A stretch of 55,879 nucleotides of DNA from Candidatus Atribacteria bacterium (GTDB lineage Bacteria; Atribacterota; Phoenicimicrobiia; Phoenicimicrobiales; Stramentimicrobiaceae): NCBI GenBank assembly GCA_029556475.1, contig JAKQEP010000081.1, forward strand, positions 67,130-123,008, in the 5' to 3' direction. This document shows positions 1-55,879 of the stretch, one piece after another. The notes beneath the pieces are model-generated. The model saw only the letters and a list, made by a program, of their open reading frames with translations. It searched no databases and had not been told where the DNA came from. Positions within the stretch are counted from its first letter, which is position 1, and each line of letters starts with the position of its first letter. The translations under genes and the position numbers were made by a program.

Positions 1-2404
1 CTTCGTCAATAACCAGAGTCCTCAGAGGGGCTCCGGCTCTTAAAGTTAACAATTTAGAGAGAGCAATACGGATAGCAAAATCAATACGAAATGCCTCTCC
101 ACCGCTGTACAGTTCATAAGGTCTGATACCCATTTCATCATGTATCTTAATATCTAAAGTCTCTCTTGCCTCGCCACTTTTTAATTCTTTTAAAGATTCT
201 AAACTGACTGTGATAGGTTCATCAGATAATCTGCTTAAAATAGCATTGGCTTCCTCTTCCAATTCTGGAATGGTATTTTCAATAATCATAGAGGGGATAC
301 CATTCTTGCCAAAAGCGCTGCTTAATTTTTCATAAACATCTTTCTGGTATAACAGTTTTTCTCTATTTTCTTCTATCTTTTTTTGTTCCAGTAATAATTG
401 TTCAATTTTCAACAATTTCTCCTGGATTGCTCCTTTTTTTTGAAAAAGTTGGCTCTGTTCTTTCTGTAATTGGTTCAAGGTATCCTGCTCTATTACGATT
501 TGCTTTTTTACCCGGACTGTTTCATCTTTGCTGGCCTTTAATTTTTCCTGATTATCCCTTAATCTGCTGATACTTATCTCTTTATTCTCATACTGTTTAT
601 CTGCCTCTTCTTTTTCTCCCTTTAAATTGATAATTGCTTTTTTTGCTTCCAGCAACTTCTCTCTCTGTAAGGGAATTGTTCTTAATTTTTCTAATTGCTG
701 ATTAATCTCAAAGTATCTTTTATCACTATAATTTAACTTTTTTATTCTTTCTTCAATTTCTGCTAAATTCTTTCTCCCCTCCAGAGCAAACTTCTCCTCA
801 TTAATCTGTGATTGTAAAACTCTTATAGCCTGAGACAGCTCCTTTATCTTCCCGGAATACTTTTCTCCGTCTTTAAGTTGCAAGTTATAGCTATTGAGAG
901 TGTTTTGGGCTTCTTCTTTCTTGGCAAGTTCAGCACGTATCTTTTTCCACTCTTCCTGTAAAGCGGACCTCGTCTTATTTAACAGAGCAATCTCTCCACT
1001 TAATTTCTTGCTCTCCAAATCATTCTCTTTAATATCCTGCTCTATTTTTAATTCTATATTCTCTCTTTTTTGTTCATCAAGCGGTGAATGGCAAAGAGGG
1101 CAGAAATCCTGTGTGCCATTTTTGAGCAGGGTTATCTTTTCCTGACTATTAACAATCACCTCTTCCAATCGATTGAGCTGCGCCTGTTTACTCTCTATAC
1201 TTACTCTTGCCAGATTGCCCTCTTCTTCTATCTGCTCCTTCTTTTGTTGCAAACCTTCAAAATATTTCAGATGTGATTCTAAATTTTTAATTTTCTCTTT
1301 TACCACTGTCAATGTATTAAATTTTTCTTCTAATTCACTGTATTCTTTCTGTGTTTGTTCCAACTGCAAAATAAGCCGGTTTTTATTATTTACAATATGA
1401 TTTTCTATTTCTCTTTTATCTTTTTCCAGCTGTCGATATTGTTGCATCTGAGTTAACATCCGCTGACTCTGCTGTGATAAACTGGTGAAAACATCATAGG
1501 CGGATAATATATTTTTCTCCCTGTCTAACAGGGATTGGTATTCCTTAAGATTTTTCTCTATTCTTTCTTTTCTATTTTTTGATTCCTGCAACTCTTTTAA
1601 CTCGGTTGAGATTCTGACCGCTATCTCTTCTGCCTGTTTCTGCTCATAAGAAAGCTTCTGTTCATCCTTTATTAATCTTTGTAATATCTTTTCCATTGTC
1701 TTAATCAGGTCTGACTGTTTTTCTTCCTCTTCCTCAATTTTCTTTATTTCCACCAATACAATATCTTTTTCAGAAATTTCTTTCTGGAATTGCTCTAAAC
1801 TGGCATTTAAGGCAATTATCTCTCTATCCAGACTTTTTGCTTTTCGGTGAGCCAGCACTGAAAGCCGTTCATAATGAGAAAGTCCCAATACCTCAGAAAG
1901 GATCTGTTTACGCTCCAGTGCACTCTTTCGGGTAAATTCATCTACCCTGCCCTGTAAGATAAAAGCAGAATTAATAAAAGTATTATAATCCATTCTCAAT
2001 ATTGAATTTATTCTCTGTTGAGTTTGTTTGATGGATGGGGCTGATAAAGAAATAAAATCATCTTTTTTAGAATCAAAGACCATCAATTCTAATTCACTAT
2101 AACTGCGCTTTTTAACCAGAGAAAATTTTCTGATAACTCTATACCTTTCCCCTTCCAGTTCGATAACCAGATCAACCCACATTTCGTTTTCGCCTATTTT
2201 CAACAATCCTCTATCCGCTTTTTTCTCTTGCTGGGCTTTTCTCCCCTCACCCCATAAGGCCCAGGTCAGGGCATCCAGTAAGGCTGATTTCCCCTGGCCA
2301 TTTCCACCGGATAGGCTGGCTATATTAAATTGAGTAAAATCGAGTGGAGGCACATCTCTGCCGTAACTCAGAAAATTATGTAAGTGCAGGGTAACCGGAA
2401 TCAT
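1..2404 (-). CDS. sbcC: SbcC-type nuclease ATPase, C-terminus cut by window edge
   Basis: The ORF track misses this gene because it runs off the left edge. About 801 codons are open. SbcC is the SMC/Rad50-like ATPase that works with SbcD to process DNA ends and hairpins. The N-terminus reads MIPVTLHLHNFLSYG and then a Walker A motif, GGNGQGKSALLDAL. Long coiled coils flank a zinc-hook CPLC near position 1105. The ABC signature YSGGEAFR appears near position 100, and the visible sequence stops at the Walker B motif (TLVIDE). The ATG overlaps the sbcD stop as ATGA, so the two are translationally coupled. The family and all main motifs are clear; only the last residues are missing. Confidence 0.95.
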   Translation of the reverse strand, partial: MIPVTLHLHNFLSYGRDVPPLDFTQFNIASLSGGNGQGKSALLDALTWALWGEGRKAQQEKKADRGLLKIGENEMWVDLVIELEGERYRVIRKFSLVKKRSYSELELMVFDSKKDDFISLSAPSIKQTQQRINSILRMDYNTFINSAFILQGRVDEFTRKSALERKQILSEVLGLSHYERLSVLAHRKAKSLDREIIALNASLEQFQKEISEKDIVLVEIKKIEEEEEKQSDLIKTMEKILQRLIKDEQKLSYEQKQAEEIAVRISTELKELQESKNRKERIEKNLKEYQSLLDREKNILSAYDVFTSLSQQSQRMLTQMQQYRQLEKDKREIENHIVNNKNRLILQLEQTQKEYSELEEKFNTLTVVKEKIKNLESHLKYFEGLQQKKEQIEEEGNLARVSIESKQAQLNRLEEVIVNSQEKITLLKNGTQDFCPLCHSPLDEQKRENIELKIEQDIKENDLESKKLSGEIALLNKTRSALQEEWKKIRAELAKKEEAQNTLNSYNLQLKDGEKYSGKIKELSQAIRVLQSQINEEKFALEGRKNLAEIEERIKKLNYSDKRYFEINQQLEKLRTIPLQREKLLEAKKAIINLKGEKEEADKQYENKEISISRLRDNQEKLKASKDETVRVKKQIVIEQDTLNQLQKEQSQLFQKKGAIQEKLLKIEQLLLEQKKIEENREKLLYQKDVYEKLSSAFGKNGIPSMIIENTIPELEEEANAILSRLSDEPITVSLESLKELKSGEARETLDIKIHDEMGIRPYELYSGGEAFRIDFAIRIALSKLLTLRAGAPLRTLVIDE

Positions 2405-3651
2405 TTTTCATCCTTTCCCGGCTGCGAGTCCATTTGAAGGGATTCCTGTTCTAATATTTTAGTAAAAGAATTTAAATCTTTTTCCCATTTTTGCCAGTTT
2501 TGTAATTGGATATATTCTTTTAAGGCAGAGAATAAATCCATCTCTTCAGAAAGTGTACTCCTTCTCAAGACTGATTTTTTTTGAATATTTCTGTTAATAC
2601 CTGTAACCAGAAAAGCTTCTTTTAAGGCACTTTCAACTTTTTTAAAGTCAATTCTTCTGTTTTGTTCTTCACTTGCTTCATAGTTTATACGCACTATTGC
2701 CTCTTTAAGGTTATATTCGTTAATCAGGGATACAAACTCATCAGTTGGATCTTCACAATCCTCAATTTTTATTTCAATAGTCAGCATATTGCGTACCGGC
2801 AGGGGAATAAACTCATAATTCACCTTTCCCTGTTCATCAATACTGGCTATACAGAAACCCTTTTCATCCTGCTCTTCTCCGAAATTAATGCGGTCCATGC
2901 TACCACAGTAAACAATAGGCGGGGTATTAGAATCATTTAAATTCTGGTAGCGATGAATGTGGCCCAGGGCAATATAATCTAAGGAGGTCTCTCTAAGAAA
3001 CTGTAGTGGTAAAGAGGGGTCATTGCCAAGGGAAGCATAGCTTTCTGAACCAGAAAAGATGGCTTCGGCTACTGTCAGGTGGCCTGCTAAGAACCTGGGG
3101 AGCTGCATATCAAGCTGACTAATCAGTTCAGTTATTCTTTTCATGAGACGTTTCTGTATCTTTTTATTGATTGAATGTAAATCACTTTCCCGGTATTCCT
3201 CTTTCTCAAGGTATTGATTTCGGGTTGGCCAGGGTATTCCTATTACCTGAATATTACCTTTTGCAGTGGGTAAGCGTAGGAGAACCGGCTCAGTAACCAC
3301 ATAAATATTGGCAATACGCAAGGTATGGAAAATATCAAGGGAACTGGCTCTGCCAAAAGTTAAGGGATTATCATGATTGCCGTTAATTAAAACAGTTGGT
3401 ATTCCAGCCTCACTTAACCGAAAAATCTGTCTGGCAAACTCTCGTTGATGGGTTGGGTTAGGATTATTATTTTTATAGGCATCTCCGCAAAAGAGAGCAA
3501 AGTCAATCTTCTCTTCCAAGGCTATATCAATAGCAGTAGTGAGTGTCCTGATAAAATCATTTAAGCGGGAGTGTAACCCGGTATGAGCATCGATACGCCC
3601 GTAATTCTCAACTCCAAGATGAATATCGGCAAAATGGATAAATTTAATCAT
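2401..3651 (-). CDS. sbcD: SbcD exonuclease subunit
   Basis: This is the calcineurin-like metallophosphoesterase subunit of the SbcCD complex (the Mre11 counterpart), a Mn-dependent nuclease that opens hairpins and trims blocked ends. The phosphoesterase motifs are in order: FADIHLG (about residue 7), CGDAYKN (about 55), NGNHDNP (about 95) and LGHIHRYQ (about 228). The C-terminal part matches the SbcD capping region in position. At 416 aa it has the usual length. It sits between an exonuclease III gene and sbcC on the same strand, with a 4-nt overlap into sbcC, so this is a small DNA repair operon. Confidence 0.95.
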   Translation of the reverse strand: MIKFIHFADIHLGVENYGRIDAHTGLHSRLNDFIRTLTTAIDIALEEKIDFALFCGDAYKNNNPNPTHQREFARQIFRLSEAGIPTVLINGNHDNPLTFGRASSLDIFHTLRIANIYVVTEPVLLRLPTAKGNIQVIGIPWPTRNQYLEKEEYRESDLHSINKKIQKRLMKRITELISQLDMQLPRFLAGHLTVAEAIFSGSESYASLGNDPSLPLQFLRETSLDYIALGHIHRYQNLNDSNTPPIVYCGSMDRINFGEEQDEKGFCIASIDEQGKVNYEFIPLPVRNMLTIEIKIEDCEDPTDEFVSLINEYNLKEAIVRINYEASEEQNRRIDFKKVESALKEAFLVTGINRNIQKKSVLRRSTLSEEMDLFSALKEYIQLQNWQKWEKDLNSFTKILEQESLQMDSQPGKDEK

Positions 3652-3663
3652 CCTTTGTTCCTA

Positions 3664-4428
3664 CTATAAATCTATATCAATGCCAACGGGACAGTGGTCA
3701 GAACCGTAAACCTCTGTCTGGATAAAGGCAGATTTTAGATTATCCTTTAAATTCTCACTGATTAAAAAATAATCAATTCTCCACCCTACATTGCGTTCAC
3801 GAGCCCGGGACTTGTAATCCCACCAGCTGTATTGACCCGGTTCTGTGTTAAAATGGCGAAAAGTATCCAAGAATCCGGTCTGAAGGAGGCGGTCAATCCA
3901 TTCTCTTTCTATAGGAAGAAAACCTGATATGTTAGAATTTTCCTTAGGCCTGGCTAAATCAATCTCCTTATGGGCAGTATTGACATCACCACAAATAATA
4001 ATTTTGTGCCCCTCATTGAGCAAATCAACAACTTTCTTTAAAAAAGTTTCATAAAAATCCATTTTGTATTGTAATCTTTCCAGGGATGCTTTGCCATTGG
4101 GAAAATAGATATTAAATAATATGAATTCCGGGAAATCTGCCCTGATGTAACGTCCTTCACTATCAAATCTGGGTATCCCTAATTTATCAGAGATATTTAT
4201 GGGTTTTTTCTTAGTCCAGAGGGCGACTCCACTATAGCCCCTTTTTTCTGCCTGAGTAAAATAAGTGTAATAACCTGGTTTATTAATAAGCTCTCCCGGT
4301 ATCTGTGATAAATGTGACTTTGTTTCCTGAATACAGTAAATATCAGCCTGCTGTTCATCAAACCATTCTAAAAAATTTTTATTATATACCGCTCTTAAAC
4401 CATTGACATTCCACATTAATAATCTCAT
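3664..4428 (-). CDS. xthA: exodeoxyribonuclease III / AP endonuclease
   Basis: This Mg-dependent AP endonuclease and 3'-5' exonuclease of base-excision repair is 254 aa, the usual ExoA/XthA length. Family motifs are WNVNGLRA at the N-terminus, IQETK (about residue 35), GDVNTAHKEIDL (about 147), SWWDYKSRARERNVGWRIDY (about 200; the NVGWRIDY part is typical of ExoA) and the terminal GSDHCPV. AGAGG stands 6 nt before the ATG. The gene lies 12 nt upstream of sbcD, so it is probably cotranscribed with sbcDC. Confidence 0.95.
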   Translation of the reverse strand: MRLLMWNVNGLRAVYNKNFLEWFDEQQADIYCIQETKSHLSQIPGELINKPGYYTYFTQAEKRGYSGVALWTKKKPINISDKLGIPRFDSEGRYIRADFPEFILFNIYFPNGKASLERLQYKMDFYETFLKKVVDLLNEGHKIIICGDVNTAHKEIDLARPKENSNISGFLPIEREWIDRLLQTGFLDTFRHFNTEPGQYSWWDYKSRARERNVGWRIDYFLISENLKDNLKSAFIQTEVYGSDHCPVGIDIDL

Positions 4429-4458
4429 CCCAAACCTCTGTTTCTTTCTTCTGACAAT

Positions 4459-5154
4459 TTATAAACGATTCCTTTCCACTATTTGCACCCCTTTGCTGGC
4501 ACCAATGCGGGTGGCACCTGCCTCTACCATCTGCAAAGCAGTATCATAATCTCTGATGCCTCCTGCTGCTTTGACACCTACGTGGTTTCCTACAGCTTTC
4601 CTCATCAATTTTATATCATCAATAGTTGCGCCTCCTTTTTCAAAACCCGTAGAAGTCTTCACAAAATGGGCACCGGCTTGAACGGAAATCTTGCAACCAA
4701 TTTCTTTTTCCTCATCAGTCAATAAACAGTTTTCTAAAATAACTTTACATATCAATCCGGATACAGCCTTTACCACCATTTTAATCTCTTGTTCGACTTT
4801 TTGGTAATTTCTATCCTTTAAGGCAGAAACATTTAGAACCATATCGATTTCCTGGGCACCTTCTCTGGCAGATTCCTCTGCCTCATAAGCCTTAACCCGG
4901 GACAGGGTTGCCCCTAAGGGGAATCCTACCACGGTACATATTTTAACATCTGAGGAACTTAACAAAGTCCTGGCAAAAGGTATAAAACCGGGATTAATAC
5001 AGACCGAATAAAAATGGTACTGCAGTGCTTCTTTACAGAGAGCCTCTATCTCTATACCGGTGACATCCGGACGCAGAGCTGTGTGGTCAATAAGTCTGGC
5101 AATATCATTGTGTGCTAATATTTTTGCAGTCTCAAGAGAAATTATTTCTGGCAT
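4459..5154 (-). CDS. deoC: deoxyribose-phosphate aldolase
   Basis: DeoC splits 2-deoxyribose-5-phosphate into glyceraldehyde-3-phosphate and acetaldehyde in deoxynucleoside salvage. The class I aldolase features are LIDHTALRPD near the start, CTVVGFPLGA, EIDMVLN, the Schiff-base lysine in FVKTSTGF and GVKAAGGIRD. The ORF track starts at 5256, but an AAGGAGAG site lies just before the ATG at 5154 (protein starts MPEIISLE). That gives 231 aa, the normal family length. The extra 34 residues upstream resemble nothing in the family and overlap the transposase remnant. The gene is probably expressed with the repair genes downstream. Confidence 0.93.
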   Translation of the reverse strand: MPEIISLETAKILAHNDIARLIDHTALRPDVTGIEIEALCKEALQYHFYSVCINPGFIPFARTLLSSSDVKICTVVGFPLGATLSRVKAYEAEESAREGAQEIDMVLNVSALKDRNYQKVEQEIKMVVKAVSGLICKVILENCLLTDEEKEIGCKISVQAGAHFVKTSTGFEKGGATIDDIKLMRKAVGNHVGVKAAGGIRDYDTALQMVEAGATRIGASKGVQIVERNRL

Positions 5155-5206
5155 AATATCTTCTCTCCTTTCAGGATTATAAGGGGAAAAAGTTTTTAAA
5201 AGGTAA

Positions 5207-5863
5207 TCATTTTGGTCTGAGCTCAGCTGCAAACGGTTTATATGATTTTCGGTCAATGTATAGCTTTACCCTGTACTCATCAATCACAAAATTTTTTTTG
5301 TTTATTTCTTTGTTATTTTTAGTAATAATCTTTTCCATTTTACACTTGCCTTTGCAATTACAACTGATTATTTCTCCTTCCCTGGAATATATGGTTAGAT
5401 GCAGAGTTTGGGGAGAAATATAACTAAGTTTTTTGGAAATCATAGGAACACTCTGGGCCACCAGACGATGCATTATTTTATGGAATAGATCAGAACCAAT
5501 TCTTTTTCTAAAAGCAGAAAAGGTGGAATGTGCTGGTGTTTTTAAGAAGTGGTGAAAGCCGCAAAGAACACAATATTTTGTATTATAACGCAGGACTTCG
5601 GCCAATTGCCGATTCGAATCTATCTCTCCCAAATAAATAAGCAATTGGGCTTTAAAAAGAGAAACTGGGGAATAGATAAGGATTTTGTTGTTATAGTATC
5701 GGTCTTTGACTAATGGATTGATGAAAGACCAGTCAATCGATTCTAAAATCATCTTCAAAGGATCATTTTTCTTTATCTTTTTATAAGCTTCATAGGTAGA
5801 AAATGAAAATTGTTGTCTTTCGTTTTTTTCCCCATCAATTATTGTTTCCAAAATATTTTCCAT
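5207..5863 (-). pseudogene. truncated IS5/IS1182-like transposase (DUF772 N-terminal part)
   Basis: 218 aa covering only the N-terminal half of a DDE transposase. The DUF772-type region is visible as YSPVSLFKAQLLIYLGE, then SNRQLAEVLRYN and PAHSTFSAFRKRIG. The tail is low-complexity and Lys/Asn-rich. The catalytic DDE/RNase-H domain, usually another 200 or more residues, is absent, and the next downstream sequence is the deoC leader. I see no clear terminal inverted repeats, so this is a decayed fragment rather than an active element. An IS1182 or IS5 label is only approximate. Confidence 0.75.
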
Positions 5864-6023
5864 TTATTAAAAATATTGTAATTGTTTGGTAGTAATATAA
5901 GTTTTTGGTTTATGGTTTTTAGTTAATAACTTGTTTATTATGAATACGTTCTTCTAAGAAGATGAGTAATGCCTCAAGAAAGGAAAGAAAATAAATATAA
6001 ATAAAAGAAAATTATAAAAAATA

Positions 6024-7391
6024 CTATCTTCTGTATTTTTTTCTTAAAAAGGTAGGTATATCCAGGTCTTCTTTTTCTTGATATTTTTTGGCAGGACCTA
6101 CTGTTTCTTCCGCCGAAGATTTACCAATATCAGGTTCAAATTTTTTATCTTTTAAAATGGGGTTTTCAACTAAACTTTCGCTGAAAAAAGGAGAAATCCT
6201 CTCCCTCTTTCTTTCTTCCTGTTCTACCTTTTCCCGGATAGTAATAGTTTCTACCTCTTCTTGATTTACAGGTAGTGGCATAGCTTTTTCACATTTGGTA
6301 GCAATTACGGTAACCCTGACTTCATCCTGCATATTTTCAGAAATTATTGCCCCGAAAACAATATTGGCATCTCTGCCTGCTGCTTTGGAGACCAGGTCCA
6401 CAATCTCGTTAACCTCATAAAGACTCATATCCAATCCACCGGTTACATTGACTATGATGGAATTGGAACCTTTGATGGATACTTCCAGTAAAGGACTGGA
6501 AATAGCTGCCTCAGCAGCAGTGGAAGCCTTATTATTCCCGCGTCCTATACCGATACCCACTAATGCAAAGCCTGCATCCTTGATTACTGCCTTTACATCT
6601 GCTAAATCAAGATTTATTAGCCCAGGGGTGGTAATCAGGTCGGCAATTGCCTGGACTGACTGCCTCAAAACCCGATCAGTTATTTCAAAGGCATCTTTAA
6701 CTGAAGTATCTTTGCCAATCAGGGTAAGCAAACGATCATTGGAAATGGTGATAAGGGCATCGACCTGTTTTTGAAGTTCTTCTATCCCCCGCTCTGCCTG
6801 TATCATCCTCTTTTTCCCCTCAAAAGCAAAGGGCCTTGTAACAATTCCTATGGTAAGGGCTCCTTCTCTTTTGGCTATTTCGGCAATAACAGGCGCCGCG
6901 CCACTTCCCGTTCCTCCACCCATGCCGGCAGTAATAAAGACGATGTCGGCATCTTCTAGTACCTTGGCAATGGCATTCCTATCTTCCTCAGCCGCTTTTT
7001 TGCCAACTTCGGGATCACCGCCAGCGCCCAAACCTTTAGTGGTCAGTTTACCGATTTGCACTTTTTGCCCTGCCTGGGATAATGAGAGTGCTTGCAAATC
7101 AGTATTAATTGCAATTAGCGCCAATCCATTGATGCGATGGTTTGCCATATCTTCAATAGCATTGTTTCCACTACCCCCAACGCCAATTACTTTGATATTA
7201 ACAAAACTTTCTACTTTTGATTCTTCTACAGGTAGTTTCTTTTCCATTTCATGATAAACCAATTCTCCATCTCCATCAGTGGAATCTGATATAAATGGTT
7301 TCTGCTCCAAACCCTGAGAAGTATCCCTGATTAATTCCTGCTTATAATCTAAAATTTTAGTAAAGCCGCGCGCTAATTTTTTCTTTTTCAA
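6024..7391 (-). CDS. ftsZ: cell division protein FtsZ with long N-terminal extension
   Basis: FtsZ is the tubulin-like GTPase that forms the division ring. The core starts near residue 66 with IKVIGVGGSGNNAIEDM, followed by the tubulin signature GGGTGSGAAP, the T7-type NxDxAD synergy segment (LINLDLADVKAV) and a C-terminal peptide, DLDIPTFLRKKYRR, that resembles the FtsA/ZipA-binding tail. The start is TTG at 7391: an AGAGGTGA site lies about 5 nt upstream. This adds about 60 acidic and mixed residues before the GTPase domain, which is long for FtsZ. The start lies inside the 3' end of the upstream ParA-type gene (35-nt overlap in another frame), suggesting coupled translation. An alternative internal Met at residue 49 has less support. 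Confidence 0.96.
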   Translation of the reverse strand: MKKKKLARGFTKILDYKQELIRDTSQGLEQKPFISDSTDGDGELVYHEMEKKLPVEESKVESFVNIKVIGVGGSGNNAIEDMANHRINGLALIAINTDLQALSLSQAGQKVQIGKLTTKGLGAGGDPEVGKKAAEEDRNAIAKVLEDADIVFITAGMGGGTGSGAAPVIAEIAKREGALTIGIVTRPFAFEGKKRMIQAERGIEELQKQVDALITISNDRLLTLIGKDTSVKDAFEITDRVLRQSVQAIADLITTPGLINLDLADVKAVIKDAGFALVGIGIGRGNNKASTAAEAAISSPLLEVSIKGSNSIIVNVTGGLDMSLYEVNEIVDLVSKAAGRDANIVFGAIISENMQDEVRVTVIATKCEKAMPLPVNQEEVETITIREKVEQEERKRERISPFFSESLVENPILKDKKFEPDIGKSSAEETVGPAKKYQEKEDLDIPTFLRKKYRR

Positions 7392-8163
7392 AGGAAATCA
7401 CCTCTTGAGCAAGTTCTGAATAATCTTCTGCCCCATGAGATCTCGGATTATAGTATATAATGGGAATTCCCTGACTGGAAGATTCCACCAGGGATATATT
7501 CTTTCTAATAATAGTCTTAAATACTCGTTCTTTGAAAAAATCTCTTGTTTCCTCAACAACTTCTTTGGCAATATTGCTTCTGGTATCTGCAATAGTGATG
7601 AGGACATGTATTTCCAAAAAATGATGCAGATTTTGATGAACAATTTTTATAGTTTCCATAAATTCTTCAATACCACGCAGAGCAAAGTAATGGGGTTGAA
7701 TAGGAATAATTACCTCACTGGAAGCTTTCAGGGCATTGATTGTTAAAATTCCCAGTGAAGGGGGACAATCTATGATAATGTAATCAAATTTTATTTTACA
7801 ATTTTGTATACCTATATTTAAAAAATCTTCCCGGCCTATCTGGTCAATCAGTTTATACTCCGCACTGGCAAAATCAATATTACTGGGAGCCAGATACAGA
7901 TTTCCGTTAGAAAATTTTTTCATTTGAATCACGACATCTTCCAGATTGAGTTTATTGGGAGAACGACTTGGTTCTAAAACATTGAGCATTGTTTTTTCCA
8001 GTTCATTAGGCTCAACTCCCAAACCAATGGTGGTATGTGCCTGGGGATCCATATCTATGAGAAGTACTCTTTTATCAAATTCAGTTAAACAGGTTCCTAA
8101 ATTAATTGATGTCGTAGTTTTGGCAACTCCGCCCTTTTGGTTAGCAATGGAAATGATTCGCAC
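7357..8163 (-). CDS. soj: ParA/Soj-family ATPase
   Basis: A deviant-Walker ParA/MinD-type ATPase, as used in chromosome partition or in placing the division site. Motifs: KGGVAKTTTSINL (deviant Walker A, with the signature first Lys), RVLLIDMDPQAHTTIGLG (Walker A') and FDYIIIDCPPSLG (Walker B). The track starts at 8193, but AGGAGGT lies 7 nt before a GTG at 8163, giving VRIISIANQKGG, the usual ParA N-terminus (268 aa). No parB follows. The gene instead overlaps ftsZ, so a role in division-site control (MipZ/Soj-like) is an inference from context. The symbol is by family only. Confidence 0.9.
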   Translation of the reverse strand: MRIISIANQKGGVAKTTTSINLGTCLTEFDKRVLLIDMDPQAHTTIGLGVEPNELEKTMLNVLEPSRSPNKLNLEDVVIQMKKFSNGNLYLAPSNIDFASAEYKLIDQIGREDFLNIGIQNCKIKFDYIIIDCPPSLGILTINALKASSEVIIPIQPHYFALRGIEEFMETIKIVHQNLHHFLEIHVLITIADTRSNIAKEVVEETRDFFKERVFKTIIRKNISLVESSSQGIPIIYYNPRSHGAEDYSELAQEVISFEKEKISARLY

Positions 8164-8659
8164 CTGGCTTACCTCCTGTATTTGACAAAACAAGGTGTGA
8201 AATTAAAAGAATTTCTATATCTTAAACTTTGTTCAGGAAAATTATTTTTTTGAAAGAAAAAATTGTATATATTATTATATTATAGAAATTTTAAAATACC
8301 AGCAAGATTATTTTGATTATATCACAATTATAGAATGGTATGCTATATGCTATTTACAATATCTATAAGTATATTTAAATAATATTTAATTTCAAGGGCC
8401 CGGTTGCAGACAGAGTCGTGTTTTATAAATAGTTTTTTAATAGTACTGTTTTTTACATTTTATCCTCTTTTCAATAACTTGACAAATGTATTATTGGCTT
8501 ATTAGCAATGATAAAGTAGCTAATTTATCTTTCATTGTATTTATTAAAAAAATTTTGACTTTTTTCTCCTTTAAATATATACTTATACTAACTATTAGTA
8601 GTTAGTACTAATACTAAAGATGAGTTTTCATTATTAAAAATCTGGGAGGGTATTTAAAA
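8164..8659. other. divergent intergenic region between parA/soj and acyl-CoA synthetase
   Basis: About 500 bp, very AT-rich, with no supported gene. It must hold the promoters for the leftward parA-ftsZ pair and the rightward synthetase. A TTGACA at 8479-8484 is a possible -35 element on the plus strand, but I see no good -10 at 16-18 nt. The one clear structure is the palindrome at 8586-8607. Confidence 0.6.
8586..8607. promoter_or_regulatory. 9-bp perfect inverted repeat ahead of acyl-CoA synthetase
   Basis: TACTAACTA, a 4-nt centre (TTAG), then TAGTTAGTA. It lies about 52 nt before the synthetase ATG, where an operator for a dimeric repressor would be expected. There is no U-run after it on either strand, so it is not a terminator. 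The regulator is unknown. Confidence 0.45.
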
Positions 8660-10834
8660 ATGACTCTCAAAACATTAAACGAGATGTTATTGAATAGCAG
8701 GGATAAATTCAAGGACAGGCCCGCTTTTAAGATAAAAAAAGGTGCCCATTTTAAAGCAATTAGTTACAGGGAATTTTATGAAATAGTTACACAATTTGGC
8801 ACAGGCTTATTAGAGTTAGGTTTTAAAAAAGGCGACCATATCGGTCTAATCTCAGAAAATCGTCTGGAATGGATTATAAGCGATATGGCTATTATTGGTA
8901 TTGGGGCAGTAGATGTGCCTGCCAGTGGAAATAGTTATTCTCAGGATATCGTCTTTAAATTGAATCATTCAGATTCTATTGCTACTATTTTAGAAAATGA
9001 AAAAGTATTGACAGAGTTTCTCAAAGTTTCTTCAGAACTTCCCAATATTAAAAATGTTATTCTCCTGGACAAGGTTGAGGTATATTCAGAAACTGATGAG
9101 GCCCCGGAATGGGCAAAAGCAACTCCCTTCCAGATTGATGGGAAAATAAGTAAACCATTCTACCAAAAAATTCGTTCAGTTCTCAGTTCCAATTCCTCTT
9201 TCCTCTTAATTTCGGAAAGAGCAAAAATATTCTTAGAAAAATATTGGAAGGAACAGGGTAAAGAATTATCTATCAATTTAAATTTATCTGGAGATATGAA
9301 ATTAGAAAAAAGATTAGGGGATAAGCTCCGTATAATTAAGAAGGGTAATATTGACAATTTGCCTCCTATTTTTTCTTTCTCTCGGCTTGTAAAAATTGGT
9401 AAAGAAGCTTTACTGAAAGGTGACCAGCACTTTTTAAATATTTCCCAACATGCACTTCCTGATGATTTAATAACTATAATTTATACCTCTGGCACTACCT
9501 CTGACCCCAAGGGTGTTATGTTAACCCATCGCAATATTATGCACAATGTTGTTAATGTACCTCTTACCGTGGGAGATTTCAATGAAAATGACCGTTTTCT
9601 TTCTGTACTGCCATCATGGCATATTTATGAAAGAACGGTTGAATACTGCGCTATGGGAATGGGTGCTTCCACTGCCTACAGCAAACCATTTAAACAAATA
9701 TTATTACCGGACCTCCTCCTGGAAAAACCGACCATAATGTGTACCGTTCCCCGTATATGGCACAGCCTTTATAAGGGAATTCTGCAAAAGATAAAAATGG
9801 GAGCGAAGTTGCAGCAATTACTATTTTTCAAGGGATTGGATATTGCTAAAAAATACAAACATGCTAAAAGAATGCTTGAGGATACCTTGCCCCTCTTTGA
9901 TAGGGCTCAATTTTCCGAACAAGAAAAGGGAAATGCCAGAAAAACTATCAGAAATCTATCTTTATTATATAAAATGAGTGATAAGTTGGTCTTTAAAAAA
10001 ATTCGGGATATGTTAGGTGGAGAAATTAAATTTGCTATAAGCGGCGGGGGATCTCTCCCTGAAGATATTGATATTTTTCTTGATGCGGTAGGCGTACTGG
10101 TTTTAGAGGGATATGGTTTGACAGAAACCTCTCCGGTAGTTGCAGGAAGAAAACAGCTTAATCCCATCATATTCACAGTAGGCGAGCCAATTATTGATAC
10201 TTTTATAAAAATTAGGGATAAGGAGGCTATTGACCTGGAGGTTTCCGATGGCCACCCAGGTATAGTTTTTGTTAAAGGCGATCTGGTTATGAAAGGTTAT
10301 TACAAAAATGAACAGAAAACAGCAGAAGTGCTCAAGGATGGTTGGTTTAATACCGGCGATCTGGGGAAAAAAACTTATAATGGGAAATATCTGAAAATTA
10401 TAGGTAGAATAAAGGATACCATCGTTCTGGCGGGAGGAGAAAATGTTGAACCACAGCCGCTGGAAGAAAAACTCAAAGAGAGCCCTTATATTAGCATGGT
10501 AATTGTGGTGGGGCAGGATAAATCCAGACTGGGTGCTCTAATCGTCCCTGATTTTGAGGCTCTCAAAGAGTATGCCCATAAAAAACATCTTGATTATCAG
10601 GATAATGCAGAGCTTATTAAAAAGAAAGAAGTGTTATCCCTTTATCAACAAGAACAAAAACGATTAATATCCAAAGAATATGGTTTTCAACCCTTTGAGA
10701 CAGTTATGGGTATAGCTTTACTGGCTGATGAATTCTCTCAGGAGAAAGGAGAAATGACAGAAAGTCTTAAATTAAAAAGATTTATTATTCATGAAAAATA
10801 CCAGAAAGAAATTGATCGGATATGCGCAAAATAA
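8660..10834 (+). CDS. fadD: long-chain acyl-CoA synthetase (AMP-binding)
   Basis: An ANL-superfamily ligase that activates a fatty or other carboxylic acid to acyl-AMP and then acyl-CoA. Motifs: IIYTSGTTSDPKGVMLTHRN (P-loop, about residue 275), LEGYGLTETSP (about 490), GWFNTGDLG (about 568) and the hinge and C-terminal region KIIGRIKDTIVLAGGENV. At 724 aa it is about 100 residues longer than typical FadD. The extra length lies mainly at residues 165-260 and in a helical insert at about 390-450, as in large bacterial LC-FACS proteins. GGGAGGG precedes the ATG. It is a single gene facing the opposite way from its neighbours. The substrate is not readable from sequence. Confidence 0.9.
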   Translation: MTLKTLNEMLLNSRDKFKDRPAFKIKKGAHFKAISYREFYEIVTQFGTGLLELGFKKGDHIGLISENRLEWIISDMAIIGIGAVDVPASGNSYSQDIVFKLNHSDSIATILENEKVLTEFLKVSSELPNIKNVILLDKVEVYSETDEAPEWAKATPFQIDGKISKPFYQKIRSVLSSNSSFLLISERAKIFLEKYWKEQGKELSINLNLSGDMKLEKRLGDKLRIIKKGNIDNLPPIFSFSRLVKIGKEALLKGDQHFLNISQHALPDDLITIIYTSGTTSDPKGVMLTHRNIMHNVVNVPLTVGDFNENDRFLSVLPSWHIYERTVEYCAMGMGASTAYSKPFKQILLPDLLLEKPTIMCTVPRIWHSLYKGILQKIKMGAKLQQLLFFKGLDIAKKYKHAKRMLEDTLPLFDRAQFSEQEKGNARKTIRNLSLLYKMSDKLVFKKIRDMLGGEIKFAISGGGSLPEDIDIFLDAVGVLVLEGYGLTETSPVVAGRKQLNPIIFTVGEPIIDTFIKIRDKEAIDLEVSDGHPGIVFVKGDLVMKGYYKNEQKTAEVLKDGWFNTGDLGKKTYNGKYLKIIGRIKDTIVLAGGENVEPQPLEEKLKESPYISMVIVVGQDKSRLGALIVPDFEALKEYAHKKHLDYQDNAELIKKKEVLSLYQQEQKRLISKEYGFQPFETVMGIALLADEFSQEKGEMTESLKLKRFIIHEKYQKEIDRICAK

Positions 10835-10948
10835 AATATGGCACTACTGACTATATCAATACTACTTTTTTATAATTTATGCTGATTTTAAAATATCTAT
10901 ACACCTTAGTGAAAGAGTGAAGATTGGTACTTTTTTTTGGTGCACTGA

Positions 10949-12679
10949 TTATTCAGGTAATATAAACTGCTGATAGGGATAAATTAAATCAGGATTTTGA
11001 ATCAATTCCTCATTAGCCCTGAATATCTTTATCCAGGCGATACCCTCATTATATTTATTTCTGGCGATGTTCCAGAGACAATCTCCACTTTTAACTTCGT
11101 AATATTTTGGTTCTTTTTCACTTTCTAAGACCCCTATTTTATTCTTTAACTGAGCAATCTCCAATTGAAACTTATTAACCTGGGCATAGTACTGGTTGAT
11201 ACTATTCTGGTATTCTTCTCGTTCTTTCACCAGAGAATGAATAGTTTCTATTAAACTCTGCTGTTCCTGATAATTAATATCTTCCTGTTCTTGTAATCTC
11301 ATTTTAAATTCTGCCACAGACTTTTCATAATCATCTATTTTTTGCATATATAGCTCAATCTGCGAGGTTAATAATGAAATCTGGGACTCTTTCTCTCCAA
11401 TCTGAGTTAGGTTTTGCTGATAAATATCTATCTGTGTGGCAATTTCTTCTTTAAACAGGCTGCTGTCCAGTTTGACTATATCAATCTCCTTTTTATAATC
11501 TTCCAGTTGCCCTTTTAGGTAAGAGATTAACCTCCTATTCTGCTCATTTTGCTTTGCCCATTCTATTTCTTTATCAGCCAACAGCTTTTCCAAACTACTA
11601 ATATCTATTTCTTTTTGTACAGGTTCCTGCAATGCCTTTTCTTTTATTAGATCTTCCTGTAATACAAGTATCTCTTTGCCAATCTCTTTTATGTTTAACT
11701 CGTATTTTTTAATTTCTTCCTGAAGTTGAGCAATGATTTCTTTGTCCACTTGCTCTTTCTCCAGCCATTGAGTTTCTTTCTCTTGCAAAATCTTCTCCAT
11801 CTTGCTTTTCTCCTGTTCCAGCTTAGTCAGGTTGTCCTTTATTTCTGCTAATATTCCTTTCTGCTCCAATACTTGAGCTGTCTCCACTGTTAACTGATTA
11901 ATTTTTCGTTCATAGTCAGCCAGTTGGTTTTGTAAATTTTGATACTCCTCATAAAACTGAATCAGGCTGGAATCTTTCTCAGCAACCTCTTCTTCTAATT
12001 CTTTTTTATCTTTCTCTAACTTGCTTATCTGTTGAACATAAGACTCTTCATCCTCTTTTAGAGCAAGTTGTTCTTTTAAATAATCAATAGTATCTTCATA
12101 TTTCTTTATATCTTGTTCTAATTCCTGCCTTTTTAGTTGTTCTGTTTCTAAGTATTGTTCTATATTTAAAACTTTTTTATTTACTAATTCCATTTCGGTC
12201 TCATATTGCCGGATCCCCTCTTGCAAGGATGAGATAATCTCTTTATTATCTTTTTCTTTTTCCAGCCATTGAGTTTCTCTTTCTTCAAGTGAGGATTCTA
12301 ATTTGGATTTTTCTTCTCTTAAAAGGGAAATGCTTTCAGTATCAGATATATTTTTCTGTAAAACTTCTGCCATTTTTAACTGCAATGCCAGCAATTCTTC
12401 TTGATATCCTTCCAGCTGTTTTTGAAGTTTATCTTCCTTCTCTGCCATTATCATCTCATCCGAAAGAATTTTATCTTTTTCCAAAGCTTCCTTTATTTTT
12501 TCTTCCATCTGAACCAGGGAAGTCCCCTGTTCTTCAATCAATCTTTCCGATTCTTCTAATAATGCCTCCTTTTTGAGTAAATCACTTTGAATCCGATTCA
12601 GTTGATTATAATTAAAATAGGCAAAACCAGCTATTATAATTATTAATAAAATAAAGATAAGCGAAATACTTTTTGACAT
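10949..12679 (-). CDS. membrane-anchored coiled-coil protein with C-terminal LysM domain
   Basis: 576 aa. One N-terminal transmembrane helix (ISLIFILLIIIIAGFAYF) is followed by about 480 residues of Glu/Lys/Gln-rich heptad coiled coil. The C-terminal LysM domain begins YEVKSGDCLWNIARNKYNEG and ends near IYPYQQFILPE. LysM binds peptidoglycan or chitin-type glycans, so the protein probably spans from the inner membrane to the cell wall as a long rod. Internal near-repeats (ETQWLEKE appears twice) suggest growth by duplication. No enzyme domain is visible. It converges on the synthetase gene and is transcribed away from the lon-like gene. Confidence 0.8.
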   Translation of the reverse strand: MSKSISLIFILLIIIIAGFAYFNYNQLNRIQSDLLKKEALLEESERLIEEQGTSLVQMEEKIKEALEKDKILSDEMIMAEKEDKLQKQLEGYQEELLALQLKMAEVLQKNISDTESISLLREEKSKLESSLEERETQWLEKEKDNKEIISSLQEGIRQYETEMELVNKKVLNIEQYLETEQLKRQELEQDIKKYEDTIDYLKEQLALKEDEESYVQQISKLEKDKKELEEEVAEKDSSLIQFYEEYQNLQNQLADYERKINQLTVETAQVLEQKGILAEIKDNLTKLEQEKSKMEKILQEKETQWLEKEQVDKEIIAQLQEEIKKYELNIKEIGKEILVLQEDLIKEKALQEPVQKEIDISSLEKLLADKEIEWAKQNEQNRRLISYLKGQLEDYKKEIDIVKLDSSLFKEEIATQIDIYQQNLTQIGEKESQISLLTSQIELYMQKIDDYEKSVAEFKMRLQEQEDINYQEQQSLIETIHSLVKEREEYQNSINQYYAQVNKFQLEIAQLKNKIGVLESEKEPKYYEVKSGDCLWNIARNKYNEGIAWIKIFRANEELIQNPDLIYPYQQFILPE

Positions 12680-12920
12680 TGTATTCCTCCCCTGTTTACT
12701 CTAATATTCTTTATTATATCTTAAAAAGAGAAACGGTTCACCATTATACTAAAAAGTCATTTTAATATTTAATCTTTATTTTTTTAAGCAGATTTAGCTA
12801 CAAATATAATCCTTGCTTCTAATCTTGCTATTTGTTCCTTAACAAATATAAAATATACTGCTATAATAAAAAGAAATATTCCTGTCAATAACAATGTAAT
12901 AAATAAAAAAAATTAAAAAA

Positions 12921-12937
12921 CTCTTTTCCTAAAAGAG
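12921..12937 (-). terminator. minus-strand terminator-like hairpin in the lon-like gene leader
   Basis: CTCTTTT-CCT-AAAAGAG. Read on the minus strand the 7-bp stem is followed by TTTTTTAATTTTTTTT, a good intrinsic-terminator tail. No minus-strand gene feeds into it, because the neighbour is the plus-strand protease gene, so it would stop antisense RNA. On the plus strand it is a small leader hairpin ending about 6 nt before the GGAGGG site. Confidence 0.5.
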
Positions 12938-12954
12938 CATTAAAAGGAGGGATT

Positions 12955-15399
12955 ATGGACATTCAAAAAAATACCTTTCCTGAAGTCCCCGTTGAACAGT
13001 TGCGATGGAGTTGTGATTTGAAAAAGGCTCATTTTTCTTCCACTGAGGACCTGAAAGCCTGTGATAAAATTCTGGGACAAGAAAGAGCTTTAAAAGCATT
13101 GGAATTAGGCCTGGAGATGGAGTATCTTGGTTATAATCTCTTTATTACCGGGAAATCAGGTACCGGCAGAAGTACTTCCATTAAACAACTATTACAGAAC
13201 AGAAAAAGAGAAAATGTCATCTTTGATGACAAATGTTATGTTCATAACTTCAAAGACCCTGATATGCCCAGAGCAATCAGTCTACCCGCCGGGCAGGGTA
13301 ATCTTTTCAAAAAAGATATGGAGAATCTGGTAAACACCTTAAGAAAACATATTCCTTTGCTTTTAGAAAGTGAAAAATACCAGGAAAGCAAAGATTCTCT
13401 CACTGAAAATTTCAAAAAGAAACAACAATCTTTAATTAAAGAATTTGAAGATAAAGTAAAAGCAGACAATTTTACTATTGTTCAGATACAGATAGGCCCT
13501 TATACCAGGCCTGATATCTTTCCCATCATTGATAAAAAACCAACAAATATAGAAAATTTAGAAGCATTGGTCGGGGAAGGAAAATTTTCCAAAGAAGAAT
13601 TAGATACAATCAAAAAGAAGCATCATGAATTTACCCAAGAAATTGCTGTGGTTTCCAAGAAAATTAATGCCCTTCAAAAAGAACTCAGTGAAAAATTAAC
13701 AGATTTAGAAATAAAAATAATCACCCCTCTGGTAGAAGAAGAAATTGCTGAAATAAAGAAAAGATATGATAATGATGCCATTAACTCTCACCTGAAAGAA
13801 GTTAAAAAAAATGTTCTGGAGAATATCAGCCGTTTTCAGGAAAAAGAAGAACAGGCACCAGTTATTCCAGGATTAAGATTGCCTCAAATAAAAGATTCTT
13901 TCATTGAATTCTCAGTAAACGTACTGGTCGATAATTCTGATACCAAGACCTCCCCTGTTATTATTGAAACCCGCCCTACCTATAAAAATCTTTTCGGCAT
14001 AATTGAAAGAAGGTTGGACCGCACCGGTTACTGGGTAACAGATTTTACTAAAATAAAGGCAGGTTCTCTTTTAAAGGCCAACGGGGGTTTTTTGGTATTG
14101 AATGCCTTAGATGTATTACTTGAACCAGGTGTCTGGCCCTCTTTAAAAAGAACTCTTTTAAATCAGATGATTGAACCGGAAACCTACGACCCCTTTCCTA
14201 TGTTCAGTACCTCTGCCTTAAAACCAGAACCAGTGGAATGCAATGTAAAGGTAGCCATGATCGGAGATCCTTTTCTCTATCAGCTTTTATATTTCAGGGA
14301 TCCGGATTTTGAAAAAATTTTCAAAATAAAAGCGGATTTTGATACCGTTACTGGAAATACTGAACAAAATATATATCAATATTCCTGTTTTATCAAGCAA
14401 CTATGTGAGAGAGAGAATTTATTACCCTTTGACCAAAGCGGAATTGAAGGGGTAATTGAATATGCTATTAGATTGGCAGGAAGAAAGAATAAATTATCCA
14501 CCCATTTCAATAACCTTGTTGACCTCTTGAGAGAAGCGGATTACTGGGCTAAAAAAGATAAGCAAAATCTTATTCAAAGAAAACATATTACTACAGCACT
14601 TAAGGAAAAAATTGAAAGACTGAATCTCATTGAAGATAAAATTCAAGAACTGATTGAACAGGGAACCTTAATGATCGATACTGAAGGCGCAATTGTAGGC
14701 CAGGTAAATGGGCTTTCCGTATACGATCTGGGCGAGTATTCCTTTGGCAAACCAACCAGAATAACTGCCAAGACTTCAATGGGGAGAGCAGGAATTATTA
14801 ATATCGAAAGGGAGGCTGACCTGAGTGGTAAAACGCATAATAAAGGCGTTCTCATATTAAGTGGCTATCTGCGCTCAAAATATGCCCAGGATAAACCCCT
14901 AACCATTAGTGCCAGTATTTGTTTTGAACAATCTTATTCTGGAGTAGATGGAGATAGCGCTTCCTCTACGGAAGCTTATGCTCTAATTTCCAGTATTGCA
15001 GATATTCCCATCAGGCAGGATATTGCAGTAACCGGTTCAATAAACCAAAAAGGAGAAATTCAGCCCATAGGTGGAGTTAATCAGAAAGTTGAAGGATTTT
15101 TTGAGGTCTGCCGGGCAAAAGGTTTAACGGGAACTCAAGGGGTAATAATACCGGAATCAAATATTCCAGACCTTATGTTGAGAGAAGATGTGGTGGAAAC
15201 AATTAAAAGCGGTCAGTTCCATCTTTATCCTGTTAAGACAATTGATCAGGGAATAGAGATATTAACTGGAAGAAAAGCTGGCATTAGAAAACTGGATGGA
15301 AAGTTTGAAAAAGATTCTGTCAATGAACTGGTGGACCAAAAATTATTAGATTTTGCTCTAAAATTAAAAGAATTTGGTGCAGAAAAGAAAAAAAAATAA
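12955..15399 (+). CDS. Lon-like ATP-dependent protease (LonB/LonC type)
   Basis: 814 aa, S16-family. The N-terminal half has a P-loop-like site, ITGKSGTGRSTS (about residue 62), with a long coiled-coil insertion at about 130-300. The C-terminal Lon protease domain has the catalytic Ser in GVDGDSASSTEAYAL and the catalytic Lys in IGGVNQKVEGFF. It lacks the N-terminal substrate-binding domain of classical LonA. This matches the bacterial Lon-like group (TTC1975/LonC-like), in which ATPase features are often weak. It probably acts in cytoplasmic protein quality control. An AAAAGGAGGG site supports the start. Confidence 0.88.
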   Translation: MDIQKNTFPEVPVEQLRWSCDLKKAHFSSTEDLKACDKILGQERALKALELGLEMEYLGYNLFITGKSGTGRSTSIKQLLQNRKRENVIFDDKCYVHNFKDPDMPRAISLPAGQGNLFKKDMENLVNTLRKHIPLLLESEKYQESKDSLTENFKKKQQSLIKEFEDKVKADNFTIVQIQIGPYTRPDIFPIIDKKPTNIENLEALVGEGKFSKEELDTIKKKHHEFTQEIAVVSKKINALQKELSEKLTDLEIKIITPLVEEEIAEIKKRYDNDAINSHLKEVKKNVLENISRFQEKEEQAPVIPGLRLPQIKDSFIEFSVNVLVDNSDTKTSPVIIETRPTYKNLFGIIERRLDRTGYWVTDFTKIKAGSLLKANGGFLVLNALDVLLEPGVWPSLKRTLLNQMIEPETYDPFPMFSTSALKPEPVECNVKVAMIGDPFLYQLLYFRDPDFEKIFKIKADFDTVTGNTEQNIYQYSCFIKQLCERENLLPFDQSGIEGVIEYAIRLAGRKNKLSTHFNNLVDLLREADYWAKKDKQNLIQRKHITTALKEKIERLNLIEDKIQELIEQGTLMIDTEGAIVGQVNGLSVYDLGEYSFGKPTRITAKTSMGRAGIINIEREADLSGKTHNKGVLILSGYLRSKYAQDKPLTISASICFEQSYSGVDGDSASSTEAYALISSIADIPIRQDIAVTGSINQKGEIQPIGGVNQKVEGFFEVCRAKGLTGTQGVIIPESNIPDLMLREDVVETIKSGQFHLYPVKTIDQGIEILTGRKAGIRKLDGKFEKDSVNELVDQKLLDFALKLKEFGAEKKKK

Positions 15400-15490
15400 T
15401 ATAATGGAATCAGATATACGTTATATATGGAAGTAAAGCGAGGCAAGATTACTTATAGTTATATTTAATAATAATTAAGGAGATATTATA

Positions 15491-16600
15491 ATGAAAAGAA
15501 AAGTAAGGACTGGGTTAACTATTACCTGTTTTCTTCTTTTTTTCCTGGTTTTATTCTACTCCCCCATCTCTGCCAGCGATAAAATAAATTTGGAGGCACT
15601 TTTACAGTCTATCATTGAAGAAAAAACGGTTACCACAGATGTTTACGCAGTTATTAATTTAGGAAATTTCTTTTTTTCAGAAAAGTTGTATTCTCCAGCC
15701 CGAGATGAATATGTTAAGGCATTGCAAATAGATCCCTGTAATAAAATTGCCTTAATTAATCTCAGTTATACCTTCTTTCAAATGGGTGATTTCGAAAAAG
15801 CCCTCACCCAACTGGTTCCCTTAAGAGAGGATGATGTTGCCTATTCTTATTACATCAGGGGAATGATTTTTAAAGAACAGCGCAAATTAGAGGAAGCTAT
15901 CACCCAATACGAAAAAGTTGTAGAGCTAATCCCCAATCATTCTCAACTATATGCCGAATTAGGTCAACTCTATCTCGATAACCATCAGCTGGTAAAAGCA
16001 AATGAGAGGTTCATTGAAATGGGCTATTGTAAGTATCGTCCGCCAATAATGGACAAACTTGTTGACTATCAACCTAATGCCTATTGTTATCTGCATTTGG
16101 GAAACTATTACCGCAATAATGGAGAGCTGGATCTGGCACGGGAAGCATATCAGAAAGTAACTCAGTTTGAGGACGACCTGCGTTCTATTGCCCTGGCTTA
16201 TTATTACCAGGGAGAGATTAATCTTAAAGACCATAATTATGATCGGGCTATAATTGAAAAAGAGTTGTCTCAAAAAGTTTATCCCTTAGGCGGGCACCAA
16301 TTTACTTTTAACAGTTTCGCAGAAGCTCTTATTGAAATTGGTGATCAGTATTATCATAATGGAAATTTACCTGAAGCACTTACCCATTACCAATTGGCTG
16401 CTAACCTGGCCAATAAACCGGATATTTTGGCTGAAGCCCACTACAAAAAAGGTTTGACTTATTATCGCAGTCAGGATTATGAAAATGCTTTAAAAGAAGC
16501 CGAAACTGCACTGTCAATTAATCCTGATTATCTGTCTGACAGACAAAGATTAATCGATTTATTGATTGCCAACAGCTGGTCTAATATTACTCAAAAATAA
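15491..16600 (+). CDS. secreted or periplasmic TPR-repeat protein
   Basis: 369 aa. An N-terminal signal peptide (TGLTITCFLLFFLVLFYSPISASD) is followed by about seven tetratricopeptide repeats, for example at residues 55-90 (ARDEYVKALQIDPCNKIALI) and at the C-terminus (YENALKEAETALSINPDY). TPR proteins are scaffolds for protein-protein contacts. No catalytic domain is present, so no specific role can be assigned. The RBS AAGGAG stands 7-8 nt before the ATG. It follows the lon-like gene by about 90 bp and may be cotranscribed with it. Confidence 0.82.
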   Translation: MKRKVRTGLTITCFLLFFLVLFYSPISASDKINLEALLQSIIEEKTVTTDVYAVINLGNFFFSEKLYSPARDEYVKALQIDPCNKIALINLSYTFFQMGDFEKALTQLVPLREDDVAYSYYIRGMIFKEQRKLEEAITQYEKVVELIPNHSQLYAELGQLYLDNHQLVKANERFIEMGYCKYRPPIMDKLVDYQPNAYCYLHLGNYYRNNGELDLAREAYQKVTQFEDDLRSIALAYYYQGEINLKDHNYDRAIIEKELSQKVYPLGGHQFTFNSFAEALIEIGDQYYHNGNLPEALTHYQLAANLANKPDILAEAHYKKGLTYYRSQDYENALKEAETALSINPDYLSDRQRLIDLLIANSWSNITQK

Positions 16601-16712
16601 TAAATTGAGCCAGTATATGGGGAAGTAATATAATTACCTTATAAATGTAATGTGGGTAAAAATATGTGATAGAATTTTCAATATCTCCAAATTTTAGAGA
16701 GGAGTTCTAAAA

Positions 16713-17771
16713 ATGAGCTTAACACGGTTTTTAAAAGGATTTGTCATTATCCTTATTGGTGTTATCTTATTATTAAATAATCTCGATATTCTGGAATGGA
16801 CTGTCTGGCCCAATATTTTAAAGCTTTGGCCATTGTTATTGATAAGTCTTGGTATTAGTTTAATTTTCAGGAAGAGGCTCTCCTGGTTAGCTCCTCTGGT
16901 CATCTTATTGGGAATTATTTATGGTATTAGCGCCAGTTATACCGATTTAAACCTGCAATTAGAAGGTAAAATACCGATTGAAGTAGAAACTATACAAAGA
17001 GAAGTGGAGATGGTTCCAGCAGCAATTCCCAAAATTGAAGAAGAGGTTATTTCAGAGACAATCCCTGAAGAAGAGGTGCCAGAGAAGACTATTGAAGCCG
17101 AAGACATAGAAGATGAGAAATTGTTAGTATCTGACACTCTAGGAGACAAAGAAACAACTAAAGAATTTGAGATGGTTCCTTTGGTTCAAAAGGCTAATCT
17201 CCATTTAAATTATACTGTCGGTTCTTTTGTCCTAAGATTCCCTACCCCACTGGTCTATCAATGCCAAGTGAGTTATCGCTATCCAGGGTTTAAGCCCCTT
17301 GAAGATTTTTCTGTTCAGGACCATGAAGCAAAGATTTTAATTACCCATCAGTCAGTCACCGATCAAATGGTAAGGAATTCCCAAAACCATATCGATTTAC
17401 AACTAAATACCGGTATAGTATACGATATTTTTCTCGAAACCGGTGCTACTTCTATTGATTATGATTTATCAAAATTCAAAATAGAAAATTTTTCCATAAA
17501 AAGCGGCGCCTCAAAAATTGACATTATAGCACCACAATACAATGGGAAAATCAACATAAACTCCGGAGTATCTAAGATTGATATTGCAATTCCTGATAAT
17601 GTAGGAGCAAAGGTAATATTAGACACAGGAATCAGTAAAAAAGATTTCGATGAGCATTTCTCAAAACAGGATGGCAATGTTTATTTTTCTGAAAATTATA
17701 ATAATGCTGAATATCGTGTTGATATAAAAATAGATTCTGGCATTTCCAAAATCCATATTTATTATTTATAA
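16713..17771 (+). CDS. LiaF-like membrane protein with DUF5668-type N-terminus and beta-helical C-terminal domain
   Basis: 352 aa. The first 75 residues hold three short hydrophobic helices (FVIILIGVILLLNNLDIL; WPLLLISLGISLIF; LAPLVILLGIIYGI), the LiaI/LiaF-type transmembrane unit. A Glu-rich linker (about 90-155) is followed by a C-terminal domain with repeated GASKID/GVSKID/GISKIH turns, typical of DUF4097/LiaF/toast-rack beta-solenoids. LiaF proteins sense or restrain cell-envelope stress signalling, but no LiaRS-type kinase or regulator is visible nearby. Function is therefore only suggested. GAGAGGAG stands before the ATG. Confidence 0.75.
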   Translation: MSLTRFLKGFVIILIGVILLLNNLDILEWTVWPNILKLWPLLLISLGISLIFRKRLSWLAPLVILLGIIYGISASYTDLNLQLEGKIPIEVETIQREVEMVPAAIPKIEEEVISETIPEEEVPEKTIEAEDIEDEKLLVSDTLGDKETTKEFEMVPLVQKANLHLNYTVGSFVLRFPTPLVYQCQVSYRYPGFKPLEDFSVQDHEAKILITHQSVTDQMVRNSQNHIDLQLNTGIVYDIFLETGATSIDYDLSKFKIENFSIKSGASKIDIIAPQYNGKININSGVSKIDIAIPDNVGAKVILDTGISKKDFDEHFSKQDGNVYFSENYNNAEYRVDIKIDSGISKIHIYYL

Positions 17772-17898
17772 TTTAAGATTTATTACATTAGACAAACAAA
17801 ATAAAAATAATAATTATGTATTATTTTACAATGCTTAGGTCTATTTAATTTCATCAATAGTGTTACAAATACAAATTAATTTGCCAAAAAAAATAAAA

Positions 17899-17925
17899 AA
17901 ATGCCCCAATTTAAGAGGGGCATTT
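17899..17925 (-). terminator. rho-independent terminator of clpB
   Basis: A 9-bp perfect stem, AAATGCCCC with GGGGCATTT, and a 9-nt loop. On the minus strand it is followed by TTTTATTTTTTTT. It lies 17 nt beyond the clpB stop codon, so it is the clpB terminator. The plus-strand tail is A-rich, so it would not work well for the LiaF-like gene. Confidence 0.9.
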
Positions 17926-17941
17926 AAATAATATTAAAAAC

Positions 17942-20536
17942 TTAGCTTTTTATTTTAAAAATTATTTCTTTTTTCTTTTCCTCAAATTCTACCTGGACCT
18001 TATCCTTTTCTTTTATCTTCCCTTCCAGGATTTGTAAAGCCAAAGGATCTTGCAACTGTCTCTGGATAGTTCTTTTTAGAGGTCTGGCACCAAACTGAGG
18101 GTCAAACCCGCGTTCAGCAAGAATTTCTTTAACTCTGTTACTCACTATTAAGTCAATTTCCATACCCTGCAACCGCTTTCTCAAAATATTGAGCTGGATA
18201 TCTACAATCTCAATAATCTGTTCTTTTCCCAGACGATTAAAGGTTATAATCTCATCAACCCTGTTTAAAAACTCAGGTTTAAAATGTTCTCTCAATACCT
18301 GTTCAATCTGTCTGGACATCTCCTCTTTATTGCTAGAATTTAATTGGTAGATATACTGACTAGCAATATTGGAGGTCATAATAAGAATAGTATTCTTAAA
18401 ATTAACCACCCTGCCCTGTCCATCTGTCAACCTTCCATCATCCATTATTTGTAACAAAATATTAAAAACATCATGGTGAGCTTTTTCAATTTCATCAAAA
18501 AGAATTACTGAATAGGGTCTGCGCCTGACAATTTCGGTTAATTGACCTCCTTCCTCATAACCAACATATCCGGGAGGAGCACCAATTAATCTGGCAACAC
18601 TGTGTTTCTCCATATATTCCGACATATCTATTCTGACCAGTGCATTCTCATCATTGAATAAAAAAGCTGCTAAGCTTCGGGCTAATTCAGTCTTTCCAAC
18701 TCCGGTAGGACCCATAAAAATAAATGAACCTACCGGTCTATTGGGATCTGAGATACCAACCCTGGACCGTCTTATAGCATTAGCTACCAGATTCACTGCC
18801 TCATCCTGCCCCACTACTCTTTTCTTTAATTCCTGTTCAATATTTATCAGCTTTGCTGTTTCCCCTTCCATTAAACGCCCTACAGGGATGTTGGTCCATT
18901 TAGCCACAATCTGAGCAATATCTTCTTCGGTAATCTCTTCTTTTAGCATACGGGAACTCTTCTGCAAGGAAGATAATTTTTCATTATTTTCTTCCAGCTG
19001 TTTCTCCAGTTCCGGCATTTTACCATATTTTATTTCAGCTAATCGGTTAAGGTCACCATTCCTTTCTGCTTGTTCTGCCTCAGTTTTAACTTTTTCAATT
19101 TCACTTTTAATCTGATTGATCTTCTGAATAATCTCTTTTTCATTGTTCCATCTTAACATCAAATTATTTTTTTCTTCTTCCAGATTACCCAGATTATTAT
19201 CAATATTTTTTATTTTTTCTCTGGAAATGGCATTATTTTCCTTTTTTAAAGCCTGTTTTTCTATCTGTAGCTGCATTATCTTTCTCTGTATTTCATCTAT
19301 CTCGATAGGCATACTATCAATTTCCATTCTCAGTCCTGAGGCAGCCTCATCAATCAAATCAATAGCTTTGTCCGGTAAAAACCGATCGGTAATATAACGA
19401 TCAGATAATGTTGCAGCAGCAATTAGGGCGGAATCCATAATTTTTACCCCATGATGCACTTCATAACGTTCTTTTAAACCTCGTAGAATAGCAATAGTAT
19501 CCTCTACAGTAGGTTCCTTAACCAGGACCATCTGAAATCTTCTCTCTAAGGCTGCATCCTTCTCAATATATTTACGATATTCTTTTAAAGTGGTAGCGCC
19601 TATGGCGTGCAATTCTCCTCTGGCTAAAGCAGGTTTTAACATATTAGAAGCATCAATAGCCCCCTCTGCTGCCCCGGCACCAACCAGAACATGCATCTCA
19701 TCAATAAATAAAATTATAGAACCAGCGGCATTTTCTACCTCTTTCAATACCGCTTTAAGACGATCTTCAAACTCTCCACGATATTTTGCCCCGGCTACCA
19801 AGGCACTTATATCCAGAGCAACTATTCTTTTATCTTTGATACCTTCAGGGACATCACCACTAATAATTCTTCGGGCTAATCCCTCCACTATGGCTGTTTT
19901 TCCCACGCCCGGTTCGCCTATCAAAACTGGATTATTCTTTGTTCTGCGTGACAATATCTGCATAGTACGTCTTATTTCATCATCCCGTCCAATGACCGGG
20001 TCCAGTTTCCCCTCTCTGGCTAATTGTGTTAAATCCCGGGAATATTTTTCTAAAGCCTGATACTTCTCTTCTGGATTCTGATCGGTTATTCTCTGGTTAC
20101 CCCTGATACTCATCAATGCCCGATAAATATTATCCCGATTAATACCTTTTTTTCTAAAATATCCTGAAAAAGAACTATCTTCTAATTCAATTAAGGCTAA
20201 TAAAAGGTGCTCGGTACTGGTATAGTCGTCTTTTAATTTAGAAGCCTCCCTAACAGCATTATTAAATACATTGTTTAATTCATTGCCAATATATTGACCG
20301 CTTCCACCTTCCTGCACTGTAGGAAATTTTTCTAATTTTTTAACTAAAAATGTTTCTAAATCAGTAATATCAATTTCTAATTTGGCTAATACAGACGGTA
20401 TTATGCCATCTTTTTGTCTGAGCAAAGCTAACAGCAGATGTTCACTTTTTATTTCTTGATGATTATACTGTACAGCAATCTGCTGTGCCTCGCTAATAGC
20501 TTCCTGGGCTTTAATAGTGAATTTGTCAAATTGCAT
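17942..20536 (-). CDS. clpB: ClpB disaggregase
   Basis: 864 aa, full length. ClpB is the AAA+ unfoldase that rescues aggregated proteins with DnaK. Domain order: N domain (1-145), AAA-1 with Walker [10 protein letters not shown] (about 205), the coiled-coil middle domain (about 400-520), AAA-2 with Walker [16 protein letters not shown] (about 605), and a C-terminal domain with [35 protein letters not shown]-like sensor motifs are intact. There is no ClpP-binding IGL/IGF loop evident, consistent with ClpB rather than ClpA/C. AAAGGAG precedes the ATG and a strong terminator follows. I see no CIRCE element in the 210-bp leader. Confidence 0.97.
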
Positions 20537-20747
20537 TTTAGCCTTCTCCTTTCAAGTTTATTTTTCACTCCATCAATATAATTATACTGCTAATGTCAAA
20601 TATCCATTTATCGTAATAATATATTTATAATTCCATTTTTAATAAACTGATTTTATTTATATTTCAAATAACAATATTCAGAGAAAAACAGGTGATTAAG
20701 CATTTTTTATCTTCCGTACTTTTCATAAAGAGCAAAACTATTTTAGT

Positions 20748-21503
20748 CTAATCTGGTAGAACTATTTGCTGATTCTGACCAGTCAATAGATCAGTTGTCA
20801 GTCTGGCATTACAGTGTTCTTGTAACAAATCTGCCAACTCATCCCGTGCCTCAATTATAACAGAAGTTGGGATATCTCCGATTCCGTCAACATTAATGAC
20901 AATTTCTTTCGAATCGTCGCTTATTTTTGAAAATTCTGCATTTCTCCAGTTCCATCTTCTACACATAATCTGCTTACTCTGATCATCATAATAGATTACC
21001 TCTCCTTTATAGGGATGCTCTAATTCTTTACTACCCAAACCGATGAAGTTTTCCTCTCCTGTAGCAAAATCCAGGCAGAGATTGCCACTGATTTTTTTGA
21101 TATCATCTCCACCACAGGGTATCAAATATTTGAGAGAAATATAGTTAAAAAGAGTAACTACGGAGTTGATGAAAGGTAGTCCTCCTCCGACCATTATTCT
21201 AGCCAGCAATGATTTAAGGGAAGGCAAGTAATGTTCAGGATCTGAAGCAAATCTCCTATGGGCTTCATCCCAGGCCTGGATATAAGGATGATTGATTAAA
21301 TCCTGACCCTCAACTTTTCTCTGTTCTATTATTTTGTTTAATGGTTTTTTTATTCTTTTATTTTTTTGGGCAATCTGGATATCTTTGACAATAATAATAC
21401 CACATACAAAATCAGGGAATTTTTCAAAAATAGCCGGACTGACAATGATTTTCCTCATTAAAACTGGTCTCCTTTTAAAAGTATCTTTTAATTTACCAAT
21501 CAT
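20748..21503 (-). CDS. B3/B4 tRNA-binding-like domain protein
   Basis: 251 aa related to the B3/B4 domain of phenylalanyl-tRNA synthetase beta chains, found alone in many bacteria (PF03483 type). Visible features: ASDPEHYLPSLKSLLARI, then PFINSVVTLFNYISLKYLIPCGGDD and the end IVINVDGIG...ARDELADLLQ. Stand-alone members are linked to binding or editing of aminoacyl-tRNA or amino acids, but their role is poorly known. A second start at 21458 (MRKIIVSPAIFEKFP) also has an upstream GGAG and matches the usual family N-terminus, so the first 15 residues may not be translated. Confidence 0.75.
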   Translation of the reverse strand: MIGKLKDTFKRRPVLMRKIIVSPAIFEKFPDFVCGIIIVKDIQIAQKNKRIKKPLNKIIEQRKVEGQDLINHPYIQAWDEAHRRFASDPEHYLPSLKSLLARIMVGGGLPFINSVVTLFNYISLKYLIPCGGDDIKKISGNLCLDFATGEENFIGLGSKELEHPYKGEVIYYDDQSKQIMCRRWNWRNAEFSKISDDSKEIVINVDGIGDIPTSVIIEARDELADLLQEHCNARLTTDLLTGQNQQIVLPD

Positions 21504-21604
21504 TATAAAAATCTCCCCGTTATCAAACAGGAAGATTTTTAATTCGTTCCATATATTTATTATTCCAACACTATCTCTTCTAACGAAACATAATTTTCAA
21601 ATAA

Positions 21605-22159
21605 TTAATTTGACTTTAAAGGAGGAATTTTATTCATCTTTTCCAAACGTTTAATTTCATCCCTTATCTGGGCAGCTCTTTCGTAATTTTCTTTTTCTAC
21701 TTCAATTTGCAGTTCATTTTTTAAATGTGCTAAACGGACGGAAACTTCTTCCTCCTGTGAAGAATGAGCAACAGAAGCTTTTTTCATAACTTCATCCGTA
21801 ATGAATATGGGTGATTTCAATCTTAAGGCAACTGCAATGGCATCACTGGGCCGGGCATCAATCAAGAGCTGTTTTTCTCCTTTTTTTAACCACATGGTGG
21901 CATAATAGGTATTGCCTCTTATATCAGATATAACAACCTTCTCTAAAATTAGTTCAGCAGCTTCAATTATATCTTTAATTAAATCGGGAGAAAAAGGTCT
22001 ATTAGGTTTTGTTTTTTCTAAAGCCAGAGAAATCATTTTGGCTTCAAAGGGCCCTATCCATATCGGTAACCATTTCTTTTCATCCCGGTCTTTTAAAATG
22101 ACTACAAATCCTTTGGTTGCTGGATCAATCGCTACCCCAAAAACTTTCACCTGGATCAT
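21605..22159 (-). CDS. bifunctional nuclease (BFN/DUF151) family protein with UvrB/C motif
   Basis: 184 aa. The DUF151/BFN domain spans about 1-130: GVAIDPATKGFVVILKDRDEKKWLPIWIGPFEA and DARPSDAIAVALRLKSPIFI. A C-terminal UVR motif (about 145-178, EKENYERAAQIRDEIKRLE) resembles the UvrB-UvrC interaction helix. The combination is common in bacteria. Biochemical data exist for plant BFN relatives, but the bacterial role is unclear. AAGGAGGAGAA supports the ATG. It is followed by the B3/B4 gene on the same strand about 100 bp downstream. Confidence 0.85.
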   Translation of the reverse strand: MIQVKVFGVAIDPATKGFVVILKDRDEKKWLPIWIGPFEAKMISLALEKTKPNRPFSPDLIKDIIEAAELILEKVVISDIRGNTYYATMWLKKGEKQLLIDARPSDAIAVALRLKSPIFITDEVMKKASVAHSSQEEEVSVRLAHLKNELQIEVEKENYERAAQIRDEIKRLEKMNKIPPLKSN

Positions 22160-22461
22160 ATCCTTCTCCTCCTTTCTTCTTAATTAAATAACATTAGAAT
22201 ATCTTAATTTCTATTTATAATAATTATAACATATTATCTTTCACATAAAAATCAATGTTCATACAGTTAATGATTTTCATTAGAAAACAGCAAAAAATAA
22301 ATTGTAAAAATTATAGAATAAGAAGCTTCTGAGGAAAGAAGGGGTTTTAGAAATAGTTTTACAGCAATTTAAATATACTCAAACATTTCTATTATTGATA
22401 TGACTTTGGTTATTTGAATAAGTTGACACTGACCTATTTATTTCTTGATAAACAGCTGAAA
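22160..22461. other. intergenic region, nothing recognised
   Basis: About 300 bp of AT-rich sequence between the shortened DMT gene and the BFN gene. I see no ORF, RNA or convincing terminator in it; it probably contains the BFN promoter. Confidence 0.5.
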
Positions 22462-22719
22462 CTAACCAGTGTTTTTACTACATTTAAAATGTAATATACC
22501 ACTAATGATAATCATAATTGAGCCAATGATTGACATTGGATCCGGTATAACTCCAAGAAAAGTTATTTCCAATATTGCAGCAAAAATAAGAGGAATATTA
22601 TCTAACAATTTAATAACAAATGCCATTAGAGCAAAGAAAAAGGCTGCCATAATCATTAACAATATTCCCTCTTTACTGCTATCTTTACTCTTTTCCACCT
22701 CTTTATGATAGTTATCCAT
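22462..22719 (-). pseudogene. internally deleted EamA/DMT-family transporter remnant
   Basis: 85 aa. Residues 17-45 (GILLMIMAAFFFALMAFVIKLL) match the first helix of a 10-helix EamA/DMT permease. Residues 52-78 (LGVIPDPMSIIGSIMIIISGI) match the last helix of such a permease (usual end: G..PD..S.IG...I..GI). The roughly 200 residues between them are gone, with the frame kept. An AAGGA site still stands before the ATG and it follows the P-loop gene by about 43 nt, so it may be expressed as a two-helix peptide. A genuine small multidrug-like protein is less likely. Confidence 0.6.
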
Positions 22720-22762
22720 ACTAGTCCTTTTTGTTTTTACTATATCGGTTATATTGGTTTTT

Positions 22763-23878
22763 TTATCTGTTACCAGACTTTAGAAATTTCTTGACTTCCA
22801 TTAACAATTTACTACTCTCTTTTTCCTTGATGTTTATTACCGGGAAGGTTACCCTGCCAGTCATCTGTTCATGCAATTGTAATCTGTCAATACTGGCCAT
22901 TTCATAACTACCCTTCCTCAGCCTGTCATACTTTGGATAAAAGGGATTAATGGTAACCGCCAAAATAGGTAAATTATAAAGTGTCTTAATGTTGATTCCT
23001 TTATTGAGTAAATCGCCAATCAAATCTTTAAGATGATTAATTTCTCGGGAACCAATCAATAGAAAAGTGGGATTATTGATTATGATAGTTTTCCCTTGGA
23101 ATAACTGATAGTATTTGTCAGCTATTTTTTTTAAAATGGTTTCTTGTATTATACCTGGAATATATACCCCATCATATTCCGGATCATTGATAATACTGAT
23201 CAAATTGCTAAATGTTTTTTGACTGAGCAACGAATGTCCACTCAACTGTTTCAGACATCCATTTTTCTGGAAAATTAGAATATTATTTTTATACTCTCTG
23301 ATTTCGTCTTTATAAATATCTTCTTTCCCCCATTCAGGGAGATTAAATACTCTGGTCATACTTTCAATTTCATCCACCAGTAAACCAATATCAGTATGAC
23401 GAGAGGCACCTGTTGCTATTATTAATGCATCACAATGAATCAATGGTATCATCCTATTCAAAGCCCCATCAACCAGTATAAGTTCCACTCTTTGTTGTTT
23501 TAACTTTTGAATAATAGTCTGAAGATCTATACCTTTATTCGGACCTGCCAATATCACCATTCCTTCCTTTTTTGCTTTTCCAATTATTACACGGCCTAAA
23601 GCAGTATTAACAGATGTTTTTTCAATTATTTCTATTCTATCTTTTAAAGGAAACAGGCATTGTTCAGCTGTGGCAATGGTATTACCCTTTTCAATAAAAA
23701 TGCGGGGTTTGGGTAATCCGGTGATATTATCAATATCTTCTCCGTCATAACCGATACTGGTTAAACCGGGTTTTATTTTTTCTGAATTTGACCATTCTAA
23801 TAAAAAATTAAAAGTTGTAGTCTTCCCTGTATTTTTGGCAGTTCCCAGTATTCCAATTACTTTACTATTACTCTCCAT
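22763..23878 (-). CDS. P-loop protein, putative aminomutase reactivase (KamB-like)
   Basis: 371 aa. The N-terminal Walker A is GILGTAKNTGKTTTF (about residue 10). Residues 130-150 (VELILVDGALNRMIPL) look like Walker B plus a switch region, and ATGASRHTDIG follows. It lies 11 nt after the aminomutase gene and is transcribed with it. In lysine 5,6-aminomutase operons a P-loop protein of this kind (KamB) works with KamC as a predicted reactivase that exchanges damaged cobalamin. The match here is by context and by general P-loop type; no KamC-like MutS-related partner is seen in the window. Confidence 0.6.
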   Translation of the reverse strand: MESNSKVIGILGTAKNTGKTTTFNFLLEWSNSEKIKPGLTSIGYDGEDIDNITGLPKPRIFIEKGNTIATAEQCLFPLKDRIEIIEKTSVNTALGRVIIGKAKKEGMVILAGPNKGIDLQTIIQKLKQQRVELILVDGALNRMIPLIHCDALIIATGASRHTDIGLLVDEIESMTRVFNLPEWGKEDIYKDEIREYKNNILIFQKNGCLKQLSGHSLLSQKTFSNLISIINDPEYDGVYIPGIIQETILKKIADKYYQLFQGKTIIINNPTFLLIGSREINHLKDLIGDLLNKGINIKTLYNLPILAVTINPFYPKYDRLRKGSYEMASIDRLQLHEQMTGRVTFPVINIKEKESSKLLMEVKKFLKSGNR

Positions 23879-23889
23879 AAAATATTTCT

Positions 23890-25746
23890 TTATCCTTCAA
23901 AGACAGTATCTCTTCCAGCACGGCCAGGGTAAGCTCCATCCTGAGGACTTCCTAATAATCCTTCATAAAGAGCATCAACAAAACTGCCTCTTTTGGCAAC
24001 TTTTTCTAAAGTTTTTTCTATTCCTTCTGTTATTTCCTTCTCATATTCCTTTGCTTTGCCAGTCGGTTTTATTTTTGCCTTTCCTAAAAAACGAAATACT
24101 TCCTGTGCTCCTCTTAAGGTGTCAATTCTGGAGGCAAGTGAAATTGGCCCTCTGGAATAAGCTTCATCTGAAGATGCTATGGTTATAGCATCTACCTGAA
24201 GAGAAATTGCAAGAGCAGAGTGTAAAGCAGTGGATAAAGTAGATTGGACTCTATCTTCAGAATGAGTCATAAAACCAATAGGTTCACCAGGCCAGATGGG
24301 AGCATCAATTATGGAGCGCAGGCTTTTAATTTTGGCCACATTATAGTCAATATAATTATCATCCATTTTCCCGCTAATCATAACATCGGGAGAATAACAA
24401 AAAAGGGGCTTTAATATAGGTTGAGCTTTTAATTTTAAAGCTAAATCGGCAATAATCAACAAACCAGCAAATGATTTATAGGCTGGAACACCCCCTAACT
24501 CCTCATTTGTTGGCTCATCAAAAGGCATATTATATTTTGCAGCAAATTGTATTGCTTTCAAGCCATCAATAGTTAATCTTGCCGGGTCAGTTCCACCATT
24601 GAGGGATCCATATACTATATGTATTTTAGTTAAATCAGCTCCTAATCTACCTGCAATTACAGTTGTCTCAGGAGTGTTTAGTCCACGATGGGCTCTGACT
24701 GTCCACAATGTCTCTTTATGAAGTGAGGATTTTATTTTTGCCAGATTTTCCCAGGTAATGATAGAACCATCCTCTTCGTGAGAAAGAATCCCCTCCAGTA
24801 AACCCTCAGTACGAGCACCCCATGAAGGGTCAAAATGAAATACTCCGTCTGCTCCCCAGGCTTCACTTGTTTTAATATGGGCAATATCCATAATGGGACA
24901 ACCTGTCCCATATTGTACAAATACAAGTGGTAAAAGTTGCATATGTCTCATTTGCTTGAAATTGATATTCTGTTTTTGTTGTTGGATATAAAGGTTCAGT
25001 TTTCCTATTTCTTCTGAAGATAACTTTCGTACTTTATCGGGCAACAATCCCCTTTCATAAAAACGAACAATCTTTTCATCGCAATAGGCTATATATTTTT
25101 CTTTTAAGACTTTGATTTTCTGATTTTTTTCTTCATCTGTAAGCTTATCATCCTGAGAAATAGTAATCATGTTTTCCCTTAATTTAGCTCTTTCAATCCC
25201 AGGACTGCTCTTATTCTCTCCCCATTGTATAATCTCATCTGTTATTTCATTTAACAGTCTCCTGATACGGTTATTCTTATAGTGATAATTGTGGCTGGCA
25301 GGAATTGATATTTTCTTTCTAAATAGACTATCCCTTTCCCTAAGGAATTCTCTTCCCTCAATAAAAGCGATTATCTCATCAAAATCTGTTCCTGCTCCAA
25401 ATCCTTTATCAAAACCCAGCTCAGCAGCTAATTGGGGAGTAATTGCCTTTCCGCCTAATACTATTTTTGCCTTATCCCTAATTTTTGCCGCCTCTGCCAA
25501 ATCGATAAATTTGCCCAATAATTCTGCTACTCCATAACCAAGAGTTCTGCTAACCAGTATAAAATCCAAATTATCAATTTCAGTTAAACGACTAATAATT
25601 TCTTCTAAGGGTATATCAGGGGGTAGTAAAATAGTTTCATGCCCTCTATCCCTCAGTTTTCGATTTAAAATCTTCAGAGCTACATCATGAACCGGATCCA
25701 GAGGAACGAGTAATACTCTTTTTATTTTAATGGTATTGTTATCCAT
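23890..25746 (-). CDS. adenosylcobalamin-dependent aminomutase, B12 domain fused in front of the TIM-barrel part
   Basis: 618 aa. Residues 9-130 form a B12-binding Rossmann domain: LDPVHDVALKIL (axial His20), FILVSRT (Ser66) and IVLGGKAITPQLAAELGFDKGFGAGT, which is very close to the end of KamE/OraE. Residues about 265-618 resemble the KamD/OraE catalytic part: SEAWGADGVFHFDPSWGARTEGLLEG, and a C-terminus with FVDALYEGLLG..PQDGAYPGRAGRDTVF, like KamD and OraE ends. OraE has the order TIM-dimerisation-B12, while here B12 comes first. The DxHxxG motif is altered (D at -3, Ala for Gly). Lys30 could be the PLP lysine but aligns one residue off. The substrate is unknown; a diamino acid is likely. 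It overlaps the small upstream gene by 8 nt. Confidence 0.8.
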   Translation of the reverse strand: MDNNTIKIKRVLLVPLDPVHDVALKILNRKLRDRGHETILLPPDIPLEEIISRLTEIDNLDFILVSRTLGYGVAELLGKFIDLAEAAKIRDKAKIVLGGKAITPQLAAELGFDKGFGAGTDFDEIIAFIEGREFLRERDSLFRKKISIPASHNYHYKNNRIRRLLNEITDEIIQWGENKSSPGIERAKLRENMITISQDDKLTDEEKNQKIKVLKEKYIAYCDEKIVRFYERGLLPDKVRKLSSEEIGKLNLYIQQQKQNINFKQMRHMQLLPLVFVQYGTGCPIMDIAHIKTSEAWGADGVFHFDPSWGARTEGLLEGILSHEEDGSIITWENLAKIKSSLHKETLWTVRAHRGLNTPETTVIAGRLGADLTKIHIVYGSLNGGTDPARLTIDGLKAIQFAAKYNMPFDEPTNEELGGVPAYKSFAGLLIIADLALKLKAQPILKPLFCYSPDVMISGKMDDNYIDYNVAKIKSLRSIIDAPIWPGEPIGFMTHSEDRVQSTLSTALHSALAISLQVDAITIASSDEAYSRGPISLASRIDTLRGAQEVFRFLGKAKIKPTGKAKEYEKEITEGIEKTLEKVAKRGSFVDALYEGLLGSPQDGAYPGRAGRDTVFEG

Positions 25747-26002
25747 TTTTTATCTTGTCTCTCTTTTGATTACATAAATTGAACCACCCGTAAGAATCTC
25801 CGGGCTTATAAATGTTTGCTCTTATTCTAATTCGTGCTCCGGAACCTAAAAACTCAATAAATACTATATCAGCATCTTTAAACCCCAATTGTTCCATTAT
25901 TGCTAAACCTATTCTTCTGCCCTCTTCTTCACTCTGACAGACAATAAAGGTTTCTATATCCAGGGAATCTATTATCCTATTAAAGATATTTTCGCCGTTC
26001 AT
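25739..26002 (-). CDS. small protein resembling the dimerisation domain of KamE/OraE
   Basis: 87 aa from the ATG at 26002, which has GAGG about 6 nt upstream; the track start at 26014 adds MRKN. The core ETFIVCQSEEEGRRIGLAIM, then GFKDADIVFIEFLGSGARIRIRA, follows the beta-alpha-beta pattern that precedes the B12 domain in KamE and in OraE (there: ...AEFAAIEFAKKMNLEEVEVIN...). It overlaps the aminomutase start by 8 nt, so the two are coupled and probably form one complex. The match is a reading of short similarity, not a computed alignment. It is not like OraS, which is longer and different. Confidence 0.55.
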   Translation of the reverse strand: MNGENIFNRIIDSLDIETFIVCQSEEEGRRIGLAIMEQLGFKDADIVFIEFLGSGARIRIRANIYKPGDSYGWFNLCNQKRDKIKNG

Positions 26003-26166
26003 ATTTTTCCTCATTCCACAACATATCCTTATCCTGATACCATATGTCTTGAGTTATAACTATAGAACAGATATTTCTTTTTACCACTGAATTGGTTAAA
26101 AAAGAATTTTTAATTTATCTGAATAATATTATAGTTTTTTTATAAGCATAGTTAGTTTTAAATAGC

Positions 26167-27000
26167 CTAATTATCGTTATAAGACTGGGGCAACAACTCT
26201 CCCCGGGCAACCATTTTTACTTTACCAGTTAAGGTAATATTTTTAATTACATTCTTTCCCTTAACGAAATCAACCCCCAGATCTCCGCCTTTTGTTTTAA
26301 CAATAAAAGGAGGATGTTTTTCTTCATTCAAAGAATATACAATAGCACTGGCTAAAGAGCCGGTTCCGCAGGATAAAGTGATTTCCTCTACTCCTCTTTC
26401 GTAAGTCCTTACAAATAACTGATTACCTTCTTTAAATTCAACAAAATTTACATTAGTACCCGCAGGAAAATAATTTTCTTCGAATCTAATTTTTTTACCA
26501 AGGTTATAAAGATTACTTTCCGATATATTCTCTTTCAGAAAAATCACACAATGAGGAACTCCTATAAAAAGGTAGGTATAAATAAAATCCTGTTCATCAA
26601 TAGTAATGATTCTATTTCTTTCCATCTTATTAATACTAACATCTGGCATCTGAATCATAACATTATCATCATTGGCCTTTGCAGATATTTTGCCGGCAAG
26701 TGTTTCAAAGACCATTTCCTGATTTGCTATCCCCTCAATAAATGCATATTCAGCAATGCATCTAGCACCATTTCCACACATCTCACCTTCTGAGCCATCA
26801 GAATTAAATAATCTCATTTTAAAATCATAAAGCAAAGAATTTTCTAACAATAAAAGTCCATCAGCACCAAGAGATTCTCTCCGTTTGCAAATCTTTTTTG
26901 CCATTTCGCTGATATTTCTTTCAGGTATTATTTTGTTACGATTATCAATTATTATAAAATCATTTCCATACCCATTCATTTTTACAAAATTTATTCTCAT
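26167..27000 (-). CDS. dapF: diaminopimelate epimerase
   Basis: 277 aa, PLP-independent epimerase that interconverts LL- and meso-diaminopimelate. Both catalytic cysteines are present: GEMCGNGARC (Cys75) and EEITLSCGTGSLAS. The N-terminal FVKMNGYGNDFIIID and the terminal VKTKGGDLGVDF are typical. AAGGTGA precedes the ATG. It is part of a same-strand run with ddh upstream and the aminomutase genes 165 bp downstream. A role in lysine and cell-wall precursor synthesis is the default reading. In this context it could also feed diaminopimelate into catabolism, which is inference. Confidence 0.95.
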   Translation of the reverse strand: MRINFVKMNGYGNDFIIIDNRNKIIPERNISEMAKKICKRRESLGADGLLLLENSLLYDFKMRLFNSDGSEGEMCGNGARCIAEYAFIEGIANQEMVFETLAGKISAKANDDNVMIQMPDVSINKMERNRIITIDEQDFIYTYLFIGVPHCVIFLKENISESNLYNLGKKIRFEENYFPAGTNVNFVEFKEGNQLFVRTYERGVEEITLSCGTGSLASAIVYSLNEEKHPPFIVKTKGGDLGVDFVKGKNVIKNITLTGKVKMVARGELLPQSYNDN

Positions 27001-27142
27001 ATTTTCACCTTAGCTAATCTTATTACAAAATAATAATTAACCATGGAAAGCAGTTTTATTATTGCTTCTGCACAAATAATCTAATCATAAGCTTAAATAC
27101 ATTATGTCTCCCATAAAAATGAAATAGATTTCTTCTGGATAT

Positions 27143-28051
27143 TTATATCAATCGTGACATTAACTCCTGCTTCTCTCCATAAAGAAAATCTATAGGTGGA
27201 ATTTCCAGCATAGTATAACAACCTGGTTTTTGTTTTAGGCTTGCCCTTGCTGCCGAAACCATTACCTGCCCGGTTAATGCAGGATTGTTGACCGATAAAG
27301 AATATTCCATTCTTTGATTATGTGTCTTACCGGATACACCTTTCCTTTCTATCTTAACAGCGTGGCCCATATCAAGCAGGTCAGTTGTACTATCTACTTT
27401 AAAAATATGAACTTCATCATTAATAAAATATGGGTCATTTTTTATTCTAAGTGATACATTTTCCAAATTGTGCCCTTCTTTTAACTTAACATATACTAGA
27501 CGCCTGTGCATACCTACACCTTTGGGAATGGTTAATGAAATAGCATCATCTATTCCTTCAATGGCCTTTACCGCTACTGTATGTCCCATACTCATCCCGG
27601 GACCATAATTAACATAGGTAATACCTTTAGGGGCATTAATTTCTAAAACAGCCCTGACTATGGAATCGCTTCCCGGATCCCAGCCTGCAGAGATAATAGA
27701 TACAGCATCATGTTTTTTTGCCACATTATTTAAATCTTTCCGAAGATTTATTAGAGATTCCCCGTGAACATCATAAGCATCTACAGTATTTATGCCTTTT
27801 TGTAGATAAATGGGGGCAGTTTCGGGCACATTTCTGCTGTTAATAGCCAGAATTGCCACATCTAACTTACCTAGCTTGTTAATATCATAATCTATGATTG
27901 GAATGTTTCCAACTTCTTCTCTGATTGTTTTGACAACATGTGGTAATTCGATTATGCCAGCTACTTCCATATCCGGACTCTCTATCAGGGCATCCAGGAC
28001 CCCTCTCCCCACATGGCCAAATCCTACAATGGCTACTCTAAATTTGTACAA
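27143..28051 (-). CDS. ddh: meso-diaminopimelate dehydrogenase
   Basis: 302 aa from a TTG start at 28051; AGGAGG lies 7 nt before it, while the ATG at 28087 in the track has no good RBS. NADPH-binding Rossmann motif: VAIVGFGHVGRGV. Substrate-site features: DAYDVHGE, SAGWDPGSDS, YGPGMSMGHTVAVKA and the late HNQRMEYSL, all matching Ddh of the Symbiobacterium-like group. The reaction is reversible oxidative deamination of the D-centre of meso-diaminopimelate. Having ddh next to dapF is redundant for biosynthesis and hints at a specialised use. A fragment of a second copy lies at 34111-34209. Confidence 0.92.
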   Translation of the reverse strand: MYKFRVAIVGFGHVGRGVLDALIESPDMEVAGIIELPHVVKTIREEVGNIPIIDYDINKLGKLDVAILAINSRNVPETAPIYLQKGINTVDAYDVHGESLINLRKDLNNVAKKHDAVSIISAGWDPGSDSIVRAVLEINAPKGITYVNYGPGMSMGHTVAVKAIEGIDDAISLTIPKGVGMHRRLVYVKLKEGHNLENVSLRIKNDPYFINDEVHIFKVDSTTDLLDMGHAVKIERKGVSGKTHNQRMEYSLSVNNPALTGQVMVSAARASLKQKPGCYTMLEIPPIDFLYGEKQELMSRLI

Positions 28052-28113
28052 TTTTTTTCCTCCTGAACAAATACGCATGAATTGCATATTTACTAAACTA
28101 TTCCTTTATCTTT

Positions 28114-29124
28114 CTATAAAAACATTTTATTATAAGCAAAATTTGCTACTTCTCCGCCGGTGTGTAAAAAAAGTATATTCTCATCTTTTTTAAAATAGTT
28201 CTTCTTTATCAGGTCAATCATTCCTGCCATTGCCTTACCAGTGTAAACTGGATCAAGTATGATCCCCTCTGTTTGGGCTAAAGTATATATTGCTTTTATT
28301 CCATCCATGGTTGGAATGGCATATCCTTCTCCAATATAATCATAATTTATTAAAATCTCTTCGGGCGAAAAAGCCTTACATTCAAAGTTTAGGTCTTTTA
28401 TGGTCTGATTGCATAAATCTGCAATTTCCTGGGATTTTGGTTTAATATGTCTGCTTATACTGATACCCAAACCTTTACAATCCATTTTAAATAATCTTAG
28501 CCCCAATTCTATGCCTGCCTGAGTTCCGCCTGTCCCAACGGCTGAAACAATATAATCGAAATGGATATTTTTTTCTTCTGACTGAAGTTTTAATTCTTCA
28601 ATCGCGCTAATATATCCCAAATTACCTAAAGGATTACACCCACCCAAGGGAATGATATAAGGAACTTGACCAACTCTTAATATTTCCTCTGCAATTTCTC
28701 CTGTAATTGGTGTTTCACCTGCTTCTTCTTTTTGTTCTTCTTCATCAGTATAGGGTTTAAACCTAATTTCACATCCTAATAGGTGATCTAGAAGCAAATT
28801 ACCTTGATATTCTTCTGGTTTTTCACCATTAAGCACTAAAATTACTCTCAGACCTATCTTTCTGGCAGCTGCAGCTGTTTGCCTTGCCCAATTTGATTGA
28901 AGTCCTCCTATGGTAATTATTACATCTGCTTTTTTAGCCAAAGCATCGGCTAATATGTATTCTAACTTTCTTGTTTTATTACCTCCTAATGCCAGTCCGG
29001 TACAATTATCACATTTAATGAATATCTCAGGTCCTTTAAGTAATTTTGTAAGATTTTCGGCATATACCAAAGGAGTTGGTAGAAAAGCCAATTCTATTTT
29101 AGGATATTGTTTAGTAAGATTCAT
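28114..29124 (-). CDS. D-cysteine desulfhydrase / ACC deaminase family PLP enzyme
   Basis: 336 aa, fold-type II. The PLP lysine is in ALGGNKTRKLEYI (about residue 50), followed by GGLQSNWARQTAAAAR (about 74). A glycine-rich phosphate-binding stretch VGTGGTQAGIELGL (about 197) and a C-terminal FLHTGGEVANFAYN complete the pattern. Relatives deaminate D-cysteine, D-serine-type or 1-aminocyclopropane-1-carboxylate substrates to ketoacids. The substrate here is not decided by sequence. GAGGA stands before the ATG. It sits between the Liv transporter genes and ddh in the same direction, so it probably acts on an imported amino acid. Confidence 0.85.
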   Translation of the reverse strand: MNLTKQYPKIELAFLPTPLVYAENLTKLLKGPEIFIKCDNCTGLALGGNKTRKLEYILADALAKKADVIITIGGLQSNWARQTAAAARKIGLRVILVLNGEKPEEYQGNLLLDHLLGCEIRFKPYTDEEEQKEEAGETPITGEIAEEILRVGQVPYIIPLGGCNPLGNLGYISAIEELKLQSEEKNIHFDYIVSAVGTGGTQAGIELGLRLFKMDCKGLGISISRHIKPKSQEIADLCNQTIKDLNFECKAFSPEEILINYDYIGEGYAIPTMDGIKAIYTLAQTEGIILDPVYTGKAMAGMIDLIKKNYFKKDENILFLHTGGEVANFAYNKMFL

Positions 29125-29162
29125 ATCTCTTTCCTCTGATCTATTTTTGTTCGGGTATAAGA

Positions 29163-29864
29163 TTATACTCCCAGATATGCATCCTTAATTTTAGGATTAT
29201 CCAGCATTTTTGCACCAATTCCAGAAAAGGCAATCTTGCCATTCTCTAAAACATAGGCCCTGTTCGCAATCTCAAGGGCCTTGAAGGCATTCTGTTCAAC
29301 TAATAGTATGGTAATTCCGGTTTGGTTTATCTCTTCTATTTTTAAGAAAACCTCTTCCGTAAGATTTGGTGCTAAACCTAATGACGGTTCATCAAGCATA
29401 AGAAACTTCGGTCTGGACATCAAACCACGAGCAATAGTTAACATCTGCTGTTCTCCACCTGATAGTGTTCCACCAAATTGTTTTGTTCTTTTTTTTAGTA
29501 TAGGGAATAATCTATACATTTCCTCTAAATCAATTTCGACTTCTTTTTGGTTGTTTCGTAAATAAGCCCCCATCTTTAGATTTTCATTAACGGTCAGATT
29601 GGGAAATATCCTTCTTCTTTCCGGAACTAAACTAATACCTAGTTTGACAATATCATAACTACGGGTTGGTAAGGGATTGTTTTCAAAAGTAATTTCCCCT
29701 GATGCTCTTTTTACAATGCCGGCAATACTATTTAGTAAAGTTGATTTCCCTGCTCCGTTACTTCCTATGATGGATACAATTTCACTCTGGTTAACCTGAA
29801 TGGAAACACCCTGTAGAGCATGTATATGACCATAAAACACATTCATATCTTTAATTGTTAGCAT
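29163..29864 (-). CDS. livF: branched-chain amino-acid ABC transporter ATPase LivF
   Basis: 233 aa. Walker A GSNGAGKSTLLNSI (about 35), signature LSGGEQQMLTIARGL (about 138), Walker B FLMLDEPSLGL. LivF-type C-terminus (GIGAKMLDNPKIKDAYLGV). It is the second nucleotide-binding subunit of a Liv-type importer, and overlaps livG by 14 nt. These importers carry amino acids, and some members carry urea, amides or other polar solutes. Confidence 0.93.
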   Translation of the reverse strand: MLTIKDMNVFYGHIHALQGVSIQVNQSEIVSIIGSNGAGKSTLLNSIAGIVKRASGEITFENNPLPTRSYDIVKLGISLVPERRRIFPNLTVNENLKMGAYLRNNQKEVEIDLEEMYRLFPILKKRTKQFGGTLSGGEQQMLTIARGLMSRPKFLMLDEPSLGLAPNLTEEVFLKIEEINQTGITILLVEQNAFKALEIANRAYVLENGKIAFSGIGAKMLDNPKIKDAYLGV

Positions 29865-30654
29865 AGGCTATCTCTGTTTTCTTTTTTTGAGTGGAATTAC
29901 CCAGATAAGCTTCAATCACCTTGGAATTTTTATGAATCTCTTCAGCCGGTCCTTCGGCAATTTTTTTACCAAAATTTAACACTATTACATTACTGCAAAG
30001 GCTAGTAATAACTTTCATATGGTGTTCAATAATTATAATGGTTAAACGGTATTCGGAATGAACTTTTTTGATTAAATCGATTATATTGATTACCTCTTTT
30101 GGATTCATACCTGCTGCAGGCTCATCTAATAGCAGCAGTTCAGGAGATAAACCTAATGCCCGGGTAATTTCTAATTTTCTCTGTAACCCATAAGCCAAAT
30201 TGTCTGCCTGGATTTCAACATATTCGTCTAACTCCATTTGTTTTAATAATATCCTGGCTTCTTCGTCTATATCTTTTTCTAATTTTTTATAATTACCTGT
30301 TTTCAACAAAGCATCAAATATATTATATTTAGCTTTATGGTAAAGTGATGCTTTGACATTGTTAAGAACTGTTAATTTTTTAAAAAGTCTTATATTTTGA
30401 AATGTCCTGGCTACACCAAGGTTAACAATCTGATCTGGTCTCTTTTTATTAATTGGTTTACCATTTAATAAGATCAGGCCACTACTAATATTATAAGCTC
30501 CAGTCACTAAATTAAAAATTGTTGTTTTCCCTGCCCCATTTGGCCCAATCAATCCTATAATTTCATTCTTATTAACGGTAAATGAAATATCACTGAGAGC
30601 ACAGATACCCCCAAAGGTCTTTTCAACTTGCTGCAATTCTAATAAAGGCAACAT
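29851..30654 (-). CDS. livG: branched-chain amino-acid ABC transporter ATPase LivG
   Basis: 267 aa. Walker A GPNGAGKTTIFNLV (about 37), a LivG-specific insertion before the signature region, signature-like LAYGLQRKLEITRAL (Q-loop to helix; LSGGQ replaced by LAYGLQ as in LivG proteins) and Walker B LLLLDEPAAGMNPKE. It is the first ATPase of the importer and partners with LivF. The start overlaps nothing; the end overlaps livF. Confidence 0.93.
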   Translation of the reverse strand: MLPLLELQQVEKTFGGICALSDISFTVNKNEIIGLIGPNGAGKTTIFNLVTGAYNISSGLILLNGKPINKKRPDQIVNLGVARTFQNIRLFKKLTVLNNVKASLYHKAKYNIFDALLKTGNYKKLEKDIDEEARILLKQMELDEYVEIQADNLAYGLQRKLEITRALGLSPELLLLDEPAAGMNPKEVINIIDLIKKVHSEYRLTIIIIEHHMKVITSLCSNVIVLNFGKKIAEGPAEEIHKNSKVIEAYLGNSTQKKKTEIAYANN

Positions 30655-30719
30655 TTTGCTACTATCTCCCTTAATTTCAACAATTATTTTAACGGTTTAG
30701 ACAATCTTTATTAAATTAT

Positions 30720-31574
30720 CTATTCCACCCTTTTAATTTTAGCTACTAAACTATGAAAACCAATTTCTTTATATCCCATTAATCCACTTGGCCGGAATAT
30801 CATAGTTAATACTAAGGCGGCACCATAAAAAACTAATCGCCATAATTTGGCAAACCTAAAAACTTCAGGTATAAAAACGAAGATATAGGTTGCAACAATC
30901 GGTCCAGTGATGCTGCCTATTCCACCACACACCACAGAAGTTAGAATTTGAGTGGATTGTTCTAAAGTAAACATAGCTGGTTGAATAAAACCATAGTAAT
31001 GAGCAAATAAGCCTCCTGATAACCCACAAAATATTGCACTTATAAAGAAGGAAAAATATTTAGTTTTAAATAGAGGGACACCAAGCATTTCAGCTGCAAC
31101 AGCGTCTTCTCTGACCTCAACCATTCTTCTGCCGTATTTTGAATAAATTAAATTTCTTGCAATTAATACAGATATGATTATGGCGATAATGACAACCGGT
31201 ACGGTGCAACAAATTCTTATGCCGGGCAAACCCCTGGCTCCCTGAGTTATTTTTAGATTTTCCAAAATTACTCTGACTGCTTCCCCGAACCCCAACAGAG
31301 CAACCGCCAAGTAATCACTCCCCAGGTTTCCTTTAATAGTAGGATAACCAACTAACAAACTAATTAAACCTGCCAGTAAACTACCAAATATGAGGGCTAA
31401 AATAAAAGGAAAATGGTAGAAATAGGTTAATATTGCAGCACCATAAGCTCCAATAGCAATAAAAGCAGCATGTCCAAATGAAAAAAGCCCTGTAAATCCA
31501 GTAAAGATTGTCATACCAATGACAGCCACTACATTTATCGAAGCTACAATAAAAATCGTACTGATATATTCCAC
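30720..31574 (-). CDS. livM: branched-chain amino-acid ABC transporter permease LivM
   Basis: 284 aa from a GTG start with GGGGG upstream. About eight hydrophobic helices. The LivM family motif region FTGLFSFGHAAFIAIGAYGAA and the EAA-like cytoplasmic loop VREDAVAAEMLGV are visible. It lacks the long N-terminal extension of E. coli LivM. Inner-membrane half-channel with LivH. Confidence 0.92.
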   Translation of the reverse strand: MEYISTIFIVASINVVAVIGMTIFTGFTGLFSFGHAAFIAIGAYGAAILTYFYHFPFILALIFGSLLAGLISLLVGYPTIKGNLGSDYLAVALLGFGEAVRVILENLKITQGARGLPGIRICCTVPVVIIAIIISVLIARNLIYSKYGRRMVEVREDAVAAEMLGVPLFKTKYFSFFISAIFCGLSGGLFAHYYGFIQPAMFTLEQSTQILTSVVCGGIGSITGPIVATYIFVFIPEVFRFAKLWRLVFYGAALVLTMIFRPSGLMGYKEIGFHSLVAKIKRVE

Positions 31575-31618
31575 AGAAATATTTCCCCCTTATCGTTCTT
31601 CATCATCAATAAAGATTG

Positions 31619-32491
31619 CTACATCTTTTCTTCATATTTTATTCCAAAAAGGCCTAATGGTTTTAATAAAAGTATTAGAATTAACATTGAAAAAGAAAAT
31701 ACATCCCTAACTACTGAGGAAATATAAACAGATACGATAGTTTCAATAATTCCAAGAATAAATCCACCAATAATGGCACCTGGCAGACTACCAAGACCAC
31801 CAATAACCGCAGCAATATAAGCTTTATTGGTAATCCACCCCATCTGCGGATAAACCATATATCTCAATCCCATAAATACTCCCGAAATACCTGCAAATAT
31901 GCCCGACAAAAAGAAAACATTTCTTATTAAAACATTAAAATTTGCCCCCATTAGAGATGTGGCAATTGGATCGGCGACACCTGCCCTTATTGCCATTCCA
32001 ATCTTTGAATTATTTAGAAACAGGTGTAAAAGAATAATACAGATAATAGAAACAAAAAAAGAGTAAATGTCTATCAAACCTATGGTACTAGAAAATATTT
32101 CAAGATAGTTTTTAGAAAAAACCCGGGGATAGGCATAAAAGTTTGAACCAATTGTAGAATAGACCAAATTCTCAAGCATAATAGAAATTCCCATTGCAGT
32201 AATGATTAAATAGAGTGATGGCGCATTTCTTTCTCTTAAAGATCGGTATGCTAACCTTTCGTTGATAACTGACAATATACCTGTAATAACAGCTGTAATG
32301 ATTATTGATAAAAAAAATGGTATCCCAATTATAGAGCAGAACAGATATCCCACATATGCACCTATCATAATCATTGCTCCATGAGCGAAGTTGCTGAAAT
32401 TTAAAATGCTGAAAACTAGACAATAGCCCATAGCCATTAAGGCATATATGCTGCCAATACCTAATCCGGTAACCAGTGTTTGTAAAAACAA
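31619..32491 (-). CDS. livH: branched-chain amino-acid ABC transporter permease LivH
   Basis: 290 aa from a TTG start at 32491 (MFLQTLVTGLGIGSIYALMA) with AGGAGGGG upstream. Motifs FSNFAHGAMIMIGAYVGY and GFILGIIETIVSVYIS are typical LivH. About eight membrane helices. Second permease of the importer; 44 nt before livM. Confidence 0.92.
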   Translation of the reverse strand: MFLQTLVTGLGIGSIYALMAMGYCLVFSILNFSNFAHGAMIMIGAYVGYLFCSIIGIPFFLSIIITAVITGILSVINERLAYRSLRERNAPSLYLIITAMGISIMLENLVYSTIGSNFYAYPRVFSKNYLEIFSSTIGLIDIYSFFVSIICIILLHLFLNNSKIGMAIRAGVADPIATSLMGANFNVLIRNVFFLSGIFAGISGVFMGLRYMVYPQMGWITNKAYIAAVIGGLGSLPGAIIGGFILGIIETIVSVYISSVVRDVFSFSMLILILLLKPLGLFGIKYEEKM

Positions 32492-32641
32492 TATAAATCC
32501 CCTCCTGCCTGATTATTTTACCAATGGAATATTTTTACAGCTGTCAGATTCATCTACCCTAAAAATATAATTGAGTAACAAGAATCTGACAGCTGTAATT
32601 TATATAATTAACAATGTTAATCTCTTAACATGAATGATATA

Positions 32642-33799
32642 TTAACTTTCCCCTGAATAGCTCATAACATATTCAAATTTCCCATCTTTCACAACATTAA
32701 TAACTGCAGGCTTGTCAAATGGGTTGTGGGTCGCAGGATCAATTGAAAAGTTGTCGGTGGTAAGAACTTTTATATTCCTGGTGTCCTCAATAGCCTTGGC
32801 TAAAGCCTCACCATCAGTAGTTCCCGCTCGCTTTATAGCATCTACTACTAATAATAACGCATCAACAGCCATTACAGGATTGGGAAGAACTGGATCTGTG
32901 CCGTATCGTGCTCTATATTCTTCTAACCATTCACTTAACATCGGGTCTGCTAAATCCGCTAAATTGGTAAAATAAAATCCTTCAGTAGCATCCCCACCTA
33001 TAGTCATTAAATCAGGGCTGCCTACACCATCCCCTCCCATAAATGGTGCCTTAATACCTAATTCGCGGGCTTGTTTGGCAATTAAACCTGCTTCTTTTTG
33101 CATTGTTGGTATATATAAAATGTCAATATTTACTGAAGAGGCCTTAATTTTCCCCAAAATGGCTCTGAAATCCAACTCTCCGCTACGGAATGCTTCCTTG
33201 TTGATAATTTTACCTCCCAGGGCGGTAAAATTATCTATAAAGTAATCGGCTAACCATGAAGAATAATCTGATCCAACATCATAAACAATTGAAGCATTTT
33301 TTGCTCCTAACTCATTAAAGGCAAAATTAGCTGCGATTTTACCCTGAAAAGGATCAATAAAACAAACCCTGAAGGCATACTTAAATGGTGTACCATCTTC
33401 TCTTATAGTGGCAAAAGGATTAGTGGGAGTGGTCCCAATTTGTGGGGTTTTACCATCCTCTGCAACAGTACGTGCAGCAATAAAAGTACCACTTTGGGCT
33501 ACTCCAATGATGGCTGCCACATTGTCCCTATCTATTAATCTCTGATTTACAATGACAGCTTCAGGAGGATTTGCTCTGTTATCATATTCAACTATCTCAA
33601 TTTTCTTTCCCAGTACTCCTCCTTCTTCATTAATCTTATCTGCTGCCATTCTAAGAGCATTCAATTCTGATATTCCCCACATGGAAGATGGTCCGGTTAA
33701 TGATACATTGGCACCAATTTTAATGATGTCACCCTGAGCAAGGGCAAAAGAACAAAACAACATTAAAAACAGAATAGTAATTATACTTTTTTTATACAT
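32642..33799 (-). CDS. livK: periplasmic amino-acid binding protein (LivK/LivJ-type)
   Basis: 385 aa. Signal peptide SIITILFLMLFCSFALAQG, then a type I periplasmic-binding fold: IKIGANVSLTGPSSMWG, ADKINEEGGVLGKKIEIVEYDN and the usual hinge regions. ABC-transporter receptor, first gene of the Liv set (livK-H-M-G-F order on the minus strand). The ligand cannot be read from sequence; the neighbouring diaminopimelate and aminomutase genes suggest an amino acid. Its upstream leader holds copy A of the 110-bp repeat. Confidence 0.9.
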   Translation of the reverse strand: MYKKSIITILFLMLFCSFALAQGDIIKIGANVSLTGPSSMWGISELNALRMAADKINEEGGVLGKKIEIVEYDNRANPPEAVIVNQRLIDRDNVAAIIGVAQSGTFIAARTVAEDGKTPQIGTTPTNPFATIREDGTPFKYAFRVCFIDPFQGKIAANFAFNELGAKNASIVYDVGSDYSSWLADYFIDNFTALGGKIINKEAFRSGELDFRAILGKIKASSVNIDILYIPTMQKEAGLIAKQARELGIKAPFMGGDGVGSPDLMTIGGDATEGFYFTNLADLADPMLSEWLEEYRARYGTDPVLPNPVMAVDALLLVVDAIKRAGTTDGEALAKAIEDTRNIKVLTTDNFSIDPATHNPFDKPAVINVVKDGKFEYVMSYSGES

Positions 33800-33870
33800 C
33801 TTTTCATTTCTCCTTTTTATACTATTTTTTACTAAATAATTTCAAAAATCATTCTATATGTTCAGTCCTT

Positions 33871-33980
33871 CTCTTGACCACCCCTTTCTTCAGAGTATTA
33901 TATTAGTTCTCATCTTCTTCTGATATATTATAAAAATATAATTATATTATATCATGGAATTATGAGATATTATTTTTCAA
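33871..33980 (-). repeat. leader repeat, copy A (upstream of livK)
   Basis: About 110 bp nearly identical, in the same orientation, to 39237-39346. The 49 bp from 33923 to 33971 are identical in both copies, starting ATATATTATAAAAATATAAT. The rest shows scattered substitutions with no gap in the first part. It starts 72 nt upstream of the livK start, so it likely contains the shared promoter or operator. The AT-rich part includes TATAAT-like boxes on the minus strand. Confidence 0.85.
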
Positions 33981-34110
33981 AATTTGAAATTCTTATGAAT
34001 AGACCTCTTTTCAGACAATAGGTGGACAATTCTTTTATAAGAATAAATCTGGAGTATCAGGCTAATTAGATGTTTTCAATCTTTAAATTAATAATGCGTT
34101 TTCTAAAATA

Positions 34111-34209
34111 TGCCCTTCTTTTAACTTAACATATACCAGACGCCTGTGCATACCCACACCCTTGGGAATGGTCAATGAAATGGCATCATCTATACCCTCA
34201 ATGGCCTTT
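34111..34209 (-). pseudogene. ddh: fragment of a second ddh gene
   Basis: 99 bp that match the ddh gene at 27471-27569 with seven substitutions by eye. Both translate to the same peptide ([19 protein letters not shown], then [13 protein letters not shown]); the differences fall at synonymous positions. No ORF extends beyond the fragment on either side. It looks like the last piece of a diverged ddh copy. Confidence 0.9.
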
Positions 34210-34320
34210 CTTCTCCATATCTAGTATATTTGAGTTTATCAGAATAGTATTTCTTTAATATGATCGATGATAACTAACATTTTGATTTTAGAGTTTTCTT
34301 ATAGGGTTTTGTTGATTCAT

Positions 34321-36006
34321 TTAAAATTTATCCCTAGAAAAATTCAAACCCCTATTTTTTGTTATTATGAAATTATCCTCTATTCCTATTCCAAAAATTT
34401 TTGTATGCCATTGATATTCAATAGCTGCAACCATTCCAGAACTGACTTTCTCTTCAGCATATTTTAGGAAAAAAAGTGTTACTGGTTCTTGTAATCCCAT
34501 AAGATGCCCAACATTTCTTTCGTAAATATCAGCAAATATTTCAACATTTGATGACAATAAACCAATATTTTTAAAAAAATTTTTATCATTTTCAATTTTG
34601 GATACAGCTAACTGATATATTTCTTTACCTTGCATTCCAGACTTAATATTCGGTATTACTTCTTTTATCATATACTCTTCTAACTTTTTATATGCCTGCA
34701 TCATTTTTTTTTCTAAAATAAGTGTTCTGGTAATATCTGAAGCAGCATGATGAATACCCTGGTGATCAAAAATTGATACTCCAGCATCTAATTTCAGACT
34801 TTTAGTATTTTTATCTAAGTAATATTCAGTTGGTAATGAAGGAATGACAGTTCTACTTCCAGAGGAACAAATTGTCAACATTGGTTCTATATAAAATGGT
34901 ATGTTATGGTTATTTTTAAATTCTTGTAACTTTAATTCGTAATATTTTTCTATATCTAGTTCCGATATTTGTTCTTGTTTGTTTATTTTATTTTTTGCCC
35001 ACTCTAATGCTTCTTCAATAGCATATACAGTTGCTCTCGAAGCAATAATATAATAAGAAAGATCTTCCCAACCTCTGTTTTGACGAGATTTTCTTATACA
35101 ACTAATACAACCTTGCACTTTATCTATATGAATTTCTAATTCTTTAAAAAAACTTGTAGAAATGTGGTCCTCTTCAATTCCCAAAAAACTACAGTTAGAC
35201 ATTTTTTTAAGTATTTCAACAAATATATTAACTTCTTTACCCTTTCCAAACTCTTCTAAAGGTTGTTTAGAAAATAAATATACATTATTTTCCCCTTTTT
35301 TATATAAAGCAGATAATTGATAATTCTCTTGATATTTTTTCAAGCCATATCCAGTTATTTCCTGTAAGCCTAAGGGAGATGTGCATAAAACCGCATCAAT
35401 TTTATTTTTTTCCATTTGTTCATCTAAACTATCGAAACGTGATTCAGTCCTTTTGAAAATTAATTCTTCCAAGTAACTTTTTAAAGGTGATTTGTTAACT
35501 AATTCAATTGCTATTTTGTTTGCCTTATCTCTATCAATATTCATTTTGTCTATTATTTCATTTTTAGAAATTACATACATATTATAAATTGGATTATATT
35601 TCTCTTCATCATCAAATTTCACAATATATTCATTTAGAAGTAATTTATAAATTGAAACAGGAATATTTTTTTGAACCAAAATTTGTTCACTTGTTTTAAA
35701 AATTTTTTTAAATGCACTAATAAAATCAGGGTAAATATGCTCGCTGGGGATTTCAAAGGTAAAATATGGACTATAATATATGATCTCAATATCTGGAGGA
35801 AATGAATTTAATATTTCTTTCTGAGCATCTAAATTTCCCTTTTCTAAATGACATGCAAATAAATATTTTTTATTATTAAACTTGATAATTTTTGGTGCAG
35901 CTACTTTATAGCTATCAAAACTAACAGAAACAGATGTGAACATCTTCATGACATTTATATTAAGTAATGATGAAATTTCATTAATATCAGTTATCAATTT
36001 TATCAT
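34321..36006 (-). CDS. M24-family metallopeptidase (aminopeptidase P / prolidase-like), long form
   Basis: 561 aa. The C-terminal half has the pita-bread fold with the five metal ligands in order: KLDAGVSIFD (Asp), AASDITRT (Asp), NVGHLMGLQEP (His), AAIEYQW (Glu) and GIEDNFIIT (Glu). A creatinase-N-like domain lies at about 210-320. An extra 200-residue N-terminal part is not clearly recognised and could be a second creatinase-N copy, as in three-domain aminopeptidase P. Substrates in the family are Xaa-Pro peptides or creatine-like amides. AAGGAGAG precedes the ATG. It is the last gene of the TRAP unit. Confidence 0.82.
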   Translation of the reverse strand: MIKLITDINEISSLLNINVMKMFTSVSVSFDSYKVAAPKIIKFNNKKYLFACHLEKGNLDAQKEILNSFPPDIEIIYYSPYFTFEIPSEHIYPDFISAFKKIFKTSEQILVQKNIPVSIYKLLLNEYIVKFDDEEKYNPIYNMYVISKNEIIDKMNIDRDKANKIAIELVNKSPLKSYLEELIFKRTESRFDSLDEQMEKNKIDAVLCTSPLGLQEITGYGLKKYQENYQLSALYKKGENNVYLFSKQPLEEFGKGKEVNIFVEILKKMSNCSFLGIEEDHISTSFFKELEIHIDKVQGCISCIRKSRQNRGWEDLSYYIIASRATVYAIEEALEWAKNKINKQEQISELDIEKYYELKLQEFKNNHNIPFYIEPMLTICSSGSRTVIPSLPTEYYLDKNTKSLKLDAGVSIFDHQGIHHAASDITRTLILEKKMMQAYKKLEEYMIKEVIPNIKSGMQGKEIYQLAVSKIENDKNFFKNIGLLSSNVEIFADIYERNVGHLMGLQEPVTLFFLKYAEEKVSSGMVAAIEYQWHTKIFGIGIEDNFIITKNRGLNFSRDKF

Positions 36007-36108
36007 TATTTTTTTCTCTCCTTATTAAAATCCACTTATTCATCAAAAATGTATTATTTATAATATTCATTATTGCCTTAACCAATAAAATATTAATGAT
36101 ATTTTATA

Positions 36109-37410
36109 TTAATGTATCATTAAACGAGGTAAAAATGTTACTATTGTTGGAAAAAAATATAATATCACAATATCGATTAACATTATTATAACGAAGGGTA
36201 AACACGCTCGTGCAACAAACCAGAGATCCTCATTTGTTATTCCCATAAGTATAAATAAATTGAAACCTAAAGGAGGAGTAATATTTGATATACAAATTAA
36301 GATAATCACAAAAATCCCAAACCATAAAGAATCGAACCCATAAAGTTTTATTATAGGTAGTACAATTGGACAAGTCATAACAATTATTGAAATTCCATCT
36401 ATGAAACAACCCAATATAACATATACTAACATGAGGATTAAAATCAAAACAAATGGAGTTAAATCAAGGCTTGCAATATAATTACTTAAACGATATGGAA
36501 TTGCTAAATATCCTAAAGCCACAGAAAGATAACTTGCTCCACAAATGATTAAAAGTATCATTGAAGATGTCTTGATAGTATTTTTCAATGCCTTAATAAA
36601 TTCATTAACAGTGATTCCTTTAGATAATAGTGCAAAAACCAATGAAACTGCTACTCCTACTGCAGCAGCTTCAGAAGGAGTAGCCCATCCTAAATATATA
36701 CTACCTAATATACTTAGAATTAAGAAAGATACAGGAAATATTTGTACAAAGGATGATAAATAATCAATAAATCTAATTTTTTCAATAAAAGTAGGGGTCA
36801 AATGTGGATTAAAAATTGAAATCATAATAATATAAATACTAAAAGTCAATGCAATGAGCAATCCAGGGAAAATTCCTCCTATAAATAATTGCCCTATGCT
36901 TTCGTTTGCTATAACGCCATATACTACCATCGTTAAGCTAGGTGGAATCAAAATACCTAAAGTCCCCGCAGATGCCACACTACCTATTGATAATTTTTTA
37001 TCATATTTTCTAGCTTCCAATTCTGGTATAGTAATTTTCCCTACCGTTGCAGCTGTAGCAGAAGTTGAACCAGTAATAGCAGCAAATATAGTACAAGCAA
37101 TAATATTAATATGAATAAGGCCTCCTGGAATAAGCCTCATCCAAGGGAAAAGTCCTTTAAATAAGTTTTTAGAAAGGTTGCTTCGAATCAATATTTCTCC
37201 CATAAAAATAAATAATGGTACTGCCATTAATGAGGCACTATTCAGGCTATTCCATGTAACAGTGGCCAGAAGTTTTCCTACAGGCATATTGGTAAAAAAT
37301 AAAAGGGAAAATAATCCTGTAAGATACAATCCTATACCAATCCACAGACTAGACCCAAGAAATATTATTATTAAAAAAATAATTGTTAAACTTTCTATTA
37401 TCAGTTCCAT
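36109..37410 (-). CDS. dctM: TRAP transporter large permease DctM
   Basis: 433 aa with about twelve hydrophobic segments. Typical DctM features: SLMAVPLFIFMGEIL, ITGSTSATAATVGKITIPELEARKYDKKLS, GILIPPSLTMVVYGVIANESIGQLFIGGIFPGLLIA and the terminal TPPLGFNLFILMGI. It is the Na+-driven permease of a tripartite importer for organic acids, amino acids or similar solutes. AGGAG precedes the ATG; it lies 59 nt after dctQ. Confidence 0.93.
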   Translation of the reverse strand: MELIIESLTIIFLIIIFLGSSLWIGIGLYLTGLFSLLFFTNMPVGKLLATVTWNSLNSASLMAVPLFIFMGEILIRSNLSKNLFKGLFPWMRLIPGGLIHINIIACTIFAAITGSTSATAATVGKITIPELEARKYDKKLSIGSVASAGTLGILIPPSLTMVVYGVIANESIGQLFIGGIFPGLLIALTFSIYIIMISIFNPHLTPTFIEKIRFIDYLSSFVQIFPVSFLILSILGSIYLGWATPSEAAAVGVAVSLVFALLSKGITVNEFIKALKNTIKTSSMILLIICGASYLSVALGYLAIPYRLSNYIASLDLTPFVLILILMLVYVILGCFIDGISIIVMTCPIVLPIIKLYGFDSLWFGIFVIILICISNITPPLGFNLFILMGITNEDLWFVARACLPFVIIMLIDIVILYFFPTIVTFLPRLMIH

Positions 37411-37469
37411 ATAAAGCTCCTGTTATTTATAAATAAATCAAATTTATAAAAGGTTATAATTATATAAAC

Positions 37470-37955
37470 TTAAATTTTTTCATAAAAATCATTATAAATT
37501 TTCTCTAAAAACTGAAATGCCATTATCAAGAATCCAAGGGGAATGAAAAATTGCGGAATGGCTATATAAGTCTTTGATACACCCATGGAACGAACTTTGC
37601 CAAGAACTGATCTCCAAAAAAGATTATAAGTAACACTAGTAAGATAAATGCAAAATATTAAACCAACAAAATCAATAATTTTATTTAAAATTAATTTATA
37701 CTTTTCAGGTAAAAATTCATACAAAGCAGTCATTTTTATATGGCTCCCGTCTCTTAAAGTGATTGCCATACCCATCATAACAATACCACATAAAAAATAA
37801 CCTGTAAATTCATCAGTAAAATACAATGAAGAATTAAAAAAACGTCTTAAAATAATTTCAACTAAAATCATGATTGTTGTTAAACAAAGCATAATTGCTC
37901 CTAAGTAAAAACAAAAATTAGTTATTCTATTAATACATTTTATTAATGTTTTCAT
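37470..37955 (-). CDS. dctQ: TRAP transporter small permease DctQ
   Basis: 161 aa with four membrane helices and the DctQ signature region VEIILRRFFNSSLYFTDEFTGYFLCG. It supports the large permease. It lies between dctP and dctM in the usual order. AGAAGG stands upstream of the ATG. Confidence 0.92.
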   Translation of the reverse strand: MKTLIKCINRITNFCFYLGAIMLCLTTIMILVEIILRRFFNSSLYFTDEFTGYFLCGIVMMGMAITLRDGSHIKMTALYEFLPEKYKLILNKIIDFVGLIFCIYLTSVTYNLFWRSVLGKVRSMGVSKTYIAIPQFFIPLGFLIMAFQFLEKIYNDFYEKI

Positions 37956-38042
37956 CGACTAAAACCTTCTTTCCACTAAAAATTGGCAGTGAGTTACATT
38001 TTAAAAAATATACCTCACTGCCAACTACATTTCACCTAATTT

Positions 38043-39038
38043 TTACATTTCACTAAGCGCTTCTTTTGCTTTCTCATAAATTTCTCGAGCTTCAACAGGT
38101 GCATTATCAAGCCATTCTTGTCTAACACTTTCAGTTATCGCAATTACTTCCTTCTCAAATTTTTCAGAAATAGGAATAATCTTAACTCCATTTTTCAAAA
38201 TTAGCTTTTTGTTTTCTTCTTCTTCGTCTCCACCTGCAATCCATACTTCATCTTCAATTTCTTTAGAAATTTCGACCATGAATACTTTCAATTCTTCACT
38301 TAGGCTATTAAACTCATCCAGATTAACAGTTACCATTTCAGTAGCCAGCATAAACATAATGGGTTGAAAATAATTCATTACTTCCCATAATTTTCCTTCA
38401 GCTCCAGTCGTAGCAGAAGTCAAAACAGCATCAAGCATTCCAGTTGCAACCGAAGTATAGACATCACTCCATGGAATAGCATAAGGAATTCCTCCTGCTG
38501 CTTTAATAACATCAGCACTGATTTTGTCATAAGTACGTATTTTTAAATTTTTCATATCTTCGACAGAAGTTATTTCTTTTTTAGACCATAAGCCATCTAG
38601 CCATGGGCCCATCCAAAGTATTTTTTGATTCCATTTTTCAGCGGCTTTATCAAAATAAGGTCTACAGATATTGGTAAATATTCTTCCTTTTTCCAAATTT
38701 GGTCCCATCATAGGAAGTGAATTTACTCCAAATATAATCTCTTGTCCCGCAACCGTCATATTAGTGATTGCACTCATTTGCACTAAATTATCTCCAACTG
38801 TTTGCAAAAGTTCAGGTCCTTTGTAACCAAGTGCTCCACTATATTGAACTATAATCTCCAATTCACCATTTGTTTTTTCATATACCATATCTGCAAATTT
38901 TTTAAGTGCTATACTATGATAGTTAGTGGGTGACCACTGGCTATTTGCATTCCAAGTTTCTTTTCCAAATATTGTTGAAATAAATAAAATATTTAACAAA
39001 AAGATAGAAATTAACAAAACTGTAATAAATTTTTTCAT
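38043..39038 (-). CDS. dctP: TRAP solute-binding protein DctP
   Basis: 331 aa. Signal peptide FITVLLISIFLLNILFISTIFG. Family signatures: NYHSIALKKFADMVYEKTNGELEI, LKIRTYDKISADVIKAAGG (with the ligand-binding Arg) and PWSDVYTSVATGMLDAVLT. It is the periplasmic receptor for the TRAP importer. The ligand is probably a carboxylate or amino acid. The AGAGG site supports the start. Copy B of the leader repeat lies about 200 nt upstream. Confidence 0.92.
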   Translation of the reverse strand: MKKFITVLLISIFLLNILFISTIFGKETWNANSQWSPTNYHSIALKKFADMVYEKTNGELEIIVQYSGALGYKGPELLQTVGDNLVQMSAITNMTVAGQEIIFGVNSLPMMGPNLEKGRIFTNICRPYFDKAAEKWNQKILWMGPWLDGLWSKKEITSVEDMKNLKIRTYDKISADVIKAAGGIPYAIPWSDVYTSVATGMLDAVLTSATTGAEGKLWEVMNYFQPIMFMLATEMVTVNLDEFNSLSEELKVFMVEISKEIEDEVWIAGGDEEEENKKLILKNGVKIIPISEKFEKEVIAITESVRQEWLDNAPVEAREIYEKAKEALSEM

Positions 39039-39110
39039 GTTTTACCTCTTTTATATAATTATAGAATTGAAATTACATTTTAAGTATAATAAATATGATG
39101 TTTTTTTATC

Positions 39111-39227
39111 ACCTCCCTTTATAAAATCTTTATAAAATCCCTGAGCCCGGGCAACTATATTGTTGCAAATTAATCCATCTTTAATCAATTCAGTCAAAGA
39201 AGTAGCAACACCATGTTCTATGATGGT
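39111..39227 (-). pseudogene. coding-like remnant upstream of dctP
   Basis: An open stretch read leftward after a stop at 39228-39230, giving EHGVATSLTELIKDGLICNN, then IVARAQGFYKDFIKGG. The composition looks like real protein, but I do not recognise the family. It is followed by AAAGGGAGGTGAT, a strong Shine-Dalgarno-like string with no gene start at a good distance. It may be the C-terminal end of a lost gene plus the RBS of another lost gene. Confidence 0.35.
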
Positions 39228-39236
39228 TTAACTTTT

Positions 39237-39346
39237 CTCTTTACCACCCCTCTCTTTAGAGTATTATATGAGCTCTCTGCTTTTTCTAATATATTATAAA
39301 AATATAATTATATTATATCATGGAATTATGAGATATTCTTTTTTCA
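39237..39346 (-). repeat. leader repeat, copy B (upstream of dctP)
   Basis: Same sequence family and orientation as 33871-33980; 39289-39337 is identical to 33923-33971. It lies about 200 nt upstream of dctP and just downstream of the PLP-enzyme gene, with the remnant at 39111-39227 in between. The two copies bracket the dctPQM-M24 segment. Confidence 0.85.
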
Positions 39347-39395
39347 AATTAGCAATAATATTTAAATGTTACAATAGTTTCATATTGACAAAATA

Positions 39396-40859
39396 TTATA
39401 AAATTCCAGCATACTTGCAGGTGATCTCAATTAGTTTTACCAAGCCCTGAATTGTCCAGCGGGCTCTCTCAACAATGAGGTTACCATCATTATCTGTGGT
39501 ACCCAAACCAGGAGATACAAAGATATTGCCATCATAGGCAATGGTAGGAATTATTCCCATCTGAGAGGTACCCGATTGAAAAATGTTTGTTCCTGAATAC
39601 ATATCTTCAATGGAAAAAATTGGAATTCCAAAATTATTTTTTTGCCAGCTCTTTTCATAATTTATTTCAACGGCACCAGAATTATAGGATTTGGTAATCA
39701 TAAAATCATTTCTAATTTTTTCATTAATCTTTGCAAATTCTTGAACAGTAATATCATAAAGCTGGTCCACCGGGTCTGTTAATCGTTCTGGATGATCTCT
39801 TAGTACTTTAAGCGATGCAATAACACCAACCAGGGCTTCCTTGCCTGGGTCAACTGTTACATAGGCAGCCTTGCCATGCGATGCCCCTGTCCCCCAGCGG
39901 TCTCCATGTACTCCCAATGCCCTTCTAATATCTATTAGTAGTTCTTCTTTACCAATTATTAACCCGGCTGTTACGCAAGAGGCTGCTTTATCCATGCTAT
40001 AACACATAATATCAGCATTATTTTTCCTGATATCCATACCTACGAAAGGTGCTCCCCAGGCATTATCTACGATATAAGGCACATTATAATCCTGAGCAAG
40101 TTCGCCAATCATTTTTTGTAAAAGCGGGGTTCCCTCGCTATCTTTAACGCCATAACCATATCCTGGCGTATCATAACCAAGGGAAGTAAAGGCAGTTAGA
40201 TATGCTGCGTGTTGTTCTGCAGTCTTTTTTAATACCTTCATAGAAGCTTCTGGATCAACGTTGCTTAACTGAACACAGGGATGATACTTTATACCATGAC
40301 AATCATAGTTAGCTCCTTCCAAAGGAACAATTATACAATCTAAATTGTTCTGTCTTTTTCCGTAAAAACCTAGCTCTCCGGGGGTTGTGCCACGGTCAGC
40401 AAAAATATCCTTGTACTTACCCGGAAATGGACGTCCATAACTGCCATGGTGATGTAGGTGTTTCTCATAAGGAATAATGTATCTGGAACGATAATTGTCA
40501 CCTCTGCCCTGCATAGGCGGTGTGGCAAGTACATCAAAAGAAACCCATAAGGCACCTTCACAGGTGTTTATTGCTACACCATCATATTCATCACCATAAA
40601 CATCTTTTACAATTTCTCTGATTTCCTCGTCAAATACATTGTTGGGAATAATTCTTTCTCCATAATAAGTTTCGGCCTCTCTAACTTCTTTAAATGGTAA
40701 TCCATGACACCCGGAAATTGCACCAGTAAGACCGAATTTTCCCCTTATATCTTTTGGAATACCAATTTCATCAGCAGCTTTCCTGGCTTCAGCATAAATA
40801 TTGGGTATATTCTGTTGTAAATGACGATACAATTGAAATTTATACTTGAAATCTGTCAT
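39396..40859 (-). CDS. fold-type I PLP enzyme, function unknown
   Basis: 487 aa from ATG 40859; AAAGGAG lies 8 nt upstream, while the track's GTG at 40865 is too close to it. PLP-site features: IVDNAWGAPFVG (cofactor Asp) and CYSMDKAASC (probable Schiff-base Lys), plus a cofactor-contact region NTCEGALWVSFD. This suits an aminotransferase/lyase fold such as Cys/Met-metabolism or class V enzymes, but the many His, Gly and Tyr residues in LHHHGSYGRPFPGKYKD are distinctive and I do not recognise the subfamily. It lies with RidA, which removes reactive enamines, so a beta-eliminating lyase is plausible. That is inference. Confidence 0.6.
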   Translation of the reverse strand: MTDFKYKFQLYRHLQQNIPNIYAEARKAADEIGIPKDIRGKFGLTGAISGCHGLPFKEVREAETYYGERIIPNNVFDEEIREIVKDVYGDEYDGVAINTCEGALWVSFDVLATPPMQGRGDNYRSRYIIPYEKHLHHHGSYGRPFPGKYKDIFADRGTTPGELGFYGKRQNNLDCIIVPLEGANYDCHGIKYHPCVQLSNVDPEASMKVLKKTAEQHAAYLTAFTSLGYDTPGYGYGVKDSEGTPLLQKMIGELAQDYNVPYIVDNAWGAPFVGMDIRKNNADIMCYSMDKAASCVTAGLIIGKEELLIDIRRALGVHGDRWGTGASHGKAAYVTVDPGKEALVGVIASLKVLRDHPERLTDPVDQLYDITVQEFAKINEKIRNDFMITKSYNSGAVEINYEKSWQKNNFGIPIFSIEDMYSGTNIFQSGTSQMGIIPTIAYDGNIFVSPGLGTTDNDGNLIVERARWTIQGLVKLIEITCKYAGIL

Positions 40860-41018
40860 TCTCACTTCTCCTTTTTTTAATTTATATTTTATCTTTTTGA
40901 AATATTCTTTTTGTTTTACACATTTATTAAATTTTCTTTAAATAAAATAATATAAATATTGTTCGACAAGATTGCCAATTTAATAAACTTATTTTCAATA
41001 TTTTTATTGATTTTTCTT

Positions 41019-41465
41019 TCATTTCACAGTATCTTCCTGTCCAGAACTAATAATAATTTGATCTTCTATTCTAATATTAAGCTCTTTCCCAGTAGATATT
41101 TTAGGGGAATAAAGAATAATATTTTGATGGTTGGGAATATGGGTGTCATCAAAACCAGCCACAGTCCCCAATAGATTATTTTTCCAGTAGACTTCATCGC
41201 CCATTACCATAACCCCACCTGTTTTGATTTCTACAAAAGCAATATAAGCAATCCTGTTAACAATGGCTCCTGGTCCAGTTTTTTCCTGGTCAGTGAAGAT
41301 AAGCTCGTGTATATCATTCTTTTTCAAAACCCTGGATATTTGTGGTATTAAATGAAGAGATCTATTATCCAACCTTGCCTGTAATACAGCTACTACTGAA
41401 CATTCTATATTTCTTTTTGTGCTAAAAGGGTTCTCCTTAAACAGACCACCGGTATAAGGGTCCAT
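41019..41465 (-). CDS. 148-aa conserved-looking protein, unknown function
   Basis: 148 aa, no signal peptide or membrane segment. The first half contains SVVAVLQARLDNRSLHLIPQ; the second half is rich in beta-forming and Gly-turn stretches (GGVMVMGDEVYWKNNLLG, then VAGFDDTHIPNHQNII). AAAAGGA precedes the ATG. It may belong to a small DUF family, but I cannot name it with certainty. Its place between ridA and the PLP enzyme suggests a partner or accessory role for that enzyme. Confidence 0.6.
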   Translation of the reverse strand: MDPYTGGLFKENPFSTKRNIECSVVAVLQARLDNRSLHLIPQISRVLKKNDIHELIFTDQEKTGPGAIVNRIAYIAFVEIKTGGVMVMGDEVYWKNNLLGTVAGFDDTHIPNHQNIILYSPKISTGKELNIRIEDQIIISSGQEDTVK

Positions 41466-41550
41466 TTTTTCACATCCTTTTACACCATAACAATTTTTTA
41501 TTAGACAGTATTAAATTAAAAATAATACCTTCAAATCCATTAGCATTTAG

Positions 41551-41940
41551 CTAGCAGCTAGCAATAGCTTCCATTTCAACTTTAGCTCCTTTTGGTAAAT
41601 TGGAAACCTCTACACAAGCACGTGCTGGCAAACTGGAGTTAAAGTATTCTGAATAAACCGCATTAATGCTATCAAAATCTTTCATATCAGTAATAAAGAT
41701 AGTTACTTTCAATACCTTCTGTAGTGAACTTCCGGCACTTTCCAAAATTGCTTTGATATTTTCAATTACCTGTTTTGTTTGGCTATCAATATTACCGTTA
41801 ACAAACTCATTTGTTGAGGGGTTAATTGCAATCTGTCCAGAAACAAAAATCAGGTTACCATATTTAATCGCCTGAGAATAAGGGCCGATTGCGGAGGGAG
41901 CAGTCATAGTTTTGATAATCTTTCTGTCTATGGTAAACAC
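41551..41940 (-). CDS. ridA: RidA family 2-iminopropanoate deaminase
   Basis: 129 aa from a GTG at 41940. RidA hydrolyses reactive enamine/imine products of PLP enzymes such as 2-aminoacrylate. Family features: APSAIGPYSQAIKYGNLIFVSGQ, IENIKAILESAGSS and PARACVEVSNLPKGAKVEMEAIA (active-site Arg in PARACVE). It lies directly after the regulator and before the PLP enzyme, so it probably handles that enzyme's products. Confidence 0.93.
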   Translation of the reverse strand: MFTIDRKIIKTMTAPSAIGPYSQAIKYGNLIFVSGQIAINPSTNEFVNGNIDSQTKQVIENIKAILESAGSSLQKVLKVTIFITDMKDFDSINAVYSEYFNSSLPARACVEVSNLPKGAKVEMEAIASC

Positions 41941-41957
41941 AACCTTTCTTATTTAGA

Positions 41958-42641
41958 TTAAAGTATTATTTTTCCACTACCATTTTCAGGCTTTATTTCA
42001 GCAAGGTAATTGTAGATTGTAAAACGGGAAACATTCAATTTTTCTGCCAACCGGTCAATTGCGTCTTTCACCAAAAAAATTCCATGTTTTTGCAAGAACC
42101 GAACCATTTCTATTTTGTCTTCTTTTTGCATTTTAGTTATGTCTTTGCCGATTCTCTGCTGAGCCTTAGAAAACAACTGTTCCATCAATTCATCCAGGGA
42201 ATGGGAGAATGATTCTTCTCTTTCTTCTTTAATAATATTCTCAGCATTATTCAAATTGTTTTCAATATTACAAAATTCGTCTATCTCTTTAGCTATATTT
42301 ACAATTGATTCTAAATTAAAATTAATGCATAAGAAGCCAACAATTTTCTTAATGTTATCACGAATAAAAATTGTGGTAGATTTTAATCTCTTTCCATCTT
42401 TACTTTCTGTTTTATAATTAGCCACATAATTAATGTCATTGAAGATATCAGAGGTTAGAAAATATAATCCAAGGTCAGTCATTGGACCCCCAACTTTTCG
42501 GCCTGTTACATGTCCATTTTCAATTAATACAATAGAATGTTCAAGATCTTGGACATCATGAAGTATAACCTCACAATTTTTTCCAAAAGCACGAGCTATG
42601 CCTTTTGCTACGGGGATAAAATCTTTTAAAAGGGGGTTCAT
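41958..42641 (-). CDS. YheO/DauR-type PAS-HTH transcriptional regulator
   Basis: 227 aa. The N-terminal YheO-type PAS domain (about 5-115): FIPVAKGIARAFGKNCEVILHD and GRKVGGPMTDLGLYFL. The C-terminal helix-turn-helix (about 175-220): LQKHGIFLVKDAIDRLAEKLNVSRFTIYNYL. DauR controls D-arginine use in Pseudomonas, and relatives often sit beside D-amino-acid genes. It is the first gene of the ridA-PLP-TRAP unit and follows its own strong promoter and a 16-bp inverted repeat, so autoregulation and control of the unit are likely. Confidence 0.85.
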   Translation of the reverse strand: MNPLLKDFIPVAKGIARAFGKNCEVILHDVQDLEHSIVLIENGHVTGRKVGGPMTDLGLYFLTSDIFNDINYVANYKTESKDGKRLKSTTIFIRDNIKKIVGFLCINFNLESIVNIAKEIDEFCNIENNLNNAENIIKEEREESFSHSLDELMEQLFSKAQQRIGKDITKMQKEDKIEMVRFLQKHGIFLVKDAIDRLAEKLNVSRFTIYNYLAEIKPENGSGKIIL

Positions 42642-42707
42642 CTTTCACCAACTATTTCAATATGTAATTAGTAAAAGTGTTATTCTTTATGAAAGCCTAT
42701 TTCTTTT

Positions 42708-42736
42708 AAAATAGCACACCATAAAATAAATGTCAA
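42708..42736 (-). promoter_or_regulatory. promoter of the YheO-like regulator unit
   Basis: On the minus strand: TTGACA (42736-42731), 17 nt, then TATTTT (42713-42708). The -10 box ends about 66 nt before the regulator's ATG. The -35 is perfect and the spacing is ideal for a housekeeping sigma factor. Confidence 0.7.
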
Positions 42737-42740
42737 TATT

Positions 42741-42782
42741 ATATTAAAATATTTTTGTAAAATACTAAAAATATTTTAATAT
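42741..42782. promoter_or_regulatory. 16-bp perfect inverted repeat upstream of the -35 box
   Basis: Arms ATATTAAAATATTTTT (42741-42756) and its exact reverse complement (42767-42782), with a 10-nt centre. It begins 4 bp upstream of the -35 element on the minus strand. A dimeric or tetrameric regulator, possibly the YheO-like protein itself, is the natural candidate to bind it. Confidence 0.6.
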
Positions 42783-42988
42783 CATTAAATATAATGTTTT
42801 AAGTTATTTTTAGGCTAAAGACCTGACCTCTTTGACAATTTTATATTGCTAATAATCAATTAAATCCCGAATCAGTAATACCTATACTCATAAATATCTT
42901 CTAATGCGCAAATATTATAAGCATTTTATTAAAGTATTTCCTTCTTTTAATTACTTAAGTTGCTGAAAATTTTTAAGGTTGAATTATT

Positions 42989-43096
42989 ATGAATAAGTAT
43001 TCTAAGGTTAGAGTTAATGTTGTTGAGATAACCTCTGATTTTGCTATTCTAACTGCAAAACACGATTTATTGCAAAATGCATGGCACAAGTTATAA
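42989..43096 (+). other. short plus-strand ORF, possible gene fragment
   Basis: 35 codons: MNKYSKVRVNVVEITSDF, then AILTAKHDLLQNAWHKL. The composition looks protein-like and faintly recalls the N-terminus of UPF0280-type proteins, but this is too short to judge. AAGG lies about 10 nt before the ATG. It could be a remnant or chance. Confidence 0.2.
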
Positions 43097-43180
43097 ACTC
43101 TTTACAATATTGGAAAAAACAATAGACTGGCTCTTACAACAAATATGATAATTTTTTTTTAATCTATTTCTTGTGGTGGT

Positions 43181-43201
43181 TTACCGATAACCTATCGGTA
43201 A
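43181..43201 (-). terminator. hairpin after the Ig-like gene
   Basis: TTACCGATA, 3-nt loop, TATCGGTAA: a 9-bp perfect stem 11 nt beyond the stop codon of the gene at 43213. It has no U-run directly after it on the minus strand, so it may be a weak terminator or a 3'-end stabilising stem. Confidence 0.4.
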
Positions 43202-43212
43202 TAATCGCTTTG

Positions 43213-43908
43213 TCAGAAAGCACATGCTTGATCCATCCCTCTAAATACAATAAAGGGGGGGTTAACTACCACTAATACTATATCATTCTTAGAAATATTT
43301 TCTTCAGAATAACTAACAGTGATAGTTGCGGGTATGGAAATGATATTTGTAATTCCTGTGACTGTTCCATTATTATCAACCGTGGCTATATCTTGATGAT
43401 CTGATTCGTAACTGCAATTGGCAAGTTCTATTTCTTTGCTAGTATTATTATCATAATAAGCAGTAACTGATTGAATGGGTTTTGATTCATTCATATCAAG
43501 ATACATTACAGTAGAAGGAAGAACCTTTATAGAAGTAAGCAACGCTTTTTCAACTACAATTGTAAACTCTTGAGTAGCAGATATTGATTTCTTTATGTCA
43601 CTTGCTTTTACGATAACATCATAGCTCCCAGGAGATTCGGGAACCCAATTAATCAGGCCGGTGGATAATTCAATGTTCATACCTTCAGGATAAATCAATA
43701 AATAATACTCTAAAACATCATTATCAATACAACTAGCCTTTGCCTTATAAGTGTAGGGCATCCCCTCTTTACCCTTTATATTTGGATTAGATGTAAATAC
43801 AGGTATATCATTTGAAACACTTTCTGTTGCTGTAAGTGTAAAAGTAGCTAGCAGCATAGATAAAAGAACTGTTGTATAAAAATAAAATAGTATTCGTGTT
43901 ATTTTCAT
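43213..43908 (-). CDS. secreted protein with Ig-like (He-PIG and Big-2 type) domains
   Basis: 231 aa from the ATG at 43908, which has AAAGGAG about 7 nt upstream; the track's earlier start at 43974 has no RBS. Signal peptide: ILFYFYTTVLLSMLLATFTL. A putative-Ig domain follows with PEGMNIELSTGLINWVPESP and GSYDVIVKAS. A bacterial Ig-like region then ends with DNNGTVTGI and VTVSYSEEN. No enzyme domain or wall anchor is seen. It is probably a small surface or periplasmic binding protein; the short C-terminus (PPFIVFRGMDQACAF) may be a truncated end. Confidence 0.7.
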   Translation of the reverse strand: MKITRILFYFYTTVLLSMLLATFTLTATESVSNDIPVFTSNPNIKGKEGMPYTYKAKASCIDNDVLEYYLLIYPEGMNIELSTGLINWVPESPGSYDVIVKASDIKKSISATQEFTIVVEKALLTSIKVLPSTVMYLDMNESKPIQSVTAYYDNNTSKEIELANCSYESDHQDIATVDNNGTVTGITNIISIPATITVSYSEENISKNDIVLVVVNPPFIVFRGMDQACAF

Positions 43909-44547
43909 AAAAATCTCCTTTTTTTCTATATTTGTTGTACAATTATACAAAAAATTTTTTATGATTTTAATCAAAAAATATTTAATGGAAATGTATTAAG
44001 TTTTAAAATATGTCTTAGCTTAAGAAATAGTACTTATTGGAATTCCATTATTTAACAAATCTTTACATATAAAGAAAGATATAGGGTAAATATTATAATG
44101 CCCTGGTATTTTGTATTTAAATAAATTTTCAACTGGTAAACTAATCTTTACTTTACAGTCAATTATTGAAAGGAATCTGTTATGCTTATAAATTATAATG
44201 TTTATTCAAATATAAGTAGAATAATAGTCTTTTATTAAATGATTAGTAATAAAGTCTAAAAATTGTCAATTAATTCTTCACTGGCTTGCATTCTAAAATA
44301 AAAAAATGGGGCAGATACTAACAATTGGTCTACCCCTTCCTATGAATTCTACAATTTATGTTTTAAATAAATATTATTTCAGCCTGTAAAATTTACAAAT
44401 GGCTAACTGTTTATGACACTAAAATATAATAATAACCACTAACTCATAATATTTATTGAAAGAAGGTAAAGTAAGTGACATATTCTTAAAAAATATTATT
44501 TTTTAAACTGTTTTGATTTTCTTAAATTTTCTTAAATGTTTCTAAAA
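43909..44547. other. intergenic region
   Basis: About 640 bp without a supported gene. It has the terminator of the downstream M14-like gene at 44308-44336 and presumably the promoter of the Ig-like gene. No RNA gene is recognised. Confidence 0.5.
44308..44336 (-). terminator. rho-independent terminator after the M14-like gene
   Basis: Read on the minus strand: GGGGTAGA, 13-nt loop, TCTGCCCC (one T-G wobble), then ATTTTTTTATTTT. It lies 212 nt beyond the stop codon of the gene at 44548 and is the only good terminator for it. Confidence 0.8.
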
Positions 44548-45684
44548 TCAACCTCTCGGTTTTAATAAGAAATAACCGACACCTTTTTCAATTATTTCAG
44601 CATATCTTGGTGCATCAGAAACAATAATTTCTTTATCAGGATATAATTCAGAAAAAGCACTTATTATTTCTAAAACCGTAGAGGTATGTCTACCGGTACG
44701 TACATCAATGTGTGAACCTGTTTCGTCAAATGGAACATAGAGTAATCCAAGTTTTGCCGCTTTTAAAATAAATTCGTCTTTACCGGTAATAATTAAAGCT
44801 TCATCTGTTCGACCTCTTAATGGATCCTGAATTGGGTCGCAGGTTTCAGCCAGCAATGATAATGCCCTTGAATGATCTCCAACCTCTCTATGGGTAAGTC
44901 CATGTAAATTCTCAGGAGATATTTCTTTCCCTATTTTTATTCCTTCAAAAGCACTCAAATTCATCTCTGCGATAACTGCTATATCCATTGCTTTTTGATT
45001 TGCCACTATAGTATTAATAACAGGATACATTGGCTCTGCCTCGTGAAGATCTATAAATAAATCTACATTTTCTTTTTCAATAACCTGCATAATTGCATGC
45101 CCAACTTTTTCGGTTATAGTTCCATCAGCTTTTCCTGGAAAAGTACGATTAAGGTTCCTGATATCAAAACCAGAAAGTGATTGTCCGCTGGGATAATGTA
45201 CATATACTTCAGGGTCAGGCCATTGATGAATAGGGTTAGTATAGCGGTCTCCAAACCTAAACCATCTGCTTCCCCAATCTGTTTTTATGTGGTAGCGCAT
45301 CGGATAGGCTTCTCCAGGGTGACCGGCAGTAAAAGCGCTATTATTGGCAAATGGAATAAGAATGACTTTCCCTTTTTCAACGTGAGCATTTTCTATTAAT
45401 ATAACATTTGTCATTACCCCTGAAAGTTCATTAGTATGAACCCCCGCTGTAACCATAACAGCTCCCCCATCTTCTTCCCCTTCTAATATATATATATTAG
45501 TATCAAGAGCTGTTCCTTTTAAATCAGCAAAGTAATCACTTAACTTTGCTACTCTGGTAACCCCAGGGCCCTCTACTATTGGTTCTTTTTCGTTTAACCA
45601 TATTAAAAACTCTCTTCCTGCAATTACCATCATAATGACAGACAGCAGAATGATAAGAGTTTTTCTTAACCACTTATTTGACAT
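44548..45684 (-). CDS. membrane-anchored M14/AstE-like zinc hydrolase
   Basis: 378 aa of the succinylglutamate desuccinylase/aspartoacylase group. One N-terminal helix (TLIILLSVIMMVIAGREFLIWL) anchors it. The zinc site appears as TAGVHTNELSG (His83 and Glu86) and FIDLHEAEP (second His). ILIPFANNSAFTAGHP and NLNRTFPG follow the family pattern. Relatives remove acyl or amide groups from N-acyl amino acids or cut peptides. It is followed by a small membrane protein and a DctM-like permease on the same strand, so its product may be imported. AAAGGGGG precedes the ATG. Confidence 0.82.
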   Translation of the reverse strand: MSNKWLRKTLIILLSVIMMVIAGREFLIWLNEKEPIVEGPGVTRVAKLSDYFADLKGTALDTNIYILEGEEDGGAVMVTAGVHTNELSGVMTNVILIENAHVEKGKVILIPFANNSAFTAGHPGEAYPMRYHIKTDWGSRWFRFGDRYTNPIHQWPDPEVYVHYPSGQSLSGFDIRNLNRTFPGKADGTITEKVGHAIMQVIEKENVDLFIDLHEAEPMYPVINTIVANQKAMDIAVIAEMNLSAFEGIKIGKEISPENLHGLTHREVGDHSRALSLLAETCDPIQDPLRGRTDEALIITGKDEFILKAAKLGLLYVPFDETGSHIDVRTGRHTSTVLEIISAFSELYPDKEIIVSDAPRYAEIIEKGVGYFLLKPRG

Positions 45685-45734
45685 ACTTAGCCCCCTTTCT
45701 TATATAAATTGAATTCATTTCTACCTCTAATTAT

Positions 45735-45881
45735 TTAATATATTCGTAAAATTCTAAGTATGAATGGCATTAATACAAAAGCATAAAGAATTTCATTATA
45801 CAGATTCTCTTCTTCAACAAAATTCCATAATAGTAAAATAGCTACAAAAGCACAAAACAGGTAATAAATAAGAGTAACCAT
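45735..45881 (-). CDS. 48-aa membrane microprotein
   Basis: Not in the ORF track. The protein begins MVTLIYYLFCAFVAILLLWN and ends ILYAFVLMPFILRILRIY. Two hydrophobic helices flank an acidic turn (FVEEENLYNE), the shape of a small transporter accessory subunit. AAAGGAG stands 9 nt before the ATG. It lies between the DctM-like permease and the M14-like hydrolase on the same strand. The permease has no DctQ-like partner nearby, so this may be a reduced small subunit; that is inference. Confidence 0.7.
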   Translation of the reverse strand: MVTLIYYLFCAFVAILLLWNFVEEENLYNEILYAFVLMPFILRILRIY

Positions 45882-46053
45882 TATTCATTTTCTCCTTTAC
45901 CATAATATACTCATTGAATATTCAGGAGCATTAACTTAAAATATTTTACAATTTTGTGTACTAGAAATTATCAATAATATCCTTTAATTAATTATATCCC
46001 TTTATTGCACTGGTTAAATTCTGGTTAGGCAACTTGTTTGTGTTAATCAGTTA

Positions 46054-47349
46054 TTAAATCAATAAAAATTTAAAAGAATTAGCAAAAATAACCAGACAAA
46101 TACCGGCAATTGTTATAACTATCCAGGGAACGGAACACGCTTTCAAAAAATTGTTGTAAGAATCTTTGTATCCTACTGTTTCGACTGTAAGTCTTCCAAT
46201 AATTCTTGTCGGAGGAAGAGCATCACCAAGAGGACAAATCAAGATAATTCCTACAGTAGCCAGTATTGGATTTAATCCCAACGAGTTAAACAAAAATATT
46301 AAAGGAACTCCCAGTACAGCGGCAATACCATAAAGGAGAATTGCTTCACCAACCGGCAGTACAACAGCCAGTCCAATATACACTAACCAAATTGGGAGTG
46401 AAAGTACTGTTATTACCAGCAAACCGCGTACTCCAGTTAAAGTAAGTATCTGGACAAATATTCCTACCGCAACGAGTGTTCCAATCAACGGGAAAAGTTG
46501 TTTTACGGTACGTTTTGAGATTAAAAGAATATTTACTTTTTGTCCGCTTAGCCAGACTGTTATCAAGGCAACAACCGAACTGATGATAAATATAAGGGGA
46601 ATTCCAAGTATTGGAAAGGCATGTGGTAGAAGTCTGGTCGCTACCATTAGAATTGCCAGAACAATAAAAGGAAGATAAACTTTAAAGCCAGTCATTTGAG
46701 CTGGAACTGGTGGTAATTTATCAATAATTGCATTTAATTCAAGGGGCTCCCCTTTCCAGCCAAGATAGATTACTGTGAATATTGCAAGAATAAGTGTAGG
46801 GATTAGGATTGGCATGAAAAATCCTATATATGGCATATTGACTCCACCACATATAATCATTGCATAAATGTTTACAGGAGGAGCCACAACGCTAAGAGCA
46901 GCTCCCAGAAATACTATTGCAGTAACATTTACCATAGGAATTCCCATGGAATGTAAAACCATAGCAACTATACCGCCAGAAATAAGGACTGAGGCACTCC
47001 CTGCACCGGTTAAGGCACCGGGTAATAATAAAACTAACATTAATAATATTAAAAGGACCAATCTTTGTTTGTAGAATTTAGTCACAACAGTTTTTACTAT
47101 AAATGATATTGCTTTGCTTTCCTCAAGAATATTCATAAATATCGTTGCTGTAACAATTGTTAAAATAATATCAAGATAGGCAAAAGAGCCTTCAACAATG
47201 TGTCTTATCGGTATGCCAAACCCTGCAACCAGAGCACCTGCAAAAGCACTTATTATCATTGACAATTCAGGAGACATTTTCAATAGCTGTAATGCTAAAA
47301 TATAGACTACAACAATAACTCCTAAAATTATACTCGTTTGTAAAAACAC
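46054..47349 (-). CDS. DctM-like large permease
   Basis: 431 aa with about twelve helices, GTG start with AAGGAGG. Features shared with TRAP large permeases: a repeat GALTGAGSASVLISGGIVAMVLHSMGIP, VVAPPVNIYAMIICGGVN and the mirror-half GLNPILATVGIILICPLGDALPPTRIIG. It may instead belong to a related ion-transporter (IT) family. No DctP or DctQ is adjacent; the 48-aa protein is the only small membrane partner. Substrate unknown; neighbours suggest peptides, amino acids or an organic acid. Confidence 0.8.
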   Translation of the reverse strand: MFLQTSIILGVIVVVYILALQLLKMSPELSMIISAFAGALVAGFGIPIRHIVEGSFAYLDIILTIVTATIFMNILEESKAISFIVKTVVTKFYKQRLVLLILLMLVLLLPGALTGAGSASVLISGGIVAMVLHSMGIPMVNVTAIVFLGAALSVVAPPVNIYAMIICGGVNMPYIGFFMPILIPTLILAIFTVIYLGWKGEPLELNAIIDKLPPVPAQMTGFKVYLPFIVLAILMVATRLLPHAFPILGIPLIFIISSVVALITVWLSGQKVNILLISKRTVKQLFPLIGTLVAVGIFVQILTLTGVRGLLVITVLSLPIWLVYIGLAVVLPVGEAILLYGIAAVLGVPLIFLFNSLGLNPILATVGIILICPLGDALPPTRIIGRLTVETVGYKDSYNNFLKACSVPWIVITIAGICLVIFANSFKFLLI

Positions 47350-47428
47350 TTTATCGCCTCCTTACAATGAAATATTTTATAACATATTTATAATATTTAA
47401 AATAATTTATAGCTTTTTATTATCATTC

Positions 47429-47458
47429 AGAGTGAACCCTTTTTAAAGGGTTCACTCT
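47429..47458 (-). terminator. 14-bp perfect hairpin between C69 gene and permease
   Basis: AGAGTGAACCCTTT and its exact complement with a 2-nt centre. It lies 49 nt beyond the stop of the C69 gene at 47507 and 80 nt before the permease start. A U-run is weak on both strands, so it may stabilise an RNA end or give partial termination between the two genes. Confidence 0.65.
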
Positions 47459-47506
47459 TTCAATTTTAAATGCCTTTTAGTTAATGCTTACAGAATAAAG
47501 TAATTA

Positions 47507-49132
47507 TTATTTGCCTAAGTTTTCCGCATCCCAAGCTTTAACTGCTTCCACCCACCATTCAGGATAAGCAGGTGTTGGTTCACCTAAAATTCCGCCATCC
47601 ATGTATTTGGTGACGAGATGATCAGCAAATTTCCACCATTCTTTTACAGTTTTATCGCCAGTCTGAACAACATAATTGGTTAAGTATTGTCTGGCTAAAT
47701 CTGGATTATCTTTGTATATTTCCAAGGCAGTTGCTTCAACATATGGCTGCAGAGCAAACATTTCTCCCATAAGCTCAGCTCGTTTTTCTCTTATATCTTT
47801 TATCATGTAGCTGAATTTTAGATTTGCCCAGTTGGAAATGAAGTTACTGGCCCAGTACATGCTGTTTCTGTCAACATCTACTCTGGTCTGGTTTAACCAG
47901 GAATCTGGGACCTGAGTAACACCACAATATAGTGGCATCTGGATACTGGTTGCTGTCTTATCATATCCAAACCACATCAGACCGCCAATATGTGGTGGCA
48001 TCCAGTTTCTGGCAATTGTAACTAAATTGTAAGTACAAGATTGACTAGAGAATGGGGTACTAAAGAATAATCCTCTCTGATATCTTTCAGGCATTCCCCA
48101 AGGACCTCCACCCAAGCTTTTAGTTAAGTCGTATTCTTCATATTCAATGCCTTCCCAGAAGTCTTTCTGTATCTCCATAATCTCTTCTAATGTTAACTTG
48201 CCTTTATCGGGCTTAACAGAGAATGGCCATCTTTCACGAGTAAGGAATTCTTCCTTATCCTTTATCATAGATGGAGCCATTAATTGGATGAAGCGGTTTT
48301 CTCTTGGGTTGACACCTCTTGATACAGTGTATGCTTCCCAGACACGGAAAGGTTCGCCAGAGTCAGGATCCCAGTATCCCAAATCTTCAGCCAGCGAATA
48401 GATGTTTGAAGAAGCCATGAAAAATTCCTTGTTGTCAAGGTCAATTTCATCAATTCTTCCACGATTCACGTTAAATGATACTTCATCATCTGGTACTCTC
48501 TGGGCTACCCAGACTGCTCCTGGTCTGCCACAATCATAGTACCAGTCTGCACCACCGCCATATATTTCAAACCACCATGCTTCATTTGGGTCAGTTACGG
48601 ACCATGCTTCTGCACCATAAGTTGCAGCATAACCGTATTCTTCTGCAAGTGCACCAGCTACCTGTATTGCTTCTCTGGCTGTTTTGGCTCTCTGTAAAGC
48701 AAAAACCATCAGCTGGTCTGTATCCATTATTCCGTTAGGATTCGCTAATTCTGGTTTCTGGAAAATAAGCTCGTCGCTGATAAATACAGAATGTTCATTC
48801 ATAAAGGGGAAACCAGAGTGGAAATAGGTGTAAGTCTCTTCAACCTGCGGTATCTCTCCTGCTAGGACTATTTCTCTTGGTGGGATACTGGTATTGGCGA
48901 ACCTATACAGATAAACAGGTGCCATTGTGCCAGGCTCATGTTTTGCACCAGGTACAATTACGATATTGGGGTCACACCAGCCTTGTTGTTCTCCGGTGTT
49001 AATGACAGCCCCTAAGGTATTGGCGTCTTTTCCGTAATTGATATTGGTACAACAAATAGCATTCATACTAATCATGACCAGAAATACAAGCATTAAACTT
49101 GCGGGAATCAAGATTCTAAATCTACTTTTCAT
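47507..49132 (-). CDS. secreted C69-family dipeptidase, copy 1
   Basis: 541 aa, N-terminal-nucleophile fold of the PepD/C69 (U34) family. Signal peptide ILIPASLMLVFLVMISMNA, then ICCTNINYGKDANTLGAV, where Cys28 would become the catalytic N-terminus after cleavage. Family stretches MDTDQLMVFALQRAKTAREA and AWSVTDPNEAWWFEIYGGG are intact. It cuts dipeptides, probably outside the cytoplasm. AAGGAGG precedes the ATG. It is a tandem paralogue of the next gene, with exactly the same length. Confidence 0.9.
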   Translation of the reverse strand: MKSRFRILIPASLMLVFLVMISMNAICCTNINYGKDANTLGAVINTGEQQGWCDPNIVIVPGAKHEPGTMAPVYLYRFANTSIPPREIVLAGEIPQVEETYTYFHSGFPFMNEHSVFISDELIFQKPELANPNGIMDTDQLMVFALQRAKTAREAIQVAGALAEEYGYAATYGAEAWSVTDPNEAWWFEIYGGGADWYYDCGRPGAVWVAQRVPDDEVSFNVNRGRIDEIDLDNKEFFMASSNIYSLAEDLGYWDPDSGEPFRVWEAYTVSRGVNPRENRFIQLMAPSMIKDKEEFLTRERWPFSVKPDKGKLTLEEIMEIQKDFWEGIEYEEYDLTKSLGGGPWGMPERYQRGLFFSTPFSSQSCTYNLVTIARNWMPPHIGGLMWFGYDKTATSIQMPLYCGVTQVPDSWLNQTRVDVDRNSMYWASNFISNWANLKFSYMIKDIREKRAELMGEMFALQPYVEATALEIYKDNPDLARQYLTNYVVQTGDKTVKEWWKFADHLVTKYMDGGILGEPTPAYPEWWVEAVKAWDAENLGK

Positions 49133-49271
49133 AAAATCCTCCTTATTTTCAATTTACTCTAGACCTTTAAAACATACCATTCAGAGCTCTTTCAACAATC
49201 TTTGTCTTAATCTAATGTCTATCAACAATCTTTTAATCTTCTCTTTTTAAAACCCCTCCTTTCTTTATAAT

Positions 49272-49314
49272 GTGAGGGTGAACTTTTTTCAAAACCCACC
49301 CCCACTTTTTATTT
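49272..49314 (+). terminator. hairpin plus U-tract on the plus strand between the C69 genes
   Basis: GTGAGGGTG and CACCCCCAC (one A-C mismatch on the plus strand), followed by TTTTTATTTT. No plus-strand gene lies upstream, so it would stop antisense RNA. On the minus strand the stem is perfect with a wobble but has no U-tail. Confidence 0.35.
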
Positions 49315-49319
49315 TAGAT

Positions 49320-49374
49320 AATAATATTGCTGAATTTAAATTTGCTATCTTAAATAATAACCAGCAATATTATT
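49320..49374. repeat. 13-bp inverted repeat between the C69 genes
   Basis: AATAATATTGCTG at 49320-49332 and its exact complement at 49362-49374, with a 29-nt AT-rich centre. No U-tail fits, so it is either an operator for copy 1 or an RNA fold in its leader. Confidence 0.5.
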
Positions 49375-49381
49375 TAAATCA

Positions 49382-49407
49382 AAATAAGGACTTACTACTC
49401 CTTATTT
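49382..49407 (-). terminator. weak terminator over the stop codon of C69 copy 2
   Basis: AAATAAGGA, 8-nt loop, TCCTTATTT on the minus strand, then TGATTT. The TAA stop of the gene lies within the left arm. The stem is AT-rich and the U-tail short, so termination is probably partial. Confidence 0.45.
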
Positions 49408-51027
49408 ATCTTTAAAGAATTCTTCCACATATTTGTCTCTAAATTCTTTTTCTAAATCCCACCAATATTCGGGGTAATCTAACCAGGGTCCGCCCACTAT
49501 GCCGCCATCAACATACTTAGCTAATAATTCATCACCGAATTCTCTCCAGTAGTCTACTACTCTGTTAGCTGTATCAACTGAATATCTTGTAAGGAAACGA
49601 ATTGCAAGTTCTGGATCCTGCTCATACAGTTTTACTGCAGCTTCTTCAATTGCTGGTTGTAAATCAAACATATCTTTCATCAGGTATTCTCTGGCTGCTT
49701 TTATGTCTTCAATCATATACCTATGACAGAGATTTGCCCAATTACTTACAAATGTAAATGGCCAGTAAGCGCTTTCTCTCTGATAATAATGCCGTGTCTG
49801 GTTATTAAATGATTTTGGCAGTTCTGTAATTCCACAATAAAGAGGCATTTGTACACTGGTATGAGGTTTATCAAATCCAAACCACATCAAACCACCAATG
49901 GGATCGGGTAACCAGTTTCTGGCTTGTGTAATGAGGTGGTATGAGGCTGAGGGTTGTGAGAGCTTCCAGGGTAGTACGAAATTCCAAATTCTATCAGGGC
50001 TTCCCCATGGACCAGCAAGAGGCCCTACTGTTGGGTCAAGATGAGTCCCTTCAAGATAATTTTTCTGAAATTCCATTAAATCATGTACGGAGAGTTTCTT
50101 GTCAGGTTTAACTGAGAAAGGCCATCTTTCCTGATTTGGGTCAGGATTTAAAGAAGGTGCCACCAGACTCATTAAGGTCCATTCTCTGACATTGGGTCCA
50201 GTACCTTCAGGTCCGTATGCGGCAAATACTTCATACCAGACAAAAGGTTCACCTGGTTCCCAAAAGCCCATATCTTCAGCCAGGGTGTATATATTGGAGG
50301 AACCCATGAAATAATCTGTATCATCAAGGTCTATTTCAGCAATTCTGCTTCGGTTTTCATTGAAAGCAACATGATCATCGGGAACCCTCTGGGCAACCCA
50401 CACTGCTCCAGGTCTGCCACATCCGGGATACCAGTCTGCTCCACCACCAAAGACTTCAAACCACCATGCTTCATTGGGGTCAGTTACTGACCAGGATTCC
50501 GGTCCACCATAATTGGCAGAATAGCCGTATTCTTCAGCTAAAGCTCCTGCTACTTGAATAGCTTCTCTTGCTGTTTTGCCTCTCTGTAAAGCAAATACCA
50601 TCAGCTGGTCTGAATCCATAATACCATTTGGATTTACCAGTTCAGGTTTTCCATCTGGCAGGTACTCATCACTTATAAAGACCTGGTGTTCATTCATGAA
50701 CGGGAATCCAGCATGGAAATAGGCATATGTTTCCTCAACTTGAGGAATTTCTCCAACTTTTATAACCGGAACAGATTCGGGTGCACCATCCTGATACAAA
50801 TTTAAATAGACTGGTGCCATGGTGCCGGGTTCATGTTTCTGTCTTGGAACGATTACAATATTCGGATTACATGCCCCTTCTTGTGATCCCATATTCATTA
50901 CAGAACCGTCAACAGAGGCATCTTTTCCGACACTCATATTAGTACAGCTAAAAGTAGTTAAGTTTGCGAAGATCAGTATCAGTGCCATTAAGCTAACTGA
51001 TATTAAAATTCTATACTTAGATTTCAT
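49402..51027 (-). CDS. secreted C69-family dipeptidase, copy 2
   Basis: 541 aa, clearly related to copy 1 over the full length. Signal peptide ILISVSLMALILIFANLTTFS, then the predicted nucleophile Cys28 in CTNMSVGKDASVDGSVMN. MDSDQLMVFALQRGKTAREA and ESWSVTDPNEAWWFEVFGGG match copy 1. The two differ mainly in the middle (about 260-370), where substrate specificity may differ. AGGAG precedes the ATG. The leader contains GGGAGGTGAT about 85 nt upstream. Confidence 0.9.
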   Translation of the reverse strand: MKSKYRILISVSLMALILIFANLTTFSCTNMSVGKDASVDGSVMNMGSQEGACNPNIVIVPRQKHEPGTMAPVYLNLYQDGAPESVPVIKVGEIPQVEETYAYFHAGFPFMNEHQVFISDEYLPDGKPELVNPNGIMDSDQLMVFALQRGKTAREAIQVAGALAEEYGYSANYGGPESWSVTDPNEAWWFEVFGGGADWYPGCGRPGAVWVAQRVPDDHVAFNENRSRIAEIDLDDTDYFMGSSNIYTLAEDMGFWEPGEPFVWYEVFAAYGPEGTGPNVREWTLMSLVAPSLNPDPNQERWPFSVKPDKKLSVHDLMEFQKNYLEGTHLDPTVGPLAGPWGSPDRIWNFVLPWKLSQPSASYHLITQARNWLPDPIGGLMWFGFDKPHTSVQMPLYCGITELPKSFNNQTRHYYQRESAYWPFTFVSNWANLCHRYMIEDIKAAREYLMKDMFDLQPAIEEAAVKLYEQDPELAIRFLTRYSVDTANRVVDYWREFGDELLAKYVDGGIVGGPWLDYPEYWWDLEKEFRDKYVEEFFKDK

Positions 51028-51700
51028 GAAATTCTCCTATTTTTTGATAATTTTCTTTTATTAGCTTACTATTTTTTACTTAAGTTGTAGAACTGATTAC
51101 CTTTTATAATCACCTCCCATCCTTTTAATTGTTAGTTACCCTGGATCAGTTAGATTTTTATGAACGGTACATTGTAACTACTATATCTAGTTAATCTATC
51201 ACCATGAATTATTAATAGTACTATCAAATAAAGATGAGCTAAATTAAATATTATCCAAATTAAAAGTAATTTCTTCTATAATCTAAAGTATAATCTCCCT
51301 TCCATGTTAGTTTCTATTTTCACAAAAAGATGTTTTACAATCTTGATTCCGAGACTGAATATATATCTCACAATAGGTTTGATTTGGGAAACTCTTCTTT
51401 GGTAAATCTTTGTTCGTTATCATTAAAGTAATTAATAATTTTTGCAATGTGCTCTCTATTCTAGAAGATATCTGGCTTATCCCTTACAATCAATCTGTCT
51501 GTATGAAAAAGTTAGATGGTGCTTATTTATATGATCTTTCATCCGGAAAAGCCAGAGATGAGTATATTTTTATTCAGTTCACTCATTCCTGTTTATTAAT
51601 TCCTAAAGTTAAAAAAGAATAATTTTTTAAAATTTCAGCTACTTAAAATAGTATCCCATGCTACTTATAGTTTGGACTGTTTTAAAACTTACTCTATTTT
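51028..51700. other. intergenic region before C69 copy 2
   Basis: About 670 bp. No supported gene. A 70-codon plus-strand ORF (51410-51622) contains MKKLDGAYLYDLSSGKARDE, which looks protein-like, but it has no clear RBS or family. On the minus strand a mini-ORF, MGGDYKR, surrounds GGGAGGTGAT near 51110. The promoter of copy 2 must be here. Confidence 0.4.
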
Positions 51701-52324
51701 TTAACCTTCATCTTTTAAAAATATTTCCTTAAGTATTTCATTTAACTCTATACTTTCATCAAATATTCTTAAAGGAATGTTGTTTTTCTTCGCTATTTCA
51801 TCAAATCTTCCATCCAGGTTGCCATCACTTCTAACGACTAAATAGTCTACTCTCGGGCCGACTAAATCAATAGACTGTTCGCAGGCACCACTTCTTCTCG
51901 CTTCACCTTCTATATGAAATCCCAAAATTAGCATATTCTGTTTTCTGGCTTCTTCGATAAGCTTTTCAATTCTTGCTAATTCATCATTTATCTCTATTCC
52001 AGCTGCACCCATTCCTTTACCACTGGTGCCCATTGTAACGATTAAAGTCTTATATTCTTTTGCTTTTAAATCTTCTACTGTTGCCAAGTTTAGATAGTCA
52101 TTGTCTATCTTGTTGCGCCTGCATATTACACTGATTGAGATTGCGCCAGGGCTCTGCCCAGCAGTAGTAATAATTATTGGCAACCCACCTTTAGGCAGAG
52201 GTACAGTTTCATCAGCCCCAACAGCGTTGCTCAAAGTGAGAAGAGCCAAAATTACAAATAGCAGAATGGTACATAAATAAGCAACAACCTTCATCTTTTT
52301 GTTTAAAAAATGGTTAATAAACAT
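51701..52324 (-). CDS. secreted protein of unknown function (DUF6305-like)
   Basis: 207 aa. N-terminal membrane/signal helix VVAYLCTILLFVILALLTLSNAVGA. Then a Rossmann-like pattern: GGLPIIITTAGQSPGAISIS, KTLIVTMGTSGKGMGAAGIE, NMLILGFHIEGEARRSG and DYLVVRSDGNLDG. It resembles a small exported alpha/beta family that I associate with DUF6305, without certainty. AAGGAG stands 7 nt before the ATG. Its position among peptide-use genes suggests a periplasmic role in the same process. Confidence 0.65.
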   Translation of the reverse strand: MFINHFLNKKMKVVAYLCTILLFVILALLTLSNAVGADETVPLPKGGLPIIITTAGQSPGAISISVICRRNKIDNDYLNLATVEDLKAKEYKTLIVTMGTSGKGMGAAGIEINDELARIEKLIEEARKQNMLILGFHIEGEARRSGACEQSIDLVGPRVDYLVVRSDGNLDGRFDEIAKKNNIPLRIFDESIELNEILKEIFLKDEG

Positions 52325-52490
52325 TGTTGTACTCCTTTTATTAATTTTATTTATTCAAACATATTGTTAAAGTATTGTCATAATTTTGATAAAGAAAATC
52401 AAAAATGATTTTTTATCAGCATTTTTCTTTACCCTAACCAATCAGATTACATTTTCCAAAAGGTCATGTTTTGTTTTACACAAATATGTT

Positions 52491-53975
52491 TTATCCTTCT
52501 TTAAAATACCTTTCTGTGATGATCTTATCTTCAGTAAAGAAATTAATAATGGCCTTACCCTGTGCTTTGATATCAGCAAATTGAGATTCTTTCATTCCAC
52601 CAAAAGGTAAATAAGCAACGGGGGCAGGAATTCCAATATTAATTCCTATCATACCGGCTTCCACTTCTAATTTAAATTTTCTGGCATAGTAACCATTCTG
52701 GGTATATATAGAAGAGCCATTACCATATTTATGGTCATTGATAATTTGAATAGCCTCATCCAGATTATCTGCTTTCATAATACAAACCACCGGGCCAAAT
52801 ATTTCTACATCATGAATCTTCATTTTAGGCTTTACATCAGTAAATACGGTGGGACCAATAAAATATCCTTTTTCACAACCTGGTACAACAACACCTCTTC
52901 CGTCTAAGGCAAGGGTAGCACCCTCTTTTATTCCCTCTTCAATCATATGCAGAATAAAATCCTTAGCTTTTTTAGATATGACTGGGCCCATTACCAGAGT
53001 TTCATTTATGAATTTGGGGTCAAGGGGGTCTGCAACAATAATATTTTTCGAATCTTCGATAAAGCGCTCACACAGGGTTTCATACATATCTGCTACACCA
53101 ATAATAACTGAAGAAGCCATACATCTCTGACCGGCACAGCCATAACAAGAAGTGGTAGCATTCCTGATTACCTGATCTAATTTAGCATCTGGCATTACTA
53201 CTAAGTGATTCTTAGCACTACCCATAGCCTGGAACCGTTTATTTACTCTGGCACAATTTTCAGCAATTATTTTACAGGTATTTGAAGAGCCAACTATTGA
53301 TATGCCTTTAATTTGGGGGTGATCCATAAAAGCTTCCGCTACTGTTTTGTCTCCATTAACCAGGGTAAACACACCTGGAGGAAGGCCAATCTGGTCGATA
53401 TATTCTGTAATCAGTTGCATAGTCATAGGAACCTGTTTTGAAGCTTTTATAAGGAAAGTATTACCGGTAGCCAGTGCATAAGGTAAAAACCAAAAGGGGA
53501 CCATTGCTGGAAAATTAAATGGAGCAATCATAGCAAATACGCCTAAAGGCAATCTTAAAACTTCTCCATCTATATCAAAGGAAGTTCCAATGATTTTATC
53601 TCCCTGTTGAAGGACGGGCATACCGGTTGCTACTTCAATATTTTCATAGACGCGTTTAAATTCTGCAATAGAATCTGTATAAGATTTACCCATCTCAGCA
53701 ACAAGTACACGGGCAAGTTTATCTTCATTTGCTCTTAAAAGTTCATTTAATTCAAAAAGGTATCTGACTCTTCGGGCTACCGGGGTATTACTCCAACCAG
53801 GAAAAGCCTTTACAGCAGACTCAATAGCATAGTTAGTTGCCTCTCTGGTAGAAAGGGGAACTTTGGCCAGTATTTCACCAGTTGCTGGATTTTCTACATC
53901 TATATAGCCACGATTTTCGGGATCTACCCATTTTCCATTGATGTAATTTTTCATAATTTTAATATTAGTATTCAT
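52491..53975 (-). CDS. mmsA: CoA-acylating (methyl)malonate-semialdehyde dehydrogenase
   Basis: 494 aa, aldehyde dehydrogenase superfamily. Catalytic Cys in CYGCAGQRCMASS (about 286), typical for MmsA; FNFPAMVPFWFLPYALATGN and the terminal YLPFGGMKESQFADI also fit. MmsA converts methylmalonate or malonate semialdehyde with CoA and NAD+ to propionyl- or acetyl-CoA plus CO2. Residues elsewhere favour MmsA over succinate-semialdehyde enzymes, which use water. It lies 66 nt after the aminotransferase on the same strand, so the two form a pair that turns an omega-amino acid into an acyl-CoA. Confidence 0.9.
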   Translation of the reverse strand: MNTNIKIMKNYINGKWVDPENRGYIDVENPATGEILAKVPLSTREATNYAIESAVKAFPGWSNTPVARRVRYLFELNELLRANEDKLARVLVAEMGKSYTDSIAEFKRVYENIEVATGMPVLQQGDKIIGTSFDIDGEVLRLPLGVFAMIAPFNFPAMVPFWFLPYALATGNTFLIKASKQVPMTMQLITEYIDQIGLPPGVFTLVNGDKTVAEAFMDHPQIKGISIVGSSNTCKIIAENCARVNKRFQAMGSAKNHLVVMPDAKLDQVIRNATTSCYGCAGQRCMASSVIIGVADMYETLCERFIEDSKNIIVADPLDPKFINETLVMGPVISKKAKDFILHMIEEGIKEGATLALDGRGVVVPGCEKGYFIGPTVFTDVKPKMKIHDVEIFGPVVCIMKADNLDEAIQIINDHKYGNGSSIYTQNGYYARKFKLEVEAGMIGINIGIPAPVAYLPFGGMKESQFADIKAQGKAIINFFTEDKIITERYFKEG

Positions 53976-54041
53976 TATATTTATTGTTCCTTTCGCTTTA
54001 TTGTTGTTTATTATAAGAATCTATTATAAAAAATAATTTAA

Positions 54042-55325
54042 TTACTCTTCAAGCTTTGAAAAGGCATCATCCAATATATCAATGACTTTGTCTAATTGCC
54101 GTTCTTCTATAACCAAAGGCGGTTGAATTCTCAGTACATTTCCAAGAACTCCTCCTACACCAATGAGTAGGCCTTTTTCTCTGCATAAATTCCTGACTTT
54201 GCCTGCTTCTGCACTAGCAGGAGTTTTTTCTTTATCTTTAATTAACTCTACTCCGATCATCAAGCCTTTCCCTCTCACATCACCAATCAAGTCATATTTT
54301 TTCATAAGCTTATCTTTAACATTCTGCATAAAACGGTTCCCTTTTTCTAATGCCTTTTCAGGGATTTTCTCATCAACCAGAAAATCAATATTTGCTATAG
54401 CAGCTGCACAGGATACCGGGTTTCCCCCAAAGGTTGATAAGTGGTCACCGGGTTTGAAAGAGCTAGCTATTTCATCTCTGGTAATAAAAGCACCCAATGG
54501 GAATCCATCAGCAATTCCTTTTGCCATTGTCATTATATCAGGTTCTACACCATAGTGTTCAATGGCAAATAGTTTTCCAGTTCTTCCAAAACCTGATTGA
54601 ACCTCATCTGTGATTAACAGAATATTGAATTCATCTAAGACCTTTTTAATTTCCTTAAAGTAATCTTCAGGAGGAACGATTATTCCACCTTCACCCATGA
54701 CAGGTTCTGCAATAAAGGCAGCAACTGAACCACTGGTTTGAAAATCAATAACATCTCTTAAATATCTGGCACATTTTAAATTGCAGCTCTCTCTTTTCAA
54801 TTCAAAGGGGCAACGGTAACAATATGGGGCAGGAGCAAAAGCGATTCCCGGTAAGAATGGTCCACCTTTGAATTTTCTTTTTCTGTTTCCAGTAACACTG
54901 AGGGTGGCATTTGTTCTACCATGGAAAGAACATTGGAGAGCTATAATTTCATAATTTCCAGTGAATTGTTTGGCAACTCTTAAAGCCCCTTCTATAGCTT
55001 CAGCACCACTATTAGAGAAGAATGTTTTATCAAGTTTGCCAGGGGTAATTTGAGCTAATTTTTCTGCCAGTATTGCGGGCGGTTCAGAATAGTAGACATA
55101 TGCACAGCAATGAACCAACTTATCCATCTGATCTTTAGCAGCCTGAATAACTTTTGGGTTCCTGTGCCCGGCATTGTTAACAGCAATGCCAGCAAAACAA
55201 TCGATGTACTCTTTTCCATCTGTAGCGTATACTGTAGATCCTTCAGCATGGTCAATGACTACATCTTCCATCTTGTTGATAAAGTACAGGTTGACATACT
55301 TGTCATACTTTTGCTTAATGTCCAT
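54042..55325 (-). CDS. class III omega-aminotransferase (GABA/beta-alanine type)
   Basis: 427 aa. PLP lysine in TMAKGIADGFPLGAF, with LLITDEVQSGFGRTG, FFSNSGAEAIEGALRVAK and FHGRTNATLSVTG typical of class III. The CYRCPFELKRESCNLKCARY insert (four Cys) is unusual for GabT, and recalls some archaeal and Firmicutes omega-aminotransferases. The partner MmsA-type dehydrogenase suggests beta-alanine, 3-aminoisobutyrate or GABA as the amino donor. The upstream SD is not ideal, but the start fits the family length. Confidence 0.85.
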   Translation of the reverse strand: MDIKQKYDKYVNLYFINKMEDVVIDHAEGSTVYATDGKEYIDCFAGIAVNNAGHRNPKVIQAAKDQMDKLVHCCAYVYYSEPPAILAEKLAQITPGKLDKTFFSNSGAEAIEGALRVAKQFTGNYEIIALQCSFHGRTNATLSVTGNRKRKFKGGPFLPGIAFAPAPYCYRCPFELKRESCNLKCARYLRDVIDFQTSGSVAAFIAEPVMGEGGIIVPPEDYFKEIKKVLDEFNILLITDEVQSGFGRTGKLFAIEHYGVEPDIMTMAKGIADGFPLGAFITRDEIASSFKPGDHLSTFGGNPVSCAAAIANIDFLVDEKIPEKALEKGNRFMQNVKDKLMKKYDLIGDVRGKGLMIGVELIKDKEKTPASAEAGKVRNLCREKGLLIGVGGVLGNVLRIQPPLVIEERQLDKVIDILDDAFSKLEE

Positions 55326-55634
55326 ACCTTCATTTAACCTCTCTTCTTTTATTTTTTTAATTCTATTATTTAAGGTAATTTAAAATACCTATGTATTACA
55401 ATTGTAAATATTTCGTAATTAAGGTTAAAGAAATGCTATCAACCAAAAACTATAATTTTAAATAGAGACCTGTTAGTGTAAGCATTTATAGAATGGTCAG
55501 TATGCGTACTGTTACTGTTATTTAGTTTTTAAGAAGTAAAAAAGAATTTTTATGGATACGTATATTATACAAAAATCGTATTTATACTACTATCCCTAGT
55601 TTTGCAGTAAGCCAATGAGGTCAAGTTCTATAAA

Positions 55635-55668
55635 TCCTTGCAAACTGCTGTTTGCAGGGATATTTTTT
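55635..55668 (+). terminator. rho-independent terminator just upstream of the transposase
   Basis: TCCTTGCAAAC, 4-nt loop, GTTTGCAGGGA, with one T-G wobble, followed on the plus strand by TATTTTTT. It would stop read-through from the left into the transposase gene. Confidence 0.75.
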
Positions 55669-55691
55669 GTCAAATAAATTGATAATACCCG

Positions 55692-55720
55692 TTGCATTAT
55701 GTTGTATAACATGGTACAAT
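55692..55720 (+). promoter_or_regulatory. promoter of the IS1634-like transposase
   Basis: TTGCAT, 17 nt, TACAAT, about 24 nt before the ATG. Spacing is ideal and it is placed right after the terminator. Confidence 0.6.
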
Positions 55721-55743
55721 ACATGAAAAACGGGGGTATTCAT

Positions 55744-55879
55744 ATGTATCTACAGATCGGTAACAACAGGGGCCGTAAATATCTCTCAATCGTTCAGGGC
55801 TACAGAGACCCGCTAACAAAAAAAGTCAGACATAGAACAGTCAAATCCCTGGGCTATCTTGACCAGCTTGTAAAACACT
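55744..55879 (+). CDS. IS1634-like transposase, N-terminal part (cut by window edge)
   Basis: 45 codons are visible: MYLQIGNNRGRKYLSIVQGY, then RDPLTKKVRHRTVKSLGYL. This matches the typical start of IS1634/IS4-type transposases (short N-terminus, then ...SIVQGYRD..., ...SLGYLD...). The base composition looks less AT-rich than that of the neighbours, which supports recent arrival. GGGGG lies 5-10 nt before the ATG. Confidence 0.75.
   Translation, partial: MYLQIGNNRGRKYLSIVQGYRDPLTKKVRHRTVKSLGYLDQLVKH

What the first reader, a model, noticed from the sequence alone, without database searches (positions are those of the whole stretch)
45735..45881. 48-aa two-helix microprotein missed by the ORF track
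A good RBS, hydrophobic-acidic-hydrophobic layout and a place between an exported hydrolase and a DctM-like permease that lacks DctQ make it a candidate minimal transporter subunit.
Basis: partly seen in the sequence, partly recalled or inferred. Interest (0 to 1): 0.5.

Follow-up and report, generated by a model that had tools for sequence, protein, structure and literature searches.

The report
Conserved two-helix partner of a permease
A tiny, mostly unannotated 48-residue membrane protein is a real gene that, across many bacterial phyla, always sits between one particular TRAP-like permease and a membrane-anchored hydrolase, often beside poly-gamma-glutamate genes, and is probably a stripped-down helper subunit of that permease.

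Summary
The ORF is real (minus strand, 45881->45735, 48 aa, ATG, AAAGGAG RBS) and strongly conserved. A paralogous copy lies in the same genome. Homologues occur at 78 of 78 testable loci in named genomes of about ten phyla, always in the order permease-microprotein-AstE-like hydrolase. Permease and microprotein occur in exactly the same 20 of 134 whole genomes searched, never one alone. Y7, P40, L43 and R44 are identical in 92/92 distinct sequences (one later exception has V for P); median dN/dS is about 0.14.

The 'acidic' loop is not a family trait: elsewhere it is mostly basic. The permease is a TRAP DctM/IT-fold protein, with no DctQ or DctP beside it in any of 80 loci. The microprotein shows no detectable DctQ homology. 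AlphaFold2 on a natural permease+microprotein frame gives pLDDT 91 and pTM 0.90; adding the hydrolase drops pTM to 0.60. Best reading: an obligate two-helix permease subunit, inferred to act as a mini-stator. New context: the cassette often lies beside pgsB-pgsC-pgsW and exported gamma-glutamyltransferase, C69 dipeptidase and DUF6305 genes, suggesting gamma-glutamyl polymer or peptide recycling. RefSeq lists one homologue as 'hypothetical protein'.

The parts
45735..45881 (-). 48-aa two-helix microprotein (the finding); obligate neighbour of the permease
45892..45898 (-). Ribosome-binding site AAAGGAG, 10 nt before the ATG of the microprotein
   Evidence: sequence read
46054..47349 (-). DctM-like permease, 431 aa (IT/DctM fold; orthologues above the Pfam DctM cut-off, the window copy itself below it)
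44548..45684 (-). AstE/AspA-family zinc hydrolase, 378 aa, with an N-terminal membrane anchor (catalytic domain outside, inferred from a basic N-terminus and a single TM helix)
47507..49132 (-). Exported C69-family peptidase a, same operon direction
49402..51027 (-). Exported C69-family peptidase b
51701..52324 (-). Exported DUF6305 protein, the commonest extra neighbour of the cassette (56 of 78 loci)

Best explanation
The ORF is a translated, purifying-selected two-helix inner-membrane microprotein. It is an obligate small subunit of the neighbouring DctM-like, Na+- or H+-driven elevator permease. Its long first helix and short second helix are proposed to pack against the scaffold side of the permease and enlarge the stator, the job DctQ does in TRAP transporters, so that the permease can work as a monomer and without a DctP binding protein. 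The substrate would be amino acids or short gamma-glutamyl/acyl-amino-acid products released outside the membrane by the anchored AstE-like hydrolase and the exported GGT or C69 peptidases of the same operon. SHOWN: existence, conservation, fixed gene order, one-to-one occurrence with the permease, permease fold, absence of DctQ/DctP at the locus, linkage to pgsB/pgsC/pgsW and exported peptidases. INFERRED: physical complex (from an AF2 model without interface scores), stator function, transport direction and substrate.
For: One-to-one occurrence and adjacency: 11/50, 3/4 and 6/80 genomes, the same ones for permease and microprotein. 78/78 named loci have permease-micro-AstE. A broken permease copy with 15 stops has no microprotein. 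Translational-coupling-like overlaps in some genomes. Invariant Y7, P40, L43, R44 and C-terminal K in 98% of those with a residue there; dN/dS about 0.14. AF2 of the natural L060 frame: mean pLDDT 90.8, pTM 0.90, microprotein helices pLDDT 92-96. With AstE added, pTM falls to 0.60 although each domain is confident, so the hydrolase is not docked. Foldseek best hits IseQM, SiaQM, VcINDY. No DctQ/DctP in 80 loci. Literature: the Q subunit serves as extra scaffold for a monomeric elevator (PMC9971032, PMC9352664).
Against: No experiment and no interface score or coordinates; pTM is dominated by the permease. No sequence homology to DctQ. The hydrolase is as constant a neighbour as the permease, so the tie could be to it. 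Coevolution could not discriminate (Neff about 25). Positive charges on both the loop and the C-terminus leave the topology undecided.
Confidence: 0.6

Rival explanations
1. The microprotein is an anchor, chaperone or processing partner of the membrane-anchored AstE-like hydrolase rather than a permease subunit.
For: It is always immediately upstream of that gene, often with overlapping or near-overlapping start and stop codons.
Against: The AF2 triple gives no confident placement of AstE relative to the rest (pTM 0.60), whereas permease+microprotein gives 0.90. AstE already has its own TM anchor. Second AstE copies occur with no extra microprotein seen (L188, L192; Clostridium loci).
Confidence: 0.15
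2. It is a functional analogue of CapE/PgsE, the 47/55-aa small subunit of the Bacillus poly-gamma-glutamate synthase, and assists synthesis or export of the polymer.
For: Similar size, and pgsB/pgsC/pgsW lie within the fetched flanks in 29 of 41 loci with long flanks; gene order in Cetobacterium somerae. CapE/PgsE sizes and roles: PMC5751247, PMC9045300.
Against: Cassettes outnumber pgsB (15 permeases versus one pgsB in most genomes; G006 has three cassettes and one pgsB), and in the window genome pgsBC is on another contig. No NCBIfam or Pfam small-protein hit.
Confidence: 0.12
3. It is a regulatory small membrane protein that modulates or stabilises the permease (as AcrZ or KdpF do for their partners; from general knowledge) without being a stator.
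For: Same partner evidence as the best explanation; the size is typical of such regulators.
Against: Occurrence is strictly one-to-one over about ten phyla with four invariant residues, more like a structural subunit; no DctQ is present to do the structural job.
Confidence: 0.1
4. Chance ORF or translation-coupling leader without a functional product.
For: Short ORF in an A+T-rich region.
Against: Conserved amino acids, dN/dS about 0.14, homologues across phyla.
Confidence: 0.02

Closest known systems
TRAP transporter small subunit DctQ/SiaQ (PF04290) with DctM/SiaM
   Same: Small membrane protein encoded next to a DctM-fold permease; the proposed role (extending the scaffold of an elevator) would be the same
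   Different: 48 aa and 2 helices instead of about 150 aa and 4; encoded downstream of the permease; no detectable homology; no DctP at the locus; permease only distantly DctM-like
CapE/PgsE of Bacillus poly-gamma-glutamate synthase
   Same: 47-55 aa protein; near pgsB/pgsC in part of the family
   Different: Fixed partner is a permease and a hydrolase, not PgsA/CapA; found without pgs genes at the locus; homology not testable here
RefSeq WP_023050537.1, 'hypothetical protein', Cetobacterium somerae
   Same: Same gene in the same position: ggt-DUF6305-TRAP large permease-[47 aa]-succinylglutamate desuccinylase-pgsB-pgsC-pgsW
   Different: Nothing; it is a homologue without function or family

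Membership tests
DctQ (PF04290) | Match to the Pfam DctQ model | tested here: not met
   No Pfam family at E<=1
DctQ (PF04290) | Profile-profile homology to DctQ sequences of relatives | tested here: not met
   hhalign probability 0.1%, E 0.77
DctQ (PF04290) | Four transmembrane helices, N-in C-in | tested here: not met
   Two helices only
DctQ (PF04290) | Encoded beside a DctM-fold permease | tested here: met
[quoted passage not shown]
   AF2 pTM 0.90 for the natural joined frame, but no coordinates or interface score
Complete TRAP transporter (DctPQM) | DctP binding protein in the same locus | tested here: not met
   No hit to the window's DctP in 80 loci
DctM / IT superfamily (the permease) | Sequence and fold match | tested here: met
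   Orthologues above the Pfam cut-off; Foldseek prob 1.00 to IseQM/SiaQM/VcINDY; the window copy alone is below the cut-off
PgsE/CapE | Sequence similarity to PgsE | not tested
   No reference sequence was fetched; no NCBIfam hit
PgsE/CapE | Located in the pgs operon | tested here: inconclusive
   True in about half of the loci, not in the window

The most novel reading that the evidence does not exclude
The permease and microprotein form a new class of TRAP-derived transporter that needs neither DctQ nor DctP: a two-helix microprotein is the smallest known stator, and substrate is handed over by membrane-anchored and exported hydrolases, the whole serving gamma-glutamyl polymer or peptide recycling in many phyla.
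Probability: 0.35. Interest if true: 0.75.

Novelty: new variant of a known kind. Interest (0 to 1): 0.6.

Why it matters
It gives a concrete partner and setting to a small protein that is unannotated or 'hypothetical' throughout about ten phyla, including cultured Fusobacteria, Clostridium and Treponema. It offers a direct test of the published idea that elevator transporters need a minimum stator size. It also links DUF6305, an AstE-like hydrolase and a DctM-like permease to poly-gamma-glutamate genes. No paper in the held library mentions DUF6305, and none found there describes this permease family.

Tried and rejected
DctQ remnant: hhalign of the microprotein (92 sequences) against DctQ (31) gave no signal. 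Residue coevolution microprotein-permease versus microprotein-AstE: Neff about 25, within-protein control equally flat, no conclusion. Sequence search of the microprotein in PDB: only weak hits to a human lysosomal protein, chance. Permease by sequence in PDB: none; the fold search succeeded. Natural gene fusions: none; large open frames in GC-rich loci are in other frames. Rfam: nothing in the operon. Idea that permease D60 pairs with microprotein R44, like SiaM D50 with SiaQ R47: dropped, since D60 is N in half of the family.

Full report
OBSERVATION. The ORF lies on the minus strand, 45881->45735, 48 codons, ATG, TAA, with AAAGGAG 10 nt upstream. All genes of the stretch 44548-55325 that I describe run in the same direction: aminotransferase, aldehyde dehydrogenase, DUF6305, C69 peptidase b, C69 peptidase a, permease, microprotein, AstE-like hydrolase.

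CONSERVATION. tblastn and profile searches find the protein in relatives at 29-72% identity. The host genome has a second cassette on contig C39 with permease (40%), microprotein (34%) and hydrolase (48%), this time with gamma-glutamyltransferase instead of C69 peptidases. The closest full relatives carry Candidatus Atribacteria titles, so the window is most likely from that phylum. A scan of 84,980 species genomes with the hydrolase alignment returned 80 named loci (Atribacteria, Aminicenantes/Acidobacteriota, Bacteroidota, Clostridia, Fusobacteria, Spirochaetes, Thermotogae, Halanaerobiales, Bipolaricaulota/Acetothermia, KSB1, a delta- and a betaproteobacterial bin). In 78 the DNA upstream of the hydrolase is held, and every one has permease-microprotein-hydrolase; the other two end at contig edges. 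These loci were ranked by similarity to the window hydrolase, so they are not a random sample.

An unbiased test used whole genomes, searching permease and microprotein separately: 11 of 50, 3 of 4 and 6 of 80 genomes had matches, identical sets for both queries, and never one alone. In the home phylum 15 intact permeases face 15 microproteins (one cut by a contig end); the single degraded permease, with 15 stops, has none. In the additional loci read outside the phylum the hydrolase follows too. Among 92 distinct microprotein sequences Y7, P40, L43 and R44 are identical in all, and the last residue is K in 88; dN/dS over 69 usable pairs has a median of 0.14. G138, read later, has V in place of the proline. 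The window's acidic loop is unusual: positions 24 and 26 are K/R in over 80%.

NEIGHBOURS. The permease orthologues score 36-52 bits on Pfam DctM (cut-off 23.8); the window copy scores 18, below it. The AF2 model matches TRAP M subunits (9pym E 4.6e-7; 7qha_B TM 0.60/0.69) and VcINDY-type transporters. The hydrolase belongs to the AstE/AspA zinc family with a basic N-terminus and one TM helix. DUF6305 is in 56 of 78 loci, C69 in 22, GGT in 15, pgsB in 38. Of 41 loci with long flanks 29 have at least one of pgsB, pgsC and pgsW (TIGR04012, TIGR04011, TIGR04332). Among the 25 nearest genomes permease and pgsB co-occur (9 both, 2 + 2 single, 12 neither; Fisher p 0.001), and the window genome has pgsB-pgsC on contig C7. 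In Cetobacterium somerae RefSeq shows kinase-regulator-ggt-DUF6305-TRAP large permease-47-aa hypothetical protein-succinylglutamate desuccinylase-pgsB-pgsC-pgsW. Fusobacterium nucleatum is reported in the cited literature as a polyglutamate producer (reference in PMC4497714).

STRUCTURE. In about a third of loci permease and microprotein share a frame, so reading the intervening stops as glycine gives one natural chain. This is a modelling device, not a claim of read-through. L060 (Atribacteria), 501 aa, 73 rows: mean pLDDT 90.8, pTM 0.90; the microprotein forms helices 445-476 and 480-497 at pLDDT 92-96, and the linker is below 50. My estimate: if the microprotein were unplaced, pTM would be about 0.83-0.84. 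The three-gene frame of L069 (912 aa) keeps confident domains but pTM 0.60, as expected if the hydrolase is tethered and not docked. No coordinates, PAE or ipTM were available, so this is support, not proof.

MECHANISM. In TRAP transporters the Q subunit extends the scaffold so that the M subunit can work as a monomeric elevator (PMC9971032, PMC9352664). The present permease has neither Q nor P beside it but always has the microprotein. I therefore propose a two-helix mini-stator (inferred). Exported GGT or C69 and the anchored AstE-like enzyme would release glutamate or short gamma-glutamyl or acyl products at the membrane surface for uptake. Import fits the exported hydrolases and the amino-acid-fermenting surroundings; export of polymer cannot be excluded.

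MEMBERSHIP AND NOVELTY. It is not a DctQ by sequence or helix number, but it may work like one. It resembles CapE/PgsE only in size and partial context. The gene is already predicted in RefSeq as a hypothetical protein, so the ORF as such is not new. What appears new is the family, its obligate permease partner and its setting. No paper in the held library mentions DUF6305 or, in its biological sense, pgsW, and none of those found describes this cassette.

Noticed in passing
window 47429-47458: Perfect 13-bp inverted repeat with a 4-nt loop (AGAGTGAACCC TTTTTAAA GGGTTCACTCT) between C69 peptidase a and the permease, inside the operon: possible attenuator or processing site.
   Followed up: no
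L024 (own genome contig C39, 5927-11032): Second cassette with gamma-glutamyltransferase upstream and a divergent DUF6305 gene downstream: two cassette types with different exported peptidases in one genome.
   Followed up: partly
L166 (own genome C7), 5672-7281: pgsB-pgsC pair without pgsW next to it, flanked by Suf-like genes and desulfoferrodoxin; not adjacent to either cassette.
   Followed up: partly
G001:C70:1544-2305: Degraded permease with 15 in-frame stops and no microprotein detected: natural decay of a cassette.
   Followed up: no
L186 2093-2242: Microprotein with V instead of the otherwise invariant proline (MVVFILRILQIR): a natural variant for testing that residue.
   Followed up: no
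window 36109-39038: A complete ordinary DctPQM TRAP set lies only about 7 kb from the Q-less permease, next to an M24 peptidase-like protein.
   Followed up: no
window 41019-42641: DUF6917, RidA-like and YheO-PAS/HTH regulator genes in a row, downstream of the cassette.
   Followed up: no
window 43213-43974: Putative exported protein with Ig-like domains (He_PIG, Big_2) next to the hydrolase.
   Followed up: no
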